A DNA stretch of 64,000 nucleotides from contig NZ_CP107834.1 of assembly GCF_036346595.1 (NCBI RefSeq), forward strand, positions 2,914,001 to 2,978,000, written 5' to 3'. Below the pieces are notes generated by a model. That model did not search any database, was not told the DNA's origin, and saw only the letters and a list, made by a program, of their open reading frames with translations. A program made the translations under genes and the position numbers. Below are positions 1 through 64,000 of the stretch, in pieces (the first letter of the stretch is position 1; each line of letters opens with the position of its first letter). The stretch is from Streptomyces sp. NBC_00525. Lineage in GTDB: Bacteria; Actinomycetota; Actinomycetes; Streptomycetales; Streptomycetaceae.

Positions 1-340
1 CCCGGTGGTTGCCGGCGGCGGCCGCCACCGCGGCCAGCGCGCGCGCCGCGTCGGCGGTGTGGGCGAGCGGCTTCTCGCAGAACACCGGCAGCCCCGCTTC
101 CACCGCGCGCGGGAAGGCGGCGGTGCGCATGGCGGCGGGGACCGCCACGACCACGGCGTCCACCGCCTCCAGCAGTTCGTCGGCGCGGTGGTGCGCCGTG
201 CCGTCCACGGCCTTGGCCAGGTTCTCCGCCGCCTCGTACCGGGCGTCGTGGACCAGCAGGGTGTGGCCGTCGTCGAAGGAGGCGAGGTTCCGGGCGTGCC
301 ACGCGCCCATGCGCCCGGCGCCGATGATGCCGATCCTCAT
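1..340 (-). CDS. Gfo/Idh/MocA-family oxidoreductase, C-terminal part outside window
   Basis: Partial gene: the start codon (ATG, 340-338) is inside the window and the rest runs off the left edge. The visible 113 residues begin with a Rossmann dinucleotide motif (IGIIGAGRMGAWHARNL). Near residues 85-92 is the family signature region AGLPVFCEKPLAHT, which carries the Glu-Lys-Pro motif where the lysine contacts NAD(P)H. Family members oxidise or reduce sugars, cyclitols or related alcohols with NAD(P). The substrate cannot be read from this fragment. It is divergent from the rRNA methyltransferase gene at 533, with 192 bp between them. Confidence 0.85.
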   Translation of the reverse strand, partial: MRIGIIGAGRMGAWHARNLASFDDGHTLLVHDARYEAAENLAKAVDGTAHHRADELLEAVDAVVVAVPAAMRTAAFPRAVEAGLPVFCEKPLAHTADAARALAAVAAAAGNHR

Positions 341-532
341 GAACGCAAGCACACCTTCCCGTCGGGGTGCCCGGGGGCGGCAGCCGGTTGGTCAAAGCGC
401 TCGGGGATGCGAGACCATAACCCGTGCACACAGCGACATCGCATGGGCTGATCACCGTACCCCCGGCCCGGGCGAGGCAAACGGCTCGTCGCCGGGACTC
501 CCGCGAGCCATCGGAAGAAAGCACTGGCCCTG

Positions 533-1195
533 ATGCAGATCGTACGAGGCAAGAAACTCGAGAAGGCCGCCGACGGTGAATTCCGGCAGCTGGCCCAGGA
601 GAGTTCCCGAGTCGTCGTCGACGTCGGCACGGGCGATGCCAGGGCCTCCTACCGCATCGCCAAGGAGAACCCGGACTGGCTGGTCGTGGGGGTGGACCCG
701 GCCTGGCAGCGGATGACCCAGACGAGCATCCGCAGCCGCCGCAAGCCCGCCAAGGGCGGCGTACCGAATCTGCTGCTCGTCAACTCCTCGATCGAGAGCG
801 CCCCCGAGGAGCTGACCGGGGCCGCCGACGAGCTGCTGGTGCTGATGCCGTGGGGGAAGCTGCTGCACGGTCTGGTGCGCGGCGACGAGGACATCTGGAC
901 CGGGCTGCGGACCGTCGCCAAGCCGGGCGCGCCGCTCACCGCGACGGTGGGCACCAGCATCTGGCGCGAGCCGGTGCCGCGCGACATCCAGGGGCTGCCG
1001 GAGCTGACCGACGCCTACGTCCAGGACGTGCTCACCGCGAAGGCGCTCGCCGCCGGGTGGCGGATCACCGGATTCCGGCTCACCCCGGCGGAGGAGGCCG
1101 CAGCCGTCTCCTCGTCGTGGGCGCGCCGGCTGGACGCGGCCAGCACCGAGGTCATCGCGACCCTGACGGCCGTCACCGCCGAACCGGAGGAGTAG
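533..1195 (+). CDS. KamB/NpmA-family 16S rRNA (adenine-1408 N1) methyltransferase
   Basis: A 220-aa class I SAM methyltransferase resembling the aminoglycoside-resistance enzymes KamB and NpmA, which methylate N1 of A1408 in 16S rRNA within the assembled 30S subunit. The SAM-binding glycine motif VVDVGTGDA is at residues 28-36. Two tryptophans that hold the flipped A1408 in NpmA and KamB are present: W107 in the LMPWG motif and W196 in the SSSWARRL motif. Length matches the family (about 215-220 aa). The start was chosen because MQIVRGKKLE aligns with the KamB N-terminus; the RBS is weak. No aminoglycoside biosynthesis genes are nearby, so this looks like a chromosomal housekeeping or intrinsic-resistance copy. 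Family membership is well supported; activity on A1408 is inferred. Confidence 0.85.
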   Translation: MQIVRGKKLEKAADGEFRQLAQESSRVVVDVGTGDARASYRIAKENPDWLVVGVDPAWQRMTQTSIRSRRKPAKGGVPNLLLVNSSIESAPEELTGAADELLVLMPWGKLLHGLVRGDEDIWTGLRTVAKPGAPLTATVGTSIWREPVPRDIQGLPELTDAYVQDVLTAKALAAGWRITGFRLTPAEEAAAVSSSWARRLDAASTEVIATLTAVTAEPEE

Positions 1196-1223
1196 CCGGG
1201 CGCCCGGCGGGGAAGGCCGGCGG

Positions 1224-1718
1224 TCAGCCGGTCGGGAACTGCCGGCAGTACTCGTACATGGCCATGGCGCCCGCCGTGGCCACGTTGTAGCTGTGCGGCG
1301 AGCCCCAGACCGGGATCTCCACGCACTCGTCGACGCAGGCGAGCTCGTCCTCCTTGAGCCCGGTCCGCTCGTTGCCGAGGACGATGACCGCCTTACGGGG
1401 GAAGCTGATCTCGTGCAGGCTCTTGGAGTTCGTGGCCTGTTCGAGCGCGATGACGGTGTAGCCCTCCTCGCGCATCTTCTTCAGCACCGGGGGAAGGCTC
1501 CTGCGCACCTCGATCTCGACGTTGTCGGCGCCGTCCCGGGCGATCTTCGGGTCGAGCTTCGCGTTGCCGCAGGCGATGATCCGTTCGACTCCGCAGCACC
1601 CCGCCGTCCGCACCACGCTCGACAGGTTCACCCGGCTGCGGAAGGCCGAGCACGCGATGACGAGCTCACGGGGGCGCAGCAGAGCGGTGCCCGGCTTGTG
1701 GCGGAGGTGTTCGAACAT
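1224..1718 (-). CDS. SpoU/TrmH-family RNA 2'-O-methyltransferase
   Basis: A 164-aa SPOUT-class methyltransferase. The family's C-terminal knot motifs are visible: VIVLGNERTGL at about residues 115-125 (SAM site) and the NVATAGAMAMYEY segment near the end, equivalent to the N-V-S-x-A motif of TrmH/SpoU enzymes. The N-terminal part carries the motif-1 equivalent NLSSVVRTAGCCGV. It is short, like TrmL- and TrmH-type stand-alone enzymes with no extra RNA-binding domain. The ATG at 1718 is chosen because homologues begin with this segment and upstream codons would run into the next gene's leader. It is convergent with the KamB-like gene. The RNA target is not determinable from sequence. Confidence 0.85.
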   Translation of the reverse strand: MFEHLRHKPGTALLRPRELVIACSAFRSRVNLSSVVRTAGCCGVERIIACGNAKLDPKIARDGADNVEIEVRRSLPPVLKKMREEGYTVIALEQATNSKSLHEISFPRKAVIVLGNERTGLKEDELACVDECVEIPVWGSPHSYNVATAGAMAMYEYCRQFPTG

Positions 1719-1800
1719 GCCGGGAAGTCTACTGGCCCCGCGCCGCCCGGCTCCGCGCGCGGAACGCGGATTACGATGGCCGGTCGGACCACGTCTACGG

Positions 1801-1840
1801 CCTGGAGAAGGCAATGAAGGGCCTGGAGAAGACAATGAAG
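1801..1840 (+). repeat. Duplicated RBS plus start codon, 21-bp period
   Basis: Two near-identical copies of the unit gcctggagaag-r-caatgaag lie 21 bp apart, with ATGs at 1814 and 1835. Each copy supplies a GGAGAAG ribosome site and an in-frame ATG for the DUF371 gene. The two starts differ by seven residues. Confidence 0.8.
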
Positions 1841-2989
1841 ATCCAGGCCAGGGGCCATGAGAACGTCCGCGCGACCCATGCCAAGACCCTGGAGATCACC
1901 GGCGAGCGGGACATCACCGCGCGGGCGACCTGCGTCGTCGGAGTGGACGCCGCCTTCGACGCCGAGGGGCTCGCCCTGCTGCGCGGCCCGGTCGCCGTCC
2001 GGCTGTCCGCCGGGCCGCACACCGCGACCGGCACCGCCGTCGTCAACCCGCACCACGAGGTCACCGACCGCCTGGTGCTCCGGCGCAGCGAGCACGCCTC
2101 GCCGGACACCTTCGCCTTCCGCAGCACGCTGGTGGCGAGCGACCTCGGCGCGGAGTTCACCGCCGCGCTCGGCGACCCGGCGAACGAGGTGACCCTCACG
2201 CTCACCGAGTCCGGGCCGCGTCAGCCGCTCGTCCTGGTCCACCGGCGCGGCCTGCCGGGGCCGGGCGGGCGGACGGGGCTGCTGTGGCGGGACGCGGACG
2301 CCTCGCTGGACCTGGACGCGGCGCGCGTCCCGGCCGCGGCGCGCACGGCCCTGGCGGACGGCGGGGTGATCGCCGCGACCGTGTCCGGCCCGCTGGACGG
2401 CGTCTCGCAGGCGGCCGGCGCGTGGCTTGTCGAGGCGGCCGGGCACGGGGCGCGGTTCGAGGTGGTGGGCGATGCGACCGGGGCCGTACCGGCGCTGCTC
2501 GCGGCCGGGCTGCCGGCCGCGCCGGCGGTCCACATCGGCCGGACCGACCGCCGGGCCCTGGCCGCCGCGCCGCACGCCGAACTGGTGCGCACGGCGCCGG
2601 TCCCCGTGGTGTTCACGGCCCCCGGTGCCGCTCTCGGCGCGCTCGCGGAGGTGCTGGCCGGGTCTGCGGCGGAGCGCCGGATCGCCGTGCCGGACGGCCG
2701 CCCGGACCTGGGACACGGGGTGCGCTGGCTGCCGCTGCCGGAGGCGGTCGCGGCCCTGGACGGCGACGAGGAGGGCGTGTTCGTGCTGGCGGCCCCGGAG
2801 CGCGCCGCCTGGAACGTGGACCTGCGGCCCCTGCTGCCCCTGCTGGTGGAGCAGGGGGTCACCGCACGCACCCTCAGCACGGTGCTCCGGCCGCTCGGGA
2901 TCAGCCGCCGCGACGTCTACGACGCGCTGGGCGATGCGCCGGGAGCGCGGGACGGGGGCGAGCGGGACGCGGGGCGCCGGAAGAAGTAG
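1835..2989 (+). CDS. DUF371 domain protein with tetrapyrrole-methylase-like C-terminal half
   Basis: A 384-aa protein of unknown function. Residues 1-130 match DUF371, best known from archaea, with the typical opening GHENVRATHAKTLEIT. The C-terminal half, roughly residues 165-355, has the alternating Gly/Ala-rich pattern of the RsmI/tetrapyrrole-methylase fold (for example a segment around VVGDATGAVPALLAAGLP), but I see no clean SAM-binding motif. The tail is charged and low in complexity (GERDAGRRKK). The start at 1835 is preferred because DUF371 proteins begin MKIxARGH; an in-frame ATG with an equally good RBS lies at 1814. The fusion is seen in the sequence. An RNA- or ribosome-related role is a guess from the fold and the two neighbouring RNA methyltransferases. 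Confidence 0.7.
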   Translation: MKIQARGHENVRATHAKTLEITGERDITARATCVVGVDAAFDAEGLALLRGPVAVRLSAGPHTATGTAVVNPHHEVTDRLVLRRSEHASPDTFAFRSTLVASDLGAEFTAALGDPANEVTLTLTESGPRQPLVLVHRRGLPGPGGRTGLLWRDADASLDLDAARVPAAARTALADGGVIAATVSGPLDGVSQAAGAWLVEAAGHGARFEVVGDATGAVPALLAAGLPAAPAVHIGRTDRRALAAAPHAELVRTAPVPVVFTAPGAALGALAEVLAGSAAERRIAVPDGRPDLGHGVRWLPLPEAVAALDGDEEGVFVLAAPERAAWNVDLRPLLPLLVEQGVTARTLSTVLRPLGISRRDVYDALGDAPGARDGGERDAGRRKK

Positions 2990-2997
2990 GAGGGGGA

Positions 2998-3035
2998 GGG
3001 GGAAGCGGCATCGGGGGGGATGTGCCGCTTCCCCC
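2998..3035 (+). terminator. Hairpin terminator after the DUF371 gene
   Basis: A 13-bp perfect stem (gggggaagcggca at 2998-3010 with tgccgcttccccc at 3023-3035) and a 12-nt loop lie directly downstream of the stop at 2989. There is no U-tract, as is usual for streptomycete terminators. The rest of the 2990-3345 gap shows no further gene. It also holds a short direct repeat (caggggatcgaa, near 3302 and 3318) just before the next gene. Confidence 0.6.
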
Positions 3036-3345
3036 GGAGCCAGGGGCTGTCGCTCCTTGCCGCGGTCGGGGGAGGCCACGGCACGGGTCCCGCGACAGGA
3101 CCCCTGCTCCGGCCCCCGGGACTCCGTGGAGTCCGCGGGGGCTCGTATCCCATCCTGCCGTGCCGGGGGCCGCGCCGGGCCTGCCGAAGGGCCCCGATCC
3201 GCAGGTCCTTGGTCCCTCGTGCGGCGGTCGCGGCACGGCGCGGGCGATCCGGAACTCCCGGCGGAAACGGGCATGCGTACGGATAGACTCGCCCGACCGT
3301 ACAGGGGATCGAAACCGCAGGGGATCGAAGGGGAGTCAGGGGCCG

Positions 3346-3510
3346 ATGGCACAAGCGAAGAAGATAGCCCTCTACGCGATAGTCGTCTTCGTGCTCTACA
3401 CGATCATCAACTCCCCCGCACGGGCCGCGGACCTGGTCCAAGTAGGGTTCGAGGGCATCGCGAACGCCGCCCAGGGGGTCGGCGACTTCATGTCCGAGCT
3501 GGTCAACTAG
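3346..3510 (+). CDS. Small single-pass membrane protein, 54 aa
   Basis: A 54-aa ORF starting MAQAKKIALY with one hydrophobic segment at residues 7-21 (IALYAIVVFVLYTII). An amphipathic tail follows and ends FMSELVN. The start has a good RBS (ggggagtc). The context (9 bp before the Dabb gene, same strand) and the basic N-terminus followed by a membrane span argue for a real gene. The short helix-Ala-Arg-Ala-Ala pattern near residue 27 could be a signal-peptidase site, in which case a peptide of about 26 residues would be released. Function unknown. Confidence 0.7.
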   Translation: MAQAKKIALYAIVVFVLYTIINSPARAADLVQVGFEGIANAAQGVGDFMSELVN

Positions 3511-3519
3511 GAGCACCGC

Positions 3520-3813
3520 GTGATCCGCCATCTGGTCCTGTTCAAGCTGAACGAAGGCGTCGAGCGGGACGACCCCCGGGTCGTCGCGGGCGCCGAGGCG
3601 TTCCGGGCCCTGGAGGGCACGGTCCCGGAGCTGGAGTTCTGGGAGTGCGCCTGGAACATCACCGACCGGCCGATCGCGTACGACTTCGCCATCAACTCCG
3701 CGGTGGCGGACGAGGCCGCGCTGAAGCGGTATCTGGAGCACCCCGACCACCAGGCGGCCGCCGGGCGCTGGCGCGAGTTCGCCACCTGGGTGATCGCGGA
3801 CTACCCGTTCTGA
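3520..3813 (+). CDS. Dabb (stress-responsive alpha/beta barrel) protein
   Basis: A 97-aa dimeric ferredoxin-like barrel protein. The opening IRHLVLFKLNEGV and the closing WREFATWVIADYPF are characteristic of Dabb proteins, which are small dimers with varied or unknown roles. Length is normal for the family. The start is GTG at 3520, nine bases after the stop of the small membrane protein gene, so the two are probably co-transcribed. Followed by a clear terminator at 3831. Confidence 0.85.
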   Translation: MIRHLVLFKLNEGVERDDPRVVAGAEAFRALEGTVPELEFWECAWNITDRPIAYDFAINSAVADEAALKRYLEHPDHQAAAGRWREFATWVIADYPF

Positions 3814-3830
3814 CGCCTTCGGCCCTGCGA

Positions 3831-3858
3831 GCCCCTCACCGGCACGGTGAGGGGCTTT
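3831..3858 (+). terminator. Rho-independent terminator after the Dabb gene
   Basis: A perfect 10-bp stem (gcccctcacc / ggtgaggggc, 3831-3840 and 3846-3855) with a 5-nt loop, followed by a short T run. Confidence 0.85.
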
Positions 3859-3974
3859 CCTGCGTTCAACACGGCGCTATGGGGTGCTTGCACATAGTGG
3901 TCATGTCTTGTGATGCTATGACCGCTTTTGACAGACGGATTAACTGAAGTTGACCGCAAAGGGGTGGCGTCATC

Positions 3975-4853
3975 GTGCCGGCCAGTACAGCGCCTCAAGT
4001 GCCTCCCCAGGTCCACCAGGCGGCACCGGCCGCCCCCGCGCCGGCGCCGCTCCAGGAGACCCCCGACGAGACGGTCGCGCCCGCCAGGTCCCGCGCCGCC
4101 GACACCAGGGCCCTGACCCAGGTGCTGTTCGGCCGGCTGAAGAACCTGGAGCCGGGCACCCCGGAGCACGAACGGGTCCGGACGGCGCTGATCGAGGCGA
4201 ACCTGCCGCTCGTGCGGTACGCCGCCGCGCGGTTCCGCAGCCGCAACGAGCCGATGGAGGACGTCGTCCAGGTCGGCACCATCGGGCTGATCAACGCCAT
4301 CGACCGCTTCGACCCCGAACGCGGCGTCCAGTTCCCGACGTTCGCGATGCCGACCGTCGTCGGCGAGATCAAACGGTACTTCCGGGACAACGTGCGCACC
4401 GTCCACGTACCCCGGCGGCTGCACGAGCTGTGGGTCCAGGTCACCGGTGCCACCGAGGACCTGACGACCGCGCACGGCCGCTCGCCGACCACCGCCGAGA
4501 TCGCGGAGCGGCTGAGGATCTCCGAGGACGAGGTGCTGGCCTGCATCGAGGCCGGGCGCTCGTACCACGCCACCTCGCTGGAGGCCGCCCAGGAGGGCGA
4601 CGGGCTGCCCGGACTGCTCGACCGGCTCGGCTACGAGGACCCCGCGCTGGCGGGCGTCGAGCACCGGGACCTCGTCCGGCACCTCCTCGTACAACTGCCC
4701 GAGCGCGAGCAGCGCATCCTGCTCCTGCGGTACTACAGCAATCTGACGCAGTCCCAGATCAGCGCGGAGCTGGGGGTGTCGCAGATGCATGTGTCAAGGC
4801 TTCTCGCCCGTAGTTTCGCCAGACTCCGATCCGCAAACAGGATCGAGGCGTAG
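3975..4853 (+). CDS. sigF: SigB/SigF/SigG-type RNA polymerase sigma factor
   Basis: A 292-aa alternative sigma factor of the sporulation and stress group. Region 2 is intact ([18 protein letters not shown], then [18 protein letters not shown] and [19 protein letters not shown]). Region 3 and region 4 follow, the latter ending in a helix-turn-helix ([20 protein letters not shown]). The Pro/Ala/Gln-rich N-terminal leader of about 35 residues is typical of streptomycete SigF. The start is GTG at 3975, preceded by aaaggggtggcg. A second, closely similar sigma gene follows on the same strand, as in the sigF/sigN pair of S. coelicolor; the symbol is assigned on that resemblance and is tentative. 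Members of this group are normally controlled by anti-sigma and anti-anti-sigma proteins, none of which is seen here. Confidence 0.85.
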
Positions 4854-4935
4854 CTGAGACGGGTAGACCGTTCTTGGGCGTTTCCCGCTGGCCAAAAGCC
4901 TCACACCCCTTGTTAACTGCACAGACTCCCCCGTA

Positions 4936-4949
4936 ACTTGTCGACAAGT
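4936..4949. promoter_or_regulatory. 14-bp perfect palindrome upstream of the second sigma gene
   Basis: ACTTGTCGACAAGT is a perfect palindrome about 140 bp before the start at 5088, in the 234-bp gap between the two sigma genes. It could be an operator for the second gene. No protein partner can be named. Confidence 0.4.
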
Positions 4950-5087
4950 CACTACAGCGCGTTGCCGACATGTGACATTCTGCGGGAAGCGCGTTTGCCG
5001 CAGTCCCGCCTCCGGTATTCAGGTGGCAGGCTGCGTTCCTCCGATGGTCGTGGCCACCGCGACCGTCCGCGACCTCAAGGGGGTGGC

Positions 5088-5954
5088 ATGTCCGAAGAAC
5101 AGGGCAGCTCGAAGGTGCTCACGCTCACCAAGAGCGAACCCGCACCCGTTGCGCTCACCAGCTCGCCGGAAGCCATCGACACCCGCACGCTCTCCCGCTC
5201 CCTGTTCCTGCGGCTCGCCGCGCTGGGGCCCGCCCCGGGGCCCGGCGGGACGGACAGCCCGGAGCGTGCGTATGTACGGGACACGCTCATCGAGCTGAAC
5301 CTGCCGCTCGTGCGGTACGCCGCCGCGCGGTTCCGCAGCCGCAACGAGCCGATGGAGGACATCGTCCAGGTCGGCACCATCGGCCTGATCAAGGCGATCG
5401 ATCGCTTCGACTGCGAACGCGGCGTGGAGTTCCCGACGTTCGCGATGCCGACGGTCGTCGGGGAGATCAAGCGGTTCTTCCGGGACACGTCGTGGTCGGT
5501 ACGCGTGCCGCGCCGGCTCCAGGAGCTGCGGCTCGCCCTCACCCGGACCAGCGACGAGCTCGCGCAGAAGCTCGACCGCTCGCCGACCGTCCCGGAGCTG
5601 GCCAAGGCGCTCGGGGTCTCCGAGGAGGAGGTCGTCGACGGCCTCGCCGTGGGCAACGCCTACACCGCCTCCTCGCTGGACTCCCCCGCCCCCGAGGACG
5701 ACGGCGGCGAGGGCTCGCTGGCCGACCGGCTCGGTTACGAGGACGCCGCGCTGGAGGGCGTCGAGTACCGCGAGTCCCTCAAGCCACTGCTGGCCAAGCT
5801 GCCGCAGCGGGAACGGCAGATCATCATGCTGCGGTTCTTCGCCAACATGACGCAGTCCCAGATCGGCGAGGAGGTCGGCATCTCCCAGATGCACGTCTCC
5901 CGGCTGCTGACCCGCACCCTGGCCCAGCTCCGCGAGGGCCTCATCGCCGACTGA
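5088..5954 (+). CDS. SigB/SigF/SigG-type RNA polymerase sigma factor, second copy
   Basis: A 288-aa paralogue of the sigma factor encoded just upstream. Region 2 is nearly identical (residues from [18 protein letters not shown] to [19 protein letters not shown]). Region 4 has the helix-turn-helix [20 protein letters not shown]. The start is ATG at 5088 with the strong RBS aagggggtggc; an upstream ATG at 4938 lacks an RBS and homology. Its position beside a sigF-like gene and near a MarR gene resembles sigN of S. coelicolor, but I do not assign the symbol. The 234-bp leader suggests its own promoter. Confidence 0.85.
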
Positions 5955-6064
5955 CCCGGCGCGATCCACGACGGCGGCGCCCGGAAACGACGGCGCCGCC
6001 GCCCGCGCGGATCGGCACGGACAGCGGCAGGTACGAGAAGACGGCCGCGGCCCCGGACGGGACC

Positions 6065-6115
6065 GCGGTCATGGACAGGCTGCGGTCATGGACGGGCCGC
6101 GGTCATGGACGGGCC
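6065..6115. repeat. Three tandem copies of a 17-bp unit
   Basis: gcggtcatggacgggcc is repeated three times head to tail (the first copy ends aggct instead of gggcc). It lies in the gap between the second sigma gene and the small membrane protein gene. Confidence 0.85.
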
Positions 6116-6123
6116 GGCGGACC

Positions 6124-6336
6124 TCAGCTCAGGGCGAGCCAGGCCACCGCGCCCAGCACGACGACCACCGCGACGATGCCGGCGATCAGGCCCGTCCTCG
6201 GGCCGGCGGAGGTGGCCGCGGGCTGTTGGGCGCGCTGCGGCTCGCCCTCGTCCACGAAGGCGCGGAACATCTGGGTACTGCCGGCCGGGTCGTAGGAGCC
6301 CTCGGGGCCCTGCGGTGCGTGGGGATTGTGTGCCAT
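6124..6336 (-). CDS. Small C-tail-anchored membrane protein, 70 aa
   Basis: A 70-aa protein with a hydrophilic N-terminus (MAHNPHAPQGPEGSYDPAG) and one C-terminal membrane segment at residues 49-69 (GLIAGIVAVVVVLGAVAWLA). It therefore probably inserts with its N-terminus in the cytoplasm. The start is ATG at 6336; the preceding in-frame codons look non-coding. It is convergent with the sigma gene and divergent from the MarR gene. No function is recognised. Confidence 0.65.
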   Translation of the reverse strand: MAHNPHAPQGPEGSYDPAGSTQMFRAFVDEGEPQRAQQPAATSAGPRTGLIAGIVAVVVVLGAVAWLALS

Positions 6337-6517
6337 GTCGCAGGACCCTAGCGAACTCGGGCGAACGGCCCAACCCCCAACCCCCGGTCTCCGCCCGCCG
6401 ATCGCCTCCCGTGTGGCACGGACCACATCAGGGCGCCTTCTACCGCACGGCCTGCGGGTTTGACCAGCGCCCTACAGAGCCTTTTGCGTTCCTTTACCCC
6501 AGCAAGCCCCATTTCGT

Positions 6518-6560
6518 TTGCCTGTAGCAACCAACGGCTTCTATGGTTGCCCTAAGCAAC
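6518..6560. promoter_or_regulatory. Paired MarR-type operators (TTGC-N5-GCAA)
   Basis: Two short palindromes upstream of the MarR gene share one half-site: TTGC-ctgta-GCAA at 6518-6530 and GTTGC-cctaa-GCAAC at 6546-6560. Their centres are 29 bp apart, about three helical turns. The arrangement suggests autoregulation of the MarR-MFS operon. Confidence 0.65.
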
Positions 6561-6591
6561 AAGATGACCGGTGAGATGTTCTGGGGGTCCC

Positions 6592-7113
6592 GTGGCCGGA
6601 CGGAGTCAGTACGAAGAACTGGCCCGGCAGCTCAGCGCCATCGGGGCCGTCAAGAGGGGTCTCGCCCGCATCCTGCCCGCCGAGTGCCCCGCCGGCTCCG
6701 CCGCCGTGCTGACTCTGCTGAGCCGGCACGGGGAGATGCGGATCAGCCGGCTGGCCGAGCTGCTCGCCGTCGACATGTCGGTGACCAGCCGGCACGTCGC
6801 CCATGTGGCGGAGCGGGGCTGGATCGAACGGTTCCCGGACCCGGCGGACAAGCGCTCCCGCATCCTGCGGCTGACCCCCGCGGGGGAAGAGGTGCTCGAC
6901 GACCTCTCCCGCCGGTCGACCGAGATGTTCGCCGGCCATCTGCACGACTGGACCGACGCCGAGGTCGGCCAGCTCAACACGTTGCTCGCCCGGCTGCGCG
7001 ACAGCTTCTCCTGTCGCGGCGCCGGAGGGTGCTCCCCCGGGAAGCACGGCACCGACTGCCGCCCCCGGCAGACGGACGCCCACCACGACTCGTACACCCG
7101 TACACCTGTGTAA
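6592..7113 (+). CDS. MarR-family transcriptional regulator
   Basis: A 173-aa winged-helix repressor. The DNA-binding region is seen around residues 43-90 (RISRLAELLAVDMSVTSRHV, then a wing with DKRSRILRLT). The C-terminus holds an unusual Cys/His-rich stretch (CRGAGGCSPGKHGTDC), which might sense metals or thiols; this is inference. The GTG start at 6592 is chosen for its ggggg RBS; GTG at 6571 is an alternative. It lies 24 bp before a drug-efflux MFS gene, the usual partner, and below two operator-like palindromes, so it probably represses both genes until a ligand binds. Confidence 0.85.
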   Translation: MAGRSQYEELARQLSAIGAVKRGLARILPAECPAGSAAVLTLLSRHGEMRISRLAELLAVDMSVTSRHVAHVAERGWIERFPDPADKRSRILRLTPAGEEVLDDLSRRSTEMFAGHLHDWTDAEVGQLNTLLARLRDSFSCRGAGGCSPGKHGTDCRPRQTDAHHDSYTRTPV

Positions 7114-7137
7114 ACAGAAGCGAAGACAAGGACTTAA

Positions 7138-8763
7138 ATGGCTACGACCACACCAACCGGTGTGCGGGGCGGTCACGCCGGGCACGGAGGCCATGACGCC
7201 TCCGGCGGCGCGCCGATGACACACCGGCAGATCATGGAGGCGCTCGCCGGGCTGCTGCTCGGCATGTTCGTCGCGATCCTGTCGTCCACCGTCGTCTCCA
7301 ACGCCCTGCCGGAGATCATCGCCGACCTGGGCGGCGGCCAGAGCGCCTACACCTGGGTCGTCACGGCCTCGCTGCTGGCGATGACGGCGACCACCCCGCT
7401 CTGGGGCAAGCTCGCCGACCTGTTCAGCAAGAAGCTGCTGGTCCAGATAGCCCTGATCATCTATGTCGCGGCCTCGGTCGTGGCCGGCCTCTCGACCAGC
7501 GCGGGCATGCTGATCGCCTGCCGTGTGGTGCAGGGCATCGGCGTCGGCGGTCTCTCCGCCCTCGCCCAGATCGTGATGGCCGCCATGATCGCCCCGCGCG
7601 AGCGCGGCCGGTACAGCGGCTACATCGGCGCGGTCTTCGCCGTCGCCACCGTCGGCGGCCCGCTGCTCGGCGGCGTCATCACCGACACCAGCTGGATGGG
7701 CTGGCGCTGGTGCTTCTACGTGGGTGTGCCGTTCGCGGTGATCGCCCTGATCGTGCTCCAGAAGACCCTCAAGCTCCCCGTCGTCAAGCGGGACGTCAAG
7801 GTCGACTGGACCGGCGCCTTCTTCATCAGCGCCGCCGTCTCGCTGCTTCTGCTGTGGGTGACGTTCGCGGGCGACAAGTACGACTGGATGTCCTGGCAGA
7901 CCGGCGTGATGCTGGTGGGCTCCGTGCTCCTCGCCCTGGTCTTCGTCCTCGTCGAGTCCCGCGCCAGTGAGCCGATCATCCCGCTGCGCCTCTTCCGCAA
8001 CCGGACCATCACGCTCGCGTCGCTCGCCTCGCTGTTCGTCGGTATCGCGATGTTCGCCGGCACCGTCTTCTTCAGCCAGTACTTCCAGTTGGCGCGCGGC
8101 AAGTCGCCGACGATGTCCGGTGTGATGACCATTCCGATGATCGGCGGTCTGTTCATCTCCTCGACCGTCTCCGGCCAGATCATCACCAAGACCGGTCGCT
8201 GGAAGGCATGGCTGGTCAGCGGTGGCTTCCTGGTCACCGCCGGGCTGGGCCTGCTGGGCACGATCCGCTACGACACGACGTACTGGCACATCGCCGTCTA
8301 CATGTTCGTGATGGGTCTCGGCATCGGCATGATGATGCAGAACCTGGTGCTCGCCACGCAGAACCAGGTGGACCCGTCCGACCTCGGTTCGGCCTCGTCC
8401 GTCGTCACGTTCTTCCGGTCCCTCGGTGGTGCGATCGGCGTCTCGGCGCTGGGCGCCGTCATGGCGAACCGCGTCACCCGCTACGTCAAGGAGGGCCTCG
8501 CGGACCTCGGTCCCGAGGGCGCGGCCCTGGGCCACGGCGGCACGGCCGGTGGGGCCATCCCCGACCTGGACAAGCTGCCCGCCCCGTTCCGCACGGTCAT
8601 GGAGGCCGCTTACGGGCACGGCGTCGGCGACGTCTTCCTGTACGCCGCCCCGTCCGCCCTGGTCGCCTTCCTGATCACCCTGTTCATCAAGGAGGTCGCG
8701 CTCAAGACGAAGGCCGTGAACGAGACGGGGGAGCCGGTCCCGGCGCCCCACCCGGGCGAGTAG
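7138..8763 (+). CDS. MFS drug efflux transporter, DHA2 (14-TM) family
   Basis: A 541-aa membrane transporter that should export toxic small molecules using the proton gradient. Motif A of MFS pumps is visible (GKLADLFSKK, near residue 90), as is a DHA2-type motif C region (residues 150-190, ending GPLLGGVITD). Length and hydrophobic periodicity fit 14 membrane segments. A Gly/His-rich N-terminal tail (HAGHGGHDASGG) precedes the first helix. It is the second gene of the MarR operon. A strong hairpin at 8920 probably ends the transcript. Confidence 0.9.
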   Translation: MATTTPTGVRGGHAGHGGHDASGGAPMTHRQIMEALAGLLLGMFVAILSSTVVSNALPEIIADLGGGQSAYTWVVTASLLAMTATTPLWGKLADLFSKKLLVQIALIIYVAASVVAGLSTSAGMLIACRVVQGIGVGGLSALAQIVMAAMIAPRERGRYSGYIGAVFAVATVGGPLLGGVITDTSWMGWRWCFYVGVPFAVIALIVLQKTLKLPVVKRDVKVDWTGAFFISAAVSLLLLWVTFAGDKYDWMSWQTGVMLVGSVLLALVFVLVESRASEPIIPLRLFRNRTITLASLASLFVGIAMFAGTVFFSQYFQLARGKSPTMSGVMTIPMIGGLFISSTVSGQIITKTGRWKAWLVSGGFLVTAGLGLLGTIRYDTTYWHIAVYMFVMGLGIGMMMQNLVLATQNQVDPSDLGSASSVVTFFRSLGGAIGVSALGAVMANRVTRYVKEGLADLGPEGAALGHGGTAGGAIPDLDKLPAPFRTVMEAAYGHGVGDVFLYAAPSALVAFLITLFIKEVALKTKAVNETGEPVPAPHPGE

Positions 8764-8919
8764 CCCGAGCGGTCCGGGGCAAGCACCCCGGACCCCACGA
8801 GCCCCCGGTGGGGCGGCGCTGTGCGAGCGGAGGCGCCGCGCCCCCGGGGAACCGGGCCCCGGCGGCGGGGACGGCGGGCAGGGGACGGCCTGCCGGTCCC
8901 GCCCCGGAGCCCGACTCAT

Positions 8920-8953
8920 CGAAGTGCCCGGCCACCGACGGCCGGGCACTTCG
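8920..8953 (+). terminator. Strong hairpin terminator after the MFS gene
   Basis: A perfect 14-bp stem (cgaagtgcccggcc / ggccgggcacttcg) with a 6-nt loop at 8934-8939, followed by a T-containing tail. Confidence 0.75.
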
Positions 8954-8980
8954 ACGCTCTTTGGCCGTAGGGTCGAGGCC

Positions 8981-9121
8981 ATGGCACCCGACATCGCGAC
9001 GAACACCGCCGTGGACCTCGCCGCACGGCCGGCCTTCGTACGGCCCCGGCACCGGGCGATCCCGCTGACCACCCGGTCCGACGGCCGGCCCCGGGGCCTC
9101 CCGGCCCGGATCGTCCCGTGA
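8981..9121 (+). pseudogene. Remnant of an F420/FMN-dependent PPOX-class oxidoreductase gene
   Basis: A 46-codon ORF starting at ATG 8981. It matches only the N-terminus of the pyridoxamine-phosphate-oxidase-like family of actinobacteria, with the characteristic FVRPRHRAIPLTTRSDGRP stretch in which LLTTRSDGRPQ is usual. It then ends at a TGA at 9119-9121, whereas the family is about 130-150 aa. I read it as a deletion remnant. The stop overlaps the GTG start of the next gene (GTGA), so it may act as a leader peptide for translational coupling. Confidence 0.55.
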
Positions 9122-10038
9122 TCGCGCCCGGTCTGCTGGACCGGGCCCGGATCGTCGCCGGGCCCGAGGTCGGTGACGGGGTCGTGCGCGGGCTGTCGGC
9201 GGCCACCGGCCGGCCCGTCGAACGCGCTCCGGGCGAGGGCCCCTTCGTGTACGTGGGCGCCGTCCTGCCCGACGCGCTGCGCGGCCCGGACCTGGTCTGG
9301 TTCCACAGCGTCAACGCGGGCACGGACACGCTGGTGCTGCGCGGCGACCGGCCCTGGCCGTCCGGGGTGCCGCTGACCCGGACCGTGGGGCGGATGGGCG
9401 AGCGGATCGCGCAGTACGTGCTCGGCTGGGTGCTGGCCGAGTGCCAGTCCGTCCCCGGATACGCGGCGCAGCACGCCCGCGCCGAGTGGCGCCGGCTCCC
9501 CTCGGAACTCGTCGCCGGGCAGACCGCCGTCGTCCACGGCACCGGCCGCATCGGCTCCGCGGTGGGCGCGCTGCTGCGGGCCTGCGCCATCCGGACCGTG
9601 GCCGCCGTCCGCACCCCGCGCCCGGTGCCGGCCGGCTTCGACGCGGTCGTCCCGGCCGGTGAACCGGTGGCCGCCCGCTGGGTGGTGGCCGCGCTCCCGC
9701 TGACCCGGGCGACCGCCGGCTACTTCGGGGCGGACCGGTTCGCCGCGATGGGCGGGGCGACCTTCCTCAATGTGGGGCGGGGCGCGACGGTGGACCTGGG
9801 GGCGCTCGGGGACGCGCTGCGCGCCGGGACGGTGGGGCGGGCGGTGCTCGACGTCCTCCCGGACGAGCCGCCCGGACCCGGCGATCCGTGCTGGCGGCTG
9901 CCCCGTACGGTCGTCACCTCCCACTCGGCGGGCATCACGGCGGACGAGGACGTCGTCGCGGACTTCACCACGTGTTTGCGGGAGTTGGCGGCCGGGAAGA
10001 GACCGGCGCTCGCCGTGGACCCGGCGCGGGGCTACTGA
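9118..10038 (+). CDS. D-2-hydroxyacid dehydrogenase family protein
   Basis: A 306-aa NAD(P)-dependent dehydrogenase that should interconvert 2-keto and D-2-hydroxy acids. The Rossmann motif GTGRIGSAVG is at about residues 141-150. The catalytic arginine lies in LNVGRGATVDLGALGDAL and the catalytic histidine in TSHSAGI near residue 277. Length is normal for the family. The start is GTG at 9118, overlapping the stop of the truncated PPOX remnant. The C-terminus overlaps the end of the convergent TetR gene by seven bases. The substrate is unknown. Confidence 0.85.
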   Translation: MIAPGLLDRARIVAGPEVGDGVVRGLSAATGRPVERAPGEGPFVYVGAVLPDALRGPDLVWFHSVNAGTDTLVLRGDRPWPSGVPLTRTVGRMGERIAQYVLGWVLAECQSVPGYAAQHARAEWRRLPSELVAGQTAVVHGTGRIGSAVGALLRACAIRTVAAVRTPRPVPAGFDAVVPAGEPVAARWVVAALPLTRATAGYFGADRFAAMGGATFLNVGRGATVDLGALGDALRAGTVGRAVLDVLPDEPPGPGDPCWRLPRTVVTSHSAGITADEDVVADFTTCLRELAAGKRPALAVDPARGY

Positions 10039-10814
10039 GCGGGAGCGTTCGCGGGTCCCCGGTCCCGCATCGCGGCGATGCCCGCGATCAGCAGGTCCAG
10101 CGCGAAGACGAAGTCGCGGTCGCGCATCTTCTGGATGGTGGCGCTGCCGCGCGCGGCCATCATGTCCCGCGAGTCCTCCACGAACTCGTCGAGTCCGGGC
10201 TGCTCCCGGACGGCCGCCATGGCCTGCCGGAAGTACTGGTCCTGGGTGAGCCCGGCCTCCGCGCTGCGCTGCGCGAACTGGCCCTCCACCGTGCCGAATC
10301 CGTACACGAACTGGAAGACCGCCGACAGCGCTCCGCTGCGGCCCTCGGCGGGCAGGCCGGTCGCGCGGATCACGTCCTGGATGGCATGGGTCACCAGCAG
10401 CGAGTGCGGGCCCAGGTTCAGGAACTTGCCCGCGAGCGGCGAGACCCAGGGGTGCCGGACGAGCAGTCCCCGGTACGCCCCGGCCAGTTCGCGGAGCCGG
10501 TCCTGCCAGGGGGCCTCGCCGGCCGGCGGTCCGATCTCGGCGTAGACCGCGTCGAGGGCCAGTTCCAGCAGGTCGTCCTTGGTGTCCACGTACCAGTACA
10601 GGGACATCGCCGTGACGTTCAGTTCGGCGGCGAGCCGGCGCATGGAGAACTTGGCCAGGCCCTCCGCGTCGAGCAGCCGCACCGAGGCGGCGGTGATCCG
10701 CTCCCGGTCGAGGCCGGCCGGCTGGTCGGCGCGCCGGGAACGCGCGGGTGGCCGGTTGTTCAGCCACACGCTGGTCCGGACAGGGTTCTTCACGCGGTCG
10801 GCCGCGGACACCAT
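10032..10814 (-). CDS. TetR-family transcriptional regulator with TetR_C-type domain
   Basis: A 260-aa repressor. The N-terminal helix-turn-helix is at residues 35-80 (ERITAASVRLLDAEG, then FSMRRLAAELNVTAMSLYWY). A C-terminal ligand-binding domain follows, of the type found in TetR itself. It lies 139 bp downstream of an MFS efflux gene on the same strand. The likely operator is the 14-bp inverted repeat upstream of that MFS gene (12520-12557). Not a gamma-butyrolactone receptor by length or N-terminal sequence. The inducer is unknown. Confidence 0.85.
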   Translation of the reverse strand: MVSAADRVKNPVRTSVWLNNRPPARSRRADQPAGLDRERITAASVRLLDAEGLAKFSMRRLAAELNVTAMSLYWYVDTKDDLLELALDAVYAEIGPPAGEAPWQDRLRELAGAYRGLLVRHPWVSPLAGKFLNLGPHSLLVTHAIQDVIRATGLPAEGRSGALSAVFQFVYGFGTVEGQFAQRSAEAGLTQDQYFRQAMAAVREQPGLDEFVEDSRDMMAARGSATIQKMRDRDFVFALDLLIAGIAAMRDRGPANAPAQ

Positions 10815-10953
10815 GGCGCACTCCCTCGTCTCACCGGCGGGACGAACGGACCGGCCCGCACACCGGACGCGCCGGACGCGGACGAGCCGCGTGCCGACCG
10901 CGTACCGGCCGCCCGGTAAACGGAGCAGTGCGGTCCGGTGGTCCCGTCTGATG

Positions 10954-12480
10954 CTATGCCGCTGTCGCGGCCGGATCAGCCGGTGCCGATTGTCCTCGCT
11001 CCGCCCGGCGCAGCAGCAGGGCGGCCAGGAGTCCGCCGGCGAGTACGGCGACGGCCCCGCCGAGCATGCTGGTCTCCAGGCCGGAGGCGAACGCGTCCGT
11101 GATGCGCGCCCGCTCCTCCGCGCCGTGCGCCGCGGCCAGGGCGGCGGGCAGCGAGGCGGCGCCGACGGCCGACGGGACGAGCGCGGCGAACCGGGAGTTG
11201 AGGACCGCGCCGAGGACGGCGACCCCGAGGCCGTTGCCGCATTCCGCGAGGGTGCCGTTGACCCCGGCGCCCACTCCGGCCTTCTCCGGCGGGATGGCGC
11301 TCATGATGGCGTTGGCCATCGCGGGCATGGCGAGCGCGATACCGGCGCCCATGACCAGCAGCCCGAGCAGCGTGCCGCCGTAGCCGTGCCGGCCGAGCAG
11401 CGCGATCGCGGCGAGCCCGGCCGCGAGCAGCCCCATGCCCGTGGCGATGGTGGCGGGCGTGCCCAGCTTGGGGACCAGCCGGGCGCCGAGCCCGGTGAGG
11501 TTCAGCGCGACGACGCTCAGGGCGAGCGGCGCCGTACGCAGCCCGGCCTCCAGCGGCCCGTAGCCGAGGACGAACTGGAGCTGCTGGGTGAGCAGGAACA
11601 GCGAGCCGCCCATGCCGAAGGCGACGAGGACCGCGCCCGCGACCGCCCCGACGAACCGCTGGTTGCGGAAGAAGTGCATGTCCAGCATCGGGTACGGGAT
11701 GTGCAGCTCCCAGAGCACGAAGCCGGTGAGCACGGCGGCGCCGGTGAACGCGGTCAGCAGCACCCGGCCGGACGTCCAGCCGTGCTCGGGGCCGGAGATG
11801 ATCGCGTACACGACGGCGGCCATGCCGATGGTGGAGAGCAGCGCGCCCAGCAGGTCGGGCCGGTCGCCGCTCGCGTTCTTCGACTCGGGGACCAGCCGCA
11901 CCACGGCCACCAGGCCGATCACGGCGACCGGGATGTTGATGAGGAAGATCGCGCCCCACCAGAAGTGGTCGAGCATCACGCCGCCGATCAGCGGGCCGGC
12001 CGCGAAGCCGAGCGAGCTGACGGTGGACCAGATGCCGATCGCCTTGACCCGCTCGCTGTCGTCGAAGATCTGCACGACGACGGCGAGTGTGGTGGTCATC
12101 AGCAGCGCGCCGCCGACGCCCATGCCTGCCCGCGCGGCGATCAGTTGTGCGGAGGACTCGGCGAGCCCGGCGATCAGGGAGCCGATGCCGAACAGGGCGA
12201 GCCCGGCGACCAGCATCTTCTTGCGCCCGTAGCGGTCGGCCGAGGAGCCGGCCGTGAGCAGCAGCCCGGACTGGACGAGCGAGTAGGCGTTGATCATCCA
12301 CTGCACATCGGCGGTGGAGGCGTCCAGTTCCCGGGTGAGGGAGGGGATCGCGACGTTGAGGACGGTGTTGTCGAGCAGCACGGTCAGCTGGGCGAGGCAG
12401 ATGACGCCGAGGATCAACCAGCGCTGCGGGTGGCTCGGTGGGGCGAGCGGGTGGTTCTTCGCGGCGTCGGTCGCCGTCAT
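10954..12480 (-). CDS. MFS drug efflux transporter, DHA2 (14-TM) family
   Basis: A 508-aa multidrug exporter. MFS motif A is seen as GSSADRYGRKKMLVAG after the second helix. The first helix carries the DHA2 motif LTVLLDNTVLNVAIPSL. Hydrophobic segments are consistent with 14 helices. It is 41 codons longer at its soluble ends than the core helices need. The gene is followed by a TetR gene, and its start at 12480 is about 40 bp from a long operator-like dyad; together they form a self-contained inducible efflux module. Confidence 0.9.
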   Translation of the reverse strand: MTATDAAKNHPLAPPSHPQRWLILGVICLAQLTVLLDNTVLNVAIPSLTRELDASTADVQWMINAYSLVQSGLLLTAGSSADRYGRKKMLVAGLALFGIGSLIAGLAESSAQLIAARAGMGVGGALLMTTTLAVVVQIFDDSERVKAIGIWSTVSSLGFAAGPLIGGVMLDHFWWGAIFLINIPVAVIGLVAVVRLVPESKNASGDRPDLLGALLSTIGMAAVVYAIISGPEHGWTSGRVLLTAFTGAAVLTGFVLWELHIPYPMLDMHFFRNQRFVGAVAGAVLVAFGMGGSLFLLTQQLQFVLGYGPLEAGLRTAPLALSVVALNLTGLGARLVPKLGTPATIATGMGLLAAGLAAIALLGRHGYGGTLLGLLVMGAGIALAMPAMANAIMSAIPPEKAGVGAGVNGTLAECGNGLGVAVLGAVLNSRFAALVPSAVGAASLPAALAAAHGAEERARITDAFASGLETSMLGGAVAVLAGGLLAALLLRRAERGQSAPADPAATAA

Positions 12481-12519
12481 AGGTACTCCCTGCTGTCGTC
12501 GGTGTTCGAGTGGCGCCCC

Positions 12520-12557
12520 CTATACGGTGTACAGGAGCGAGGTTGTACACCGTATAG
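12520..12557. promoter_or_regulatory. TetR-type operator: 14-bp perfect inverted repeat, itself two dyads
   Basis: ctatacggtgtaca (12520-12533) and tgtacaccgtatag (12544-12557) are perfect inverted copies separated by 10 bp. Each arm is itself a near-dyad of the form TATAC-N3-GTACA, so two TetR-family dimers could bind. It sits 40 bp upstream of the MFS start and about 90 bp from the divergent secreted-protein gene. Confidence 0.75.
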
Positions 12558-12648
12558 GAGCGTGCCGGGGCGTACAAGCGACTTTTCGTGGGTACGGTGC
12601 CGGTCGCCGAAATCCGCCTCGGACCCGGCTCCCGGAAGCAGGAGTGAT

Positions 12649-13515
12649 ATGTCGCTGCGTCGTCGCACGGTGGAAGTCCTGGTGGCAGCGGGCCTGTTGG
12701 GGGCGGCGCTCGCGCCTCCCGCGACGGCGTCCACGGGGCACGGGCCGGGGGCGTCGGTGCCGCTGCGCGTGGCCACGTACAACATCCACGCCGGGGCCGG
12801 TACGGACGGCGTCTTCGACCTCGGCCGGCAGGCGGCCGCCCTGCGCGCGCTGGACGCGGACGTCATCGGGCTCCAGGAGGTGGACGTCCACTGGGGCGCC
12901 CGTAGCGAGTGGCGCGATCTGGCGGGCGAGCTGGCCCGGCGCCTGGGCATGCGGGTCTCCTTCGCCCCGATCTACAGCCTCGACCCGGTGGTGGAGGGCG
13001 GGCCCCGGCGCGAGTACGGCGTGGCGGTGCTGTCCCGGTACCGGATCGTGAGCGCCGAGAACCACGAGCTGACCCGGCTCTCCACGCAGGACCCGAACCC
13101 GGTACCGGCGCCCGCGCCCGGCTTCGGCGAGGTGGTGCTGAAGGTGCGCGGGCTGCCCGTCCACGTGTACGTCACACACCTCGACTACCGGGGCGACCCG
13201 TCCGTGCGGATCGCGCAGGTGGCCGACACGCGGCGGATCATGGCGGAGGACCGGGAGTCGGAGCGGGGCCCGGTGCGGCAGATCCTGCTCGGCGACTTCA
13301 ACGCACCGCCGGCCGCTCCCGAACTGGCGCCGCTGTGGCGGGAGCTGACCGATGCCGAGCCCGGCGCGCCCACGTATCCGGCGCTGGACCCGGTCCGGCG
13401 GATCGACTACGTGGCGGTTTCGAAGAACACCGTCCGGGTACGCGACGCGGCGGTGGCCGAGACGCTTGCCTCGGACCACCGCCCCGTCGTGGCCGACCTG
13501 TCGCTGCGGCGCTGA
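12649..13515 (+). CDS. Secreted endonuclease/exonuclease/phosphatase-family protein
   Basis: A 288-aa protein with a Sec signal peptide: basic MSLRRRTVEV, a hydrophobic core, and cleavage near ATAS at about residue 28. The family's metal and catalytic motifs are present in order: VATYNIHAG, GLQEVDVHWG, a central YVTHLDYRG, LLGDFNAPP, IDYVAVS and TLASDHRPVVADL. Such proteins are Mg-dependent phosphodiesterases acting on nucleic acids, phosphoinositides or sphingomyelin; the extracellular location favours a nuclease or phospholipase-like role. The start at 12649 has an ideal RBS (aggagtgat). The final residues reach the convergent glycosyltransferase gene. Confidence 0.85.
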   Translation: MSLRRRTVEVLVAAGLLGAALAPPATASTGHGPGASVPLRVATYNIHAGAGTDGVFDLGRQAAALRALDADVIGLQEVDVHWGARSEWRDLAGELARRLGMRVSFAPIYSLDPVVEGGPRREYGVAVLSRYRIVSAENHELTRLSTQDPNPVPAPAPGFGEVVLKVRGLPVHVYVTHLDYRGDPSVRIAQVADTRRIMAEDRESERGPVRQILLGDFNAPPAAPELAPLWRELTDAEPGAPTYPALDPVRRIDYVAVSKNTVRVRDAAVAETLASDHRPVVADLSLRR

Positions 13516-13534
13516 GCCGCCGGCTCCCGGACGG

Positions 13535-15724
13535 TCAGCCGGTCGCCGCCTTCGGCCGGGTCAGGTCGTAGAAGGTGGCGCCGCCCGCCGTCACCTCGGT
13601 GAAGTTCTCCGTCACCCAGGCGGAGATCCGCGAGGCGGCGCCGCTGCCGCCCACGCCTCCTCCGCCCATGCCGCCACCCATTCCGCCGCCCGCGACGAAG
13701 TAGTGGACGCGGCCGTCCTCGACGTACTTCTTGAACTGCGCGAGCGTCGGGGACGGGTCGCTTCCGTTGAAGCCGCCGATCGCCATGACGGGCTTCTCGG
13801 TGGCGAGTTGGTAGCTGGCCGCGTTCTGCGAGCCGATGGCGGCGGCCGCCCAGGTGTAGTCGTCGGCGTCCGCCTCCAGGAGTGCTTTGGCCCGGGCACC
13901 GACGGAGGCGCCGTTGAGCAGGCCGCCCATGCCGCCGGGCCCACCGAGCCCGCCGCGTTCGCCGGTGCCGAAGGGGAGGCGGCGGGTGCCCTGGCTCCGG
14001 CCGGAGCCCTGGCCGGCGTTCTGGCCGGTGCCTTGGCCGGTGCTCTGGCCGGGCGGGGTGCCGGTGGGCGGTTGGCCCATGGGGTTGCCCGGCTGGTTGT
14101 TGCCCGGCTGGTTGTTGCCCGGCTGGTTCGAGCCCTGTGCGCCCGGAGGCCGCATGCCGCCGGGGGCGCCGTCCGGACCGCCTCCGCCGGGCCGTCCGCC
14201 CCGGCCGCCGCCGCCCGGTCCGCCCATGCCGCCGCCGGACGGGCCCGCCGTGACGATCGAGCCCTGGTGGCCCGTGTTCAGCGTGCTCACGGTGTACGCG
14301 GCCGGCCCGGCGAGCGACGCCGCCAGGCCCAGCACCGCGGCGGCCGACACCAGCGACCGCCCCAGCCGGGCCGCGAGCGCCAGGCCCGCCGCCGCCACGA
14401 GCCCGGTGACGAGCACCGCCGTACGCAGCCACGGCTGGTAGTCCGGGGTGCGGCCCAGCAGGACGTACGCCCAGTACGCCGTCACCGCGACCGTCACCGC
14501 CGGCACCGCGCCCGCCCACCAGCGCGCCCGCTCCTCCCACAGCACCGTGACGCCCATGCCGATCAGCGCCGCGAGATACGGGGCCAGGGCCACCGTGTAG
14601 TACTGGTGGAAGATCCCGGCCATGAAGCTGAACACGGCGGCCGTCATCAGCAGCGAGCCGCCCCAGGCGACGAAGGCCGCCCGCGCCGTGTCCGTACGGC
14701 CCGCCCGCCGGGTCAGCCACAGGCCCGCGGCGAGCAGGATCAGGGCGGCGGGCAGCAGCCAGGAGATCTGGGCGCCGATCTCCGCGTTGAACATCCGGCC
14801 GATGCCGGTCTCGCCCCACTGACCGCCGCCACCCCGGCCGCCTCCGCCGCCGACGCTGCCGGTCTCCTCGCCGTTGATCCGGCCGAGGCCGTTGTAGCCG
14901 AAGGTCAGCTCCAGGAACGAGTTGTGCTGCGAACCGCCGATGTACGGGCGCGAGGAGGCGGGCCACAGCTCGACGACCGCCACCCACCAGCCGCCCGAGA
15001 CGAGCACGGCGAGCGCCGAGAGCCCGAGCTGCCCGAACCTCCTGCGTACGGGGACCGGCGCGCACACCGCGTACAGCACCGCCAGCGGCGGCAGGATCAG
15101 GAACGCCTGGAGGGTCTTCGACAGGAACGCGAGACCGACCGCGACGCCCGCCCACACCAGCCACTTCGTGCGGCCCCCCTCCAGCGCGCGCAGCACGCAG
15201 TAGACGGTGACCGTCATCAGCAGGGCGAGCAGCGCGTCCGGGTTGTTGAAGCGGAACATCAGCGCGGCCACGGGCGTCAGCGCGAACACCGCCATGGTGA
15301 TCAGCCCGGCCGCCGCGCTGAACCGGCGCCGCACGGCCGCGTACAGCACCCCGGCCGTCGCCGTGCCCATCAGCACCTGCGGGGCCAGGATCGCCCAGGA
15401 ACCGAGCCCGAAGATCCGCACCGACAGGGCCATGGGCCACAGGGCGGCCGGGGGCTTGTCCACGGTGATGGCGTTGGCCGCGTCCAGCGAACCGAAGAAG
15501 AACGCCTTCCAGCTGCTGCCGCCGGCCTGCGCGGCGGCGGAGTAGAAGGAGTTGGCGTAGCCGGAGGCGCTGAGGTTCCAGAGGTAGGCCGACGTGATCA
15601 CGAGCAGCAGGGCGAGGAACGCGGGCCGCACCCACGGGGCGTCGCCCGGCCGCCCGCGCCGGACACGGCGGAGCAGCGAGGCACCGGCCCGCGCGGGGGC
15701 GTGGACGGGGTTGAACGTGGTCAT
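13535..15724 (-). CDS. GT39-type (ArnT/PMT-like) membrane glycosyltransferase
   Basis: A 729-aa polytopic membrane enzyme expected to transfer a sugar from a polyprenyl-phosphate donor on the outer face of the membrane. The N-terminal half has the family's first loop with the acidic region NAITVDKPPAALW, plus many membrane helices. Next comes a Gly/Pro/Gln/Asn-rich linker of about 100 residues containing three NQPGN units. A C-terminal extracytoplasmic domain of about 170 residues is again interrupted by a GGGMGGGMGGGG run. The ATG start at 15724-15722 overlaps the stop of the upstream GT2-GtrA gene (ATGA), so the two enzymes are coupled. They probably make and then use a polyprenyl-linked sugar. 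Confidence 0.85.
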   Translation of the reverse strand: MTTFNPVHAPARAGASLLRRVRRGRPGDAPWVRPAFLALLLVITSAYLWNLSASGYANSFYSAAAQAGGSSWKAFFFGSLDAANAITVDKPPAALWPMALSVRIFGLGSWAILAPQVLMGTATAGVLYAAVRRRFSAAAGLITMAVFALTPVAALMFRFNNPDALLALLMTVTVYCVLRALEGGRTKWLVWAGVAVGLAFLSKTLQAFLILPPLAVLYAVCAPVPVRRRFGQLGLSALAVLVSGGWWVAVVELWPASSRPYIGGSQHNSFLELTFGYNGLGRINGEETGSVGGGGGRGGGGQWGETGIGRMFNAEIGAQISWLLPAALILLAAGLWLTRRAGRTDTARAAFVAWGGSLLMTAAVFSFMAGIFHQYYTVALAPYLAALIGMGVTVLWEERARWWAGAVPAVTVAVTAYWAYVLLGRTPDYQPWLRTAVLVTGLVAAAGLALAARLGRSLVSAAAVLGLAASLAGPAAYTVSTLNTGHQGSIVTAGPSGGGMGGPGGGGRGGRPGGGGPDGAPGGMRPPGAQGSNQPGNNQPGNNQPGNPMGQPPTGTPPGQSTGQGTGQNAGQGSGRSQGTRRLPFGTGERGGLGGPGGMGGLLNGASVGARAKALLEADADDYTWAAAAIGSQNAASYQLATEKPVMAIGGFNGSDPSPTLAQFKKYVEDGRVHYFVAGGGMGGGMGGGGVGGSGAASRISAWVTENFTEVTAGGATFYDLTRPKAATG
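14085..14129. repeat. Three tandem 15-bp units inside the GT39 gene
   Basis: ttgcccggctggttg is repeated three times (the last copy ends ttc). In the minus frame it encodes a repeated NQPGN peptide in the low-complexity linker. Confidence 0.8.
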
Positions 15725-17040
15725 CGGGCGTTCCTCGGGTCGTGGGGGGTTCGGGCGGACGGTTCGGGGTTTCCGCAGTCGCGGTCCGGGAAGACCCAGG
15801 CGCGGAACAGCAGGAACCGCAGCACCGTCGCCGCGAGGTTGGCCGCGACCAGGACGGCGAGTTCGGTGCTGTGCGAGGGCGAGCCGGAGGCGGCGCCCAG
15901 GGCCGCCAGCGAGCCGCTGGTCAGGGCGAGACCGATGGCGAAGACCACGAGGCCCTGCGCCTGGTGGCGGACCGCGCCGCCCCGGCCGCGTACACCGAAG
16001 GTGAGCCTCCGGTTCGCCGCCGTGTTGGCGACGGCCGAGACCAGCAGCGCGGCCCCGTTGGCGAGCTGGGGCCCGGCGCCGAGCCGGAAGAGGGAGTACA
16101 GGGCCAGATAGAACAGCGTGGACAGGGCGCCCACGACACAGAACCCGACGAGCTGCCGGGCCAGGCCGCCGGGCACCCCGCCGATCGCCCGGTCGCGCGG
16201 ATCGTCCCCGAAGGGCCGGGCCAGCCGGTCCAGCGGCAGCGCGCCCACGGCCAGCGCGCGGCCCACCCGCCACACGCCCTTGAGGTCCTCGGTAGCGGTG
16301 CGCACGATGTGGACCGTGGAGTCGGGGTCGTCGACCCAGTCGACGGGCACCTCGTGGATGCGCAGCCCCGCCCGCTCGGCGAGCACCAGCATCTCGGTGT
16401 CGAAGAACCAGCCGGTGTCCTCGACCATGGGCAGCAGCCGCTGCGCGACCTCGCGCCGGATCGCCTTGAACCCGCACTGCGCGTCGCTGAACCGGGCGGC
16501 CAGCGAGGACCGCAGGATGATGTTGTAGGCCCGCGAGATGAACTCCCGCTTCGTCCCGCGCACCACCCGCGAACTGCGGGCGAGCCGGGAGCCGATGGCG
16601 AGGTCCGAGTGGCCGGAGATCAGCGGCGCGACCAGCGGCAGCAGCGCGTTGAGGTCGGTGGACAGATCCACGTCCATGTACGCGAGCACCGGCGCGTCCG
16701 AGCCCGTCCACACGGTACGCAGCGCCCGCCCGCGCCCCTTCTCCTCCAGCCGGAACGACCGCACCCCGGGCAGCGACCGCGCCAGCCGCTCCGCCACCTC
16801 GGGCGTCCGGTCGGTGCTGGCGTTGTCGGCGACGGTGATCCGGAAGGCGTACGGGAAGGTGCGCGCGAGATGCTCGTGCAGCCGCAGCACGCACGGTTCG
16901 AGGTCCTTCTCCTCGTTGTGGACGGGTACCACCACATCGAGCACGGGCGCACCCGCCGCACCGGGCGCTCCGGCCGCGGCCGCTCCGGCCAGGAGGTGGT
17001 CCCTGGCCGGCAGGGCACTCCAAGGGGTCTCTGTTCGCAT
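15721..17040 (-). CDS. Dolichyl-phosphate-mannose-synthase-like GT2 fused to GtrA domain
   Basis: A 439-aa fusion. Residues 40-270 form a GT-A fold glycosyltransferase with opening VLDVVVPVHNEEKDLE, the metal-binding DVDLST motif (LAYMDVDLSTDLNALLPL) and the acceptor-side DAQCGFKAIRR motif; this is the polyprenyl-phosphate sugar synthase type. From about residue 300 a GtrA-like domain with four membrane helices follows (LVGFCVVGALSTLFYLALY, then NRRLTFGV), which may flip or anchor the lipid-linked sugar. The start is ATG at 17040; an in-frame ORF continues upstream to 17190 but would overlap the divergent methyltransferase start. It overlaps the downstream GT39 gene. Confidence 0.85.
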   Translation of the reverse strand: MRTETPWSALPARDHLLAGAAAAGAPGAAGAPVLDVVVPVHNEEKDLEPCVLRLHEHLARTFPYAFRITVADNASTDRTPEVAERLARSLPGVRSFRLEEKGRGRALRTVWTGSDAPVLAYMDVDLSTDLNALLPLVAPLISGHSDLAIGSRLARSSRVVRGTKREFISRAYNIILRSSLAARFSDAQCGFKAIRREVAQRLLPMVEDTGWFFDTEMLVLAERAGLRIHEVPVDWVDDPDSTVHIVRTATEDLKGVWRVGRALAVGALPLDRLARPFGDDPRDRAIGGVPGGLARQLVGFCVVGALSTLFYLALYSLFRLGAGPQLANGAALLVSAVANTAANRRLTFGVRGRGGAVRHQAQGLVVFAIGLALTSGSLAALGAASGSPSHSTELAVLVAANLAATVLRFLLFRAWVFPDRDCGNPEPSARTPHDPRNAR

Positions 17041-17170
17041 GGCATCGACCGTCGCCAACGGCCCTGTCACGAGCGTGTGCCAGACCTGTGGTGGGCCTGT
17101 GAGCGGCTCACGCGCCGGACGGAGGAAAAGGGGTTTGACGGCTCCCGGCGGGCGGTGCTGGAGTCTGCGG

Positions 17171-17911
17171 GTGGACAGCATCCCCGCCAACCGGCGGCTC
17201 TGGAACAGGATCAGCGGCGCCTACCAGCGACGGCACGATCCGCAGATCGGCGCCTCGCCCCGGCTGTGGGGCATGTACTCGATCCCCGACGCGGAGCTGG
17301 GGGCGCTGGGCGACGTCACCGGCAAGCGCGTCCTGGAGCTCGGCTGCGGCGCCGGCCAGTGGTCCCGGGCGCTCGCAGCCGAGGGCGCGACCGTGGTCGG
17401 GATGGACCTGTCCGAGGCCCAGCTCGCGGCGGCGGCCGGGGCGATGGGGGCGGACCGGTACGCGCTGGTGCAGGGCGCCGCCGAACAGCTGCCGTTCGCC
17501 GACCACGCCTTCGACCTGGTCTTCTGCGACTTCGGCGGCCTCAGCTGGGCGCCCGCGCGACTGGCGGTGCCGCAGGCCGCGCGGGTCCTCGCTCCGGGCG
17601 GGCGCCTGGTGTTGAACGTCGCCGCCCCCTGGTTCGAGGTCTGCTACGACGAAGCCGCGGAGCGCGTCACCACCACGCTCCAGAAGCCCTACTTCGGCCT
17701 GGACACCATCGCCGAGGACGACGACGCGACCAGCTACCAGCTCACCTACGGCGACTGGGTCAGGGTCCTGCGCGGCGCGGGCCTCGTCATCGACGACCTC
17801 ATCGAACCCCGCCCCGACGCCGCGGTGCTCAACGGCTACAACCCGACGGACCCGCCGGACTGGGCCCACCACTGGCCGGCGGAAATGCTCTGGGTGACCC
17901 ACAAGCCGTAG
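17171..17911 (+). CDS. Class I SAM-dependent methyltransferase
   Basis: A 246-aa methyltransferase. Motif I is VLELGCGAGQWSRALA at about residues 53-68, the acidic end of strand 2 is GMDLSEAQL, and motif II/III is FDLVFCDFGGLSW. The substrate is not recognisable; small-molecule methyltransferases of this type are common. The start is GTG at 17171, with ctggag upstream. The coding end overlaps the convergent histidine-kinase gene by 83 bp (17829-17911), which is unusual. Both ends are supported by typical sequence only up to the overlap. Confidence 0.8.
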   Translation: MDSIPANRRLWNRISGAYQRRHDPQIGASPRLWGMYSIPDAELGALGDVTGKRVLELGCGAGQWSRALAAEGATVVGMDLSEAQLAAAAGAMGADRYALVQGAAEQLPFADHAFDLVFCDFGGLSWAPARLAVPQAARVLAPGGRLVLNVAAPWFEVCYDEAAERVTTTLQKPYFGLDTIAEDDDATSYQLTYGDWVRVLRGAGLVIDDLIEPRPDAAVLNGYNPTDPPDWAHHWPAEMLWVTHKP

Positions 17912-19484
17912 CGCCCCGCTCGGCGGGCAGCCGTACCGCGAACACCGTTTCGCCCGGCGCCGACCGCACCTGCGCCGTGCCGCCGTGGGCCGTCACCACC
18001 GCCCGCACGATGGCCAGACCCAGGCCCGTGGAGCCGGCGTGGCGGGAGCGGGAGGCGTCGCCCCGGGTGAAGCGCTCGAAGATGTGTGGCACGAGGTCCG
18101 CGGGGATGCCGGGGCCGTCGTCCTGGATCTCCACCGTGACCCAGGGCAGGTCCGGGCCGGCCAGGACGCGGGCCGTGACCGTGGTGCCGGGCGGGGTGTG
18201 CGAGCGCGCGTTGGCCAGCAGGTTGACCAGCACCTGATGGATGCGGGTGGCGTCGGCGCGGACCATGGCGGGGGTGTCGGGCAGATCGAGCCGCCAGTGC
18301 CGGGCCGGTCCGGGGGCGGTGGGGCCGGTGTCGGTGGCGCCGGTGGTCGCGGGGCCGGTGGTGTCCGCCGCGCGGGCGTCGCTCAGCGCGTCCACGACGA
18401 GCGGCGAGAGATCGGTGGTCCCGTACGAGAGCGGCCGGCCGGCGTCCAGGCGGGCCAGCAGGAGCAGGTCCTCGACCATGCCCGTCATGCGCCGCGCCTC
18501 GGACTCGATGCGGCCCAGGGCGTGCCGGGTGTCCGGACCGGTCTCCTCGCCGCCGCGCCGGGTGAGTTCGGCGTAGCCGCGGATCGAGGCCAGCGGGGTG
18601 CGCAGTTCGTGGCTGGCGTCCGCGACGAACCGGCGCACCCGTGTCTCGCTGCGCTGCCGCGCGTCCAGGGCGGAGCCGACGTGGCCCAGCATCCGGTTGA
18701 GCGCGGCGCCGACCTGGCCGACCTCCGTGCGCGGGTCCGCCTCGGCGTCCGGGACGCGTTCCAGGAGGGCGACCTCACCGCTGTGCAGGGGCAGTTCGGA
18801 GACCCTGGTCGCGGTGGCGGCGACCCGGCGCAGCGGGCGCAGGGCGACCCCGACGATGACGGTGCCCGCGATCCCGGCGGCGACCAGCCCGGCGCCGGTC
18901 ACACAGACCTCGACCAGGATCAGGGTGCTGAGCGCGCGGCTCACCTCGGCGGTGGGGATGCCGACGAGGACCGTGCCGCCGTCGTGGAGGGGCACCGCGC
19001 GGACCCGGTAGCCGCCCAGGCCGGGCAGCTCGACGTCGTGCGCGCGGCGGTCCGCCGTGACACCGGCCGCCGTCAGGGCCTCGCGCTGGGCGGCGGTGAG
19101 CGGTTCGGTGTTCTCGCCGGCGTCGAACCCGCCGTCCTTCACGACGGCCGAGTCCGCGATCCGGCCGTCCTCGACGAGCGCGCCGAACGTCCGCAGCGGC
19201 TGGCCGCCCATGCCGATGAACCCGAGCGGGTCGCGCTCCGGGACGACGATGGGGACGGCCGGGGCGCCCGGCGCCTTGAGCCCGCCCGGCTTCGGGCCCG
19301 GCAGCCGCTCCGCCCGGACCGCGATGTCCCGCAGCTGGTCGTCCAGCTTCCCGTACAGATAGCTGTGGTAGGCGATCGCGGTCACCACGCCGATCACGGC
19401 GGCGACGACCGCGATCAGCGTCACCGCCGAGACCACGAGCCGGGTGCGCAGGGTCCACGGCCGCCGCCGCACTCCGCTAATCAC
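17829..19484 (-). CDS. Two-component sensor histidine kinase
   Basis: A 551-aa membrane sensor. Helix 1 spans residues 17-39, the extracytoplasmic sensor residues 40-185, helix 2 about 186-213, then HAMP. HisKA has the phosphorylated histidine H292 in ASHELRTPLASIRGY. HATPase follows with N-box residues NLLANARSHT (421-430), G1 box DDGPGIP (455-461) and G2 box GSTGLGLAIV. A Gly/Pro/Ser-rich tail of about 25 residues past residue 525 lies in the overlap with the convergent methyltransferase. It starts eight bases inside the response-regulator gene and acts with it. The stimulus is unknown. Confidence 0.9.
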   Translation of the reverse strand: MISGVRRRPWTLRTRLVVSAVTLIAVVAAVIGVVTAIAYHSYLYGKLDDQLRDIAVRAERLPGPKPGGLKAPGAPAVPIVVPERDPLGFIGMGGQPLRTFGALVEDGRIADSAVVKDGGFDAGENTEPLTAAQREALTAAGVTADRRAHDVELPGLGGYRVRAVPLHDGGTVLVGIPTAEVSRALSTLILVEVCVTGAGLVAAGIAGTVIVGVALRPLRRVAATATRVSELPLHSGEVALLERVPDAEADPRTEVGQVGAALNRMLGHVGSALDARQRSETRVRRFVADASHELRTPLASIRGYAELTRRGGEETGPDTRHALGRIESEARRMTGMVEDLLLLARLDAGRPLSYGTTDLSPLVVDALSDARAADTTGPATTGATDTGPTAPGPARHWRLDLPDTPAMVRADATRIHQVLVNLLANARSHTPPGTTVTARVLAGPDLPWVTVEIQDDGPGIPADLVPHIFERFTRGDASRSRHAGSTGLGLAIVRAVVTAHGGTAQVRSAPGETVFAVRLPAERGATACGSPRAFPPASGGPSPAGPSGCSR

Positions 19485-20217
19485 CGGGCTTGATCAGGTA
19501 CCCCGCCCCGCGCCGGGTGTGGATCATGGGCGTGCGGCCCGCGTCGATCTTCTTGCGCAGATAGGAGATGTACAGCTCGACCACGTTGGCCTGGCCGCCG
19601 AAGTCGTAGTTCCAGACCCGGTCCAGGATCTGCGCCTTGCTGAGCACCCGGCGCGGATTGCGCATCAGGAACCGCAGCAGCTCGAACTCGGTCGCCGTCA
19701 GATGGATGCCCGTGCCGCCCCGGCTCACCTCGTGGCTGTCCTCGTCGAGCACCAGATCGCCCACGACGAGCCGCGACTCGCTGCGCGCCGTCGCCGTGGC
19801 CGAGCGGCGGATCAGCCCGCGCAGCCGGGCCACGACCTCCTCCAGGCTGAACGGCTTGGTGACGTAGTCGTCGCCGCCCGCCGTGAGCCCGGCGATCCGG
19901 TCCTCCACGGAGTCCCGCGCGGTCAGGAACAGCACCGGCACGTCGGACAGCTCCCGGCGCAGCCGGCCGAGGACGGCGAGCCCGTCCACGTCGGGCAGCA
20001 TCACGTCGAGGATCACCGCGTCCGGCCGGAACTCGCGGGCCGCCCGCACGGCACCGGCCCCGTCCCCGGCGCTGCGCACCTCCCAGCCCTCGTAGCGGAG
20101 CGCCATCGACAGCAGCTCCGTGAGCGAAGCCTCGTCGTCCACGACCAGGACCCGTACGGGGGTACGGTCCGGCCTGAGCAGTTCGGTACGCCCCTGGGGC
20201 GAGGTCGTCGTCGTCAT
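19477..20217 (-). CDS. OmpR/PhoB-family response regulator
   Basis: A 246-aa regulator. The receiver domain (residues 20-135) has the acidic pair DDEA at 27-30, phospho-acceptor D71 in LDVMLPD, T99 and K121 in TKPFS. The winged-helix DNA-binding domain covers about residues 148-243 (LTATEFELLRFLMRNP, VVELYISYLRKKID, TRRGAGYLI). It is the first gene of the operon, and the kinase start overlaps its end. The upstream gap (20218-20305) holds two CTCAG elements (minus strand) 33 bp apart, possible regulator sites. Confidence 0.92.
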   Translation of the reverse strand: MTTTTSPQGRTELLRPDRTPVRVLVVDDEASLTELLSMALRYEGWEVRSAGDGAGAVRAAREFRPDAVILDVMLPDVDGLAVLGRLRRELSDVPVLFLTARDSVEDRIAGLTAGGDDYVTKPFSLEEVVARLRGLIRRSATATARSESRLVVGDLVLDEDSHEVSRGGTGIHLTATEFELLRFLMRNPRRVLSKAQILDRVWNYDFGGQANVVELYISYLRKKIDAGRTPMIHTRRGAGYLIKPGD

Positions 20218-20305
20218 GACCCACAGCCTCGGAGACGGCTCTGAGAGAGTTCTTTCCCGTTTCTGTGAATTCCCTGAGAAAGCGGCGCCCCTGCTCTCCG
20301 GTTCC

Positions 20306-21193
20306 TCAGAGGCCGAACAGCGCCTTCGCGTTGTCGTGACAGACCGCCCGCAGCCAGTCGTCCCCGAGACCCAGCCGTTCCAGCGCCTCCAGTTGATGCG
20401 CGTACGGGTACGGGATGTTCGGGAAGTCCGTGCCCAGCAGGACGCGGTCGCCGAGGTCCGCCAGCCGGGGGAGCTCCGCCTCCGGGAACGGCATGAAGTC
20501 CTCGGTGAAGTCGGTGAACGCCATCGTGGTGTCCAGCCGCACCCCGGAATACCTCTCCGCGAGCGTCAGGAACTCCGCGTACTCCGGCATGCCCAGGTGC
20601 GCCACGATCAGCGGCAGCCGGGGATGGCGGGCCAGGACGCCGGCGATGGGGTCCGGGCCGGTGTGCCTGCCGGGCGCCGGGCCGGACCCGCAGTGCGTCA
20701 CGACCGGGACGCCCGCCTCCGCGAGCAGCCCCCAGACCGGGTCGAGCAGCGGATCGTTCGGGTCGTACCCGCCGACCTGGAGGTGCGCCTTGAAGACGCG
20801 GGCCCCCGCCTCGACGGCCTCCCGGACATAGCGCTCCGCGTCCGGTTCGGGGAAGAACGTCGCCGTGTGCAGGCAGTCGGGGGTCCGCGCGGCGAACTCC
20901 GCCGACCAGCCGTTCAGCCAGGCCGCCATGGCCGGCTTGTGCGGATAGAGCATCGACGTGAAGCGCAGCACCCCGAACGAGCGGAGCAGGGCGAGCCGTT
21001 CCTCCTCCTCGTGCCGGTAGGTGATCGGCCACTCCATGCCGGTGAGCGGCCCCGCCGAGTCGAAGTACGCCCAGACCTTGCGCAGCACCCGCTCCGGCAT
21101 GAAGTGCGTGTGTACGTCGATGAGGCCGGGCAGCCCGAGCCGCTGCCGGAACCGCACCACGTCGTCGCGTTCGTCGCCCATGCGGCCGACCAT
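20306..21193 (-). CDS. Amidohydrolase-family (ACMSD-like) metal-dependent hydrolase
   Basis: A 295-aa TIM-barrel hydrolase or decarboxylase of the amidohydrolase-2 group. The metal ligands are visible: IDVHTHFMPE near residue 25, VFKAHLQVGG, VTHCGSGPAPG, IVAHLGMPEY and LLGTDFPNIPYP. C-terminal DNAKALFGL is typical of the group. It begins one base after the stop of the DUF2797 gene (TGA then ATG at 21193), so it is translationally coupled. Members decarboxylate or hydrolyse aromatic and heterocyclic acids; the substrate here is unknown. Confidence 0.85.
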   Translation of the reverse strand: MVGRMGDERDDVVRFRQRLGLPGLIDVHTHFMPERVLRKVWAYFDSAGPLTGMEWPITYRHEEEERLALLRSFGVLRFTSMLYPHKPAMAAWLNGWSAEFAARTPDCLHTATFFPEPDAERYVREAVEAGARVFKAHLQVGGYDPNDPLLDPVWGLLAEAGVPVVTHCGSGPAPGRHTGPDPIAGVLARHPRLPLIVAHLGMPEYAEFLTLAERYSGVRLDTTMAFTDFTEDFMPFPEAELPRLADLGDRVLLGTDFPNIPYPYAHQLEALERLGLGDDWLRAVCHDNAKALFGL

Positions 21194-21194
21194 C

Positions 21195-22121
21195 TCAGAA
21201 CAGCCCGTCCTGCGCCCCGCCGCCCCCCACCGCGACGGCCGGGAGGCTCACCCCGGTGGTGCCCGCGCCGGCCGCCGCCAGCGTCCAGCCGCTCATCAGC
21301 CGGGTGTCGAGGACGAGGATGCCCTGCGCGCCCGTGTCCAGATGCAGGTCGGGCCCGGCCGCCGCGACCAGCCGCCCCACGACCGCGCCCCCGTCCACGA
21401 GCCCGGTCACGGCCCGGACCGGACGCGGCGGACCCGGAGCCGTGCCGGTCCCGGCCCGCGCGCCCGCAGCCGCCGCCAGGCCGAAGATCCCCGCGTGGTC
21501 CACCGGAGCGCACGGCAGGCGTTCCAGCGCCTCCGGCCAGGCCCCGCCGCCCTCCAGGGCCACCACCCGCCCGTACAGCTCCGTCACCTCGGCGGCCCTC
21601 ACCGCCGGGTCCGGCAGCTCCGCCCGCACCGCCCGCTTGCGCGCGTACGGGATGCGGTCCGGGACGCCGAGCGCCGCCCGCAGCACCTCCTCCGCCCGGC
21701 GCGCCGCCATCAGCGGGCCGCGCCCCAGCCAGCTGAAGACCACCGCCCCCTGCTCCCGCAGCCGGGCCGCTCCGCGCTCCTCGGCGGTGATCCCGACCTT
21801 CACCAGGCCGGGCCCGAACCACGCCAGATACACCCGGTACGTGCGGGGGTCGTCCGGGATCGTGTCGGCGGCCACCGAGCGCGCCCGGTCGAGCCGCCCG
21901 CACTCCGCGCAGCGCCCGCCCGTGCTCCCGGCCGGGACCACCGCGGCCACCGGGCACGCGTTGCCCCGAGCCCCGGAACAGCGCCGCTCACCGGCCGCCC
22001 GGAAGCCGAACTCCGTCCCGTACGCCAGGGCGCTCGCCCGGCTCCGGTTCCCCTTGCGCCAACCGAGCGCGGGGCCCCCGGCATCCTCGGTCCAGCGGAG
22101 GCCGGTGCACTGCCAATCCAT
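21195..22121 (-). CDS. DUF2797 domain protein
   Basis: A 308-aa protein of the DUF2797 family, whose function is not established. A zinc-ribbon-like set of cysteines lies in residues 45-80 (RRCSGARGNACPV, then GRCAECGRLDRA). The central part has the family's AWFGPGLVKVGITAEERG motif, which resembles a GIY-YIG-like core. The ATG at 22121 is the only well-placed start. Coupled to the downstream amidohydrolase gene. Confidence 0.75.
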   Translation of the reverse strand: MDWQCTGLRWTEDAGGPALGWRKGNRSRASALAYGTEFGFRAAGERRCSGARGNACPVAAVVPAGSTGGRCAECGRLDRARSVAADTIPDDPRTYRVYLAWFGPGLVKVGITAEERGAARLREQGAVVFSWLGRGPLMAARRAEEVLRAALGVPDRIPYARKRAVRAELPDPAVRAAEVTELYGRVVALEGGGAWPEALERLPCAPVDHAGIFGLAAAAGARAGTGTAPGPPRPVRAVTGLVDGGAVVGRLVAAAGPDLHLDTGAQGILVLDTRLMSGWTLAAAGAGTTGVSLPAVAVGGGGAQDGLF

Positions 22122-22194
22122 GCGCGCACCCTACGGGCGGCCACCGACAACAGGAGCCCACCCCGATTCGCGCGAAAGGTCCTAGGATTCCCGC

Positions 22195-23139
22195 ATGGAC
22201 CTGACCGTGCAGGACGTGGACCGGTTCGAGGCGTCCAGGCGCCGCCTTGAGGCCATCGCCTACCGTCTCCTCGGTTCGGCGACCGAGGCCGAGGACGCCG
22301 TACAGGACACCTTCCTGCGCTGGCAGGCCGCCGACACCGAGCGGATCGAGGTCCCCGAGGCCTGGCTGACCAAGGTCCTCACCAACCTCTGCCTCAACCA
22401 GCTGACCTCCGCCCGCGCCCGGCGCGAGACCTATGTGGGCGCCTGGCTGCCCGAGCCGCTGCTTGCCGGGGACTCCATGCTGGGCCCCGCCGACACGGCC
22501 GAGCAGCGTGAGTCGGTCTCGTACGCCGTGCTCACGCTCATGGAGCGGCTGACGCCCGGCGAGCGGGCGGTCTATGTGCTGCGCGAGGCCTTCGGCTATC
22601 CGCACCGGGAGATCGCGGAGATCCTGGACCTCGGTGAATCCGCCGTCCAGCAGATCTACCACCGGGCGAAGAAGCACATCGCCGACGGCCGTACCCGCGC
22701 CGAGGTGGACGAGGCCGCCGCCCGCCGGATCATCAAGGAGTTCCTGCTCGCCGCCGCCGGCGGCCGTACCGAACCGTTGGTCGAACTGCTGACCTCGGAC
22801 GCGATCTCCATCGGGGACGGCGGCGGGAAGGTGCCGGCCGGCACCAAGCCGTTCCTGGGGGCGAAGGCCGTCGCGACGTTCATGCGCGGCCTGCTCAAGC
22901 CGGGCAAGGCGAAGACCGCGCTCACCGGCGGCTCCGTCGAGCTGCATCTGACGAACGCCAACGGCTCCGCGGCCGTCATCGCGGTCGCCGGGGACCGGGT
23001 CATCGGCGTCATGGCCATCGAGGTCACCGCCGAGGGCATCGCCTCCTTCCGCAACCAGGTCAACCCGGACAAGCTGGAGCGCGTGACGCGGCGCTGGGCG
23101 GCCATGGAACACGGAAAGCCGCTGCTCATGGCCTACTGA
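22195..23139 (+). CDS. ECF41-group sigma factor with SnoaL-like C-terminal domain (SigJ-like)
   Basis: A 314-aa extracytoplasmic-function sigma factor. Regions 2 and 4 occupy residues 15-165. The C-terminal extension of about 145 residues is the SnoaL-like regulatory domain of group ECF41. The three hallmark motifs are all seen: WLPEP (84-88), DGGGK (208-212) and NPDKL (290-294). In this group the extension replaces an anti-sigma factor. ECF41 genes are usually next to an oxidoreductase, epimerase or carboxymuconolactone-decarboxylase gene; an FAD oxidoreductase follows here after 167 bp. The start is ATG at 22195. Confidence 0.92.
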   Translation: MDLTVQDVDRFEASRRRLEAIAYRLLGSATEAEDAVQDTFLRWQAADTERIEVPEAWLTKVLTNLCLNQLTSARARRETYVGAWLPEPLLAGDSMLGPADTAEQRESVSYAVLTLMERLTPGERAVYVLREAFGYPHREIAEILDLGESAVQQIYHRAKKHIADGRTRAEVDEAAARRIIKEFLLAAAGGRTEPLVELLTSDAISIGDGGGKVPAGTKPFLGAKAVATFMRGLLKPGKAKTALTGGSVELHLTNANGSAAVIAVAGDRVIGVMAIEVTAEGIASFRNQVNPDKLERVTRRWAAMEHGKPLLMAY

Positions 23140-23170
23140 GCAACCGGTGACACACGTCACAACCCTCACC

Positions 23171-23196
23171 TGTCAGGAAAGCGCGGGCTGCTCGGT
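23171..23196 (+). promoter_or_regulatory. Candidate ECF41-type promoter for the FAD oxidoreductase gene
   Basis: TGTCA at 23171-23175, then 17 bp and CGGT at 23193-23196. Published ECF41 promoters have TGTCACA about 16-17 bp before CGTC, so this is a partial match in the expected gene context. Confidence 0.35.
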
Positions 23197-23223
23197 TCAA
23201 GGGGCGCACCACCCCAACGGGTC

Positions 23224-23237
23224 GTTTCACGTGAAAC
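23224..23237. other. parS: parS site (ParB binding), copy 1
   Basis: GTTTCACGTGAAAC is a perfect 14-bp palindrome identical to the streptomycete parS consensus, bound by ParB for chromosome segregation. Intergenic. Confidence 0.93.
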
Positions 23238-23251
23238 ACCGGCATCGAGCC

Positions 23252-23265
23252 GTTTCACGTGAAAC
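23252..23265. other. parS: parS site (ParB binding), copy 2
   Basis: A second perfect GTTTCACGTGAAAC, 28 bp after the first, in the leader of the FAD oxidoreductase gene. Confidence 0.93.
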
Positions 23266-23306
23266 GTCCCGGCCAGGACGGACCCGTGCGAGACAGGAGC
23301 AGGCAC

Positions 23307-24506
23307 ATGCAGCAGCACCGCATCATCGTCCTCGGAGCCGGCTACACCGGAGCGATCGCGGCGGGCCGCGTCGCCAAGCGGCTGCGCCGGGAGGACGTCA
23401 GCGTCACCCTCGTCAACGCGGAGCCCGACTTCGTCGAGCGCGTCCGCATGCACCAGCTCGCGGCCGGCCAGGACCTCACCCCCCGCCCCTTCTCCGAGAT
23501 GTTCGCGGGCACGGGCGTGGAGCTGAGGATCGGCCGGGTCACCGCCGTGGACGTCGAGCGCAAGGCCGTCACCGTCCAGGGCGCGGAGGGCCAGGAGGAG
23601 TTGGCGTACGACACCCTCGTCTACGCCCTCGGCAGCGCCTGGAACACCCAGGGCGTCCCCGGTTCCGCCGAGTACGCCTACGAGATCGCCGGCCGCCCCG
23701 GCGCGCTCCGGCTGCGCGACCGGCTGGCCGATCTGGCGCCCGGCCGGCCCGTGGTCGTCGTCGGCGGCGGGCTGACCGGCCTGGAGGCGGCGACCGAGTT
23801 CGCGGAGGCCCGCCCGGACCTCGACATCGCCCTCGCCGTGCGCGGCGGGCTCGGCGACTGGCTCTCGGACACCGGCCGCCGGCACCTCCGCAAGGTGGTC
23901 GACCGGCTGGGCATCACCGTCCACGAGCACACCCCGGTGGTGGAGGTCGGGGCCGGATACGTCACCACGGCCGGGGGCACGTCCCTCCCGGCGGAGGTCA
24001 CCGTCTGGACCACCGGCTTCGCGGTCCACCCGCTGGCAGCCGCCACCGCGCTGGAGACCGGCGAGAACGGGCAGATCGTGGTGGACGCGACCATGCGGTC
24101 GGTCTCGCACCCCGATGTGTACGCGATCGGGGACGCGGCCCTCGTCGCGGGCCCCGGTGGCAAGCCGCTGCGGATGTCCTGCGCCTCGGGCGTCCCCACC
24201 GCCTGGCAGGCGGCCGACGCGATCGCGGCCCGCCTCACCGGTACCAAGATCCCGTCCACCGCGCTGCGTTACTTCAACCAGTGCATCTCGCTGGGCCGCA
24301 AGGACGGGCTGATCCAGTACGTCACGGCCGACGACCGCGCGGTCCGGGCGGCCCTGCGGGGACGGCTCGCCGCCCTCTACAAGGAGCTGGTCTGCAAGGG
24401 TGCCGCCTGGGGCGTGGCGAACCCGACCACCGGGCTGCCGGTCCGCCGCCGCCCGGTCGCGGCTCAGCGCCCCCGGACCACGCCGGTGGCCGCCGAGCAG
24501 CGGTGA
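23307..24506 (+). CDS. FAD-dependent NADH-dehydrogenase-like oxidoreductase
   Basis: A 399-aa flavoprotein of the two-dinucleotide-binding-domain class. The FAD motif is IIVLGAGYTGAIAAGRVAKR at residues 5-24 and the NAD(P)H motif is VVVVGGGLTGLEAATEFAE near residues 149-168. A conserved CAIGD-like segment (VYAIGDAALV) binds FAD ribityl. The general architecture is that of type II NADH dehydrogenases, without an obvious membrane anchor. The start is ATG at 23307 with RBS acaggagc; the longer GTG-initiated frame would begin inside parS copy 2. Its neighbour is an ECF41 sigma factor, of which it is the likely target. Confidence 0.85.
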   Translation: MQQHRIIVLGAGYTGAIAAGRVAKRLRREDVSVTLVNAEPDFVERVRMHQLAAGQDLTPRPFSEMFAGTGVELRIGRVTAVDVERKAVTVQGAEGQEELAYDTLVYALGSAWNTQGVPGSAEYAYEIAGRPGALRLRDRLADLAPGRPVVVVGGGLTGLEAATEFAEARPDLDIALAVRGGLGDWLSDTGRRHLRKVVDRLGITVHEHTPVVEVGAGYVTTAGGTSLPAEVTVWTTGFAVHPLAAATALETGENGQIVVDATMRSVSHPDVYAIGDAALVAGPGGKPLRMSCASGVPTAWQAADAIAARLTGTKIPSTALRYFNQCISLGRKDGLIQYVTADDRAVRAALRGRLAALYKELVCKGAAWGVANPTTGLPVRRRPVAAQRPRTTPVAAEQR

Positions 24507-24516
24507 GCGAAGCCTG

Positions 24517-25473
24517 TCAGAGGAGGCGCTCCGGGAGCGGCCCCGCGCTCGGTGTCCGGGCGCGGGGGCCGTCCGGGGCGAGGTACTCGACATCGCCCGG
24601 CGGGTCCGCCGTCACCTCGCCGACCACGGCCGCCTGACGGCCCTCGGGGCGGGCACGGAGGGCGGCGAGCACCGCATCGGCGCGGTCCGCCGGGGCGAAC
24701 AGGCACAGGCAGCCCGCGCAGGCCGCGTCCAGCGGCGCGAGCCCCCGTGTCGCCAGGGCCACCCGCGCCTCGTAGCGCACCGGCAGCGCGGCCTCCTCGA
24801 CCCGCAGGGTCAGGCCGGAGGCGGCGGCACTCAGGCGCAGCACCTCCGCGAGGCCCCCGGCGGCCACCGGACGGGCGTGGTGGAGGTCGGCGCGGACCTC
24901 GCCCAGGAGGCCGGTGAGGGGGGCGCAGTCGCTGGGCACGTGGTGCTCGTAGCCGAGGCCGTCGCGCAGGGAGACCAGATGGGCGGCGTGGTCGCCGAGC
25001 GGCCCGGTCACCAGCACCCGGTCGCCGGGGCGGATGCGGTCCGGGCCGAGCGGGGGCCCCGCGCGCTCTCCGAAGGCGGTGGCCGTGACATAGACCCGGT
25101 CGGCCTCCCCGGCACGCACGATCTGGGTGTCCACGGCGGTGACGGCGACCCCGGCCTCGGCGGCGGCCTCGCGGATCGAGGCGGTCAGCCGGTGGACCAG
25201 GCCGAGCGGCAGCCCGGCCTCCAGCACGATGCCGAGGGCCAGATGCCGGGGGTCGGCCCCGGTGGCCGCGAGATCGTTGACCGCACCGCAGACGGCGACC
25301 CGGCCGATGTCCCCGTTGCCGAAGAACGGCGGGTCGACGACGTAGGTACCGGCGCGCACGACGAGCCCGGACTCCGGCAGGACGGGTTCCGGGGCGAGGG
25401 CCCGGCCGATCAGCTCGCGCACCTGCGGCCCGAAGCCGACCTGCGCGGTGTACCGGTCCCGTGTGTACGTCAC
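24517..25473 (-). CDS. HypE-like AIR-synthase-fold protein, lacking the HypE C-terminal cysteine
   Basis: A 318-aa protein of the PurM/AIR synthase superfamily, closest in architecture to the hydrogenase maturation factor HypE (ADP/ATP-binding and dimer domain GDIGRVAVCGAVNDLAATGA, then a C-terminal domain). HypE needs a C-terminal cysteine that carries the cyanide ligand precursor; this protein ends PLPERLL and has none. No other hyp or hydrogenase genes are nearby. It should therefore be an ATP-binding PurM-like enzyme of unknown role. The GTG at 25473 is preferred for its ggggggtgg RBS; GTG at 25482 is also in frame. Confidence 0.7.
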   Translation of the reverse strand: MTYTRDRYTAQVGFGPQVRELIGRALAPEPVLPESGLVVRAGTYVVDPPFFGNGDIGRVAVCGAVNDLAATGADPRHLALGIVLEAGLPLGLVHRLTASIREAAAEAGVAVTAVDTQIVRAGEADRVYVTATAFGERAGPPLGPDRIRPGDRVLVTGPLGDHAAHLVSLRDGLGYEHHVPSDCAPLTGLLGEVRADLHHARPVAAGGLAEVLRLSAAASGLTLRVEEAALPVRYEARVALATRGLAPLDAACAGCLCLFAPADRADAVLAALRARPEGRQAAVVGEVTADPPGDVEYLAPDGPRARTPSAGPLPERLL

Positions 25474-25538
25474 GAAAGCCACCCCCCGATGCGTGCGTCA
25501 CGACCCTGCACATCATGCTGCGGGCGCCGGGGCCGCGC

Positions 25539-26921
25539 CTACCCGTGTTGTGGGTAGGGGGTGTCTGAGGGGCGGTCGTACGCGCGCAGCAGGAGGGCCG
25601 CCGCGATCGCTGCCAGGGCGGGGAGGGCGCCGAAGCCGGCCAGGATGCCGGCGCGGGCGGTGGCGGACTGCGCGGCGGCGTCGCCCGTGCCGGAGGAGAC
25701 ATAGCCGGTGAGCTGGAGGACCAGGCCGTACAGGAACGGGCCCGCCGCCACGCCCAGGCCCTCAGCGGTGGAGAACACGCCGGAGAGCACGCCCCCCTGG
25801 CGGCGCCCGGTGTCGGCGGTGTCGCGGGCGATGCAGTCCGGCAGCATCGCGTACAGGAAGAGCAGCTGGCCCGCGTGGCCGGTGCCGGCCAGGGCCATCG
25901 TGACCAGGACCGCGCCCTGCGGCAGCAGCGGCGAGGCCAGGAAGAGCAGGCAGCCCGCCGTGAACAGGGCGGTGGCCAGGGCGTAGCCGCGCGGTCCGCG
26001 CAGCCGGGACCACAGCGGCATGGTCAGCAGGTTCGGCGCGACGAACGCCGCCACGAGCGGGCCGACCCCGGCGGAGTCGTGCAGCACATGGTCGGCGAAG
26101 TACGGGGCGCCCGCGAGCAGCACCCCGGTCGCGACGGACTGGAGCACCACACAGCGCAGCAGCGCCATGAAGGGCGGATTGGCGCGGGCGGCGGCGAACT
26201 GCGCGCGCAGGGAGGGCTGGGCGGCGCGCTTCGCCGTACGGGCGCCGCCCTCCCGCGTACCGGCTGTTCCGGCGAACACCCACAGCGCGCCGATGCCCAC
26301 CACGACCGCGCCGAACACGCCCGCCCAGCGGTGGCCCGGCAGACCGCCGCCGCCCGCGTCCACCAGGGCGGGGGCGGCGGCCCCCGTCGCCAGGGCCGCC
26401 ACGCCGATGACCGCGACCCGGCCCGCGACCAGGCGCAGCCGGTCCTCCTCGCGGTCCGCGAGTTCGGCGGGCATCGCGGCGTACGGGACCTGGAAGAAGG
26501 CGAAGGCCGTCGCGGTGAGGAGGTAGCCGGCAGCGGTGAACCAGGCGCCGGCCGTGCCGGGCAGCGGGCCCGCGAAGGTCAGCGCGAAGCCGAGCGCCAT
26601 GACGAGCCCGGCCCCCAGCACGTACGGGCTCCGGGAGCCCCAGCGGGTCCGCGTACGGTCGCTGGCGCGGCCCACGAACGGGTTGAGGACGACGTCCCAC
26701 GCCTTCGGCAGGAAGACGACCGCGCCGGCCAGCGCGGCGCCGACGCCGAGCGTGTCGGTGAGATACGGCAGCAGCAGAAGACCCGGCAGCGTGGTGAACG
26801 TGCCCGTGACCAGCGAACCCGAGGCATAGCCGAACCGCACCCGGCGGGTGGGGCCTCCGGCGCGCGCGGGCGCGGAAGCGGGCGGGGCGGAACGGTCGCC
26901 GCCGGTGTCGGTGATGGCCAT
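25539..26921 (-). CDS. MFS transporter, GPH (glycoside-pentoside-hexuronide) type
   Basis: A 460-aa transporter with 12 predicted helices. The motif PFVGRASDRTRTRWGSRSPY in the second cytoplasmic loop is typical of cation-coupled sugar symporters (GPH/MFS_2). The N-terminal tail is Ala/Pro-rich. The start is ATG at 26921 with gaggaggcaccgcg. It could serve as an uptake or export carrier for the neighbouring cluster, but nothing ties it to that. A hairpin lies upstream (26944-26975). Confidence 0.8.
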   Translation of the reverse strand: MAITDTGGDRSAPPASAPARAGGPTRRVRFGYASGSLVTGTFTTLPGLLLLPYLTDTLGVGAALAGAVVFLPKAWDVVLNPFVGRASDRTRTRWGSRSPYVLGAGLVMALGFALTFAGPLPGTAGAWFTAAGYLLTATAFAFFQVPYAAMPAELADREEDRLRLVAGRVAVIGVAALATGAAAPALVDAGGGGLPGHRWAGVFGAVVVGIGALWVFAGTAGTREGGARTAKRAAQPSLRAQFAAARANPPFMALLRCVVLQSVATGVLLAGAPYFADHVLHDSAGVGPLVAAFVAPNLLTMPLWSRLRGPRGYALATALFTAGCLLFLASPLLPQGAVLVTMALAGTGHAGQLLFLYAMLPDCIARDTADTGRRQGGVLSGVFSTAEGLGVAAGPFLYGLVLQLTGYVSSGTGDAAAQSATARAGILAGFGALPALAAIAAALLLRAYDRPSDTPYPQHG

Positions 26922-26943
26922 CGCGGTGCCTCCTCGAAAAGCC

Positions 26944-26975
26944 CCGCCGAGGGAACGGGGGAGGTCCCTCGGCGG
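26944..26975. terminator. Inverted repeat in the leader between the MFS and afsA-like genes
   Basis: An 11-bp perfect stem ccgccgaggga / tccctcggcgg with a 10-nt spacer. It lies between divergent genes, so it is not an obvious terminator; it could equally be an operator or attenuator. The rest of the 222-bp gap shows no other signal. Confidence 0.35.
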
Positions 26976-27143
26976 AGCAGTCGGGGCACAGCATCACCGA
27001 TGCGCCATGGGCGCCGCTTAAGCCGGTCCGGGCAGAGCGCCGCCGCCCGTGCGCACCTTCCTGCCATGCATTTTGTGGCCACCGGGGACGGGTGGCCGGG
27101 TCTTGCCGGCGGCTCCACCATGTGCCGAGAGAAGGGGAGGGAC

Positions 27144-28175
27144 ATGACAGTCGACAACCGCACGACCTCGGCTCCCGCCATCCACGGACTGGCGGCAGCG
27201 GCCGCGGGGAGCGCGGGGGCCGCCCAGCACCTGATCCACCGCCCGGCCGCCCGGTCCTACTACGGTCTGAACGCGCCGAGTCTGGGCGAGGAGCACTTCA
27301 CGCTCGTCGGCGACACCCCCGTGGCCCACCCGCTCTTCAACGACGGCCCCGGCCGCTTCCACGACCTCCAGATCGCCACCACGGGCGTGCGGGACGTCGG
27401 CGAACTCGTCGGCCACCGCTACTTCGGCGTGCCCGAGGACCGTCCCGGCCTCTTCTACCGCTTCTCGCTGGACCTGACCGACCTCTCCGCCTGGCGCACG
27501 GGCCCGGCCGGCGCGGGCGCGGTGATGGAGACCCGGCTCAGTGCCAGGCCCGCCAACGTGGTCGCCGAGGTACCGCGCGGCCTGGACTTCCATCTGGACG
27601 TGCGGATCGACGGACGGCCGTGCGCCGCCGGGTCGGCCGGGATGGTCTTCCTGATGCCGAAGCTGTACCGCAAGCACGTCGCGCACGCCCGGCAGGCGAT
27701 GCGCGCCGTGCCCGAGCTGAACGACGCCCCCGACGGCCCGCCCCGCCCGGCCGCCGCGGCCGAGGTGAGCCGGTGCGCCGGGGAGAACGTGGTGATCAGC
27801 GAGCCCGTGGACGCCTCGCGCGGCCGGATCAGCAGCTGGGTGCTGTCCGCCCCGGTGAGCCCGGTCTTCGATGTCACGGACGCGCGCCAGGAGGGGCAGT
27901 TCTCCGGGCTGCACCTGCTGGAGGCGCTGCGCCAGTGCTCGCTGCTCGCCGCCGGCCGGGCGCACGGCCTGGACCCGGAGCGCAGCACCCCGGGCGCCTG
28001 CCAGGTGCACTTCCGGGGGCAGGCGGAACGCGCGCTGCCGCTGCGCTGCGTGGCGGTGGCCGGTCCGCTGGACCGGGACCCGGAGGGGCGTCCCTCGGTG
28101 CCGGTGACCCTGACCCTGACCCAGCAGCGGTGGGCCGTCGCCGAGGCCCGCACCTGCGTGATCCAGGACCACTGA
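27144..28175 (+). CDS. AfsA-family gamma-butyrolactone biosynthesis protein
   Basis: A 343-aa protein with two AfsA hotdog domains (about residues 35-165 and 225-335). The first has HPLFNDGPGRFHDLQI, the motif seen around the conserved His-Pro-x-x-F-x-D of AfsA. AfsA condenses a beta-ketoacyl-ACP with dihydroxyacetone phosphate, the first step of A-factor-type autoregulators. The start is ATG at 27144 with ggaggga. It begins a four-gene plus-strand unit whose next gene (28179) follows after three bases and encodes a SARP. No autoregulator receptor gene or other butyrolactone biosynthesis gene is seen in the window. Either it makes an autoregulator, or it has been recruited to the cluster's own chemistry. 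Confidence 0.85.
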   Translation: MTVDNRTTSAPAIHGLAAAAAGSAGAAQHLIHRPAARSYYGLNAPSLGEEHFTLVGDTPVAHPLFNDGPGRFHDLQIATTGVRDVGELVGHRYFGVPEDRPGLFYRFSLDLTDLSAWRTGPAGAGAVMETRLSARPANVVAEVPRGLDFHLDVRIDGRPCAAGSAGMVFLMPKLYRKHVAHARQAMRAVPELNDAPDGPPRPAAAAEVSRCAGENVVISEPVDASRGRISSWVLSAPVSPVFDVTDARQEGQFSGLHLLEALRQCSLLAAGRAHGLDPERSTPGACQVHFRGQAERALPLRCVAVAGPLDRDPEGRPSVPVTLTLTQQRWAVAEARTCVIQDH

Positions 28176-28178
28176 GCG

Positions 28179-30623
28179 ATGGGCGAGGTGCGATTCGGCA
28201 TCCTGGGCCCGCTGGAGGTCAGCGGCGGCGCTCCGGCGGCGGCCAAGCTGCGGGGCGTCCTCGGCACGCTGCTGGTCCGCGCCAACGAGGTCGTGTCGGT
28301 GGACAGCCTCATCGACGAGCTGTGGCCCGACTCCCCGCCGCGCACCGCCGCCACGACCCTCCAGGTGTACGTGTCGCATCTGCGCAAGGCCCTGGGCACC
28401 GCCGACCCGCACCACGGCCGCGACATGCTGGTCACCCGGCGCCCCGGCTATCTGGCGCGGGTCACCCCGGACGAACTCGACAGCACCGCCTTCCTCGCGC
28501 TGTCCCGGCGCGGCCACCGGGCCCTGCGCGAGGGCGACTTCGCGGCCGCCGCCGACTTCCAGCGCCGGGCGCTCGCGCTGTGGCGGGGCCCGCTGCTCTC
28601 CGACATCCCGCACGGTCCGCTGCTCGAAGGCGCCGCCGTCCGCATGGACGAGGCCCGCACCACGGCGCTCGACGAGCGGGTCCGGGCCGAGCTGCACCTC
28701 GGCATGCATCGCGAACTCGTCCCCGAACTCCACGAACTGGCGGCGGAGTACCCGCTGCGCGAGGAGTTCCACACGCATCTCATGGTGGCGCTCTACCGGT
28801 GCGGGCGGCAGGCCGAGGCGCTGCGGGTCTTCACGCTGCTGCGGCAGACCCTGGTGGACGAACTGGGCATCGAACCGGGCCCCGAGTCCCGCCGGCTCCA
28901 GCGGCTCATCCTGGCCGGCGACCGGGACCTGGCCCGCCCCGCACCGGCCGCGCGCACCGGGCGGGGAGCCGACCGCGCGCTGCCCCGCCCCGATCCGTCC
29001 TTCGCCGGGCGCACCGGCGAACTCGCCACGCTCGACCGGCTGCTGCGGACGGCGGCCTTCGGCGGCGGGGGCGAGGTGATCGCCGTGACGGGCATGCCCG
29101 GCGTCGGCAAGACCGCGCTGGCCGTGGAGGCCGCGCACCGGGCCGCCGACGCGTACCCCGGCGGGCCGCGCCTGCTGGACGTACGCGCCGCAGGGCGGCT
29201 ACCGCGCCCCGCCCCCGGAACGCTCCTGGTCGTGGACGGGGTGGCCGCCGAGGCCGACGTGCGGCCGCTGCTGCCGCTCGGCTGCACGCTGCTGCTCACC
29301 GCCCGCCGCGTCCCGGCCGGTCTGCCGGGCCTGCGGACGGTGCTCCTGGGGCCGTGGCGGCCGGAGGAGACCCGCGGGCTGGCCCGGCTGTTCGGCGCGC
29401 ACGACGCGGACGGGAACCACCGGGAGGATGCGCTCCGCGCCGAGGAGGCCGAGGAGATCGCCGCGCTGTGCGGGCGGCTGCCGCTCGCCGTGCGGGCCGC
29501 CGCCGCGCAGCTCGCCGCCCGGCCGCACTGGACGCCCGCCACGCTCCTGTCCCGGCTGCGCGCCGAGGAGGGCCGGCTCGACGCGCTGCGCTGCGGCGAC
29601 CTGGACGTACGGGCCCGGCTGCGCGCGGCGTACGAGGACTGCGACGACGAGCGGCGCCGCCACTTCCGGCTGCTGTCGCTGCTGCCACCCGGCCCGTTCG
29701 ACGCGGAGCGGGCCGCCGCCGCCCTCGGCACCGGCACGGCGCGGGCGCTCGCCGCCCTCGACGCCCTCGCCGACGACCGGCTGGTGGAGGCGGACCGGGA
29801 CGCGTGGCGGCTGCCGGAGCTGCTGCGGCTGCTCGCCGCCGAACGGCTGGCCGACGAGGAGGACCCGCAGACCGTCCGGGCCGCCGTGCGCCGCGTCTGC
29901 CTGGCGTACGCCCAGGACGCGGCCGACCCCCGGCGCACGGCCGGCCCGGACCCGGCGACCCCGGCCCGGCTGGCCCGGACCGCCTACGACGCGGGCCTGT
30001 GGGAGCTGACCGTACGCCTGACGGACGGCCTCGCCCGGTGCGCGCGGCCGGACGCGGTCGCCGAGGAGGCGTCCTACGCGCTGGCCCTGGACGCGGCGCG
30101 GCGGTGCGCGGACCGGCCGGCCGAGGCGCGGATGCTGCGACGGCTCGCCGAACTCGCCTGGCGCTACCGGCGCTTCGCCCGCGCCCGCACCCTGCTCGGG
30201 CGGGCGCTGGAGCGGGCCCGCGGCTGCGGGGACGCGGAGGAGACGGGCCAGGCGCTGGTGGGCCTGGCCGAACTCCTGCTGGACGGCGGCGCGACGGACG
30301 AGGCGGCACAGCTGCTGGGGCCGGTGCTCGACGCGCCCGCCGCCACTCGGGCCCGCTTCGACGCGGCACGGGTACGGGCGCTGGTGGCGCTGGCCCAGGA
30401 GGGGCCGGAGGCGGCCCGGAGCTGGTTCGGCACCTGTCTGACGCTGGCCGACGCGCTGGACGAGCCCGCGCTGCGGATGTACGCGCGGCGCTCGCTGCGG
30501 GCCCTGGACACCGGCGCGGGCGCCGGGTTCGCGGCCGTGGAGGTGCGGCCGGGGCTCTGGCGGATTCATCAGGGCGGCCCGTTCGCCGGGGCGCCGCGCA
30601 GGGTGGGGGAACCATGTCGGTGA
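28179..30623 (+). CDS. SARP/AfsR-family activator with NB-ARC and TPR domains
   Basis: An 814-aa regulator. OmpR-type winged helix is at residues 1-95 (FGILGPLEVSGG, then LQVYVSHLRKALG). The BTAD domain is at about 97-245. The NB-ARC ATPase has Walker A GMPGVGKTA at 305-313. A TPR-like region fills the C-terminus. SARPs activate biosynthetic genes by binding heptameric direct repeats. The start is ATG at 28179, only three bases after the AfsA stop. The end overlaps the next regulator by ten bases. As the afsA-like and LuxR genes lie beside it, it is a probable cluster activator. Confidence 0.9.
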   Translation: MGEVRFGILGPLEVSGGAPAAAKLRGVLGTLLVRANEVVSVDSLIDELWPDSPPRTAATTLQVYVSHLRKALGTADPHHGRDMLVTRRPGYLARVTPDELDSTAFLALSRRGHRALREGDFAAAADFQRRALALWRGPLLSDIPHGPLLEGAAVRMDEARTTALDERVRAELHLGMHRELVPELHELAAEYPLREEFHTHLMVALYRCGRQAEALRVFTLLRQTLVDELGIEPGPESRRLQRLILAGDRDLARPAPAARTGRGADRALPRPDPSFAGRTGELATLDRLLRTAAFGGGGEVIAVTGMPGVGKTALAVEAAHRAADAYPGGPRLLDVRAAGRLPRPAPGTLLVVDGVAAEADVRPLLPLGCTLLLTARRVPAGLPGLRTVLLGPWRPEETRGLARLFGAHDADGNHREDALRAEEAEEIAALCGRLPLAVRAAAAQLAARPHWTPATLLSRLRAEEGRLDALRCGDLDVRARLRAAYEDCDDERRRHFRLLSLLPPGPFDAERAAAALGTGTARALAALDALADDRLVEADRDAWRLPELLRLLAAERLADEEDPQTVRAAVRRVCLAYAQDAADPRRTAGPDPATPARLARTAYDAGLWELTVRLTDGLARCARPDAVAEEASYALALDAARRCADRPAEARMLRRLAELAWRYRRFARARTLLGRALERARGCGDAEETGQALVGLAELLLDGGATDEAAQLLGPVLDAPAATRARFDAARVRALVALAQEGPEAARSWFGTCLTLADALDEPALRMYARRSLRALDTGAGAGFAAVEVRPGLWRIHQGGPFAGAPRRVGEPCR

Positions 30624-32851
30624 CAGGCGGCCCGGACACGGGGCTGGTCGGCAGGGAGAGCGAGACAGCCGCCCTGCGGGAGCGCCTGCGCTCGCCCGGC
30701 GTAGGGCTGATCACCCTCACCGGCCGCGCGGGCGTCGGCAAGACCCGCCTGGCCGGCGAGGCGGTACGCGAACCGGGCGACGCGTTCGCCCGCGTGGTGA
30801 CGGTCGACGCGGCGGCGCCGCAGGCCCTGGCGGGGGTGCGCGAGACCGTGGCGGCGGCTCGCGGGGACGTGGCCGGGCGCCGGGTCCTGCTGCTGCTCGA
30901 CGGCTGCGACCACGAGGCGCGGGGGCCGGCGGCCGAGGCGGTCGTGGCGCTGGCCGGTGAGCCGGGCGTGGTGGTGCTGGCCACCGGCGTGGAACCGCTC
31001 GGGGTGTACGGGGAGCAGCTGCTGCCCCTCGGACCGCTGCCCGTCCCCGGCGACGAGTACGGCGGCGGGAGCGGCAACGGGAGCGGCGGTGGCGGCGGGA
31101 ACCCGCACACCGTGGCGTCCGTGGCATCCGTGGCGCTGTTCACTCGGCGGGCCCGGGACGCCGACCCGTCGTTCGCGCTGACCCCGGAGAACGCGGCGGC
31201 CGTGGCGGAGATCTGCACCCTGCTCGGCGGCCTTCCGCTCGCCCTGGAACTGGCCGCCCTGCGCCTGCGGTTGCTGCCGCCGCATCTCCTCGCGGCCCGG
31301 CTGCGCGGCCGGACCACCGTCCTGGCGGGCGGCCCGGTGAACGCGCCCGCCCGGCACCGCTCGCTCGCCGCGCTCGCCGAGTGGAGCTGCCGCGGCCTGG
31401 AACCGGCGGCCCTGGCCCTGCTGGAGCGGCTCGCCGTGTACGAGCCCGGCTTCGGAGCGGCCGCCGCCGGGCTCGACGACGAGGACGGCATGGACGCGCT
31501 GCTGGACCGGGGGCTGCTCACCGCAGTCGGCGAGGAGCGCGGCGAACTGCGCCTCGCGGTGCCCGAACCCGTACGGTCCCACGCCCGTGCCCGTGCGGCG
31601 AAGGCGGCCGACGCGCACGCGGAGCGCTACCGGCGGATGGTGGCGGCGGCCCTGCCGGGGCTCGGCGGCACCGGCCAGGACCGGCTGCTGCGGGAGGCGG
31701 CGGCCGAGGCGCCCAACGTCCTCGCGGCCCTGCGGCAGCTGCACGAGCGCGGCGACGCCGAGGCCGCAGCGGCCCTGGTGCTGGGCTGCCATCTGCCGTG
31801 GCTGGCGCAGGGCCGGCTGCGCGAGGGCCTGGAGTGGTGCGACACGGTCGCCGACGCCGGGCCGCTCCCGGAGGCGCCGCGGGCCCGGCTCACCGACCTG
31901 TCCGGCGTGTTCGCGCTCGCCCTGGGCGACCCGCAGGAGGCCGTACGCCGCCACCGGCGGGCCCTCGCGCTCGGCAAGGGCGTGGGCGACCGGCGGCAGA
32001 ACGCCCTCGCCTCGCTCCGGCTCGGCACCGCCCTGCTGCGCACCGGCGACGCGACGGCGGCCCGCAGCGTCCTGGTCACCGCGCACAGCGCGCTGTCCAC
32101 GATGGGCGTCACCGGGGGCACCGCCGAGGCGGCCGTCGCGCTCGCCGCCGCCCTGTGCGCCGAGGGCGACCGGCGCAAGGGACGCGCCCTGCTTGTCACG
32201 GCGGAGGAGACCTTCCGCCGCAGCCGCGACGGGCGCGGGCTCGCCGGGGCGCTGCGGGCCCTGGCCGCGCTGGACCTGGAGGGCGACGAGCCGGAGCCGG
32301 CCGGAACCGCGCTGCGGGAGGCGCTGCGGCTGTACGAGACGATCGACGAACGCACCGAACTCCCCGGCGCGCTGGAGGAGTCCGCGCTGCTGCTGCTCCG
32401 CACCCAGCCCGCGCAGCGCCCGCGCGCGGTGCGGCTGCTGGCGGCGGCGGACGTGCTGCGCGGGCGGACCGGCGCCGAGGTCCCGCAGGAGTGGCGCTCG
32501 CAGGCCGAGCGGGCCCGTACGGAGCTGGGCGCCCGGCTGGACTGGCCCGATTTCGCGACCGCCTGGGCGGAGGGGGCGCGGATGCCCCCCGCGACGGCGG
32601 TGGCCGAGGCGCTGTCCTCGCCCGGGCCGTCGCGGAGCCCGGTGGCCGGCGCGGCCGCCGAGGCCCAGTCGCTGACGCCCCGCCAGGCGCAGGTGGCGCT
32701 CCTGGTCGCGGAGGGGCTGACCAACCGGCACATCGCGGCCCGGCTCGACATCTCCGAGTGGACGGTCGTCAACCACGTCCGCCAGGTGATGCGACGCCTC
32801 GGCTGCACCTCGCGGGTCCAGGTGGCGGGGGCGGTGGGGCGGTGGGCATGA
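30614..32851 (+). CDS. NB-ARC/TPR regulator with LuxR-type C-terminal HTH
   Basis: A 745-aa regulator. Walker A GRAGVGKTR is at residues 37-45 and a Walker-B-like VLLLLDGCD follows about residue 97. A Gly/Ser/Asn-rich insert (near residue 155) precedes a winged-helix and TPR region. The C-terminal LuxR helix-turn-helix occupies residues 685-740 (LTPRQAQVALLVAEGLTNRH, then ARLDISEWTVVNHV). The ATG at 30614 lies within the end of the SARP gene, and its TGA overlaps the ATG of the next gene. An ATP-dependent activator of the same broad class as LAL and AfsR proteins. Confidence 0.87.
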   Translation: MSVTGGPDTGLVGRESETAALRERLRSPGVGLITLTGRAGVGKTRLAGEAVREPGDAFARVVTVDAAAPQALAGVRETVAAARGDVAGRRVLLLLDGCDHEARGPAAEAVVALAGEPGVVVLATGVEPLGVYGEQLLPLGPLPVPGDEYGGGSGNGSGGGGGNPHTVASVASVALFTRRARDADPSFALTPENAAAVAEICTLLGGLPLALELAALRLRLLPPHLLAARLRGRTTVLAGGPVNAPARHRSLAALAEWSCRGLEPAALALLERLAVYEPGFGAAAAGLDDEDGMDALLDRGLLTAVGEERGELRLAVPEPVRSHARARAAKAADAHAERYRRMVAAALPGLGGTGQDRLLREAAAEAPNVLAALRQLHERGDAEAAAALVLGCHLPWLAQGRLREGLEWCDTVADAGPLPEAPRARLTDLSGVFALALGDPQEAVRRHRRALALGKGVGDRRQNALASLRLGTALLRTGDATAARSVLVTAHSALSTMGVTGGTAEAAVALAAALCAEGDRRKGRALLVTAEETFRRSRDGRGLAGALRALAALDLEGDEPEPAGTALREALRLYETIDERTELPGALEESALLLLRTQPAQRPRAVRLLAAADVLRGRTGAEVPQEWRSQAERARTELGARLDWPDFATAWAEGARMPPATAVAEALSSPGPSRSPVAGAAAEAQSLTPRQAQVALLVAEGLTNRHIAARLDISEWTVVNHVRQVMRRLGCTSRVQVAGAVGRWA

Positions 32852-34536
32852 CCCGCGGCACCGGCACCGCCGAGCGCCGGCTGCTGGAGCTGACCGCGCC
32901 CGACGACGTCGTCCGGCGGTTCCGGGCGGCCGGCTGGTGGCGGGAGGAGACCTTCCTGGACGATCTGCGCCGCGCCGCGGCCGCCTTCCCGCAGCGCCCC
33001 GCGATCGTCGCCGAGCGCGTGCTGCGGCCGGCCGGCGAACGCCGCGTCACCGTCACGTACGGGCAGCTCGCCCTGTACGTGGAGCGCTTCGCCACCGCGC
33101 TGGCCTCGCTGGGGGTGGCGCCGGGCGACCCGGTCGCCTACCAGCTGCCGAACTGGTGGGAGACGGCCGCGCTCACCCTCGCCTGCTGGCGGGCCGGGGC
33201 GGTCGCGGTGCCGGTGCTGCCGACCGTACGTGCCCACGGGCTGCGGCACATCCTGGACGGCACCCGCGCCCGGATCTGTGTCGTCCCGGACGTCTGGGAG
33301 GGCTTCCCGCACGCCGAGGCGCTGGCCGCCCTCGCACCGGGGCTGCCGTGGCTGCGGCACCGCGTGGTGCTGGGGGACGCGGCGGCCACCGGGGCCGTCG
33401 ACTTCGCGGCGTACTTCACCCGCACCCCGCGCGAACGGACCGCGGTCGGCCGGCACCCGCACCCGCTGCCGGGGCGCGCCGACCGGCCCGCGCTGCTGAT
33501 CAGCGTGATGGGGCTGCGCGACGCGTACACCTCGGTGGTGCACTCCCCCGACACGCTGTACGCCAACATCGCCGCCCAGCACCATCCGCGGGGGCCGGGG
33601 CGGCGGCCCGGCGAGGTCTTCCTGTCCACACTGCCGCTGACCTCGCTCGCCTCACTGATCTACACCGTGTGCTGGCCGCTCGCGGTCGGCGGCACGGGCG
33701 TCTGGCAGGACGTGTGGGACCCCGGCGGCTGCCTGGACCTGATGGCGTACGCCGGGGTCGATCAGGTGTACGCGGAGCCCGCGTACTTCGCGGAGCTGCT
33801 GACCGCCCAGCGCCGCCGCCCCCGCCACCTGGAACGGCTTCGGCTGGTCCTGTCCGGCGGCCGTACCAGCACCCCGGAGCCGCTGGCCGCCGAACTGCGC
33901 GAGGTGTTCGGGGTGCCGGTGCTGTCCGCGTGGGGGGCGCCGGAGCTGGGCATGGGCGCGCTGTCGGCGACGCCCGGCGAGGCGGAGCCGCTGCGCGGCC
34001 TCGACGTACCGGCCGGGGACGGCACGGGCCCCGCCCCGCTGCGGGTGCGCGGCCCGTCGGTGGCCCTGGCGACCTGGCGGCACGGGGTCGCGGTGCCCGT
34101 CTCCACCTGGGAGGACGGCGACGGCTGGCTGGACACCGGGGACCTCGCGACGACGGACGCCGGGGGCGGCCTCCGGGTACGGGCGCGGGCGGGCACCCGG
34201 ACCGGGGCCATCTTCATGGTGCCGGTCGCCGAGGTGGAAGAGGCCCTGCTGAGCCATCCCCGCGTGGCCGAGGCGGCGGTCGTCGCCTACACGGACCCGG
34301 AGCACGGCGAGCTGCCGTGCGCGGTGGTGGTCCCGGTCGCCCTGGACCGGCCGCCGGGCCCCGCCGAACTGCGCGAACACCTCACCGGGCGCGGCATCGC
34401 CGAGGCGTTCCTGCCGACCCGGCTGGAGATCGTGGGCGCGCTGCCCCGCGACGAGGACGGCAGACTGCGGCGGACGGCGCTGCGCTCCTGGCTGCTGCGC
34501 GGCCGGCCGGGGGCCCCGCGCCCGGCACCCGCGTAA
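32848..34536 (+). CDS. Degenerate acyl-CoA/AMP-ligase-like protein without P-loop
   Basis: A 562-aa member of the ANL adenylating superfamily, closest in look to cyclohexanecarboxylate-CoA ligases. The fold is intact: an N-terminal ligase opening, YQLPNWWE, a VSTW/WLDTGDLAT motif (A7) and C-terminal subdomain. The ATP-binding A3 loop, normally TSGTTGxPKG, is replaced by SVMGLRDAYTSVV (about residues 219-231). The A5 YGxTE motif reads WGAPELG. The A10 catalytic lysine is replaced (PRDEDGRLRR). I expect no normal adenylation. Four-base overlap (ATGA) with the regulator upstream. It may be a pseudoenzyme, sensor or partner protein in the afsA-regulator unit. Confidence 0.75.
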   Translation: MTRGTGTAERRLLELTAPDDVVRRFRAAGWWREETFLDDLRRAAAAFPQRPAIVAERVLRPAGERRVTVTYGQLALYVERFATALASLGVAPGDPVAYQLPNWWETAALTLACWRAGAVAVPVLPTVRAHGLRHILDGTRARICVVPDVWEGFPHAEALAALAPGLPWLRHRVVLGDAAATGAVDFAAYFTRTPRERTAVGRHPHPLPGRADRPALLISVMGLRDAYTSVVHSPDTLYANIAAQHHPRGPGRRPGEVFLSTLPLTSLASLIYTVCWPLAVGGTGVWQDVWDPGGCLDLMAYAGVDQVYAEPAYFAELLTAQRRRPRHLERLRLVLSGGRTSTPEPLAAELREVFGVPVLSAWGAPELGMGALSATPGEAEPLRGLDVPAGDGTGPAPLRVRGPSVALATWRHGVAVPVSTWEDGDGWLDTGDLATTDAGGGLRVRARAGTRTGAIFMVPVAEVEEALLSHPRVAEAAVVAYTDPEHGELPCAVVVPVALDRPPGPAELREHLTGRGIAEAFLPTRLEIVGALPRDEDGRLRRTALRSWLLRGRPGAPRPAPA

Positions 34537-34552
34537 CGGCACGGCCGTACCG

Positions 34553-35512
34553 TCACTCGCAGCCCGCGACCCGGCGGGCGAACGCGGACAGTTCCGTGCG
34601 CCAGAGCGCCGGGACGGGGGCGTCCGCCACCACCGCGTCGGCGCGTTCGAGCTGCCCGGCGATGGTCTCCTCGGCCCGTTCGCGGGCGCGCGCGTCGAAG
34701 AAGATGTCCCGCAGGAACTGGGCGTCGTCGTCGAACCCCGGCCCGCCGCGCAGGAATCCGCGAATCCGCCAGGCCGCGTGCAGGGCGCGCGCGTACTCCT
34801 CGTACGGCTCGCGCAGATCGTCGCGGCCGGCCAGCGAGGCGCCGATCAGCAGGGCGTGGCGCAGCCCGTACCAGCCGGCGCCGCAGCCGTCGCCGCAGCC
34901 GTCCAGGCACTGGCCCGGCCAGGCGTCGTCGAGGTACTCCGTCGCCACCGCCGCCTCGGCGTGCGCGCCGATGGTGCGTTCGGTGCGCAGGCTGTCCCAC
35001 AACTCCCGCGCGGGCCGCGGCAGCCGGGCCGCGATGCGGTCCCCGTACGCCGTCGCGAGATCGCCCGCGAGTACGGCGGTGTCCTCGCCGAAGCGGCGGG
35101 ACTCGCCGCGCCAGCCGTTGCGTTCGTGCTCAGCGGCGTGGCTGATGTGCAGGGTCGGGATGCCCCGGCGCAGCGTGGCGTTCTTGCGGACGTCGTCCCT
35201 GATCATCAGACAGGTGTCGAGGAGTTCGAGGGCGGCGCACGCGGACACCACGTCCTCCCCCGCCGGGTCGCCGCCCGCCGCGAGATAGCCGGTGAGGCAG
35301 ATGACCGGATGGGCCCGCTCCGCCCCGGCCTGGACCAGCTCGGCCACCCCCGCCACCAGGACCGCGCTGTGCGGATCGGCCGTGCGCCGGCTCCGGGTCT
35401 CGTCCGCGAGGAGCCGGGCGAGCCGGTCCTCGACCCGGTCGAGCAGCGCGTCGCGCAGCTGTCCGGGGCTCGCCGCGCTCCCCGGCTGCTCGTGCGTGGG
35501 TGTGGTGGTCAT
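34553..35512 (-). CDS. Polyprenyl-synthase-like protein lacking intact aspartate-rich motifs
   Basis: A 319-aa all-helical protein aligning with trans-isoprenyl diphosphate synthases: TLRRGIPTLHISHAAEHE and AVLAGDLATAYG correspond to the RRGxPTxH and GDxLxA regions. The first aspartate-rich motif, normally DDxxD, is DDVRK (D106-K110), and the second, normally DDxxD in the LAFQxxDD helix, reads AWRIRGFLRG. Mg-diphosphate binding is therefore doubtful. A Cys/Gly loop (QCLDGCGDGCGAG) is an unusual insertion. It is convergent with the ligase-like gene by 16 bp. Role unknown; it could bind a prenyl or alkyl chain without turning it over. Confidence 0.65.
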   Translation of the reverse strand: MTTTPTHEQPGSAASPGQLRDALLDRVEDRLARLLADETRSRRTADPHSAVLVAGVAELVQAGAERAHPVICLTGYLAAGGDPAGEDVVSACAALELLDTCLMIRDDVRKNATLRRGIPTLHISHAAEHERNGWRGESRRFGEDTAVLAGDLATAYGDRIAARLPRPARELWDSLRTERTIGAHAEAAVATEYLDDAWPGQCLDGCGDGCGAGWYGLRHALLIGASLAGRDDLREPYEEYARALHAAWRIRGFLRGGPGFDDDAQFLRDIFFDARARERAEETIAGQLERADAVVADAPVPALWRTELSAFARRVAGCE

Positions 35513-35699
35513 GGTGCCCTCCCTGGTGGGCTACGGCCTCGGGACCGACCTTCCAGGACGCGCCATTGGTTGAACCACCCGGCGCGGCGGGCGGGGGCGC
35601 CCCGGACCGGGATACCGCCGGGAGACGCCAGTTGCCTGCCATGGCCGGACGAACCCGGCGCGGGCTTGCCATGACCTTGCTACGAATCGGGCGCGGCGG

Positions 35700-38417
35700 T
35701 CAGATGAACTCCGCGACCCCCAGATGGAAGTCGACGGGCAGGGCCTGCCGGCCGGGGATCTCCAGCTTCCGGTAGACGCGGGTGAGGTGCTGCTCCACGG
35801 TGCTCACCGTGATGTACAGCTTCTGGGCGATCTCCCGGTTGGTGTGGCCGTGCACGGCGAGCAGCGCGACCCGCTTCTCGGACTCGCTGAGGCTCGCCAC
35901 CAGGTCGGCGTGCGGCGCGGCGGCGGCAGCGGCCTCCGGCGGGGCGTCGCCGGTGTGGCCGGGCAGGATCTTCACACACAGCGCCTGCGCCCCGCACTCC
36001 TTCGCCACGTGCCAGGCCCTGCGGTTGACCATGGCGGCGCGGGCCGGTTCGCCCAGTACGCGCAGCACCTGTCCGAAGTCGCTCATGGCGCGGGCCAGTT
36101 CGTAGCTGTCGCCGGAGCGGTGCAGATCGTCGACGGCCTTGGTGAGCATCGCCTGCCGCTCCTTCGGCTCGCGCAGCGACGCCCGCAGCCGCAGCGTCAT
36201 CCCGCGCACCCAGGGGTCGCCCGCGTCGCGGGTGGTCAGCTGGTCGGCCAGGAAGCGGTCGGCCTGCTGGGTCTCGCCGAGCCGGAGCAGCGCCTCCGCC
36301 GCGTCCGCCCGCCACGGCAGGACGCGCGGCCGGTCCAGGCCCCAGCGCTTCATGTGGCGGCCGATGTCCAGGAAGTCGCCGAGCGCCGCGTGGAACCGGC
36401 TCGTCGCCAGCGCGTAGTGGCCGCGCGCCCGCAGATAGGCCAGGCCGTGCACGCTGCCGGTCAGCCGCTCGGGCACCGGCCGGCTCAGCACGGCGGCCGC
36501 CGCCTCGGGCCGCCCCATGGCGGTGCGGGCCCGGACCAGGGTCGCCATCAGCCCGCACAGCTGGACGCCGCCGCCCCGCGCGGGCACCACGCGAAGCGCG
36601 TCCTCGGCCGTCTCGGCGGCACCGGTCAGATCACCGAGGCGCAGCCGTGCCTCGGCCAGGAGCCCGCCGAACACCGCCTGCCAGCCGGTCGCGCCGCGCT
36701 CCGCCGCCTGCCCGGCGAACGACTCGCACCAGGGCACGGCCCGCTCGGCGCCGTCCAGGTAGAGCAGGGTGCGCAGGGCCTGGACGGCGGGTTCCACCAT
36801 GCCCTCGGCCAGGGTGGCGCCGCGCAGGAAGAGTTCGGCGGCCTGGGCGGCGCCCTCGTCCGCCTCGGCCGGCAGCGTCCACAGCGCGGCGGGATGCACG
36901 GCCCCGCGTACGGCGCGGCCCGGATGCGGTCCGGGGGCGCCCGCGCAGCGGCGCGGTGCGGCGCCCCACTGCGGGAACGCGGAGAGTCCGTCGAGCGGGT
37001 CGTCGCCGGGGATGTCCCCGGGTCTTCGCTCCGCGCCGGGGTGGCGGCCCTCTCCGGCTGCGAGCCGTTCCAGCACCTCCGCCGATTCGTCGATCCGGCC
37101 CTGCGCGGCCAGGACCCGGGCGAGCGGGCCGAGCGCACGGGCGTCGAGCCGTCCGGCGGCGAGCGCGGCCAGGGGTTCGGCGAGATGGCGTTCGGCGCCC
37201 GCCGGGTCGGTGCGTCCGCTGATGACGGCGAGCCGGACGCCGAGTTCGGCGCGGCGGGCCTCGTCCGCGCACGCCTCGCGGGCCAGGGCCAGCAGGGCGG
37301 TCGCCTCGTCGAGCGCGCCGTCGGCGGCGTGCTGGTCGGCGGCGGCCCGCAGCACGGCCGGGGCCCAGTCCTCTCCGGTGTGCCGGGCGGCGAGGAGCTG
37401 GGCGGCGACGACCGTGTCGGGGGCGCCCGCGGCCCGGACGAGCAGCGCGGCCTCCCGGTGCAGGGCGCGGCGGACGTCCGGCTCCATCCGGTCCAGTACG
37501 GCGGAGCGGGCCGCCGGATGGCAGAAGCCGCGGCCCCGGACCAGCAGTCCGGCGTCCTCCAGGGCGGCGAGCGCGCGGGCGGCGGCGGGTTCGGTGGTAC
37601 CGGCGAGGCGGGCGGTGTGCGGGGTGGTCGCCAGGGGGCCCAGGACGGCGACGGCCTCGGTGAGCGCGGTGGTGGCGGGTCCGCAGCGGTGCAGGCAGGC
37701 GAGGACGGCCTGGTGGTACGCCTCGCCGGGGCGGGCGCCGGGGTCCTGGAGGAGGGCGCGCAGCAGCAGCGGGTTGCCGCCGCCGGCCCGGTGCAGCCGG
37801 TCGGTCTCGGCGTCGGTGCGGTCGGGGAGCATGGCCCGGACCGCGTCGGGCGTGAAGCGTTCCAGGCGCAGCCGCGAGAAGTGCGGGAGCCGCAGCAGTT
37901 CGGTGCGCAGCAGCGGGTCGTCGCCGTGCTCGTGGACGGACTCGGTGAGGGCGAGGAGCACCTTGGCCCCGCGGGTGCCGCGTGCGAGGTGGAGCAGATA
38001 GCGGCCGGACAGCTCGTCCACGTGGTGCAGGTCGTCCACGCAGATCACCACGGGCGCGCCGGCGCTCAGCCCGCGTACGGCGGTGGCGAACTGCCGCATG
38101 GCCGCGACCCGGCCGGCCTCGGCGGGCGCCGGGGGCAGGGGCGGGAGGGCGCCGGGCGGGGCGTCGGCGGTCAGCTGGCGCAGCACTCCGAGCGGATGGC
38201 GCCTTTCCTCGGCGGTCGCCATTCCGCGCAGCACCAGGCCGCCGTGTTTTTCGGAATGGGTCGCAACGGTCTCCAGGAATTCACTTTTTCCACATCCCAC
38301 CGCTCCTTCGATGAGCAGCAGTCCGGAATTCCCTTCCCGACATCCTTCGATCAGATTGTCCAGAAGAGAAAGTTCTTCGGCGCGACGGAACAACACCATG
38401 AGATCCCCCATGCCCAT
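35700..38417 (-). CDS. LAL-type (large ATP-binding LuxR) transcriptional regulator
   Basis: A 905-aa activator. An AAA ATPase domain has Walker A IEGAVGCGKSE near residue 35 and Walker-B-like VVICVDDLHHVD near residue 130. A long TPR-like middle follows. The C-terminal LuxR helix-turn-helix (LSESEKRVALLAVHGHTNRE, then LYITVSTVEQHLTRVYRKL) is at about 830-890. The start at 38417 is chosen over ATGs at 38411 and 38402 because all precede LFRRAEELSLLD closely. LAL regulators usually activate polyketide genes; this one is cluster-situated. Confidence 0.88.
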   Translation of the reverse strand: MGMGDLMVLFRRAEELSLLDNLIEGCREGNSGLLLIEGAVGCGKSEFLETVATHSEKHGGLVLRGMATAEERRHPLGVLRQLTADAPPGALPPLPPAPAEAGRVAAMRQFATAVRGLSAGAPVVICVDDLHHVDELSGRYLLHLARGTRGAKVLLALTESVHEHGDDPLLRTELLRLPHFSRLRLERFTPDAVRAMLPDRTDAETDRLHRAGGGNPLLLRALLQDPGARPGEAYHQAVLACLHRCGPATTALTEAVAVLGPLATTPHTARLAGTTEPAAARALAALEDAGLLVRGRGFCHPAARSAVLDRMEPDVRRALHREAALLVRAAGAPDTVVAAQLLAARHTGEDWAPAVLRAAADQHAADGALDEATALLALAREACADEARRAELGVRLAVISGRTDPAGAERHLAEPLAALAAGRLDARALGPLARVLAAQGRIDESAEVLERLAAGEGRHPGAERRPGDIPGDDPLDGLSAFPQWGAAPRRCAGAPGPHPGRAVRGAVHPAALWTLPAEADEGAAQAAELFLRGATLAEGMVEPAVQALRTLLYLDGAERAVPWCESFAGQAAERGATGWQAVFGGLLAEARLRLGDLTGAAETAEDALRVVPARGGGVQLCGLMATLVRARTAMGRPEAAAAVLSRPVPERLTGSVHGLAYLRARGHYALATSRFHAALGDFLDIGRHMKRWGLDRPRVLPWRADAAEALLRLGETQQADRFLADQLTTRDAGDPWVRGMTLRLRASLREPKERQAMLTKAVDDLHRSGDSYELARAMSDFGQVLRVLGEPARAAMVNRRAWHVAKECGAQALCVKILPGHTGDAPPEAAAAAAPHADLVASLSESEKRVALLAVHGHTNREIAQKLYITVSTVEQHLTRVYRKLEIPGRQALPVDFHLGVAEFI

Positions 38418-38545
38418 GTTCCGGCTCTCGGTGGATAAACGGGAACGCGAACCGGATACAGGACCGATCGAGCGGCGCTTGAGAAGCAATCGTGAATCAC
38501 GGCAGGGGCGCGCGCGACGCTCCCACGGTGGCCGGAACCTGCCAG

Positions 38546-39391
38546 TCAGGAATCCCCGGTGCCGGCCGGGAAGATCCGGCGCGGCGCCACCCCTGTCTGC
38601 CCCCGGTGGCGCCGCTCCCTGGGGTAGCCCACCGAGACCTCCTCGAAGCGCACGCCGTCGTACCAGGTGGTGCGCGGGATGTGGAGGTGCCCGTACACGA
38701 CGGCGGCGGCCCGGAAGCGGGTGTGCCAGTCGGCGGTCAGCTCGGTGCCGCACCACTGGGCGAACTCGGGGTGGCGCAGGACGCGGGTGGGGGTGCGGAC
38801 CAGCGGGAAGTGGTTGACCAGCACGGTGCGCAGTTCGGGGTCGCAGGCGGCCAGGCGCCGCTCGGTGGCCTCGACGCGGGCCCGGCACCAGGCCTCGCGG
38901 GACGGGTAGGGGTCGGGGTGCAGCAGGAACTCGTCGGTGCACACCACGCCTGCCTCGTACGCCTGTTCAAGCGCCTGCTCCTGGGTGGCGGCGGTGGGCG
39001 TGCGGAAGGTGTAGTCGTACAGCAGGAAGAGCGGGGCCACGACCAGCGGGCCCCCCGGTCCGGACCAGACGGGGTACGGGTCCTCGGGGGTGTGGACTCC
39101 GTAGGAGCGGCAGATTTCCACCAATCGGCGGTACCGGGCGTCTCCCCGCAGTGGTACCGGATCGTCGCGAAGGGTCCACAGATCGTGGTTTCCGGGCGCC
39201 CAGATGACCGTGGCATAGCGGCGGGCGAGCAAATCGAGCACCCAGCTCAGATCGTCGGGCGACTCCCCGACGTCACCGGCGACGATGAGCCAGTCGGCGG
39301 GGCTGTCGGGAAACAGCTCCTCGACGATCCGGCGGTTCTCCGGGAATGCGACATGGAGGTCGCTGATGCCCATGAGGTTTCCGTGCGCCAT
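38546..39391 (-). CDS. Calcineurin-like metallophosphoesterase
   Basis: A 281-aa phosphoesterase. The five metal-binding motifs are present: GISDLHVAF, IVAGDVGE, WAPGNHDLW, VNHFPLV and VVYGHLHIPRTT. In streptomycetes such a gene is frequently next to an Sfp/EntD-type phosphopantetheinyl transferase gene, as here (the transferase starts 306 bp away, divergent). Substrate unknown; a 4'-phosphopantetheine- or CoA-related role is conceivable only from that pairing. The 128-bp gap to the LAL gene shows no gene. Confidence 0.85.
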   Translation of the reverse strand: MAHGNLMGISDLHVAFPENRRIVEELFPDSPADWLIVAGDVGESPDDLSWVLDLLARRYATVIWAPGNHDLWTLRDDPVPLRGDARYRRLVEICRSYGVHTPEDPYPVWSGPGGPLVVAPLFLLYDYTFRTPTAATQEQALEQAYEAGVVCTDEFLLHPDPYPSREAWCRARVEATERRLAACDPELRTVLVNHFPLVRTPTRVLRHPEFAQWCGTELTADWHTRFRAAAVVYGHLHIPRTTWYDGVRFEEVSVGYPRERRHRGQTGVAPRRIFPAGTGDS

Positions 39392-39696
39392 TCGGCCAGG
39401 CTAGGGCAGCCGGTACGCCGGTGAACACCCCACCCGGACCCCACAGTTGACGGCCCACCGGCGGGCCGCGGCCGGGTCCGCCGGGGCGTAGCAGGGCCAT
39501 GGCAAGGGGGGTGCGGGCCGGTGGCAGCCCGGCCGCAGGCCCGTGCCGCCGGGCCGCGCGGATGGCAGCGGGCTGGCAGAAACGGCCCTGCGGGCGGGCC
39601 GTTCCGCCCGGCCGGGGGCCGGTTCGCTGGCCGGTGCGGGGCGGCGGCGGGAGCGTGGAAATCGTCCACCCGACGCCCCGACCTGAAGGGTCTGCC
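39392..39696. other. 305-bp GC-rich divergent leader without a gene
   Basis: The interval separates the divergent metallophosphoesterase and phosphopantetheinyl transferase genes. It is extremely GC-rich and contains no conserved ORF, tRNA or strong dyad that I can see; it presumably carries both promoters. Confidence 0.5.
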
Positions 39697-40416
39697 GTGC
39701 TCACCGAGCTCCTGCCTTCGACCGTCGCCACCGCCGAGGCCACCGCCGACCCGGCCGAGGTGTTCCTCTTCCCGGAGGAGGAGTCCCTGATCAGCAACGC
39801 CGTCCCGAAGCGCCGGCTGGAGTTCTCCACGGTGCGGTGGTGCGCCCGGCGCGCCATGGGGGCGCTCGGGGTGGCGCCCGCCGCGGTGCTGCCGGGGCGG
39901 CGCGGGGTGCCGCAGTGGGCGCCGTCGGTGGTGGGTTCGATGACGCACTGCGCGGGCTACCGGGGTGTGGCGCTGGCCCGTGCGGAGGACTTCCTCTCGG
40001 TGGGCATCGACGCGGAGCCCAACGCCCCGCTGCGGCCGGGGGTGCTGGAGTCGATCGCGCTGCCGCAGGAGCTGCGGCGGACCCGAGAGCTGACGTGGGC
40101 GCTGCCCGAAGTCGCCTGGGACCGGCTGCTGTTCTCCGTGAAGGAGGCGGTGTACAAGACGTGGTTCCCGCTCACCGGCCAGGAACTGGACTTCACCGAC
40201 GCGCTGGTGAGCGTGGACGCGACCCAGGAGACGTTCACCGCGCGGCTGCTGCCGGCGCCGGACGAGCTGTCCCCGGCGGGCCCCACCTCGTTCAGCGGGC
40301 GCTGGTCCGCGCGGGACGGAGTGCTGGTGACCGCCATCGCGGTGCCCGCGAAGCGGCCGGCCGGGGCCGCACACGGCGATGCTCCCCGCATGTGCGCTGC
40401 GGGGAGCATCGGCTGA
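39697..40416 (+). CDS. 4'-phosphopantetheinyl transferase, EntD type
   Basis: A 239-aa transferase that should convert apo carrier proteins to holo form using CoA. The two family motifs are seen: VGIDAEPNA at residues 102-110 and FSVKEAVYKTWFP at 146-158. The EntD-group motif PQWAPSVVGSMTHCAGYRG precedes them. The start is GTG at 39697 with gaaggg; MLTELLPSTV matches usual N-termini. A strong hairpin overlaps its last codons. It can serve the cluster's carrier proteins; a second, different transferase is encoded at 41890. Confidence 0.9.
   Translation: MLTELLPSTVATAEATADPAEVFLFPEEESLISNAVPKRRLEFSTVRWCARRAMGALGVAPAAVLPGRRGVPQWAPSVVGSMTHCAGYRGVALARAEDFLSVGIDAEPNAPLRPGVLESIALPQELRRTRELTWALPEVAWDRLLFSVKEAVYKTWFPLTGQELDFTDALVSVDATQETFTARLLPAPDELSPAGPTSFSGRWSARDGVLVTAIAVPAKRPAGAAHGDAPRMCAAGSIG
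40377..40411 (+). terminator. Hairpin overlapping the end of the EntD-type transferase gene
   Basis: A perfect 14-bp stem (cgatgctccccgca / tgcggggagcatcg) with a 7-nt loop lies inside the last 14 codons, just before the stop. It can terminate this gene and the convergent small peptide gene. Confidence 0.65.
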
Positions 40417-40445
40417 GTCGTGTGTGCGGGGCGCGGCCGGGCGGA

Positions 40446-40646
40446 TCAGACGCCCCAGCGGTCGTCCAGCGGCCGGACCTGGCCGGTCGCGACGATTCCG
40501 GGAGAGACCGTGTCCGCGGCACTGACCTCGGTACCGACCGATGTCCCCCGCGAAAGGCCCGACATGAACTGTCCTCCCAGAACGGCCAGAAGTATACCCA
40601 TCAGCAAAGTCAAGCGAACGATAGATTCTTTACCATAACTTGCCAT
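40446..40646 (-). CDS. Small membrane peptide, 66 aa
   Basis: A 66-aa ORF with an excellent RBS (gaggggag, 5 nt before ATG at 40646). A short basic N-terminus (MASYGKESIVR) leads into a hydrophobic segment (LTLLMGILLAVLGGQF, about residues 12-27). A polar tail of about 38 residues follows and ends GQVRPLDDRWGV. This is the layout of a signal-anchored or secreted precursor peptide. It is divergent from a LuxR-type regulator gene with 179 bp between them, a common arrangement for a peptide and its sensor-regulator. Function unknown. Confidence 0.6.
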   Translation of the reverse strand: MASYGKESIVRLTLLMGILLAVLGGQFMSGLSRGTSVGTEVSAADTVSPGIVATGQVRPLDDRWGV

Positions 40647-40760
40647 TGCGACTCCCCTCGGTCGACGAATGAGACTTACCTCCGCCTCCTTGCTCACCCG
40701 AAACCTCCGGCTTCGGAGGTTCCCGGCGACGGGAAAAGAGTCTCGAACGCCGATGATTCG

Positions 40761-40782
40761 CGCCAAGGGCTTCACGTTGGCG
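40761..40782. promoter_or_regulatory. Dyad in the small peptide / LuxR divergent region
   Basis: CGCCAA-N10-TTGGCG, a 22-bp dyad about 45 bp before the LuxR gene, sized like a LuxR-family box. A second hairpin (aacctccg/cggaggtt) lies at 40702-40721. Confidence 0.35.
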
Positions 40783-40825
40783 TAAAGTTACGTGGCAGCA
40801 ATTACACCGACCAGTGGGGGCTGGC

Positions 40826-41863
40826 GTGTTCCAAGGGGAGTACGCGGATTCGGGCTTTGCCGAACTGGATGACGTGAGCGCTGCGGCATACGGTCTCGCC
40901 GTCGAGTGCGGCCGCTTCGACCGCGACCGGATTGCCCACGACCTGTCCCTCACCCACGACGAGATCGCCCGCGTCGAGAGCGTGCTGGTGGGGGTCCGGC
41001 TGCTCCAGTCGGTGCCCGGCCACTCGCACCAGCTGACCCCCGTCACCCCCGACGCCGCCGCCGCCTCCCTGGTGGGCCCCGCCGAACGGCAGATCCGCGA
41101 CCTCCAGCAGGCCGTCACCGAGGTCCGGGCCAAGCTGATGTCGCTGACCCCCCTGTACTTCGAGGGCCGCCGGGTGCGCAATCACCTGGAGGCGTTCGAC
41201 ATCATCAGTGACCCCGCCCGCATCCAGGCCCTCCTCGACCACCTCGGCCAGACCTGCAAGAGCGAGCTGATCACCGTCCAGCCCGGCGGCGCGCGCCCGG
41301 CGGACCTGCTCGACGACGCCAGGGCGAGCGCGCTGTCCATCCTGTCGCGCGGGGTGCGCATCCGGACCATCTACCAGCACACCGCGCGCAACGACCTGCC
41401 CACCCGCTCCTACGTCCGCGACGTGACCGTGCGGGGCGCGGAGGTCCGGACCGCCGACGAGGTGATCGACCGGCTGATCATCTACGACCGCGAGGTGGCG
41501 TTCCTGCCGGAGCGGTCCGCCCACGAGGACAGTCCGGGGGCGGCCGTCGTCCGCGAGCCCACCCTCGTGGCGTTCCTGTGCTCCGTCTTCGAGTACCTGT
41601 GGGAGGGCGCGACCCCGTACGTCGTGGAGTCGCAGCGCTCCCCCGCGTCCACCGACGAGCTGAAGTGGTCGATCATCCGGCTGATGACCAAGGGCTACAA
41701 GGACGAGATGGTGGCCCGCCGGCTCGGCATGTCCGTACGCACCTGCCGGCGCCACATCGCGGAGATCACCGAGCAGTTGGAGGCCACCAGCCGGTTCCAG
41801 GCGGGCTACAACGCCGCCCGCCTGGAGATGCTGACCGGTGACCCCGGCCGCCCGTTCTCCTGA
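40826..41863 (+). CDS. LuxR-family regulator with TrmB/PLD-like sensor region
   Basis: A 345-aa regulator. The N-terminal third is a winged-helix of the TrmB kind with a coiled-coil stretch (AERQIRDLQQAVTEVRAKLM). The middle resembles the phospholipase-D-like domain of such regulators (ALSILSRGVRIRTIYQHTAR). The C-terminal LuxR helix-turn-helix is at about 280-335 (MTKGYKDEMVARRLGMSVRT). Regulators of this type control many antibiotic clusters. GTG at 40826 has ggggg six bases upstream; GTG at 40814 is an alternative. It lies next to the start of the core biosynthetic operon's distal end. Confidence 0.8.
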   Translation: MFQGEYADSGFAELDDVSAAAYGLAVECGRFDRDRIAHDLSLTHDEIARVESVLVGVRLLQSVPGHSHQLTPVTPDAAAASLVGPAERQIRDLQQAVTEVRAKLMSLTPLYFEGRRVRNHLEAFDIISDPARIQALLDHLGQTCKSELITVQPGGARPADLLDDARASALSILSRGVRIRTIYQHTARNDLPTRSYVRDVTVRGAEVRTADEVIDRLIIYDREVAFLPERSAHEDSPGAAVVREPTLVAFLCSVFEYLWEGATPYVVESQRSPASTDELKWSIIRLMTKGYKDEMVARRLGMSVRTCRRHIAEITEQLEATSRFQAGYNAARLEMLTGDPGRPFS

Positions 41864-41889
41864 CGGGTACGGCGGGGGCGCGCCGCGCC

Positions 41890-42756
41890 TCACGCGCCGC
41901 GGCCCCCGTCCTCCTCCGCGTCCAGCGCCTCCGTGATCGCGTCCACGCAGTCCTGGTCGAGCATCGTCGTGACGTGGGCGTCCTGGAGCTTGCCGAACCC
42001 CGCGTCGTACACCGCCGCGCTGACCACGTAGCCGTCCTCCAGCGGAAAGGTGCGGAAGGTCCACTCCTCGCCGGTGCCCGGTGTGCCGTCCGGGCGCTGC
42101 ACCCGCACCGGCCGCCCGTCCGGGCCGAACCCGAACTCGGTGAAGCGGAACTGCATGCCCTGCCCGATCGCCTTGGAGTACGCCTCCTTCAGCGTCCACA
42201 GCCGCACCAGCGCGCCGTTGCGCTCCTTCTCCGGCATCCCGGACAGCAGGACCGCCTCGTACGGCGTGCAGATGTGCCGGACCAGCCCGCCGCCGTACAT
42301 GTCGCGGTCGGCCCGCTCGGCGTCCACCCCGATCAGGCCGCAGGTCGTCAGCCCGACGAGCAGCAGGTCCTCGGTGTGGCTGAGGCTGATGTCGATCTGG
42401 TCGCAGCCGCGCAGATACGGGCGCCCGGTCGGCCCGTACGCCAGCTCCAGGTCGCCCGGTTCGCTGGCCAGCACCGCACCCGCCGCGTGCTTGAGCAGCA
42501 TCCGCGAGGCGACGTACCGGTTGCGTACGTCGGAGTGGGTCAGGTCCAGATAGCGCGTCCAGTCACGGCCGAGCAGTTCGCGCAGACCGTCGCCCGAGGG
42601 CACGGCGGGCTCCAGGTCCTTCAGCCACGCATAGGCCAGAGCGGTGCCGTGCGCGGTGAGGTCGTCCTTGACTCTGTTCCACGAGTCACCGCCGGGAACC
42701 ACGGCGACGGGCTCACCGAGCGGTGAGCCGAGCGTGATATTGCCCGGCGCGGTCAT
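41890..42756 (-). CDS. 4'-phosphopantetheinyl transferase, Sfp type
   Basis: A 288-aa Sfp-type transferase, the last gene of the core operon. Motifs are RYVASRMLLKHAAG (residues 80-93), IDISLSHTEDLLLVG, LIGVDAERADRD (141-152) and RLWTLKEAYSKAIGQG (185-200); the acidic residues that bind Mg-CoA are kept. Its ATG overlaps the ACP stop by four bases (ATGA), so it is probably dedicated to the cluster's ACPs. About 70 residues after the last motif form a normal C-terminal subdomain. Confidence 0.92.
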   Translation of the reverse strand: MTAPGNITLGSPLGEPVAVVPGGDSWNRVKDDLTAHGTALAYAWLKDLEPAVPSGDGLRELLGRDWTRYLDLTHSDVRNRYVASRMLLKHAAGAVLASEPGDLELAYGPTGRPYLRGCDQIDISLSHTEDLLLVGLTTCGLIGVDAERADRDMYGGGLVRHICTPYEAVLLSGMPEKERNGALVRLWTLKEAYSKAIGQGMQFRFTEFGFGPDGRPVRVQRPDGTPGTGEEWTFRTFPLEDGYVVSAAVYDAGFGKLQDAHVTTMLDQDCVDAITEALDAEEDGGRGA

Positions 42757-42998
42757 CCGTACTCCTTCACGAGGGTGTGAATGTCCCGGAGGCTCCCGGC
42801 CTCCAGCAGACGGTGCACCGGCACGTGGTGGCCGGACTCCTCCAGGAGGGCCACCAGCCGGAGCAGGTTCAGCGAGTCCCAGCCGGGCACCTCCGTGAGG
42901 GCCGTATCCGCTCCGGCGGGGCCCGCCACGTCCAGGCCCAGGTCGTCGCCCACGATCCGCAGGAACGCGTCGAGGCCCGTCAGGTCGTCGGCGCTCAT
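42753..42998 (-). CDS. Acyl carrier protein for the FkbH-type enzyme
   Basis: An 81-aa stand-alone ACP. The phosphopantetheine serine is S42 in GWDSLNLLRLV. The start is ATG at 42998, sharing one base with the stop of the FkbH gene (TGATG). In glyceryl-ACP systems (tetronate and methoxymalonyl pathways) a small ACP encoded next to the FkbH gene accepts the glyceryl unit from 1,3-bisphosphoglycerate; the position here matches exactly. Confidence 0.9.
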   Translation of the reverse strand: MSADDLTGLDAFLRIVGDDLGLDVAGPAGADTALTEVPGWDSLNLLRLVALLEESGHHVPVHRLLEAGSLRDIHTLVKEYG

Positions 42999-44899
42999 CA
43001 GGATGCCTTTCCGGACTCGGTGACGCGTATGTGGCCGGGTGTCTCCGGCAGCACCGTCAGGTCGTGGCGGTACTCCGCGGCCCCGTCCCCGCTCTCCCCG
43101 TCCCCGCTCTTCCCGGACCCGGAGGAACGGCGGGCGACGAACCCGCAGGAGGGGTAGAGATCCCCGGCCCGGTGATTGCGGGCGGTGGGTACGTAGCGGG
43201 CGCCCACGGCTTGCAGTCCGAGGCGCCGGGCCCTGTTCAACAGTACGGCGACGAAGGCGCGTTCGACGCCCCGGCCGAGGACGCGGCAGCTCAGCCACAG
43301 GTTGTCCAGCCGCCATTCCCCCGGGGACCGGCTGATCAGCGCGGCGCCGACCAGTCCGTTGTCCCCGAACCGGTCGGCGGTGCGCGCCACGAGCACCTCC
43401 CGGCCGGCGTCGGCCGCGAGGGCGGTCACGGCGGCCTCGGTGAGACCGCCCCCGGCGAGGTTGAACTGATGGGTCCGCAAGGTCAGCTGGGAGATCCGGG
43501 CGACCTCGTGCGGGCGCGGCGGGCCGACGTCGAGCCGGAGGTCCAGGGCGTGCAGGAACTCCTCGTGCGAACCGGCTCCGGCGTGCAGCTCCCGGCGCTC
43601 GCGGCGGGCCCGGTACTCACCCGTCCTGGCCCGGTCCTCGTCGGTCAGGCCGACCGTGTCGAACCAGCCGTCCGCCAGCAGCCGCCCGATGTGCGTGGCC
43701 GGCTCCTCGCCCAGCGGTACGACGGCGACCGCGGGCAGTCCGTGGCGCACCTGCTCGCGTTCGGCCGGCGAGTCGTCCGCGAAGACCAGGGCGTCCGCGG
43801 ACAGGTCGAGCCGGCGGGCGATGTCGGCCAGGTTGCCGTCCTTGGGCTCCCAGTTGGCGTTGACGGCCACGAAGTCCCGTTCCCGGAGCACCGGGTCGGG
43901 GTGGTCCGCCAGCACCCGGGCGACTTCGGCGGCGTCGTTCTTGCTGCTCACGGCGAGAAGGACGCCCTGGGAGCCGAGTTGCTTGACACAGGTCTGGAAG
44001 GCGCCGAACGCCTCCCCGCGCAGCGTTCCGGCGGCGGCGATGCCGTCGGGCCCGTCCTCGGCGAGGATGCCGTCCCACAGGGTCTGGTCGAGGTCGAGCA
44101 CCAGGCACTTGCGGACGGCGCCGCGCAGGGCCCGGGCCAGATGGGCGACCTCCCTGGCGTAGCCGGCCAGCAGCTCCGCGCCGAGCCGGACCTTGGCGTA
44201 CCGGGCGAGACAGGGGTCGGTGACGGGCCCGCCCTCGCCCGTCAGCGGGTCGAGGTCGATGACCACCAGGGCCGGAAAGCGTTCGGTGAGCCGCAGCAGC
44301 GCGGCGTTGAACTCCCGCCACACCGCGCCGAGCCGGGCCCGTGACCGGTGGTCGATGAGCCGGCGGCTGTACGCCAGGGGCAGCGGCAGGGTGTTGAGGA
44401 CCAGGGTGCCCGGCGCGTGCGCGGCCAGCGTGGCGCACCGCTCCAGCGCGTCGGCGGCGGCCGACTCCACGTCCTCGGGCCGCCATACGCCGGGAACCTG
44501 CTCGAACACCGTCTCGGCGTCCAGCAGGCAGAGGGTGAGGTCGGGGGACGCGGTGTGCAGCTCGCTCCCGGTGTCGGTCAGATCGCGCAGATAGGTGCCG
44601 TGCTCGCCGAGGACGGCGCGCAGCAGCAGCCCGTGACGGGCGAGTTCGCCCCGGAGCGGATCGAGGACCTGGCCGACCGTGGACTGGCCGGTGACGGCGA
44701 CCGTGACGACCGGGGTCGCCGGGTGGTGGGCCAGCACGGCTCCGGGGTCGAGGGAGCCGAGCAGCCGGCCGGCCGCCGCGGTGTCCGCCCGGACCCCGCC
44801 GGGCTCCTCCTGGGCGAGGGCGGCGGCGACCTGGTCGTACGCCTTCGCCAGCAGTCCGCGCTTGCGCAGGTCGCGGAGGCGGTCCAGTCCCGAGGTCAT
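42998..44899 (-). CDS. FkbH-type HAD-superfamily glyceryl-ACP synthase with GNAT-like C-terminus
   Basis: A 633-aa HAD-IIIC enzyme. The central HAD domain has LVLDLDQTLWDGIL (nucleophile D269, with D271) and later SSKNDAAEV and VFADDSPAERE. FkbH homologues take D-1,3-bisphosphoglycerate, remove a phosphate and load the glyceryl unit onto ACP. The C-terminal 170 residues are a GNAT-like domain, as in the longer FkbH proteins. A GSGKSGDGESGDG linker precedes the last strand. The ATG at 44899 has GAGG at the right distance; GTG at 44905 is also possible. The genes for methoxymalonyl formation (FkbG, FkbK) are absent. Confidence 0.88.
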   Translation of the reverse strand: MTSGLDRLRDLRKRGLLAKAYDQVAAALAQEEPGGVRADTAAAGRLLGSLDPGAVLAHHPATPVVTVAVTGQSTVGQVLDPLRGELARHGLLLRAVLGEHGTYLRDLTDTGSELHTASPDLTLCLLDAETVFEQVPGVWRPEDVESAAADALERCATLAAHAPGTLVLNTLPLPLAYSRRLIDHRSRARLGAVWREFNAALLRLTERFPALVVIDLDPLTGEGGPVTDPCLARYAKVRLGAELLAGYAREVAHLARALRGAVRKCLVLDLDQTLWDGILAEDGPDGIAAAGTLRGEAFGAFQTCVKQLGSQGVLLAVSSKNDAAEVARVLADHPDPVLRERDFVAVNANWEPKDGNLADIARRLDLSADALVFADDSPAEREQVRHGLPAVAVVPLGEEPATHIGRLLADGWFDTVGLTDEDRARTGEYRARRERRELHAGAGSHEEFLHALDLRLDVGPPRPHEVARISQLTLRTHQFNLAGGGLTEAAVTALAADAGREVLVARTADRFGDNGLVGAALISRSPGEWRLDNLWLSCRVLGRGVERAFVAVLLNRARRLGLQAVGARYVPTARNHRAGDLYPSCGFVARRSSGSGKSGDGESGDGAAEYRHDLTVLPETPGHIRVTESGKAS

Positions 44900-44906
44900 C
44901 GCCACC

Positions 44907-45920
44907 TCACACCTTCTCCAGGGCGAATCCGGCCCTGATCCACCGGCTGGACTCCACGCACAGCCCGATCGCCCGGTCGCCCTCCGCGAGTTCGGGGACC
45001 AGCCGGTCGAGCTGGAGGAACGGCAGCGCGTTGCCGGTGTTGCCGGTGTCGGCGACGCAGGACACCTTCCGGGCCGGACAGTCGGGCAGCCGCTCCACGA
45101 TGCGGGCGGTCATCCGCTCGGAGAGCTGGGGCGGCAGCAGGTATCCGATGCCGTCCAGCTCCCAGCCGAGCCCGCCGAGCAGGTCCCAGAGGATCTCCGA
45201 GGCGATCGGCGGCACATGCTCCTCGATCGCCTTGTAGTCCTCGGCGAGCATCGGCCGGTCGGAGTCGCGGTCGGTGGTGCCGTACCAGTCGAGGAGCTGT
45301 CCGGGCCGGCGGCCGCGTCCGGTCCAGGAGTTGAGCACGGAGCGCACGGCGATCCGCTCGCCCTCGGGTTCGGCGGTGAGGACGGCGGCACCGGCCCCGT
45401 CCCCGAACAGCACATAGTTGACGAGTTCGCCGCTGGGGATCTTCGCCGCGTCCTGCCGGGGCGACAGAAAGCGGTGCGTGACATCGCCGCCGATCACGAG
45501 CCCGGCCTGCCGCCCGCCCGCGATCAGGCTGCGGCCCAGGTCGAGGGCCTGAACGGCGCCGGAGCAGCCCGCCTGGATCTGGTAGACGGGCAGATGGTCG
45601 AGGCCGAGCCGGTCCGCGACCTCGGCGGCGGTGGTGGGCAGCAGGGTGTCCGGCGTCGCCGTGGCCAGCACAAGGAACTCGATGTCCGCGAGGACGAGCC
45701 CGGAGTGCCGTACGGCCTGCGCGGCGGCTTCGGCGCACAGGTCGGCCAGCGAGCCGCGCACCTCCCCGGTGACCGGGTCCCAGCCGAAGTAGCGGGTCCG
45801 GGTGCCGACGAAGAGGTCGATCCACTCCTTGCTGGCGCCGAGCAGCTTGGCGAGCGTGGCGTTGTCGACCGGGTCGCCGGGCAGCGCCGTGCCGGTCGCG
45901 GCGATATGGACATCGGTCAT
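44907..45920 (-). CDS. KASIII (FabH)-like ketosynthase, probable tetronate cyclase
   Basis: A 337-aa thiolase-fold enzyme. The nucleophile is C119 in IQAGCSGAVQAL and the Asn motif is DTGNTGNALP (291-300). At the position of the FabH His-Gln-Ala-Asn motif the sequence reads LLPPQLS (261-267), so the usual histidine is missing. In tetronate clusters a KASIII homologue joins a glyceryl-ACP to a beta-ketoacyl thioester and closes the ring. Here it lies between the PKS (ATGA overlap at 45917-45920) and FkbH, as expected for that role. The product assignment is inference. Confidence 0.85.
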   Translation of the reverse strand: MTDVHIAATGTALPGDPVDNATLAKLLGASKEWIDLFVGTRTRYFGWDPVTGEVRGSLADLCAEAAAQAVRHSGLVLADIEFLVLATATPDTLLPTTAAEVADRLGLDHLPVYQIQAGCSGAVQALDLGRSLIAGGRQAGLVIGGDVTHRFLSPRQDAAKIPSGELVNYVLFGDGAGAAVLTAEPEGERIAVRSVLNSWTGRGRRPGQLLDWYGTTDRDSDRPMLAEDYKAIEEHVPPIASEILWDLLGGLGWELDGIGYLLPPQLSERMTARIVERLPDCPARKVSCVADTGNTGNALPFLQLDRLVPELAEGDRAIGLCVESSRWIRAGFALEKV

Positions 45921-48900
45921 GCCGACCTCGCCATGATCACGCCGTCCAGGAATTCGGCCAGCGAACCGACCGAGCGCAGTGCGGGCAGCATCTGCTGCAC
46001 GGATACCTCTCCGACCCTCGGGAGCCGGGCTTCCACCCGGTTCTTGAGTTGCATGATCATCACTGAGTCGAAGCCCAGGTCCTCATGGAAACGGGCCTCG
46101 CGCACCACACGTTCCGTGGGATAGCCGCCGACCTCGGTGACGGCTTCGACCACGGCGACGAGCACGGGATCGTCGTCGCCGGTCTCCCCGTTGGGCGTTT
46201 CACGTGAAACCTCACTCATGGGCGTTTCACGTGAAACGGCGGGCATGTCGGGCCGCCGCTCCACCCTCGGCTCGACGGAGGCCGGGGGCCGGTCCCAGTA
46301 GCGCTGTGCGGACGAGAAGACGTACGGGGCGAGCGGTTCGGGCACCCGGTGCTCCGGGGCGTACAGCTCCTCCCAGACGGGGTCGAGTCCGCAGCGGTAC
46401 AGGGCGGCGACGGTCTCCGCCAGATCTCTGCCGGTGCCCTCGGGTCCGGGTGCGGGATGCAGGAGTTCGGCGCCGCCCAGGCTTCCGGCGCGGGCGGCGA
46501 TCCGGGTGAGCTGGGGCCGGGGGCCGATCTCGACCAGATGGGTCGGGGCGATGTCATGGACGAGGGCGCCGAGCGCCGCGTCGAAGAGCACCGGCTCCTC
46601 CGTCTGGCCCGCCCAGTACCCGGCGTCCATCGGCTCGTCGCGCAACATCCGGCCGTACCGGGTGGAGGCCACCGGCAGCGCGGCGGGCCCACAGTGCACG
46701 GGGGCGGCCCGCAGTCCGGCGGCGACCGGGGCCAGCTGGGCGGAGTGGAACGCATACGGGGAGGCCAGCGGCCGGGTCCGGATGCCGAGCCCGGCCAGCT
46801 CCTCGCCGATCCGGGCCAGCGCGTCCAGCGGGCCGGAGAGCACGGTGTCGGCCGGCCCGTTGAGCGCGGCGACCACCACTTCGGGCTCCGCCGCGAGCAC
46901 CGCGGCAAGCTCGTCGGCGCCCGCCGCGACGCTCGTCATCCCGCCGCCGGAGGGCAGTGCGGCCGTGAGCCGGGCGCGCCGGACGACCAGCCCGGCCGCC
47001 TCGTCCAGGGTGAGGACTCCGGCGGTGACGGCGGCGGCGTACTCACCGAGGCTGTGGCCGAGCACGGCGGCCGGGGTCACGCCCAGGTCGACCAGGGTGC
47101 GCGCGAGGGCATAGCCCACGGCGAAGAGGGCCGGCTGAACCAGCTCCGGCCGCCCACCCTCGACCCCGGCCCCGGCCCTGGCCCCGCCCTCCCGCGCCGC
47201 AGCGGCTTCGCCGAGTACCGCCTCGCGCACCGAGTGGCCCAGATGGGCGGCCAGCGCCGCGTCGGCCGCGTCGAAGTGGCGCCGGTAGGCCGGGGATTCG
47301 CGGTAGAGGCCCGCCGTCATCGCGGGGTACTCGCTGCCCTGGCCGGTGAAGAGGAACGCCACCACGGGGCGGCCCCAGGGCCGGTCACCGGCGGGATGCG
47401 GCTCGCCCGGTGCGGGGGTGCGCAGCTCCACGGCCCGGCGCAGTCCGGCCACGAGTTCGCCGGTGTCGCGGGCGGTGAGCGCGAAGCGGTGCGGCAGCCC
47501 GGTCTTGACCCGGTTGCTGCTCCGGCACAGCGCCGCCGCCCCGCCCCCGGGCCGTGCGGCGAGCGCGTCGGCCTGGGCGGCGAGGTTGCGGCGCAGGGCC
47601 TCCGGGGTGTCGGCGCTGACGGTGAACACCCCGGCCGCACCGGACTCCGCGCGGTCGCGGACCGGGACCGCGCGGGGGGTCCTGGGCGCGCGGGGGGTCC
47701 TGGGCGCGCTGGCGAGAACGGCGTGGGCGTTCGTGCCGCCCATGCCGAAGCTGCTCACCCCGGCGACGGTCTCGCCGCGCGGCAGCCGGACCGGGGACTT
47801 GAGCAGCCGCAGACCGCGTTCGCCGAGCCGGAGCCGGGAGTTCTCGCGCTCCGCGAAGAGGCTGGCCGGGACGATGCGGTGGTGCAGGGCCAGCGCGGTC
47901 TTGATGAACCCGGCGATCCCGGCGGCGCCCTCGGTGTGCCCCAGGTTGCCCTTGACGGAGCCGATGGCGCACGGCGCCTCGCGCGGGACACCGTGCACCG
48001 AGCCGAGCGCCGCGCACTCGATGGCGTCCCCGAGGACGGTCCCGGTGCCGTGGGCCTCCACGAAGGCGACCTCGGCGGGGCTGACCCCGGCGCGCCGGTA
48101 GGCGGCGTTCAGGACGCGCTCCTGGGACCAGCGGTTGGGAGCGATCATCCCGTTGCTGCGGCCGTCCTGGTTGACGGCGCTGCCGCGCAGCACGGCGTAG
48201 ACGCGGTCGCCGTCCTCGACCGCGTCCGCCAGCCGGCGCAGCACCACCAGGCCGACACCGTCGCTGCGGCCGAGGCCGTCCGCCTCGGCGCTGAACGGCT
48301 TGCACCGCCCGTCGGCGGCGGCCAGCCCGAGCTGCCCGTAGACCAGGCCGAGCGAGGGCGAGAGGACGACGTTGACCCCGCCGGCCAGCGCGGTGTCGCA
48401 CTCCCCGGCCAGCAGCGAGTTCGCGGCGAGGTGGACGGCGACCAGCGAGGAGGAGCAGGCCGTGTCCACGGCGAGGCTCGGGCCGGTGAGGTCGAAGTGG
48501 TAGGAGATCCGGTTGGCGGCCATGCCGGCGCTGCTGCCGGACCCGAGCAGCGGGGTGACCCGGTCGAGGTCGCTCATGGTCAGGCGCCCCCACTCGCCGC
48601 CCATCACCCCGACGAACACCCCGGTCCCGCTGCCCGCGAGGTCGCCGGGGGCGCGCCCCGCGTCCTCCAGGGCCCGCCAGGCGCAGGGCAGCAGCAGCCG
48701 CTGGTGCGGGTCCATCGCGGCGGCCTCGCGCGGCGTGATGGAGAAGAAGTCGCTGTCGAAGACATCGGCGTCGTCGATGAAACCGCCGCTGTCACCGGCC
48801 GCGGGGAAATCCCGTGCCTCCCAGCGCCGGCCGGGGACGGGCCCGATGCCGGCCCGGCCCCCCACCAGCAGGTCCCAGTACGCCTGGACGCCCGCCGCTC

Positions 48901-48943
48901 CGGGGAACGCGCAGTCGATCCCGACGACGGCGATGTCCCCCAT
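45917..48943 (-). CDS. Type I polyketide synthase, one module: KS-AT-ACP
   Basis: A 1008-aa single-module synthase. The KS (residues 1-410) has C163 in DTACSSS, H298 in EAHGTGT and H336 in NLGHTEG. The AT (525-830) has S631 in GHSLGE and H733 in SPYAFHS; this last motif is closer to malonyl than methylmalonyl ATs. The ACP (925-1005) has S960 in GFDSVMI. There are no KR, DH or ER domains, so the product stays beta-keto. The AT-ACP linker contains VSRET twice (903-907 and 912-916), encoded by two parS sites. The start overlaps the ACP stop (TGATG). It should extend the FAAL-derived acyl chain once. Confidence 0.93.
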   Translation of the reverse strand: MGDIAVVGIDCAFPGAAGVQAYWDLLVGGRAGIGPVPGRRWEARDFPAAGDSGGFIDDADVFDSDFFSITPREAAAMDPHQRLLLPCAWRALEDAGRAPGDLAGSGTGVFVGVMGGEWGRLTMSDLDRVTPLLGSGSSAGMAANRISYHFDLTGPSLAVDTACSSSLVAVHLAANSLLAGECDTALAGGVNVVLSPSLGLVYGQLGLAAADGRCKPFSAEADGLGRSDGVGLVVLRRLADAVEDGDRVYAVLRGSAVNQDGRSNGMIAPNRWSQERVLNAAYRRAGVSPAEVAFVEAHGTGTVLGDAIECAALGSVHGVPREAPCAIGSVKGNLGHTEGAAGIAGFIKTALALHHRIVPASLFAERENSRLRLGERGLRLLKSPVRLPRGETVAGVSSFGMGGTNAHAVLASAPRTPRAPRTPRAVPVRDRAESGAAGVFTVSADTPEALRRNLAAQADALAARPGGGAAALCRSSNRVKTGLPHRFALTARDTGELVAGLRRAVELRTPAPGEPHPAGDRPWGRPVVAFLFTGQGSEYPAMTAGLYRESPAYRRHFDAADAALAAHLGHSVREAVLGEAAAAREGGARAGAGVEGGRPELVQPALFAVGYALARTLVDLGVTPAAVLGHSLGEYAAAVTAGVLTLDEAAGLVVRRARLTAALPSGGGMTSVAAGADELAAVLAAEPEVVVAALNGPADTVLSGPLDALARIGEELAGLGIRTRPLASPYAFHSAQLAPVAAGLRAAPVHCGPAALPVASTRYGRMLRDEPMDAGYWAGQTEEPVLFDAALGALVHDIAPTHLVEIGPRPQLTRIAARAGSLGGAELLHPAPGPEGTGRDLAETVAALYRCGLDPVWEELYAPEHRVPEPLAPYVFSSAQRYWDRPPASVEPRVERRPDMPAVSRETPMSEVSRETPNGETGDDDPVLVAVVEAVTEVGGYPTERVVREARFHEDLGFDSVMIMQLKNRVEARLPRVGEVSVQQMLPALRSVGSLAEFLDGVIMARSA
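46197..46210. other. parS: parS site (ParB binding) inside the PKS gene, copy 3
   Basis: A perfect GTTTCACGTGAAAC in the coding sequence. In frame it encodes the core of VSRET. Confidence 0.92.
46224..46237. other. parS: parS site (ParB binding) inside the PKS gene, copy 4
   Basis: A second perfect GTTTCACGTGAAAC in the PKS gene, 27 bp from the other one and in the same reading phase (VSRET). Confidence 0.92.
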
Positions 48944-49263
48944 CAGCTCTGGTCCCGCAGGGGGGCCGCGCCCGCCGGTCCGTCCGGCAGCACCGCGGTC
49001 AGATGGCGGACCAGGCCGTTGACGGTCGGGAAGTCCCACAGCAGGGTCGACTCGACCTCCAGGCCGAACTCCTCCTCCAGGTCGCCGCAGAGGCTGAGCG
49101 CCGCCACCGAGTCCATGCCGTACTCGGCGAGCGGCACGGCCGGGTCGATGGTCTCCGGCGCCCGCCGCAGGTAGAGCGAGAGGCGGGCCGACAGCCAGGC
49201 GTACACGCCGTCCTCCTTCGCGGTGTCGGCGGCGAGGGTGTGCCGGCCGGTGGGGATGGTCAT
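48943..49263 (-). CDS. Acyl carrier protein for the fatty acyl starter
   Basis: A 106-aa ACP with S52 in the motif EYGMDSVAALSL, the GMDS form common in ACPs paired with fatty acyl-AMP ligases and type I PKSs. A polar N-terminal extension of about 20 residues precedes the helical core and a flexible tail follows. ATG at 49263 has aaggag upstream. It lies between the acyl-CoA dehydrogenase and PKS genes; it probably receives the acyl-adenylate from FAAL and hands the chain to the PKS. Confidence 0.9.
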   Translation of the reverse strand: MTIPTGRHTLAADTAKEDGVYAWLSARLSLYLRRAPETIDPAVPLAEYGMDSVAALSLCGDLEEEFGLEVESTLLWDFPTVNGLVRHLTAVLPDGPAGAAPLRDQS

Positions 49264-49278
49264 CGCGGACTCCTTCGG

Positions 49279-51045
49279 TCAACCCGGAATCGGGGTCGAG
49301 TAGAGGTCGTAGCTGGTCCGGGTGGAGAAGCGGAGCTGGACCTCGTGTCTCAGGCGCGTCTCGCACTCCGGGGGGAGGGCGGCGACGCGGGTGCCGAGCC
49401 GCCCGCAGATGCGGTGCAGCGCGGCGGCGGCCCAGGACGGGTCGGCGAGGAACGGGTCGGGGCCGTACCGGGCCTGGTCCCAGACGCCCAGCACGGCGGC
49501 CCCGGCGAGCAGCAGCGTGTACCGGTCCATCAGGGCGAACCGGGCGGGCCGGGCGCTTCCGGCCGGTCCGGCCGCCTCCAGGCGGAGCACCCGGCCGCGC
49601 ACGTCCCGGAACTCCTCGACGAGCAGCCCCGCCAGGGTGCGCAGGGCGCGCTCCACGGGGCCGTGGCCGTCGATGCGCGCGGCGACCGCGAGCAGCGAGG
49701 CGCTGAGCGAGTCCCGGCCGCAGGCCAGGGCGAGGCGTTCGGTGCGCAGCGGCGGCAGGTCCCCGTCCAGCCGGAAGAGCCCGGCGGGCGCCTCGTCCTC
49801 GACGAACCAGGAGCGGCGGGCGAGCCGGGGCATCTGCGGGATGACGGTGGCCTGGCAGGCGACGGTGCCGGCGTGGCCGAGGCTGAGCACGGGCACGTCC
49901 CGGACGTGCTTCTGGAAGATGCCCCGGGTGCCCTCGCGGGTGTAGAACTCGGAGCCCAGGACGATCGACAGGTCGTACATGGTCTCGCCGAGCACACGCG
50001 GCATCAGGTACTTGAGCGCCGCCGAGGTGACGCTCGTCTCGGCGGGCAGCAGATGCAGGGCGCGGGCGGCCACCACGGCGAGCGCGTCGTACAGCAGCAG
50101 GCTGACGAAGGCGTTGGTCAGGGCGGCCCCGGTGCGGCTGTTGTCGGTGCCCCGGCCCTGCCAGCCGCCGGACTGCTCGCGGTCGATGCGGACGGCGGTG
50201 CGCAGGCTGGTGTCCAGGGCGGCGACGGCGGTGGCGGCGATCACGGTCCGGCTGATCTGGAAGGAGCGCAGCGCGATCTCGATGCCGCTGCCCTCCGGCC
50301 CGAGCAGCGCGGACCGGGGCACCGGGCAGTCGTCGAACTCGACGCCCGCGAACCGGCAGCCGCGCAGCCCGACCGGGGTGCGGCGGGCGGTGACGGCGGC
50401 GTGGACGTCGGACAGCTGCTCCGGCTCCAGCAGCAGCACGGAGTGGCTGCGGCTGCCCGGGGCCGGGTCGGTGCGGCAGAACAGGACCAGTGCCCCGGCC
50501 CGTTCCAGATTGTTGACCAGGGGCTTCCCGCCGCTGATCAGATAGCCGCCGGGGCCGCGCCGGGCGGTGACCTGGCTGCGGACGAAGTCGTTGCTGTGCG
50601 CCGTCTCGTGCTGGGCGATGGCGGCCCGGCCGCCCCCGCGCAGCAGTCCGGCCAGCCACTGGCGCTGGCGGTCGCTGCCCGTCGCCCAGACGTCGGACGC
50701 GGCCATGAAGGTGGTCATGCCGTGCCCGATGGCCAGGCCCACGTCGCGGCGCATCACCGGCCGCATGACCCGGACCAGGGTGTCCATCGCGTCGAGCCGG
50801 CCGCCGAGCGCGCGCGGCACGTACTCCTCGGCGATGCCGAACGCGTCGAGCAGCGCCTCGCCCGCGGCGAACGGCACCGCGGCCCGGTCGGCTTCCAGGA
50901 GCGCGGAGTAGCCGGCCGGGTTGGCCGGGTCGGACGGGTCGCCGAACAGGTCCTCCAGGGCGGCGACCCTGGCCCGGACGGCGCTCTCGCGCCGCCGCGC
51001 GGCCTGCTCGGAGGAGGGCGCGAGCACGGTGGGCGGGGTCGTCAC
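49279..51045 (-). CDS. Acyl-CoA (acyl-ACP) dehydrogenase, long form
   Basis: A 588-aa flavoenzyme. Typical ACAD segments are seen: AIAQHETAHSNDFVRSQVTA, FAGVEFDDCPVPRSALLG and the IALRSFQISRTVIAATAVAALD helix. It is longer than standard ACADs (about 380 aa), with an additional C-terminal helical region of about 190 residues, like FadE-type enzymes associated with FAAL genes. It probably introduces a double bond into the ACP-bound acyl chain. The GTG at 51045 overlaps the FAAL stop (GTGA). The catalytic base was not pinpointed. Confidence 0.83.
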   Translation of the reverse strand: MTTPPTVLAPSSEQAARRRESAVRARVAALEDLFGDPSDPANPAGYSALLEADRAAVPFAAGEALLDAFGIAEEYVPRALGGRLDAMDTLVRVMRPVMRRDVGLAIGHGMTTFMAASDVWATGSDRQRQWLAGLLRGGGRAAIAQHETAHSNDFVRSQVTARRGPGGYLISGGKPLVNNLERAGALVLFCRTDPAPGSRSHSVLLLEPEQLSDVHAAVTARRTPVGLRGCRFAGVEFDDCPVPRSALLGPEGSGIEIALRSFQISRTVIAATAVAALDTSLRTAVRIDREQSGGWQGRGTDNSRTGAALTNAFVSLLLYDALAVVAARALHLLPAETSVTSAALKYLMPRVLGETMYDLSIVLGSEFYTREGTRGIFQKHVRDVPVLSLGHAGTVACQATVIPQMPRLARRSWFVEDEAPAGLFRLDGDLPPLRTERLALACGRDSLSASLLAVAARIDGHGPVERALRTLAGLLVEEFRDVRGRVLRLEAAGPAGSARPARFALMDRYTLLLAGAAVLGVWDQARYGPDPFLADPSWAAAALHRICGRLGTRVAALPPECETRLRHEVQLRFSTRTSYDLYSTPIPG

Positions 51046-52856
51046 CACCGCCTTCCTCCGTCGGCTCCCTCCGGCCGCAGCAGGTCGCCCCCGAACAGCA
51101 CGTCCTCGGCGCGGGCCAGCGCCCACACGTCCGGGGTCAGCACCTCGTACTCGCCGCGCACCACCCCGTCCAGGAACAGCGTCCGCATCAGGGTGCGCTG
51201 GACCTTGCCGCTGCTGGTGCGGCGCACGGCGCCGGGGCGCACCAGCAGGATGTTGCCGGCCGGGATCTCGAATTCCTGGCCGATCAGGGCCTGGATCTTC
51301 TGGGCGACGGTGCGCAGTTCGGTGCTGTCCGCGACACCGCGCACCTCCTGGACGAGCACCAGGTGCTCGCGTCCGGCGTCCACGGAGAACGCGGCTCCGG
51401 CGCCGAAGGTCAGGGCGGGGCTGACGGTCCGGGCGGCCCACTCGACGTCCTGCGGGTAGACGTTGCGGCCGTTGATGATGATGACTTCCTTGAGCCGCCC
51501 GGTGACGAACAGCTCCCCGTCGACCAGCATGCCGAGGTCGCCGGTCCGCAGGAAGTTGCTCTCCTCGTCGTTGAGGCTGGCGCGGAAGGTGCGCACGGTC
51601 TCGGTGGGTCGCCGCCAGTAGCCGCGGGCGATGCCGTAGCCGCGTATCCATATCTCGCCGACCGCGCCGGCCGGCAGCTCGTGGTGGGTCAGCGGGTCCA
51701 CGATCCGTACGTCCGCGTCCACCGGGACGCCGCAGCCGACGAGCGTGCGCCGCCGATCGTCCGTGCCGGCCGCCTCGGCCCGGTCCCGCTCCAGCTCGGC
51801 CTGGTCGAACTCGCGGCGGACGTACGGGGTGCCGGGCGCGCCGCCGGAGACGACGAGCGTGGCCTCCGCCAGGCCGTAGCAGGGGCGCAGCGCCTCGGGC
51901 CGGAAGCCGGCGGGCGCGAACCGCTCCGCGAAGGCGTCCAGGCTCTCGGCGCGCACCGGTTCGGCGCCGTTGAGGGCGAGGCGCCAGCGGGACAGGTCGA
52001 GCGCGGCGATCTGCTCGTCCTTGACCCGGTGGACGCACAGGTCGTAGCAGAAGTTGGGGCCGCCGCCGACGGTGACGCCGTACTCGTCGATGGCCTGGAG
52101 CCAGCGCAGCGGGCGCTTGACGAAGGAGAGCGGGGTGACCTGGACGCTGTGGCTGCCGAGGTGGATCGGGTGCAGCAGGTGCGCGACCAGGCCCATGTCG
52201 TGGAAGTAGGGCAGCCAGCTGCCGAAGACGTCCTCGCGGGTGGTGCGCAGCAGCTTCTGGAGGCTGGCCTGGTTGGCGAGGAGGTTGCGGTGCGAGACGG
52301 TCACGCCGCGCGGTTCGGAGACGGAGCCGGAGGTGTACTGGAGGAAGACCAGGTCGTCGGCGCGGGCCGCGACGGGCCGCCACGCCTCCGGGTCGCCGAT
52401 CTCGGGGACGTCGGTGACCAGGCACTCGGCGGTGGAGCGGGTGTTGCGGGCGAGCCAGAGCGCGACCTCGGGGGCGGCGGACGTCTCGGTGAGGACGACG
52501 GCGGCGCCGGTGTCCTTGAGCACGGCGGTGGTCCGGTTGAGGCGCTTGTCGCGGCCGGCCTCGCCGGGCAGCGGGACGGGGACGGCGACGGCTCCCGCGT
52601 ACAGGCAGCCCGCGAAGCCCTTGAGGAACTCCGCGGTGGAGGAGTAGGCGAGCAGCACGGGCTGTTCGGTCACGCCGTAGTTCTGGAGGCAGGCGGCGAT
52701 GCGTCTCGCCTCCCGGTCCAGCTCTCCGTAGGTGAGGTGTTCGGCCACCGGACCGTCCGCGGTGTCGCGGAGGAAGACGTGCACGTCCTGGCCGGCGAGT
52801 TCGGCCGTCCGGGCGCGGAGCAGTTCGGTGAAGGTGGCGAAGCGTGACTCTGACAT
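51042..52856 (-). CDS. Fatty acyl-AMP ligase (FAAL)
   Basis: A 604-aa adenylating enzyme that should activate a free fatty acid and load it on the ACP encoded two genes downstream. The opening TFTELLRARTAEL and AYSSTAEFLKGFAGCLYAGAVAVPV are FAAL hallmarks. A3 is YTSGSVSEPRG, A5 CYGLAEATL, A7 LRTGDLG and A10 RTSSGKVQR with the catalytic lysine. The start is ATG at 52856 with GAGGGG nine bases upstream; an ATG at 52865 is possible. First gene of the eight-gene minus-strand core operon. Confidence 0.92.
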   Translation of the reverse strand: MSESRFATFTELLRARTAELAGQDVHVFLRDTADGPVAEHLTYGELDREARRIAACLQNYGVTEQPVLLAYSSTAEFLKGFAGCLYAGAVAVPVPLPGEAGRDKRLNRTTAVLKDTGAAVVLTETSAAPEVALWLARNTRSTAECLVTDVPEIGDPEAWRPVAARADDLVFLQYTSGSVSEPRGVTVSHRNLLANQASLQKLLRTTREDVFGSWLPYFHDMGLVAHLLHPIHLGSHSVQVTPLSFVKRPLRWLQAIDEYGVTVGGGPNFCYDLCVHRVKDEQIAALDLSRWRLALNGAEPVRAESLDAFAERFAPAGFRPEALRPCYGLAEATLVVSGGAPGTPYVRREFDQAELERDRAEAAGTDDRRRTLVGCGVPVDADVRIVDPLTHHELPAGAVGEIWIRGYGIARGYWRRPTETVRTFRASLNDEESNFLRTGDLGMLVDGELFVTGRLKEVIIINGRNVYPQDVEWAARTVSPALTFGAGAAFSVDAGREHLVLVQEVRGVADSTELRTVAQKIQALIGQEFEIPAGNILLVRPGAVRRTSSGKVQRTLMRTLFLDGVVRGEYEVLTPDVWALARAEDVLFGGDLLRPEGADGGRRW

Positions 52857-53019
52857 CCGCGGCATCCCCTCGCGTCTCGGGCCCGTGGATGTGCGGCCCT
52901 CGTTCCCGCCGATCCTCCGCAACGGCCCTTGCGGCTCGCTTGCGCGCCCCGGCGGGCGCGCCGGGTTCAGGGGGCGGCAGGGGTGCACCGAGGGAGGGGG
53001 TACGGGTGACGCTCGCCGC

Positions 53020-53985
53020 ATGGACACTCACACCGAACCCGCAGAGGCGATGCGTACGGCGATCGTCTTCCCCGGCATGCAGCCGACGGCCTTCTCCGAG
53101 GTCTCCCGTTTCATGCTGGTCAACCCGCACGCGCGCGAGCTGTACGCGCGCGCCGACGAGGCCCTGGGCTACCGGCTGGCCGACCGCTACCAGCGGACCG
53201 AGGGCGACTATTCGCGCTACGGGCAGATCTCCTTCGTGGTGAACTGCCTGGCGCTCGCCCGCTGGGCGGAGGAGCGGCTGGGGGTCGAGCCGTCGCACGT
53301 GACCGGGCCCAGCTTCGGCGCCCGCGCCGCCGCCGTGTACGCCGGAGTGCTCGACTTCGCCGACGCGGTGACGATGACGGCCCGGCTGGCGGACACGATG
53401 GAGGACTACTTCGCCCGCGAGCATCCGGCGCTGGTCACCCAGTCGATCGCGCGGGTACCGCGGGAGGGTGTGGAGGAGCTGCGCCGGGAGCTGGAGGAGC
53501 GCGGCGAGTGGAGCGACATCGCCTGTGTGGTGGACCGGGACTTCACGATGCTGACCGTCCACGAGTCGGTCCTGGACTGGCTCCAGCGCCGTATCCGCTC
53601 GCTCGGCGGGATGGCGCTGTACACGATGAAGCCGCCGATGCACTCGTATCTGTTCGACGGGCTGCGCGACCGGGTGGACGAGGAGATCTTCGCGGGGCTG
53701 ACCTGGTCGGACCCACGGCTGCCGGTGGTCGCCGACCAGGACGGCCGGACGGTGACGACGGGCGCGGGTGTGCGCGGGATGCTGCTGGACGGCTTCGTGC
53801 GCACGGTGTGCTGGCCGGACGTGGTGGCGGCGCTGCGGGCGGGCGGCGTGGGCCGGCTGTGCGTGTCCGGGGCGGACGGCCTGTTCACCCGTGTCGCCTG
53901 CACCACGCGGAACTTCGAGGTGGTGCCGGTGACGCCCCGGTCCGCGATGCAGCCGGTGCGGCGCCGGATGCCGGTCGCGGCCTGA
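53020..53985 (+). CDS. Free-standing acyltransferase (malonyl-transferase-like fold)
   Basis: A 321-aa FabD-fold protein. The nucleophile elbow reads VTGPSFGARAA (S98), with Pro in place of the His of the usual GHSxG. The catalytic histidine lies in KPPMHSYLF (H208). The N-terminal IVFPGMQPTAF matches the VFPGQG start of ATs. Free-standing ATs in other clusters load malonyl units in trans or move an aminoacyl group between carrier proteins (for example VinK). It is divergent from the FAAL gene and followed by a bidirectional terminator. ATG at 53020 is used; ATG at 53050 is an alternative. Confidence 0.78.
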   Translation: MDTHTEPAEAMRTAIVFPGMQPTAFSEVSRFMLVNPHARELYARADEALGYRLADRYQRTEGDYSRYGQISFVVNCLALARWAEERLGVEPSHVTGPSFGARAAAVYAGVLDFADAVTMTARLADTMEDYFAREHPALVTQSIARVPREGVEELRRELEERGEWSDIACVVDRDFTMLTVHESVLDWLQRRIRSLGGMALYTMKPPMHSYLFDGLRDRVDEEIFAGLTWSDPRLPVVADQDGRTVTTGAGVRGMLLDGFVRTVCWPDVVAALRAGGVGRLCVSGADGLFTRVACTTRNFEVVPVTPRSAMQPVRRRMPVAA

Positions 53986-53998
53986 GCGCCGTACACGT

Positions 53999-54040
53999 GC
54001 GGAAGGGGCCGGTGCCCGCGAAGGCACCGGCCCCTTCCGC
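53999..54040. terminator. Bidirectional terminator, 18-bp perfect stem
   Basis: gcggaaggggccggtgcc at 53999-54016 and its inverted copy at 54023-54040, with a 6-nt loop. It lies between the convergent acyltransferase and PQQ-like genes and can serve both. Confidence 0.9.
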
Positions 54041-54048
54041 GTACCGGG

Positions 54049-55644
54049 TTACCTGCCGTCCACCGTGAAAGCGTAGAACGTGCCCTCGGTGCTGCTGCCG
54101 GTGGTGCCGGCGCCGTCGGCGAACCGGGCGTAGCCGTTGCCCCAGTAGACCGTGCCGTCCACGACCGCCGGGCCGGCGTTGGAGGAGTACGGGGCGGCGA
54201 ACTCCCACAGGTACTCACCGGTGGCGCCGTCGAAGGCGTACATGTGGCCGCTGGTGGAGCCGCCGAAGACGACGCCGTTCGCGGCGGTCAGGGCGCCCCA
54301 GGCGAATCCGTCGGTGCGGTCCGCGACCTGCCAGATGATCTCGCCGGTCTGCGGGTCGAGCGCGGCGAAGGAGCTGCGGTTGGTGGTGGAGCCGTCCGCC
54401 AGCTGGTAGTCGAGCTTGTTGAAGTTGGCCTCGGCCAGGTAGATCCGCTTCCCGTCGAAGGCGGTGCCCCACTCGATGCCGCCGACGTGTCCGCCGGGAC
54501 CGGCCGCCGCGCTCCAGACGACCTCGCCGGTGGCGGCGTCCATCAGCCAGTACTCGCCGCTCTTCTCGCCCGCGCCGATCACCTTGCGGGCCCGGCCGTC
54601 CGCGCCCTTGATGGTGAACAGGTGGGCGCCGTCACCGAAGTCGTAGTCGTAGCCGGGGTTCGGCGGGCAGTTGTTCGGCGGGAGCCCCGGCAGGCAGCCG
54701 GTGTTCCAGGCGTCGAACCGCTTGGCGCCGGTGTGCCACTTGATCCGGCCCGTGTACATGTCCAGGGCCAGGACCGTGTCGACGTAGTTGTCCTCCTGGT
54801 AGCACTCGGCGGGGGTGCCGCCGGCCGTCTGGCAGTCGGACACCTCCTTCGGGACGGTGTAGTTGTTGCCGGTGGTGAAGTACACCGTGTGGGTCGAGGG
54901 GTCCAGCGCCGGGGTGCCCCACACGGCGACACCGCTGTAGCCGCCGGCCCTGCCGCCGTTGTCCGGGGTGGTGAACTGCCGCCACAGCACCTTGCCGGTC
55001 TTCGCGGAGATGGCGTTCACGCTGCCGCGGAAGGTGCAGCAGGGGTACGTGGGGTCGTAGGCGCCCTCCGACTCGCGCGAGGAGACGCCCTGGTAGATGA
55101 TCCCGTCGTGGACGACCGGCGACTGGGTCAGCACGGCCTTGTACTGCGTGTCGATCTCACGGGTCCAGATCTTGTCGCCGGTCCGGGCGTCGACCGTGAT
55201 GAGCACGGCCTTCGTCCAGTCGGCTATGTAGACCCTGCCGTTGACGACGGTCGGGCTGGACCGGGAGACGGAGGCCGCGTCGCCGGTGTACTCGGAGATC
55301 TTGTGCGACCAGATCGGCGCGCCCGTCTTCGCGTTGATCTTGTGCAGATAGCCGCCCCAGTCCGGGAAGTAGACGGCGCCGTCGACGACGGCCGGCGTGG
55401 CCGACACGTCGCCGTGCGTGGCGTACGTCCACTTGGCCTTCAGCCGGCTCGCGTTGTCCGTGGTGATCTTGTACTCGCCCGTTGCGGAGCGGCTGTTGGC
55501 CAGGTCGTGGCCGCCGGTCGTCCACTGGGCCTGCGGGCCGCACGCGTTGGCCGGGGCGATGGCGAGGGTGGTCGCCATGGCCACGGTGGCGAACAGGGTG
55601 AGCCTGCGGGCCGTCTTCCGAGGCGACCGGGGTCTTGTGAACAT
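54049..55644 (-). CDS. Secreted PQQ-type beta-propeller dehydrogenase-like protein
   Basis: A 531-aa protein with a Sec signal peptide (basic MFTRPRSPRKTARR, hydrophobic core, cleavage around APANA at residues 30-34). The rest is a beta-propeller of repeated blades with the quinoprotein tryptophan-docking pattern (AKTGAPIWSHKI, ARTGDKIWTREI, AKTGKVLWR, PQTGEIIWQV). The vicinal Cys pair C202-C203 (YPCCTFRG) resembles the disulfide ring of PQQ alcohol dehydrogenases. The start is ATG at 55644 with ggaggac. Extracellular oxidation of the cluster product is possible; a PQQ supply is not evident in the window. Confidence 0.8.
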   Translation of the reverse strand: MFTRPRSPRKTARRLTLFATVAMATTLAIAPANACGPQAQWTTGGHDLANSRSATGEYKITTDNASRLKAKWTYATHGDVSATPAVVDGAVYFPDWGGYLHKINAKTGAPIWSHKISEYTGDAASVSRSSPTVVNGRVYIADWTKAVLITVDARTGDKIWTREIDTQYKAVLTQSPVVHDGIIYQGVSSRESEGAYDPTYPCCTFRGSVNAISAKTGKVLWRQFTTPDNGGRAGGYSGVAVWGTPALDPSTHTVYFTTGNNYTVPKEVSDCQTAGGTPAECYQEDNYVDTVLALDMYTGRIKWHTGAKRFDAWNTGCLPGLPPNNCPPNPGYDYDFGDGAHLFTIKGADGRARKVIGAGEKSGEYWLMDAATGEVVWSAAAGPGGHVGGIEWGTAFDGKRIYLAEANFNKLDYQLADGSTTNRSSFAALDPQTGEIIWQVADRTDGFAWGALTAANGVVFGGSTSGHMYAFDGATGEYLWEFAAPYSSNAGPAVVDGTVYWGNGYARFADGAGTTGSSTEGTFYAFTVDGR

Positions 55645-55690
55645 GACTGACTGTCCTCCCGAGGACGGTGGTGACGAAGTGCGTGTGGTG

Positions 55691-55804
55691 CCTGTGATGC
55701 CTGTCGTGCCTGTCGTGCCTGTCGTGCCTGTCGTGCCTGTCGTGCCTGTCGTGCCTGTGCCGGTGGTGCTTGTGGGGTCTGTGCCGGTGGTGCTTGTGGG
55801 GTCT
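55691..55804. repeat. Minisatellite: 9-bp units then two 24-bp units
   Basis: cctgtgatg followed by six exact cctgtcgtg units (55700-55753). Then two exact copies of a 24-bp unit (55757-55780 and 55781-55804). It lies in the 203-bp gap upstream of the PQQ-like gene, where its promoter should be. Confidence 0.93.
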
Positions 55805-55847
55805 GTGGTGGGGGCCGCGACGGCCCCGAGCCGGACGCCGGTACGGT

Positions 55848-57473
55848 TCACGCGGCGCGCGGGGCCCCGGCCACCGGCGCGGGCGCGGTGTCCCGCGCCT
55901 TCGCGCCGTGCCGTTCCGCCGCGAGCGCGGTCAGCGCCAGCCGGTCGGTCTTCTTGTTGGTGTTGAGCGGGAACTCGTCCAGCCGGTGGTAGTGGCGCGG
56001 GATCAGCTGCGGCGGCAGGACGGCCGCCAGATCGCGATGGAAGTCCCTCGGGGCGCGCTGCTCACCGAGGTAGAACGCGACAAGCTCGGTGCTGTTGGCC
56101 ACCGGTACGCCGACCACGACCGCGCCCGTGACCGGCGACGCCGCCCGCAGCGCGTGCTCCACCTCGGCCAGTTCGACCCGGTAGCCCTGCACCTGCACCT
56201 GGGAGTCCATCCGGCCCAGGTACACCAGCTGCCCGTCCGCGAGCCGCCGGACCCGGTCCCCCGTGCGGTACCAGCGCAGCCCGTCCCGCTCCAGGTACTT
56301 GCCGTGCCCGTCCTCCGCGTCGAGGTAGCCGGCCGACAGCTGCGGCCCAGCGAGCCAGAGTTCGCCCTCGTCCGCCGCCTCCTCGCCCCGCTCGTCGAGC
56401 AGCAGCTCCGCGTGGCCCTCGTGGAGCAGCCCCAGCGGGACGACGCCGTTGACGCCGAGCCGCACCGACTCCTCGGGCGACCAGCGGTGGCGGTGCGTGG
56501 TGATGGTCATCTCGGTCGGGCCGTAGACGTTGATCACCGCGGAGCCGGGCGCGGCCCGCTGCCAGGCGTCGGTGTCCTCGAACTGGAGGGCCTCGCCGCC
56601 GAAGTACGTCCAGCGCAGCGTCGGCATCGAGCCGGGCAGCAGCCGTCCGGTGCGCCGGGACAGCGAGATCACGCTCGGCGCCGAGAACCACACGGTGATC
56701 CCGTGCTCCGCGACGAAGCCGGGCAGATCGCGGTACGCGTGCGGCGGCACCGACACCAGCGGCGCCCCGGCCGCCCAGGCGCACCACAGGTCGGAGACCG
56801 CGGAGTCCCAGTTGAGCCCGGCCGCCTGCGAGAAGACGTCGTCGGCGCGGAAGTCGTACCAGGCGTCCATCAGCCCGAAGTAGTGCGCCGTGTTGCCGTG
56901 GGTGAGCCGGACCCCCTTGGGGCGCCCGGTGGAGCCCGAGGTGAACAGGATGTACGCGACGTCGTCGGGCGCCGCGTCCCGGGGTCCGGCGAGCGCGGTC
57001 TCCGCAGCGGCGGCCAGTACCGGCAGCCCGGTGGCCGCGGCCAGGGCCTCGGCGCCGGCCCGGTCCAGGTGGGGGGCGAGCACGGGCAGGCCGCCCAGTT
57101 CGGCCCCGGTGCCCCCGGCGAGCAGGGCCGCGCCCTCCCCGTCCACGACCAGCGCGGAGACCCCGGCCGCGCCGAGCATCGAGACGACCTTGCCCACGGG
57201 GAAGCCGGCCGGGATCGGAACGGCCGGCAGGCCCGCGTACAGGGCGGCCAGGATGCCGAGGTACGCGGTGGTGCTGCGGCCGGTCAGGATGCCGACGGCG
57301 TTCGGCGGGCCGCCGGGGGCGGCGAGCAGGGCGCCCGCCCAGGCCAGGGCGGTCGCATGGGCTGTCGTGTAGTCCACGGTGTCGCCGCCCACCCGGACGG
57401 CGACACCGGCCGGGGATTTCTCCAGGCCCCGCAGGAAACGCGCGTGCAGCGCCTTCGACGCCATTGGTTCCAT
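55848..57473 (-). CDS. Free-standing amino-acid adenylation enzyme (NRPS A-domain/DltA type)
   Basis: A 541-aa adenylation enzyme with no carrier domain. A3 is LFTSGSTGRPKG (177-188), A4 region GLNWDSAVSDLW carries D223 at the position that binds the substrate amino group, A5 is VYGPTEM, A7 WYRTGD, A8 GRMDSQVQVQGYRVELAEVE and A10 NTNKKTDR with the catalytic lysine. It should therefore activate an amino acid and load it on a separate carrier protein, most simply the one encoded divergently at 57580. ATG at 57473 has gaggag upstream. The substrate may come from the aminomutase and aminotransferase next door. Confidence 0.85.
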   Translation of the reverse strand: MEPMASKALHARFLRGLEKSPAGVAVRVGGDTVDYTTAHATALAWAGALLAAPGGPPNAVGILTGRSTTAYLGILAALYAGLPAVPIPAGFPVGKVVSMLGAAGVSALVVDGEGAALLAGGTGAELGGLPVLAPHLDRAGAEALAAATGLPVLAAAAETALAGPRDAAPDDVAYILFTSGSTGRPKGVRLTHGNTAHYFGLMDAWYDFRADDVFSQAAGLNWDSAVSDLWCAWAAGAPLVSVPPHAYRDLPGFVAEHGITVWFSAPSVISLSRRTGRLLPGSMPTLRWTYFGGEALQFEDTDAWQRAAPGSAVINVYGPTEMTITTHRHRWSPEESVRLGVNGVVPLGLLHEGHAELLLDERGEEAADEGELWLAGPQLSAGYLDAEDGHGKYLERDGLRWYRTGDRVRRLADGQLVYLGRMDSQVQVQGYRVELAEVEHALRAASPVTGAVVVGVPVANSTELVAFYLGEQRAPRDFHRDLAAVLPPQLIPRHYHRLDEFPLNTNKKTDRLALTALAAERHGAKARDTAPAPVAGAPRAA

Positions 57474-57543
57474 TTCCGCTCCTCATTTCCCGGCACATCG
57501 TCGGGAATTTCTCCGGACGCCTTCCTGACATTTTCGGGACGCA

Positions 57544-57573
57544 TTGACAGCCACCGACGGGCGCCCCCATCAT
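57544..57573 (+). promoter_or_regulatory. Sigma-70-like promoter for a leaderless transcript
   Basis: TTGACA at 57544-57549 and CATCAT at 57568-57573, 18 bp apart. The expected start is about 7 nt downstream, on the A of the ATG at 57580. No ribosome site precedes that ATG. Confidence 0.55.
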
Positions 57574-57579
57574 TCCCGT

Positions 57580-57849
57580 ATGCCAGAACTCACGAATCAC
57601 ACCTGGGACGAAGCCTTCGAGGCCGTCATCCGTCCGTTCCTGCCCTATCTCGACCCGGCCGAGAAACTGTCCGACGATTCCCGCCTCAAGGAACTCGGGC
57701 TGGACTCCATGGGCACGATCGAGCTGCTCGCCGCACTGGAGAGCGCCTACTCGGTGCGTTTCCTGGACGACGCCCTGAAGCTGGAGAACTTCGCCAGCCC
57801 GGACATCCTGTGGAACACACTGATCACCAAAACAGAATCCGCCGCGTGA
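57580..57849 (+). CDS. Free-standing acyl/peptidyl carrier protein, probable aminoacyl carrier
   Basis: An 89-aa carrier protein. The phosphopantetheine serine lies in the motif ELGLDSMGTIELL (S47 by my count). The acidic helix I and terminal TKTESAA are normal for small ACPs. There is no recognisable ribosome site, and a promoter-like sequence 36-7 bp upstream suggests a leaderless mRNA; TTG at 57544 would be an alternative start only if the transcript were longer. It is divergent from the adenylation enzyme gene and convergent with the aminotransferase gene. Confidence 0.85.
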   Translation: MPELTNHTWDEAFEAVIRPFLPYLDPAEKLSDDSRLKELGLDSMGTIELLAALESAYSVRFLDDALKLENFASPDILWNTLITKTESAA

Positions 57850-57913
57850 GAAAAGGGAACCGCTGCCCGGCCCGACAAGGACGATGAATCCGAGTCGGGC
57901 CGCTCCCTTTTCC
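57850..57913. terminator. Bidirectional terminator after the carrier-protein gene
   Basis: A two-part stem (aaaaggga with tcccttttc, and ggcccgac with gtcgggcc) with an A-run on one side and a T-run on the other. It separates the convergent carrier-protein and aminotransferase genes. Confidence 0.8.
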
Positions 57914-57931
57914 GGGAAACCGCCGGATCTT

Positions 57932-59173
57932 TTACAGCAGCCGCTGGAATCCTTCTTCGATCCGATCCAGCACCGAGCGGACATGCGGCACGGCGAGCGG
58001 GTCGGCGGCGGCCAGTGCCGTTTCCTGCTGCTCGGCGTTCTCGCCGTAGAGCATGCTCGTCGCGCATTTGAAGCGCAGGGCCCCCGGCTCGTCGCCGAGG
58101 AGGTGCCCAGCGAGGACGGCGATGCCCAGGTCCAGCATCCGGCCCGCCAGCGACGCCGAATCGGTCACGTCGTGCTTGGCCAGCTCCTCGCGGACCGGCT
58201 CGAAGTCCGGGTAGACGTAGAACGCGCCGGTGGGCGGCCGGCAGCGCGCCCCGGCCCCGACGACGATGCGGTGCACCTCGCGCGCCACGGCCCCGTGCAG
58301 CCGGGCGCCGGCGCGCAGCCGCTCGCGGATCTCCTCGGGCTCCCCGAAGGCGTACTCGGCCACCTCCTGCATCGGGCCCGGCAGCGTGGACCACACCTCG
58401 CTGGCCACCGAGGCGACCCCGGCCCGGATCGCCTCCCCCCACGGCCCCTCGGGGAAGCGGGCCGCGCCGATCCGCCAGCCGCCCAGCGCCAGGGACTTGC
58501 TGAGCCCGGTGCAGACGACGGTGCGGGCGGGCGCCACCTCGGCGGGGCTGAGGTAGTCGGCGTCCGGGTCGTGCACGACGTCCCGGTAGATCTCGTCCGA
58601 GACGATGAGCAGGTTCTCCTCCTCGGCGACGGCGCACAGTTCGCGGATCATCGCGGCGGAGGCGAGGGTGCCGGTCGGGTTGTCCGGCAGCGTCAGGATC
58701 ATGAGGCGCGGGTCGTACCCCTCGGCGCGGGCGGCCCGGATGCGGTCGCGCAGCAGGGCCGGGTCGGGCACCCCGCCGCACTCCGCGGGGATCGGCACGG
58801 CGATCGGCTCCTTGCCGGCCAGCCGGGCCTGCGGCGCGTAGGTGTTCCAGGCGGGCCGGGGCAGCAGCACATCGCCGGGCACGGTGAGGTCGAGGGCCAT
58901 CAGCAGCGGCTTGCTGCCCGGCGCGACGACGATCTGGTCCGGCCCGGTGGGCAGCCGGCGCCGGCCGAAGTACCCGGCGACGGCCTCCCGTACGCCCGGC
59001 GAACCGGCCACCGGCCCGTACGCGTTGCGGACCGCGCCCGCCGCGAGGCGGTCCATCAGCGGCCCGAAGGCCGGCAGCCGCGACTCGCCGAAGCCGAGGT
59101 GGACGATGCGCTCACCGGCCGCCTGGCGCTCCGCGACGATCTGGTTGAGGGCGAGATTGGGCGACATGCTCAT
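57932..59173 (-). CDS. PLP-dependent aminotransferase, class I/II
   Basis: A 413-aa fold-type I aminotransferase. The motifs are in order: SDEIYRDVV, PLP lysine K226 in TGLSKSLALGGWRIG, and PDNPTGTL (D164-N165-P166). A C-terminal arginine expected to bind the substrate carboxylate lies in ALRFKCATS. It is similar to Asp/branched-chain-type aminotransferases. ATG at 59173 is used; GTG at 59182 would overlap the KamA stop (GTGA). Second gene of the aminomutase operon, so it probably acts on the same pathway. Confidence 0.85.
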   Translation of the reverse strand: MSMSPNLALNQIVAERQAAGERIVHLGFGESRLPAFGPLMDRLAAGAVRNAYGPVAGSPGVREAVAGYFGRRRLPTGPDQIVVAPGSKPLLMALDLTVPGDVLLPRPAWNTYAPQARLAGKEPIAVPIPAECGGVPDPALLRDRIRAARAEGYDPRLMILTLPDNPTGTLASAAMIRELCAVAEEENLLIVSDEIYRDVVHDPDADYLSPAEVAPARTVVCTGLSKSLALGGWRIGAARFPEGPWGEAIRAGVASVASEVWSTLPGPMQEVAEYAFGEPEEIRERLRAGARLHGAVAREVHRIVVGAGARCRPPTGAFYVYPDFEPVREELAKHDVTDSASLAGRMLDLGIAVLAGHLLGDEPGALRFKCATSMLYGENAEQQETALAAADPLAVPHVRSVLDRIEEGFQRLL

Positions 59174-59178
59174 GGGAT

Positions 59179-60564
59179 TCACGCCTGGCTCCCCACCCCG
59201 GCGGCCGCGGTGCGGCTGCCGAAGAGTTCCGGTTCGCGCGACCACGCCGGTCCGGCGATCGCGCGGGCGATGTCGGCGGGCACCGAGTGGTCCAGGCGCA
59301 GCCCGTCCAGCCAGGCCGCGTCGGCGTCGTAGTGCGCGAGGAAGGGGCGGCCGACGAGCTTCGGGTCGCGGGCCTGCACCATGCGCAGCTGGAAGAACAG
59401 CCCCTCGGCCCGCTCGACGACTCCGTCGACGGCCACCTTGCCGGGGGTCGCGGACATCACCGGCCCGCGCACGGTACGGGCCAGGCCGGGCAGGGTCGCG
59501 TACGCGTCCCGGTAGATCTCCGCCGCCCGCGCGAGCGGCACCCGGAAGTAGTCGTGCGGGCCGGTGTCGCGCTCCACGAACATGTAGTACGGCACGGCGC
59601 CGGCGGCGAGTTCGGCCCGCCACATCCGGGCCCACACGGCCGGATCGTCGTTGACCCTGGCGATCAGCGGGGCCTGGCAGTAGACCAGCGCGCCGGTGGA
59701 CCTGATGCGGGCGATCGCGCGCCGGGCGAGGTCCGTCTCCAGCTCGCGCGGGTGGCTGAAATGCGCCATCACGGCGAGGTTGCGGCCGGTGGCGACGACC
59801 TTCTCGAACAGCCGCAGCGCGTCGTCGGCGTCGGGGTCGGTGACGTAGCGCTGCGGCCAGTACGCCACGGACTTCGTGCCGATCCGGATGGTGCGCACGC
59901 TCTCCAGCGAGAGCAGCGGCTCCAGGTGGGTGCGCAGCCGCGCGGTGGACATCACCATCGGGTCGCCGCCGGTGACGAGCACGTCGCCCGCGTCCGGATG
60001 CGCCTCCAGATACGAGATCAGGCCACGCGGGTCGGGTGCGGCGAACCGCAGTTCGCTGTCGCCGACGAACTGCGCCCAGCGGAAGCAGTACGTGCAGTAG
60101 GCGTGGCAGGTCTGGCCCTGGCTCGGGAAGTACAGCACCGTCTCGCGGTACTTGTGCTGGAGTCCGGGGAGTTCGGCGCCGTCACGGGTGGGGACGTTGA
60201 GTTCCTTCTGCCCGGAGGGGTGCGGGTTGAGCCCGCCGCGTATCTGCTGCACCAGCGCGCGCAGCGCGACCTTGCCCGCCGGGTCGGCGGAGAGGGCGGC
60301 CAGCTCCCGTTCGTTCCGCTCGCTGAGCATCCCCTTCTGCGGGAAGACGAGTTGGAACATCGGATCGTCCGGGATGCGGTCCCAGTCGATCAGCTGCGAC
60401 AGGACGTACTCGTTGACCCGGAAGGGCAGCACCATCGACACGAGCCGGACGGTCTCCCGAATGTCGGCGGGCAGGCCGTGGCGTTCGGCGATCTCATCGA
60501 GCTGCCGTGGTCCGTAGGCGCGGAACCGGGCCGCCTCGGCAGGATCGGTTGCCAGCAGGGACAT
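59179..60564 (-). CDS. KamA-family radical SAM aminomutase (lysine 2,3-aminomutase-like)
   Basis: A 461-aa radical SAM and PLP enzyme. The iron-sulfur ligands are C153, C157 and C160 in QTCHAYCTYCFRW. A VTGGDPM motif binds SAM. Substrate-binding acidic positions of lysine 2,3-aminomutase have counterparts in RVNDDP and ERDTG. The PLP lysine should be K376 in SATPGKVAV, but the usual PGGGGK motif is shortened. It moves an amino group from C2 to C3 of an amino acid; which one is unknown. ATG at 60564 has tggaggaat. A 20-bp dyad lies 30 bp upstream. Confidence 0.83.
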   Translation of the reverse strand: MSLLATDPAEAARFRAYGPRQLDEIAERHGLPADIRETVRLVSMVLPFRVNEYVLSQLIDWDRIPDDPMFQLVFPQKGMLSERNERELAALSADPAGKVALRALVQQIRGGLNPHPSGQKELNVPTRDGAELPGLQHKYRETVLYFPSQGQTCHAYCTYCFRWAQFVGDSELRFAAPDPRGLISYLEAHPDAGDVLVTGGDPMVMSTARLRTHLEPLLSLESVRTIRIGTKSVAYWPQRYVTDPDADDALRLFEKVVATGRNLAVMAHFSHPRELETDLARRAIARIRSTGALVYCQAPLIARVNDDPAVWARMWRAELAAGAVPYYMFVERDTGPHDYFRVPLARAAEIYRDAYATLPGLARTVRGPVMSATPGKVAVDGVVERAEGLFFQLRMVQARDPKLVGRPFLAHYDADAAWLDGLRLDHSVPADIARAIAGPAWSREPELFGSRTAAAGVGSQA

Positions 60565-60594
60565 GCGGATATTCCTCCAGCCTGATGCCTGGCA

Positions 60595-60614
60595 GTTCGA
60601 GCGTCTGCTCGAAC
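60595..60614. promoter_or_regulatory. 20-bp operator-like dyad upstream of the KamA-like gene
   Basis: GTTCGAGC-gtct-GCTCGAAC, a perfect 8-bp inverted repeat starting 31 bp from the ATG. A TAGCAT -10-like hexamer lies just upstream (minus strand). It may be a repressor site or a 5' leader hairpin. The remaining 253-bp gap shows no ORF. Confidence 0.5.
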
Positions 60615-60817
60615 ACGATGCGATGCTAGGGACGCGAATCGGCCACCGGACCCCAGAACAGACCCCAGCCGGACCCTTACGAAGCGCGCCCACCCCTGCC
60701 CGCCGGCACGCACGGCGAAGCCGCCCAGGAGCAACGGGGGACGTACTCCTGGACGGCTGCTGAGAGACCCCTCGCGGGATGTTCGCGCGGGGCGGTGACG
60801 GGGTAGGGCGCGGGGTG

Positions 60818-62449
60818 CTACGCGAGCCCCGCGCCCGGCTCCTGCGCCCCGGCCTGCGCGGCGGGCGCCCCGCCCTCCGCGGACTCCGCCGGTTCCGCCG
60901 CCTTCGCGTTGTCCTGCTGGACGGACCGCAGCCCGACGAGCGCCACGACGATCGCGCCCGCCATCACGACCGCCCCGGCCAGGGAGGCGGCGTGCACCTC
61001 CGTGGTGAAGGCGGCACGGGCCGCGTCCACCAGGTTCCCGCCCGCCTCACCGGGCAGCCGGGACGCCGCCGCCAGCGCGCCGCCGATCGTCTCGCGGGCG
61101 GCGTCCAGCGCGTCGGCCGGCACCCCGGCGGGGTCGTCCAGCGCGGAGCTGTTGCGGTAGGCGGTGGCGCCGATGGAGCCGAGGACGGCGACGCCGAGGG
61201 CACCGCCCAGCTCCTGGCAGGTCTGCAGCAGCGCGGACGCGGTCCCGGCGCGCTCCGGCGGCACCTGGCCGACGACGAGTTCGGTGACCAGGGTGAGGAC
61301 CGGGGTGAGGCCCACCGCGAGGGCGATGATGCCGATCAGGATGATGACGAGCCCGTCCTCGGCGGGGACCTGGGTGAGCATCAGCAGCGCGGCGGTGGCG
61401 AGCCCGAACCCGGCGGCGATGATGACGGCCGGGCGCACGGTCCGCACGAGCACGGTGGCGAGCGGCACGACCGCACCGACCGCGACGGTGCCGGGGATGG
61501 TCCACAGCGCGGACTTCAGCGCGCTCATGCCGAGCACGGACTGCAGGTACTGCGTGGAGAACAGCGAGTACCCGACGAGGGTGAAGCAGGCGAGCATGTT
61601 GACGGTCACGGACGCGCCGAAGGCCCGGTTGCGGAACAGCGATACGTCGATCATCGGGTCGGCGCTGGTGCGCTGCCGGCGCAGGAACACCGGAATGATC
61701 GCGAGCCCGACGACGATCGCCAGGACGTACGGCACGGTGAACCCGTCCACGGCGATCTTCTTGAACCCGTAGACGACGGGCAGGATCACGGCCAGCGACA
61801 GCACGGCGCTGATCAGGTCGAACCTCCCGGCGGCGGGGTCCTTGAACTCCGGCAGCAGGAACGGCCCCGCGACCAGCAGCAGCACCATCACGGGCACGTT
61901 GATCAGGAACACCGACCCCCACCAGAACCCGGCGAGCAGCGCCCCGCTGACCACGGGCCCGAGCGCGGCCCCGGCGGCCATGCCCGTCGACCAGACGGCG
62001 ATGGCGGTACGCCGCTGGGTCTGCTCCCGGAAGATGTTCCGGATCAGCGCCAGCGTGGACGGCATCAGCGTGGCACCGCCGAGGCCCTGGAACGCCCGCG
62101 CGCTGATCACCATCTCGGGGCTGTTGGCGTACGCGGCGAGCAGCGATCCGGCGCCGAAGACCACGGCCCCCATCAGCAGCAGCCGCCTGCGCCCGATGCG
62201 GTCGCCGAGCGCCCCCATGGTGAGCAGGACACCGGCGAGCACGAAGCCGTAGATGTCGATCATCCACAGCTGCTGGCTGCCGGACGGCCGCAGGTCCTCG
62301 CTGATGGACGGAATCGCGAAGTAGAGGACGGTCAGGTCCATGGAGACGAGCAGCACGGGCAGGAGCAGAACGCCGAGGGCGATCCATTCCTTCCGGCCCG
62401 CTCTGGCCTCCGGTCCGGTAGGTGCGTTCTCGCTCTGGGAGCTGGTCAT
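60818..62449 (-). CDS. MFS exporter, DHA2 (14-TM) family
   Basis: A 543-aa transporter. The first helix has SMDLTVLYFAIPSISEDL, motif A is GALGDRIGRRRLLLMG and motif C lies in the region around GAALGPVVSGALLAGFWWG. Fourteen hydrophobic segments are visible. ATG at 62449 is used; the reading frame extends further up but without an RBS. It closes the right side of the cluster and is a candidate for product export and self-resistance. A similar but distinct pump occurs at 7138 and 10954. Confidence 0.88.
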   Translation of the reverse strand: MTSSQSENAPTGPEARAGRKEWIALGVLLLPVLLVSMDLTVLYFAIPSISEDLRPSGSQQLWMIDIYGFVLAGVLLTMGALGDRIGRRRLLLMGAVVFGAGSLLAAYANSPEMVISARAFQGLGGATLMPSTLALIRNIFREQTQRRTAIAVWSTGMAAGAALGPVVSGALLAGFWWGSVFLINVPVMVLLLVAGPFLLPEFKDPAAGRFDLISAVLSLAVILPVVYGFKKIAVDGFTVPYVLAIVVGLAIIPVFLRRQRTSADPMIDVSLFRNRAFGASVTVNMLACFTLVGYSLFSTQYLQSVLGMSALKSALWTIPGTVAVGAVVPLATVLVRTVRPAVIIAAGFGLATAALLMLTQVPAEDGLVIILIGIIALAVGLTPVLTLVTELVVGQVPPERAGTASALLQTCQELGGALGVAVLGSIGATAYRNSSALDDPAGVPADALDAARETIGGALAAASRLPGEAGGNLVDAARAAFTTEVHAASLAGAVVMAGAIVVALVGLRSVQQDNAKAAEPAESAEGGAPAAQAGAQEPGAGLA

Positions 62450-62648
62450 GGAGACGGTCCAATGCTGGGGGGACGGGACGTACGTATCAGTGAACGGAAG
62501 TACCGACGCGTAGGGGCCCTGCGCGCACGGGAACAGGGGTGCATTCAGGGCCCCGAATAGGGGTGGCCGGTGCTTGCGCCCGGGTATGAAGCGCGCCTGC
62601 GGCTGTGTGCTGAAATGCAGCGTCGGCAGACGGACGAGGGGGACGGAC

Positions 62649-63191
62649 ATGGGTGCACGGGGTGCGGCGGGCATGGCGCTGGTGGTGGCGGCGGTCCTGG
62701 CGACGGCGGGCTGCGGCGGTGACGCCTCCGCCGGCGCCGGTGACAACGGCGACGGCAGCAGCGGCAGCGGCAGCGGCAGCGGCAGCGAGAACCGCTCGAC
62801 GGCCGCGGTCGAGGCCGCGCGGGCCTACCAGCAGGCCCAATTGGGCCAGGACTGGGAAACCGCGTGCAGGGCCGTCACCGACCGTCTGCGACGGAGCTGG
62901 GGCGCCGACACGATCGCCGAGTGCATCGACATCCGGGGCTTCGCCCCGACACGCGACGCGTCGGGGATACGAGTGACCACGGGCCGTCCCGTCGAACTGC
63001 CGGCCCACGGTCGGCACCCGGCAGGTATCGGCCTACGGGTTTCCTTCGGCCCCGCCGGGAACGGCATGCACAACCACACGGCAACCCGCCTCGTCCCCGG
63101 CGAACACGACACCTGGCTGGTCGACCAGGCGGTCAACCTCGCCGACGGCACGGACACCGAGGCGGTCCGGGAGGCGCTCACGCGCGAGTAG
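62649..63191 (+). CDS. Putative lipoprotein, 180 aa
   Basis: A 180-aa secreted protein. The signal region MGARGAAGMALVVAAVLATAG ends in a lipobox-like ATAGC with the cysteine at about residue 22. A Gly/Asp/Ser low-complexity stretch (GSSGSGSGSGSE) follows, then a globular domain with two cysteines (TACRAVTD, AECIDIR) that could form a disulfide. The region around AARAYQQAQLGQDW suggests an NTF2-like fold of small actinobacterial lipoproteins. Function unknown. The start is ATG at 62649 with gaggggga. Confidence 0.7.
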   Translation: MGARGAAGMALVVAAVLATAGCGGDASAGAGDNGDGSSGSGSGSGSENRSTAAVEAARAYQQAQLGQDWETACRAVTDRLRRSWGADTIAECIDIRGFAPTRDASGIRVTTGRPVELPAHGRHPAGIGLRVSFGPAGNGMHNHTATRLVPGEHDTWLVDQAVNLADGTDTEAVREALTRE

Positions 63192-63239
63192 CGCCGACTC
63201 GGGGCGCACGGCAGCACCCGCGCGCGAGGCGCCGCCACG

Positions 63240-63695
63240 TCAGGCGCGGTGGTACGGCTTCCCGACCAGACGCATCGCGCGCGTGTTCGGGGTAAAGCCC
63301 AGCGATGCGTACAGCGGCCTTCCCGCGTCGCTGGCCGTCAGGGTGAGCAGAGTGCAGCCCTGCCCGGTCAGCCAGTCCATGAGCGCCTGAGTGACGGCGC
63401 GGCCGTAGCCCCGCCGCCGGAAGCGTGCCTCGGTGGCGACGGTCTGGATCTGCCCGAAGATCCCGGCGTGATCGGGGCCCGGCAGCCCTTGATGGACCAC
63501 GCCCATCGCACACGCCGCGAGACCGCCCTCCGGATCGTCGACCACGAACGCGGCGAGCCGGGTGCCGCCCAGGTGATGGCGCAGGTGCTCGGCGAGCCGG
63601 TCCTGCCACGGTTCGGTAGTGTCGGCTCCTACCATGTCGGCGTGGATACGGGCCAATTCCCCGGCGTCGTCCGAAGAGGCCGGGCGTACGTTCAC
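63240..63695 (-). CDS. GNAT-family N-acetyltransferase
   Basis: A 151-aa acetyltransferase. The N-terminal VRPASSDDAGELARIHADM and the acetyl-CoA motif TEARFRRRGYGRAVTQALM are typical; the final LYASLGF motif is the conserved GNAT end. The GTG start at 63695 overlaps the stop of the kinase gene (GTGA), so the two may be co-translated. The substrate is unknown. Confidence 0.87.
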   Translation of the reverse strand: MNVRPASSDDAGELARIHADMVGADTTEPWQDRLAEHLRHHLGGTRLAAFVVDDPEGGLAACAMGVVHQGLPGPDHAGIFGQIQTVATEARFRRRGYGRAVTQALMDWLTGQGCTLLTLTASDAGRPLYASLGFTPNTRAMRLVGKPYHRA

Positions 63696-64000
63696 GAGGC
63701 AACCTCCGCGAGGCGATCAGCGAGTTCGCCGGCCGTTGGCCGGTCGGCTGCCTGGGCTGTCAGGACGGCGGCGAGCACGTGTTGGAACCGTGGCCACGGT
63801 CGCGCCTCGGTGAGCGGGATGCCCGCGCTGATGGCCTTCCGCAGCTCGGCAGGGCTCGTGCCCTTCACCGTGATGCCGACGGCCTCGTAGTCCAGCGGCC
63901 ATCGGCCCGTGGTGCAGGTCCAGAGCACGCCGGCCAGTGCGTAGACGTCCGCAGCGGGCGCTGGCTTCACCGGTTGCGGGCCGGTGGCGATCCGCGCGGC
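63692..64000 (-). CDS. Serine/threonine protein kinase, C-terminal fragment
   Basis: The C-terminal 102 residues of a protein kinase; the start lies beyond the right edge. The APAADVYALAGVLWTCTTGRWP motif is the conserved aspartate segment of subdomain IX, and DRPTAGELADRL near the end resembles subdomain XI (normally PxxRPTAxEL). There is no following extracellular domain, so it may be a cytosolic kinase. Confidence 0.8.
   Translation of the reverse strand, partial: AARIATGPQPVKPAPAADVYALAGVLWTCTTGRWPLDYEAVGITVKGTSPAELRKAISAGIPLTEARPWPRFQHVLAAVLTAQAADRPTAGELADRLAEVAS

Follow-up and report, generated by a model that had tools for sequence, protein, structure and literature searches.

The PKS gene and its two parS sites

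The window, that is the whole 64-kb stretch of DNA analysed here (positions 2914001 to 2978000 of contig C1 in genome G000, 7.10 Mb), contains a type I polyketide synthase (PKS) gene, and all of the closest named relatives of this PKS come from the genus Streptomyces. Two perfect parS sites had been predicted between the acyltransferase (AT) and acyl carrier protein (ACP) domains of this gene, and both are present at the predicted places (Table 1), each writing the peptide VSRET. The sites are perfect 14-bp palindromes (GTTTCACGTGAAAC) separated by 13 bp and are read on the minus strand as PAVSRETPMSEVSRETPNGET. They lie between the AT (approximately residues 530–819) and the ACP (approximately 931–999), with the Pfam coordinates shifted by 572 to the called start of the PKS. 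Alignments of PKS relatives revealed that the AT–ACP linker is hypervariable in both length and sequence. The AlphaFold model of the protein is weak (mean pLDDT 57.9, pTM 0.45, KS half poor) and gives the linker the values in Table 1; the predicted disorder therefore leans mainly on the hypervariability.

Table 1. Coordinates of the features discussed, in window positions.
Feature	Position	Strand	Basis
Left part of biosynthetic cluster	24517..64000	.	Gene blocks common with G419, G421, G422 and G433 begin at gene 24517
Presumed operon: PPTase, ACP, FkbH-like, KSIII-like, PKS, ACP, acyl-CoA-dehydrogenase-like, fatty acyl-AMP ligase	41890..52988	-	Close same-strand genes; Pfam, NCBIfam
Type I PKS, KS-AT-ACP, 1008 aa	45917..48943	-	Gene call; Pfam ketoacyl-synt, Acyl_transf_1, PP-binding
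AT–ACP linker of the PKS, residues 864–923, predicted without regular structure	46175..46354	-	Alignments; pLDDT <50
parS, ACP-proximal copy (VSRET, residues 912–916)	46197..46210	.	Perfect match; 14/14 identical at the aligned place in L039, L040 and L041
parS, second copy (VSRET, residues 903–907)	46224..46237	.	Perfect match; L039–L041 have one site each
Intergenic parS, first of pair	23224..23237	.	Perfect match
Intergenic parS, second of pair	23252..23265	.	Perfect match

With up to two mismatches allowed, four parS matches were found in the window against 0.03 expected, and none of 100 shuffled windows reached four. From base composition, approximately 1.4e-5 perfect sites are expected per window and 0.0015 per genome, while 20 were found in the genome, so that a chance origin is as improbable as had been claimed. 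The original prediction was correct about the PKS pair but had missed a second pair; all four sites in the window are perfect. The agreement in reading phase on which it had dwelt is real, as both sites read VSRET, but tells little: since TGA occurs in one of the three phases of parS, an in-frame site writes only VSRET or (x)FHVK, and any two sites in the same gene agree in phase about half of the time. At least one close pair of perfect parS sites (gap 1–25 bp) occurs in 278 of 392 Streptomyces genomes, a pattern into which the PKS pair fits.

The additional pair, its members 28 bp apart, is flanked by a sigma-factor-like gene and an oxidoreductase gene and falls just short of the left boundary of the cluster. 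The automatically called gene start at 23259 is questionable, and the ATG at 23307, which aligns with the start in relatives, is more likely. No site was found in the aligned gap of three relatives (G416, G417 and G418). Since the PKS locus of G417 (L040) branches outside the group formed by the window, L039 and L041, a gain is simpler than repeated losses, and the intergenic pair was probably acquired in the lineage of the window. Copying of one pair from the other was considered and rejected, as the spacers differ by eye and lend it no support.

The genes of the presumed operon are probably expressed as one transcript. The set of fatty acyl-AMP ligase, acyl-CoA-dehydrogenase-like, ACP, KSIII-like and FkbH-like genes follows what we take to be tetronate-type logic. 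Among the genes flanking the PKS are those for LuxR-type regulators and a second PPTase. In the region from 41890 to 62650 and beyond, the cluster also contains giant ORFs that match PKS, together with genes for a VinK-like acyltransferase, an aminotransferase and a KamA-like radical SAM enzyme.

The parS array around dnaA and the place of the cluster

All 20 perfect parS sites of the genome are located within 2741636–3355614 of contig C1, a region of 614 kb around dnaA (3153974), and three sites with one mismatch were also found. The PKS pair lies at −194 kb and the intergenic pair at −217 kb from dnaA. The side with lower coordinates holds 14 of the 20 perfect sites together with parA and parB. 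According to a published survey of 20 closed streptomycete chromosomes, approximately 80% of parS sites lie right of oriC (PMC8743542), and the parAB side of the present genome presumably corresponds to that published right side. The perfect sites flanking the two window pairs are at −69 and −413 kb; if both pairs were absent, approximately 340 kb would thus have no perfect parS, with one single-mismatch site at 3064893 in this stretch. At L155, a ParB gene scored 203 bits with TIGR00180 (cut-off 58) and matched Spo0J/ParB-type structures. The ParA-type ATPase at the same locus gave significant matches, of which the 25 among those listed all fall below their own model cut-offs. Both genes adjoin parS sites. 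By their sequence, the PKS sites are real parS, as originally proposed, and belong to the origin-centred array of this genome. The genomes of the clade to which the window belongs carry 16–20 perfect parS each. Among the 20 genomes compared, G423, G424 and G430 have two each as against 9–28 in the other 17, perhaps reflecting a diverged parS consensus or a reduced array.

Judged from shared gene blocks and from giant ORFs past the window, the whole cluster is approximately 97 kb long, and its right end is placed near genome position 3035.2 kb, an estimate taken from the last giant ORF. The distance from PKS parS to dnaA is 194 kb in the window genome and 181, 237 and 180 kb in three relatives; in G416 and G418, no perfect parS other than the PKS site lies in the interval from about −60 to −300 kb. 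The left flank of the window (1–24 kb) is largely collinear with G416. By contrast, in G419, G421, G422 and G433, weak paralogue matches aside, none of these flank genes was found in the 13–30 kb left of the cluster. The G420 contig breaks off within the cluster. No perfect parS was present on the PKS contigs of G419 and G421, nor on that of G420 among 22 of its 23 sites listed, and the cluster of the sister species lies on contigs other than the one carrying dnaA. In G421 and G422, the gene that is the left neighbour of the cluster in the window sits on a contig different from that of the cluster; in G427 it lies 228 kb from dnaA with the cluster not beside it, and G419, G420, G430 and G433 gave no match at the set threshold.

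It had been suggested that the cluster is long resident near oriC. This holds in so far as four species share its place at 180–237 kb from dnaA, which indicates that it is not a fresh arrival; the other left neighbours in G419 and G421 and in the more distant relatives G422 and G433, however, suggest that the cluster reached this position, by acquisition or by relocation, no later than the base of the clade. A neighbourhood conserved in all relatives was rejected, since the adjoining genes fall inside a larger shared block and the left neighbours differ in those four genomes. A candidate empty insertion site, consisting of the neighbouring gene pair without the cluster in G421, G427 and G003, was likewise set aside, as the wider surroundings are not collinear. 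The glycerol kinase gene beside the cluster in G419 has matches of 57–60% outside G419–G421.

Conservation of parS DNA among PKS relatives

Conservation was assessed in the best 80 PKS-relative loci of a genome scan, a few of which are partial and may have no linker. Perfect parS was detected in three of them, L039 (sp. 2131.1), L040 (sp. A0958) and L041 (sp. col6), which are 87–88% identical relatives and carry a single site each at the ACP-proximal place; two further loci have, anywhere along their length, no match better than one with two mismatches. It had been reasoned that occurrence of VSRET in orthologues far from oriC for protein reasons would speak against a centromeric meaning, and the result was the opposite: the peptide occurs in the same three of the best 80 loci, invariably in parS codons, and in none of the six frames of the other 77. 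VSRET as a conserved motif of the PKS family was rejected on this ground, and the sites appear from these comparisons to be kept for DNA rather than protein reasons.

All 14 parS bases and four rare codons are the same in the four species, whereas the linker otherwise shows indels and substitutions. In 26 called genes of the window, with both PKS sites included in the counts, GTT encodes 8 of 1144 valines, TCA 9 of 608 serines, CGT 37 of 1214 arginines and GAA 123 of 746 glutamates. Between pairs of the four species, 14–21% of the sites with the same residue differ in codon, and 12 of the 67 aligned A/T-ending PKS codons are unchanged in all four, 4 of the 12 being those of parS; outside parS the figure is 8/63. 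Because codons within a single short stretch cannot be treated as independent, the probabilities that follow from these counts are rough, namely 5e-7 for writing VSRE by codon choice alone and approximately 0.0003 for all four parS codons staying unchanged at the rate of 8/63.

In a phylogeny of 22 PKS proteins truncated ahead of the linker, the window, L039, L040 and L041 form one clade with a support of 100/100, so that a single gain suffices to explain the four carriers. The site is absent from the PKS place of the three next-closest relatives (G419, G420 and G421), and the left neighbours of the cluster differ in G419 and G421. Sequence comparison therefore places the gain of the site within this clade of four species, in a cluster near the origin.

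The second copy is absent from L039, L040 and L041. Read in the coding direction, two neighbouring 27-bp units of the window are 23/27 identical, with parS matching at 14/14 and the 13-bp spacers at 9/13. Of the 13,639 coding 13-mers taken in phase across the window, only 14 are as similar to the spacer. Because of this low background and the identity of the units, the second copy likely arose by an in-frame tandem duplication of 27 bp.

Explanations and in-gene parS in other genomes

The best explanation of these data, to which we assign a probability of roughly 0.8, is that the PKS palindromes are functional ParB loading sites of the ParABS system of the chromosome, gained in the linker, and that their DNA has been kept by selection for ParB binding. 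The pair would be part of the origin-centred array on the parAB side of oriC and would lie in a gene by happenstance. One site may have arisen in the AT–ACP linker, in the ancestor of the four species, after or as the cluster came to lie approximately 180–240 kb from dnaA. As the linker seems to accept almost any peptide, VSRET would cost little there, and the parS DNA would then have been retained by selection for ParB binding. Later, in the lineage of the window, the 27-bp duplication may have produced the tandem pair and a separate insertion the other pair 23 kb further out. ParB–CTP clamps loaded at the PKS sites would travel along the DNA for a few kb, across the PKS and the genes next to it, and contribute to the building of segregation complexes and to the loading of SMC on the parAB-side arm. 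In S. venezuelae, ParB complexes cover the origin region (PMC4852455), and ParB spreads 2.5–3 kb each way from parS, helped by SMC (PMC12511625). By analogy, coverage by ParB would reach from about 43 to 49 kb in the window. Against this explanation, the genomes of the clade have 16–20 perfect sites, so that a single one is probably dispensable and not necessarily under strong selection. Moreover, all carriers belong to one clade and count as one gain, and any association of parS with position depends on that single event. All in all, the PKS pair most likely consists of ordinary loading sites for ParB that a disordered linker accommodates.

Alternatively, ParB on the PKS gene might act as a roadblock or silencer and couple operon expression to the increase of ParB during development. 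The position of the pair in mid-operon and a spreading of the extent described in S. venezuelae (PMC12511625), which would span the PKS and parts of its neighbours, are in keeping with such a role. In Pseudomonas aeruginosa, native ParB represses genes at the intergenic parS3/4 and ParB in large excess was suggested to interfere at the intragenic parS1/2, but the genes near parS1/2 are unchanged by ParB loss (PMC5521831). Moreover, the presumed start of the operon is 6.75 kb off, beyond the published spreading distance, and there are relatives that have the equivalent operon without the site. We consider regulation improbable. A plain role in segregation is favoured, because the neighbours of intragenic parS in P. 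aeruginosa are unchanged without ParB and nine of the ten parS there are predicted in coding sequences.

The sites might also be neutral passengers, created by chance or insertion and awaiting decay, for which a single gain in one clade and the freedom of the linker from protein-level constraint could be adduced. Against this stand the turnover of synonymous and A/T-ending codons around the four that were kept and the great rarity of perfect parS by chance in a high-GC genome, and this explanation seems about as improbable as the regulatory one. Least credible, and to our minds hardly tenable, is a functional linker motif VSRET with the parS match as its by-product. The motif is repeated in the window protein, but it is never written in other codons among the best 80 loci, and the same peptide is written where parS lies in frame in genes of no relation to the PKS.

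More speculatively, and with the odds rather against it, a mobile cluster of ~97 kb, once established in the origin domain, may have been recruited into the centromere: selection for parS coverage of the parAB-side arm would have planted sites in disordered linkers, where the enforced VSRET or FHVK does no harm, first one and then a pair, and this might be a general way for Streptomyces to preserve its centromere when accessory DNA lengthens the origin region. The locus makes the birth of a centromere site in a protein-coding gene traceable, with the site absent in sister species, single in three species and double in a fourth. This opens tests of selection on the number and spacing of Streptomyces centromere sites and of whether ParB loaded in a biosynthetic gene affects its expression. 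For engineers, codon refactoring of origin-near clusters may delete centromere sites.

In-gene parS, even two per gene, is already in print, and the PKS pair is an unusually clear new example. In P. aeruginosa, nine of ten parS were predicted within coding sequences (PMC4368675), and parS1 and parS2 both lie in recF (PMC4368675; PMC5521831), so that, as in the PKS, two sites occupy the coding DNA of one gene. There, however, the host is recF of the replication operon, whereas here it is the hypervariable linker of an accessory gene, in which gain and likely duplication can be traced. The PKS pair also resembles the arrays of S. coelicolor and S. venezuelae, which consist of the 14-bp palindrome, lie around oriC with a bias to one side and act with their own ParA and ParB (PMC4852455; PMC8743542); its place inside a gene of a secondary-metabolite cluster sets it apart. 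Among the papers listed by searches that covered few subscription journals, no title or abstract start mentions parS within a biosynthetic gene, and parS as a whole word is absent from PMC10090380; the one paper found for strain 2131.1 deals, by its title, with a different subject.

Five Streptomyces genomes were classified with a simple gene finder; near-start sites (MFHVK..., VFHVK...) are uncertain and were left out of the gene-body count. Nine of the 103 perfect sites fell in gene bodies (G000 3/20, G429 0/27, G426 1/15, G421 4/25, G003 1/16), and in the four genomes other than G000 a further 9 of 83 are no more than 25 residues away from a called start codon. Among 30 close-pair loci, both members of the pair fall in a gene body at one, L142. 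Like the PKS pair, the other in-gene sites write VSRET or FHVK in frame, mostly in linkers or loops, and include two close doublets. Their hosts, several of which are named from our own reading of the sequence rather than from tool results, are unrelated genes outside the cluster, and most of the linker and loop sites belong to AfsR/SARP-like, anti-sigma-like, CopC/CopD-like membrane and Dyp-peroxidase-like proteins. The doublets, in the anti-sigma-like (L142:1501-1553) and CopC/CopD-like (L250:8278-8315) proteins, write two VSRET each with spacings of 39 and 24 bp, respectively, versus 27 in the PKS; the CopC/CopD-like protein carries VSRETEAVVSRET. Two sites of G421 match the linker pattern less well: at L253, VSRET falls within the ATPase-like region of a sensor kinase, and at L250:2566 a membrane-type protein of 219 aa has its site close to the C-terminus.

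On the parAB side, the perfect parS of the window genome that lies furthest out (L149:2001, G000:C1:2741636) writes FHVK in the linker of an AfsR/SARP-like regulator. In a search of 14 genomes, 9 of which gave no match at the threshold, this site was kept in G416, G417, G418 and G425 and was absent from the 65% relative in G422. One of the near-start sites, in G429 (L232:6491), lies in the 5' part of a putative parB gene, with VSRET at residue 21.
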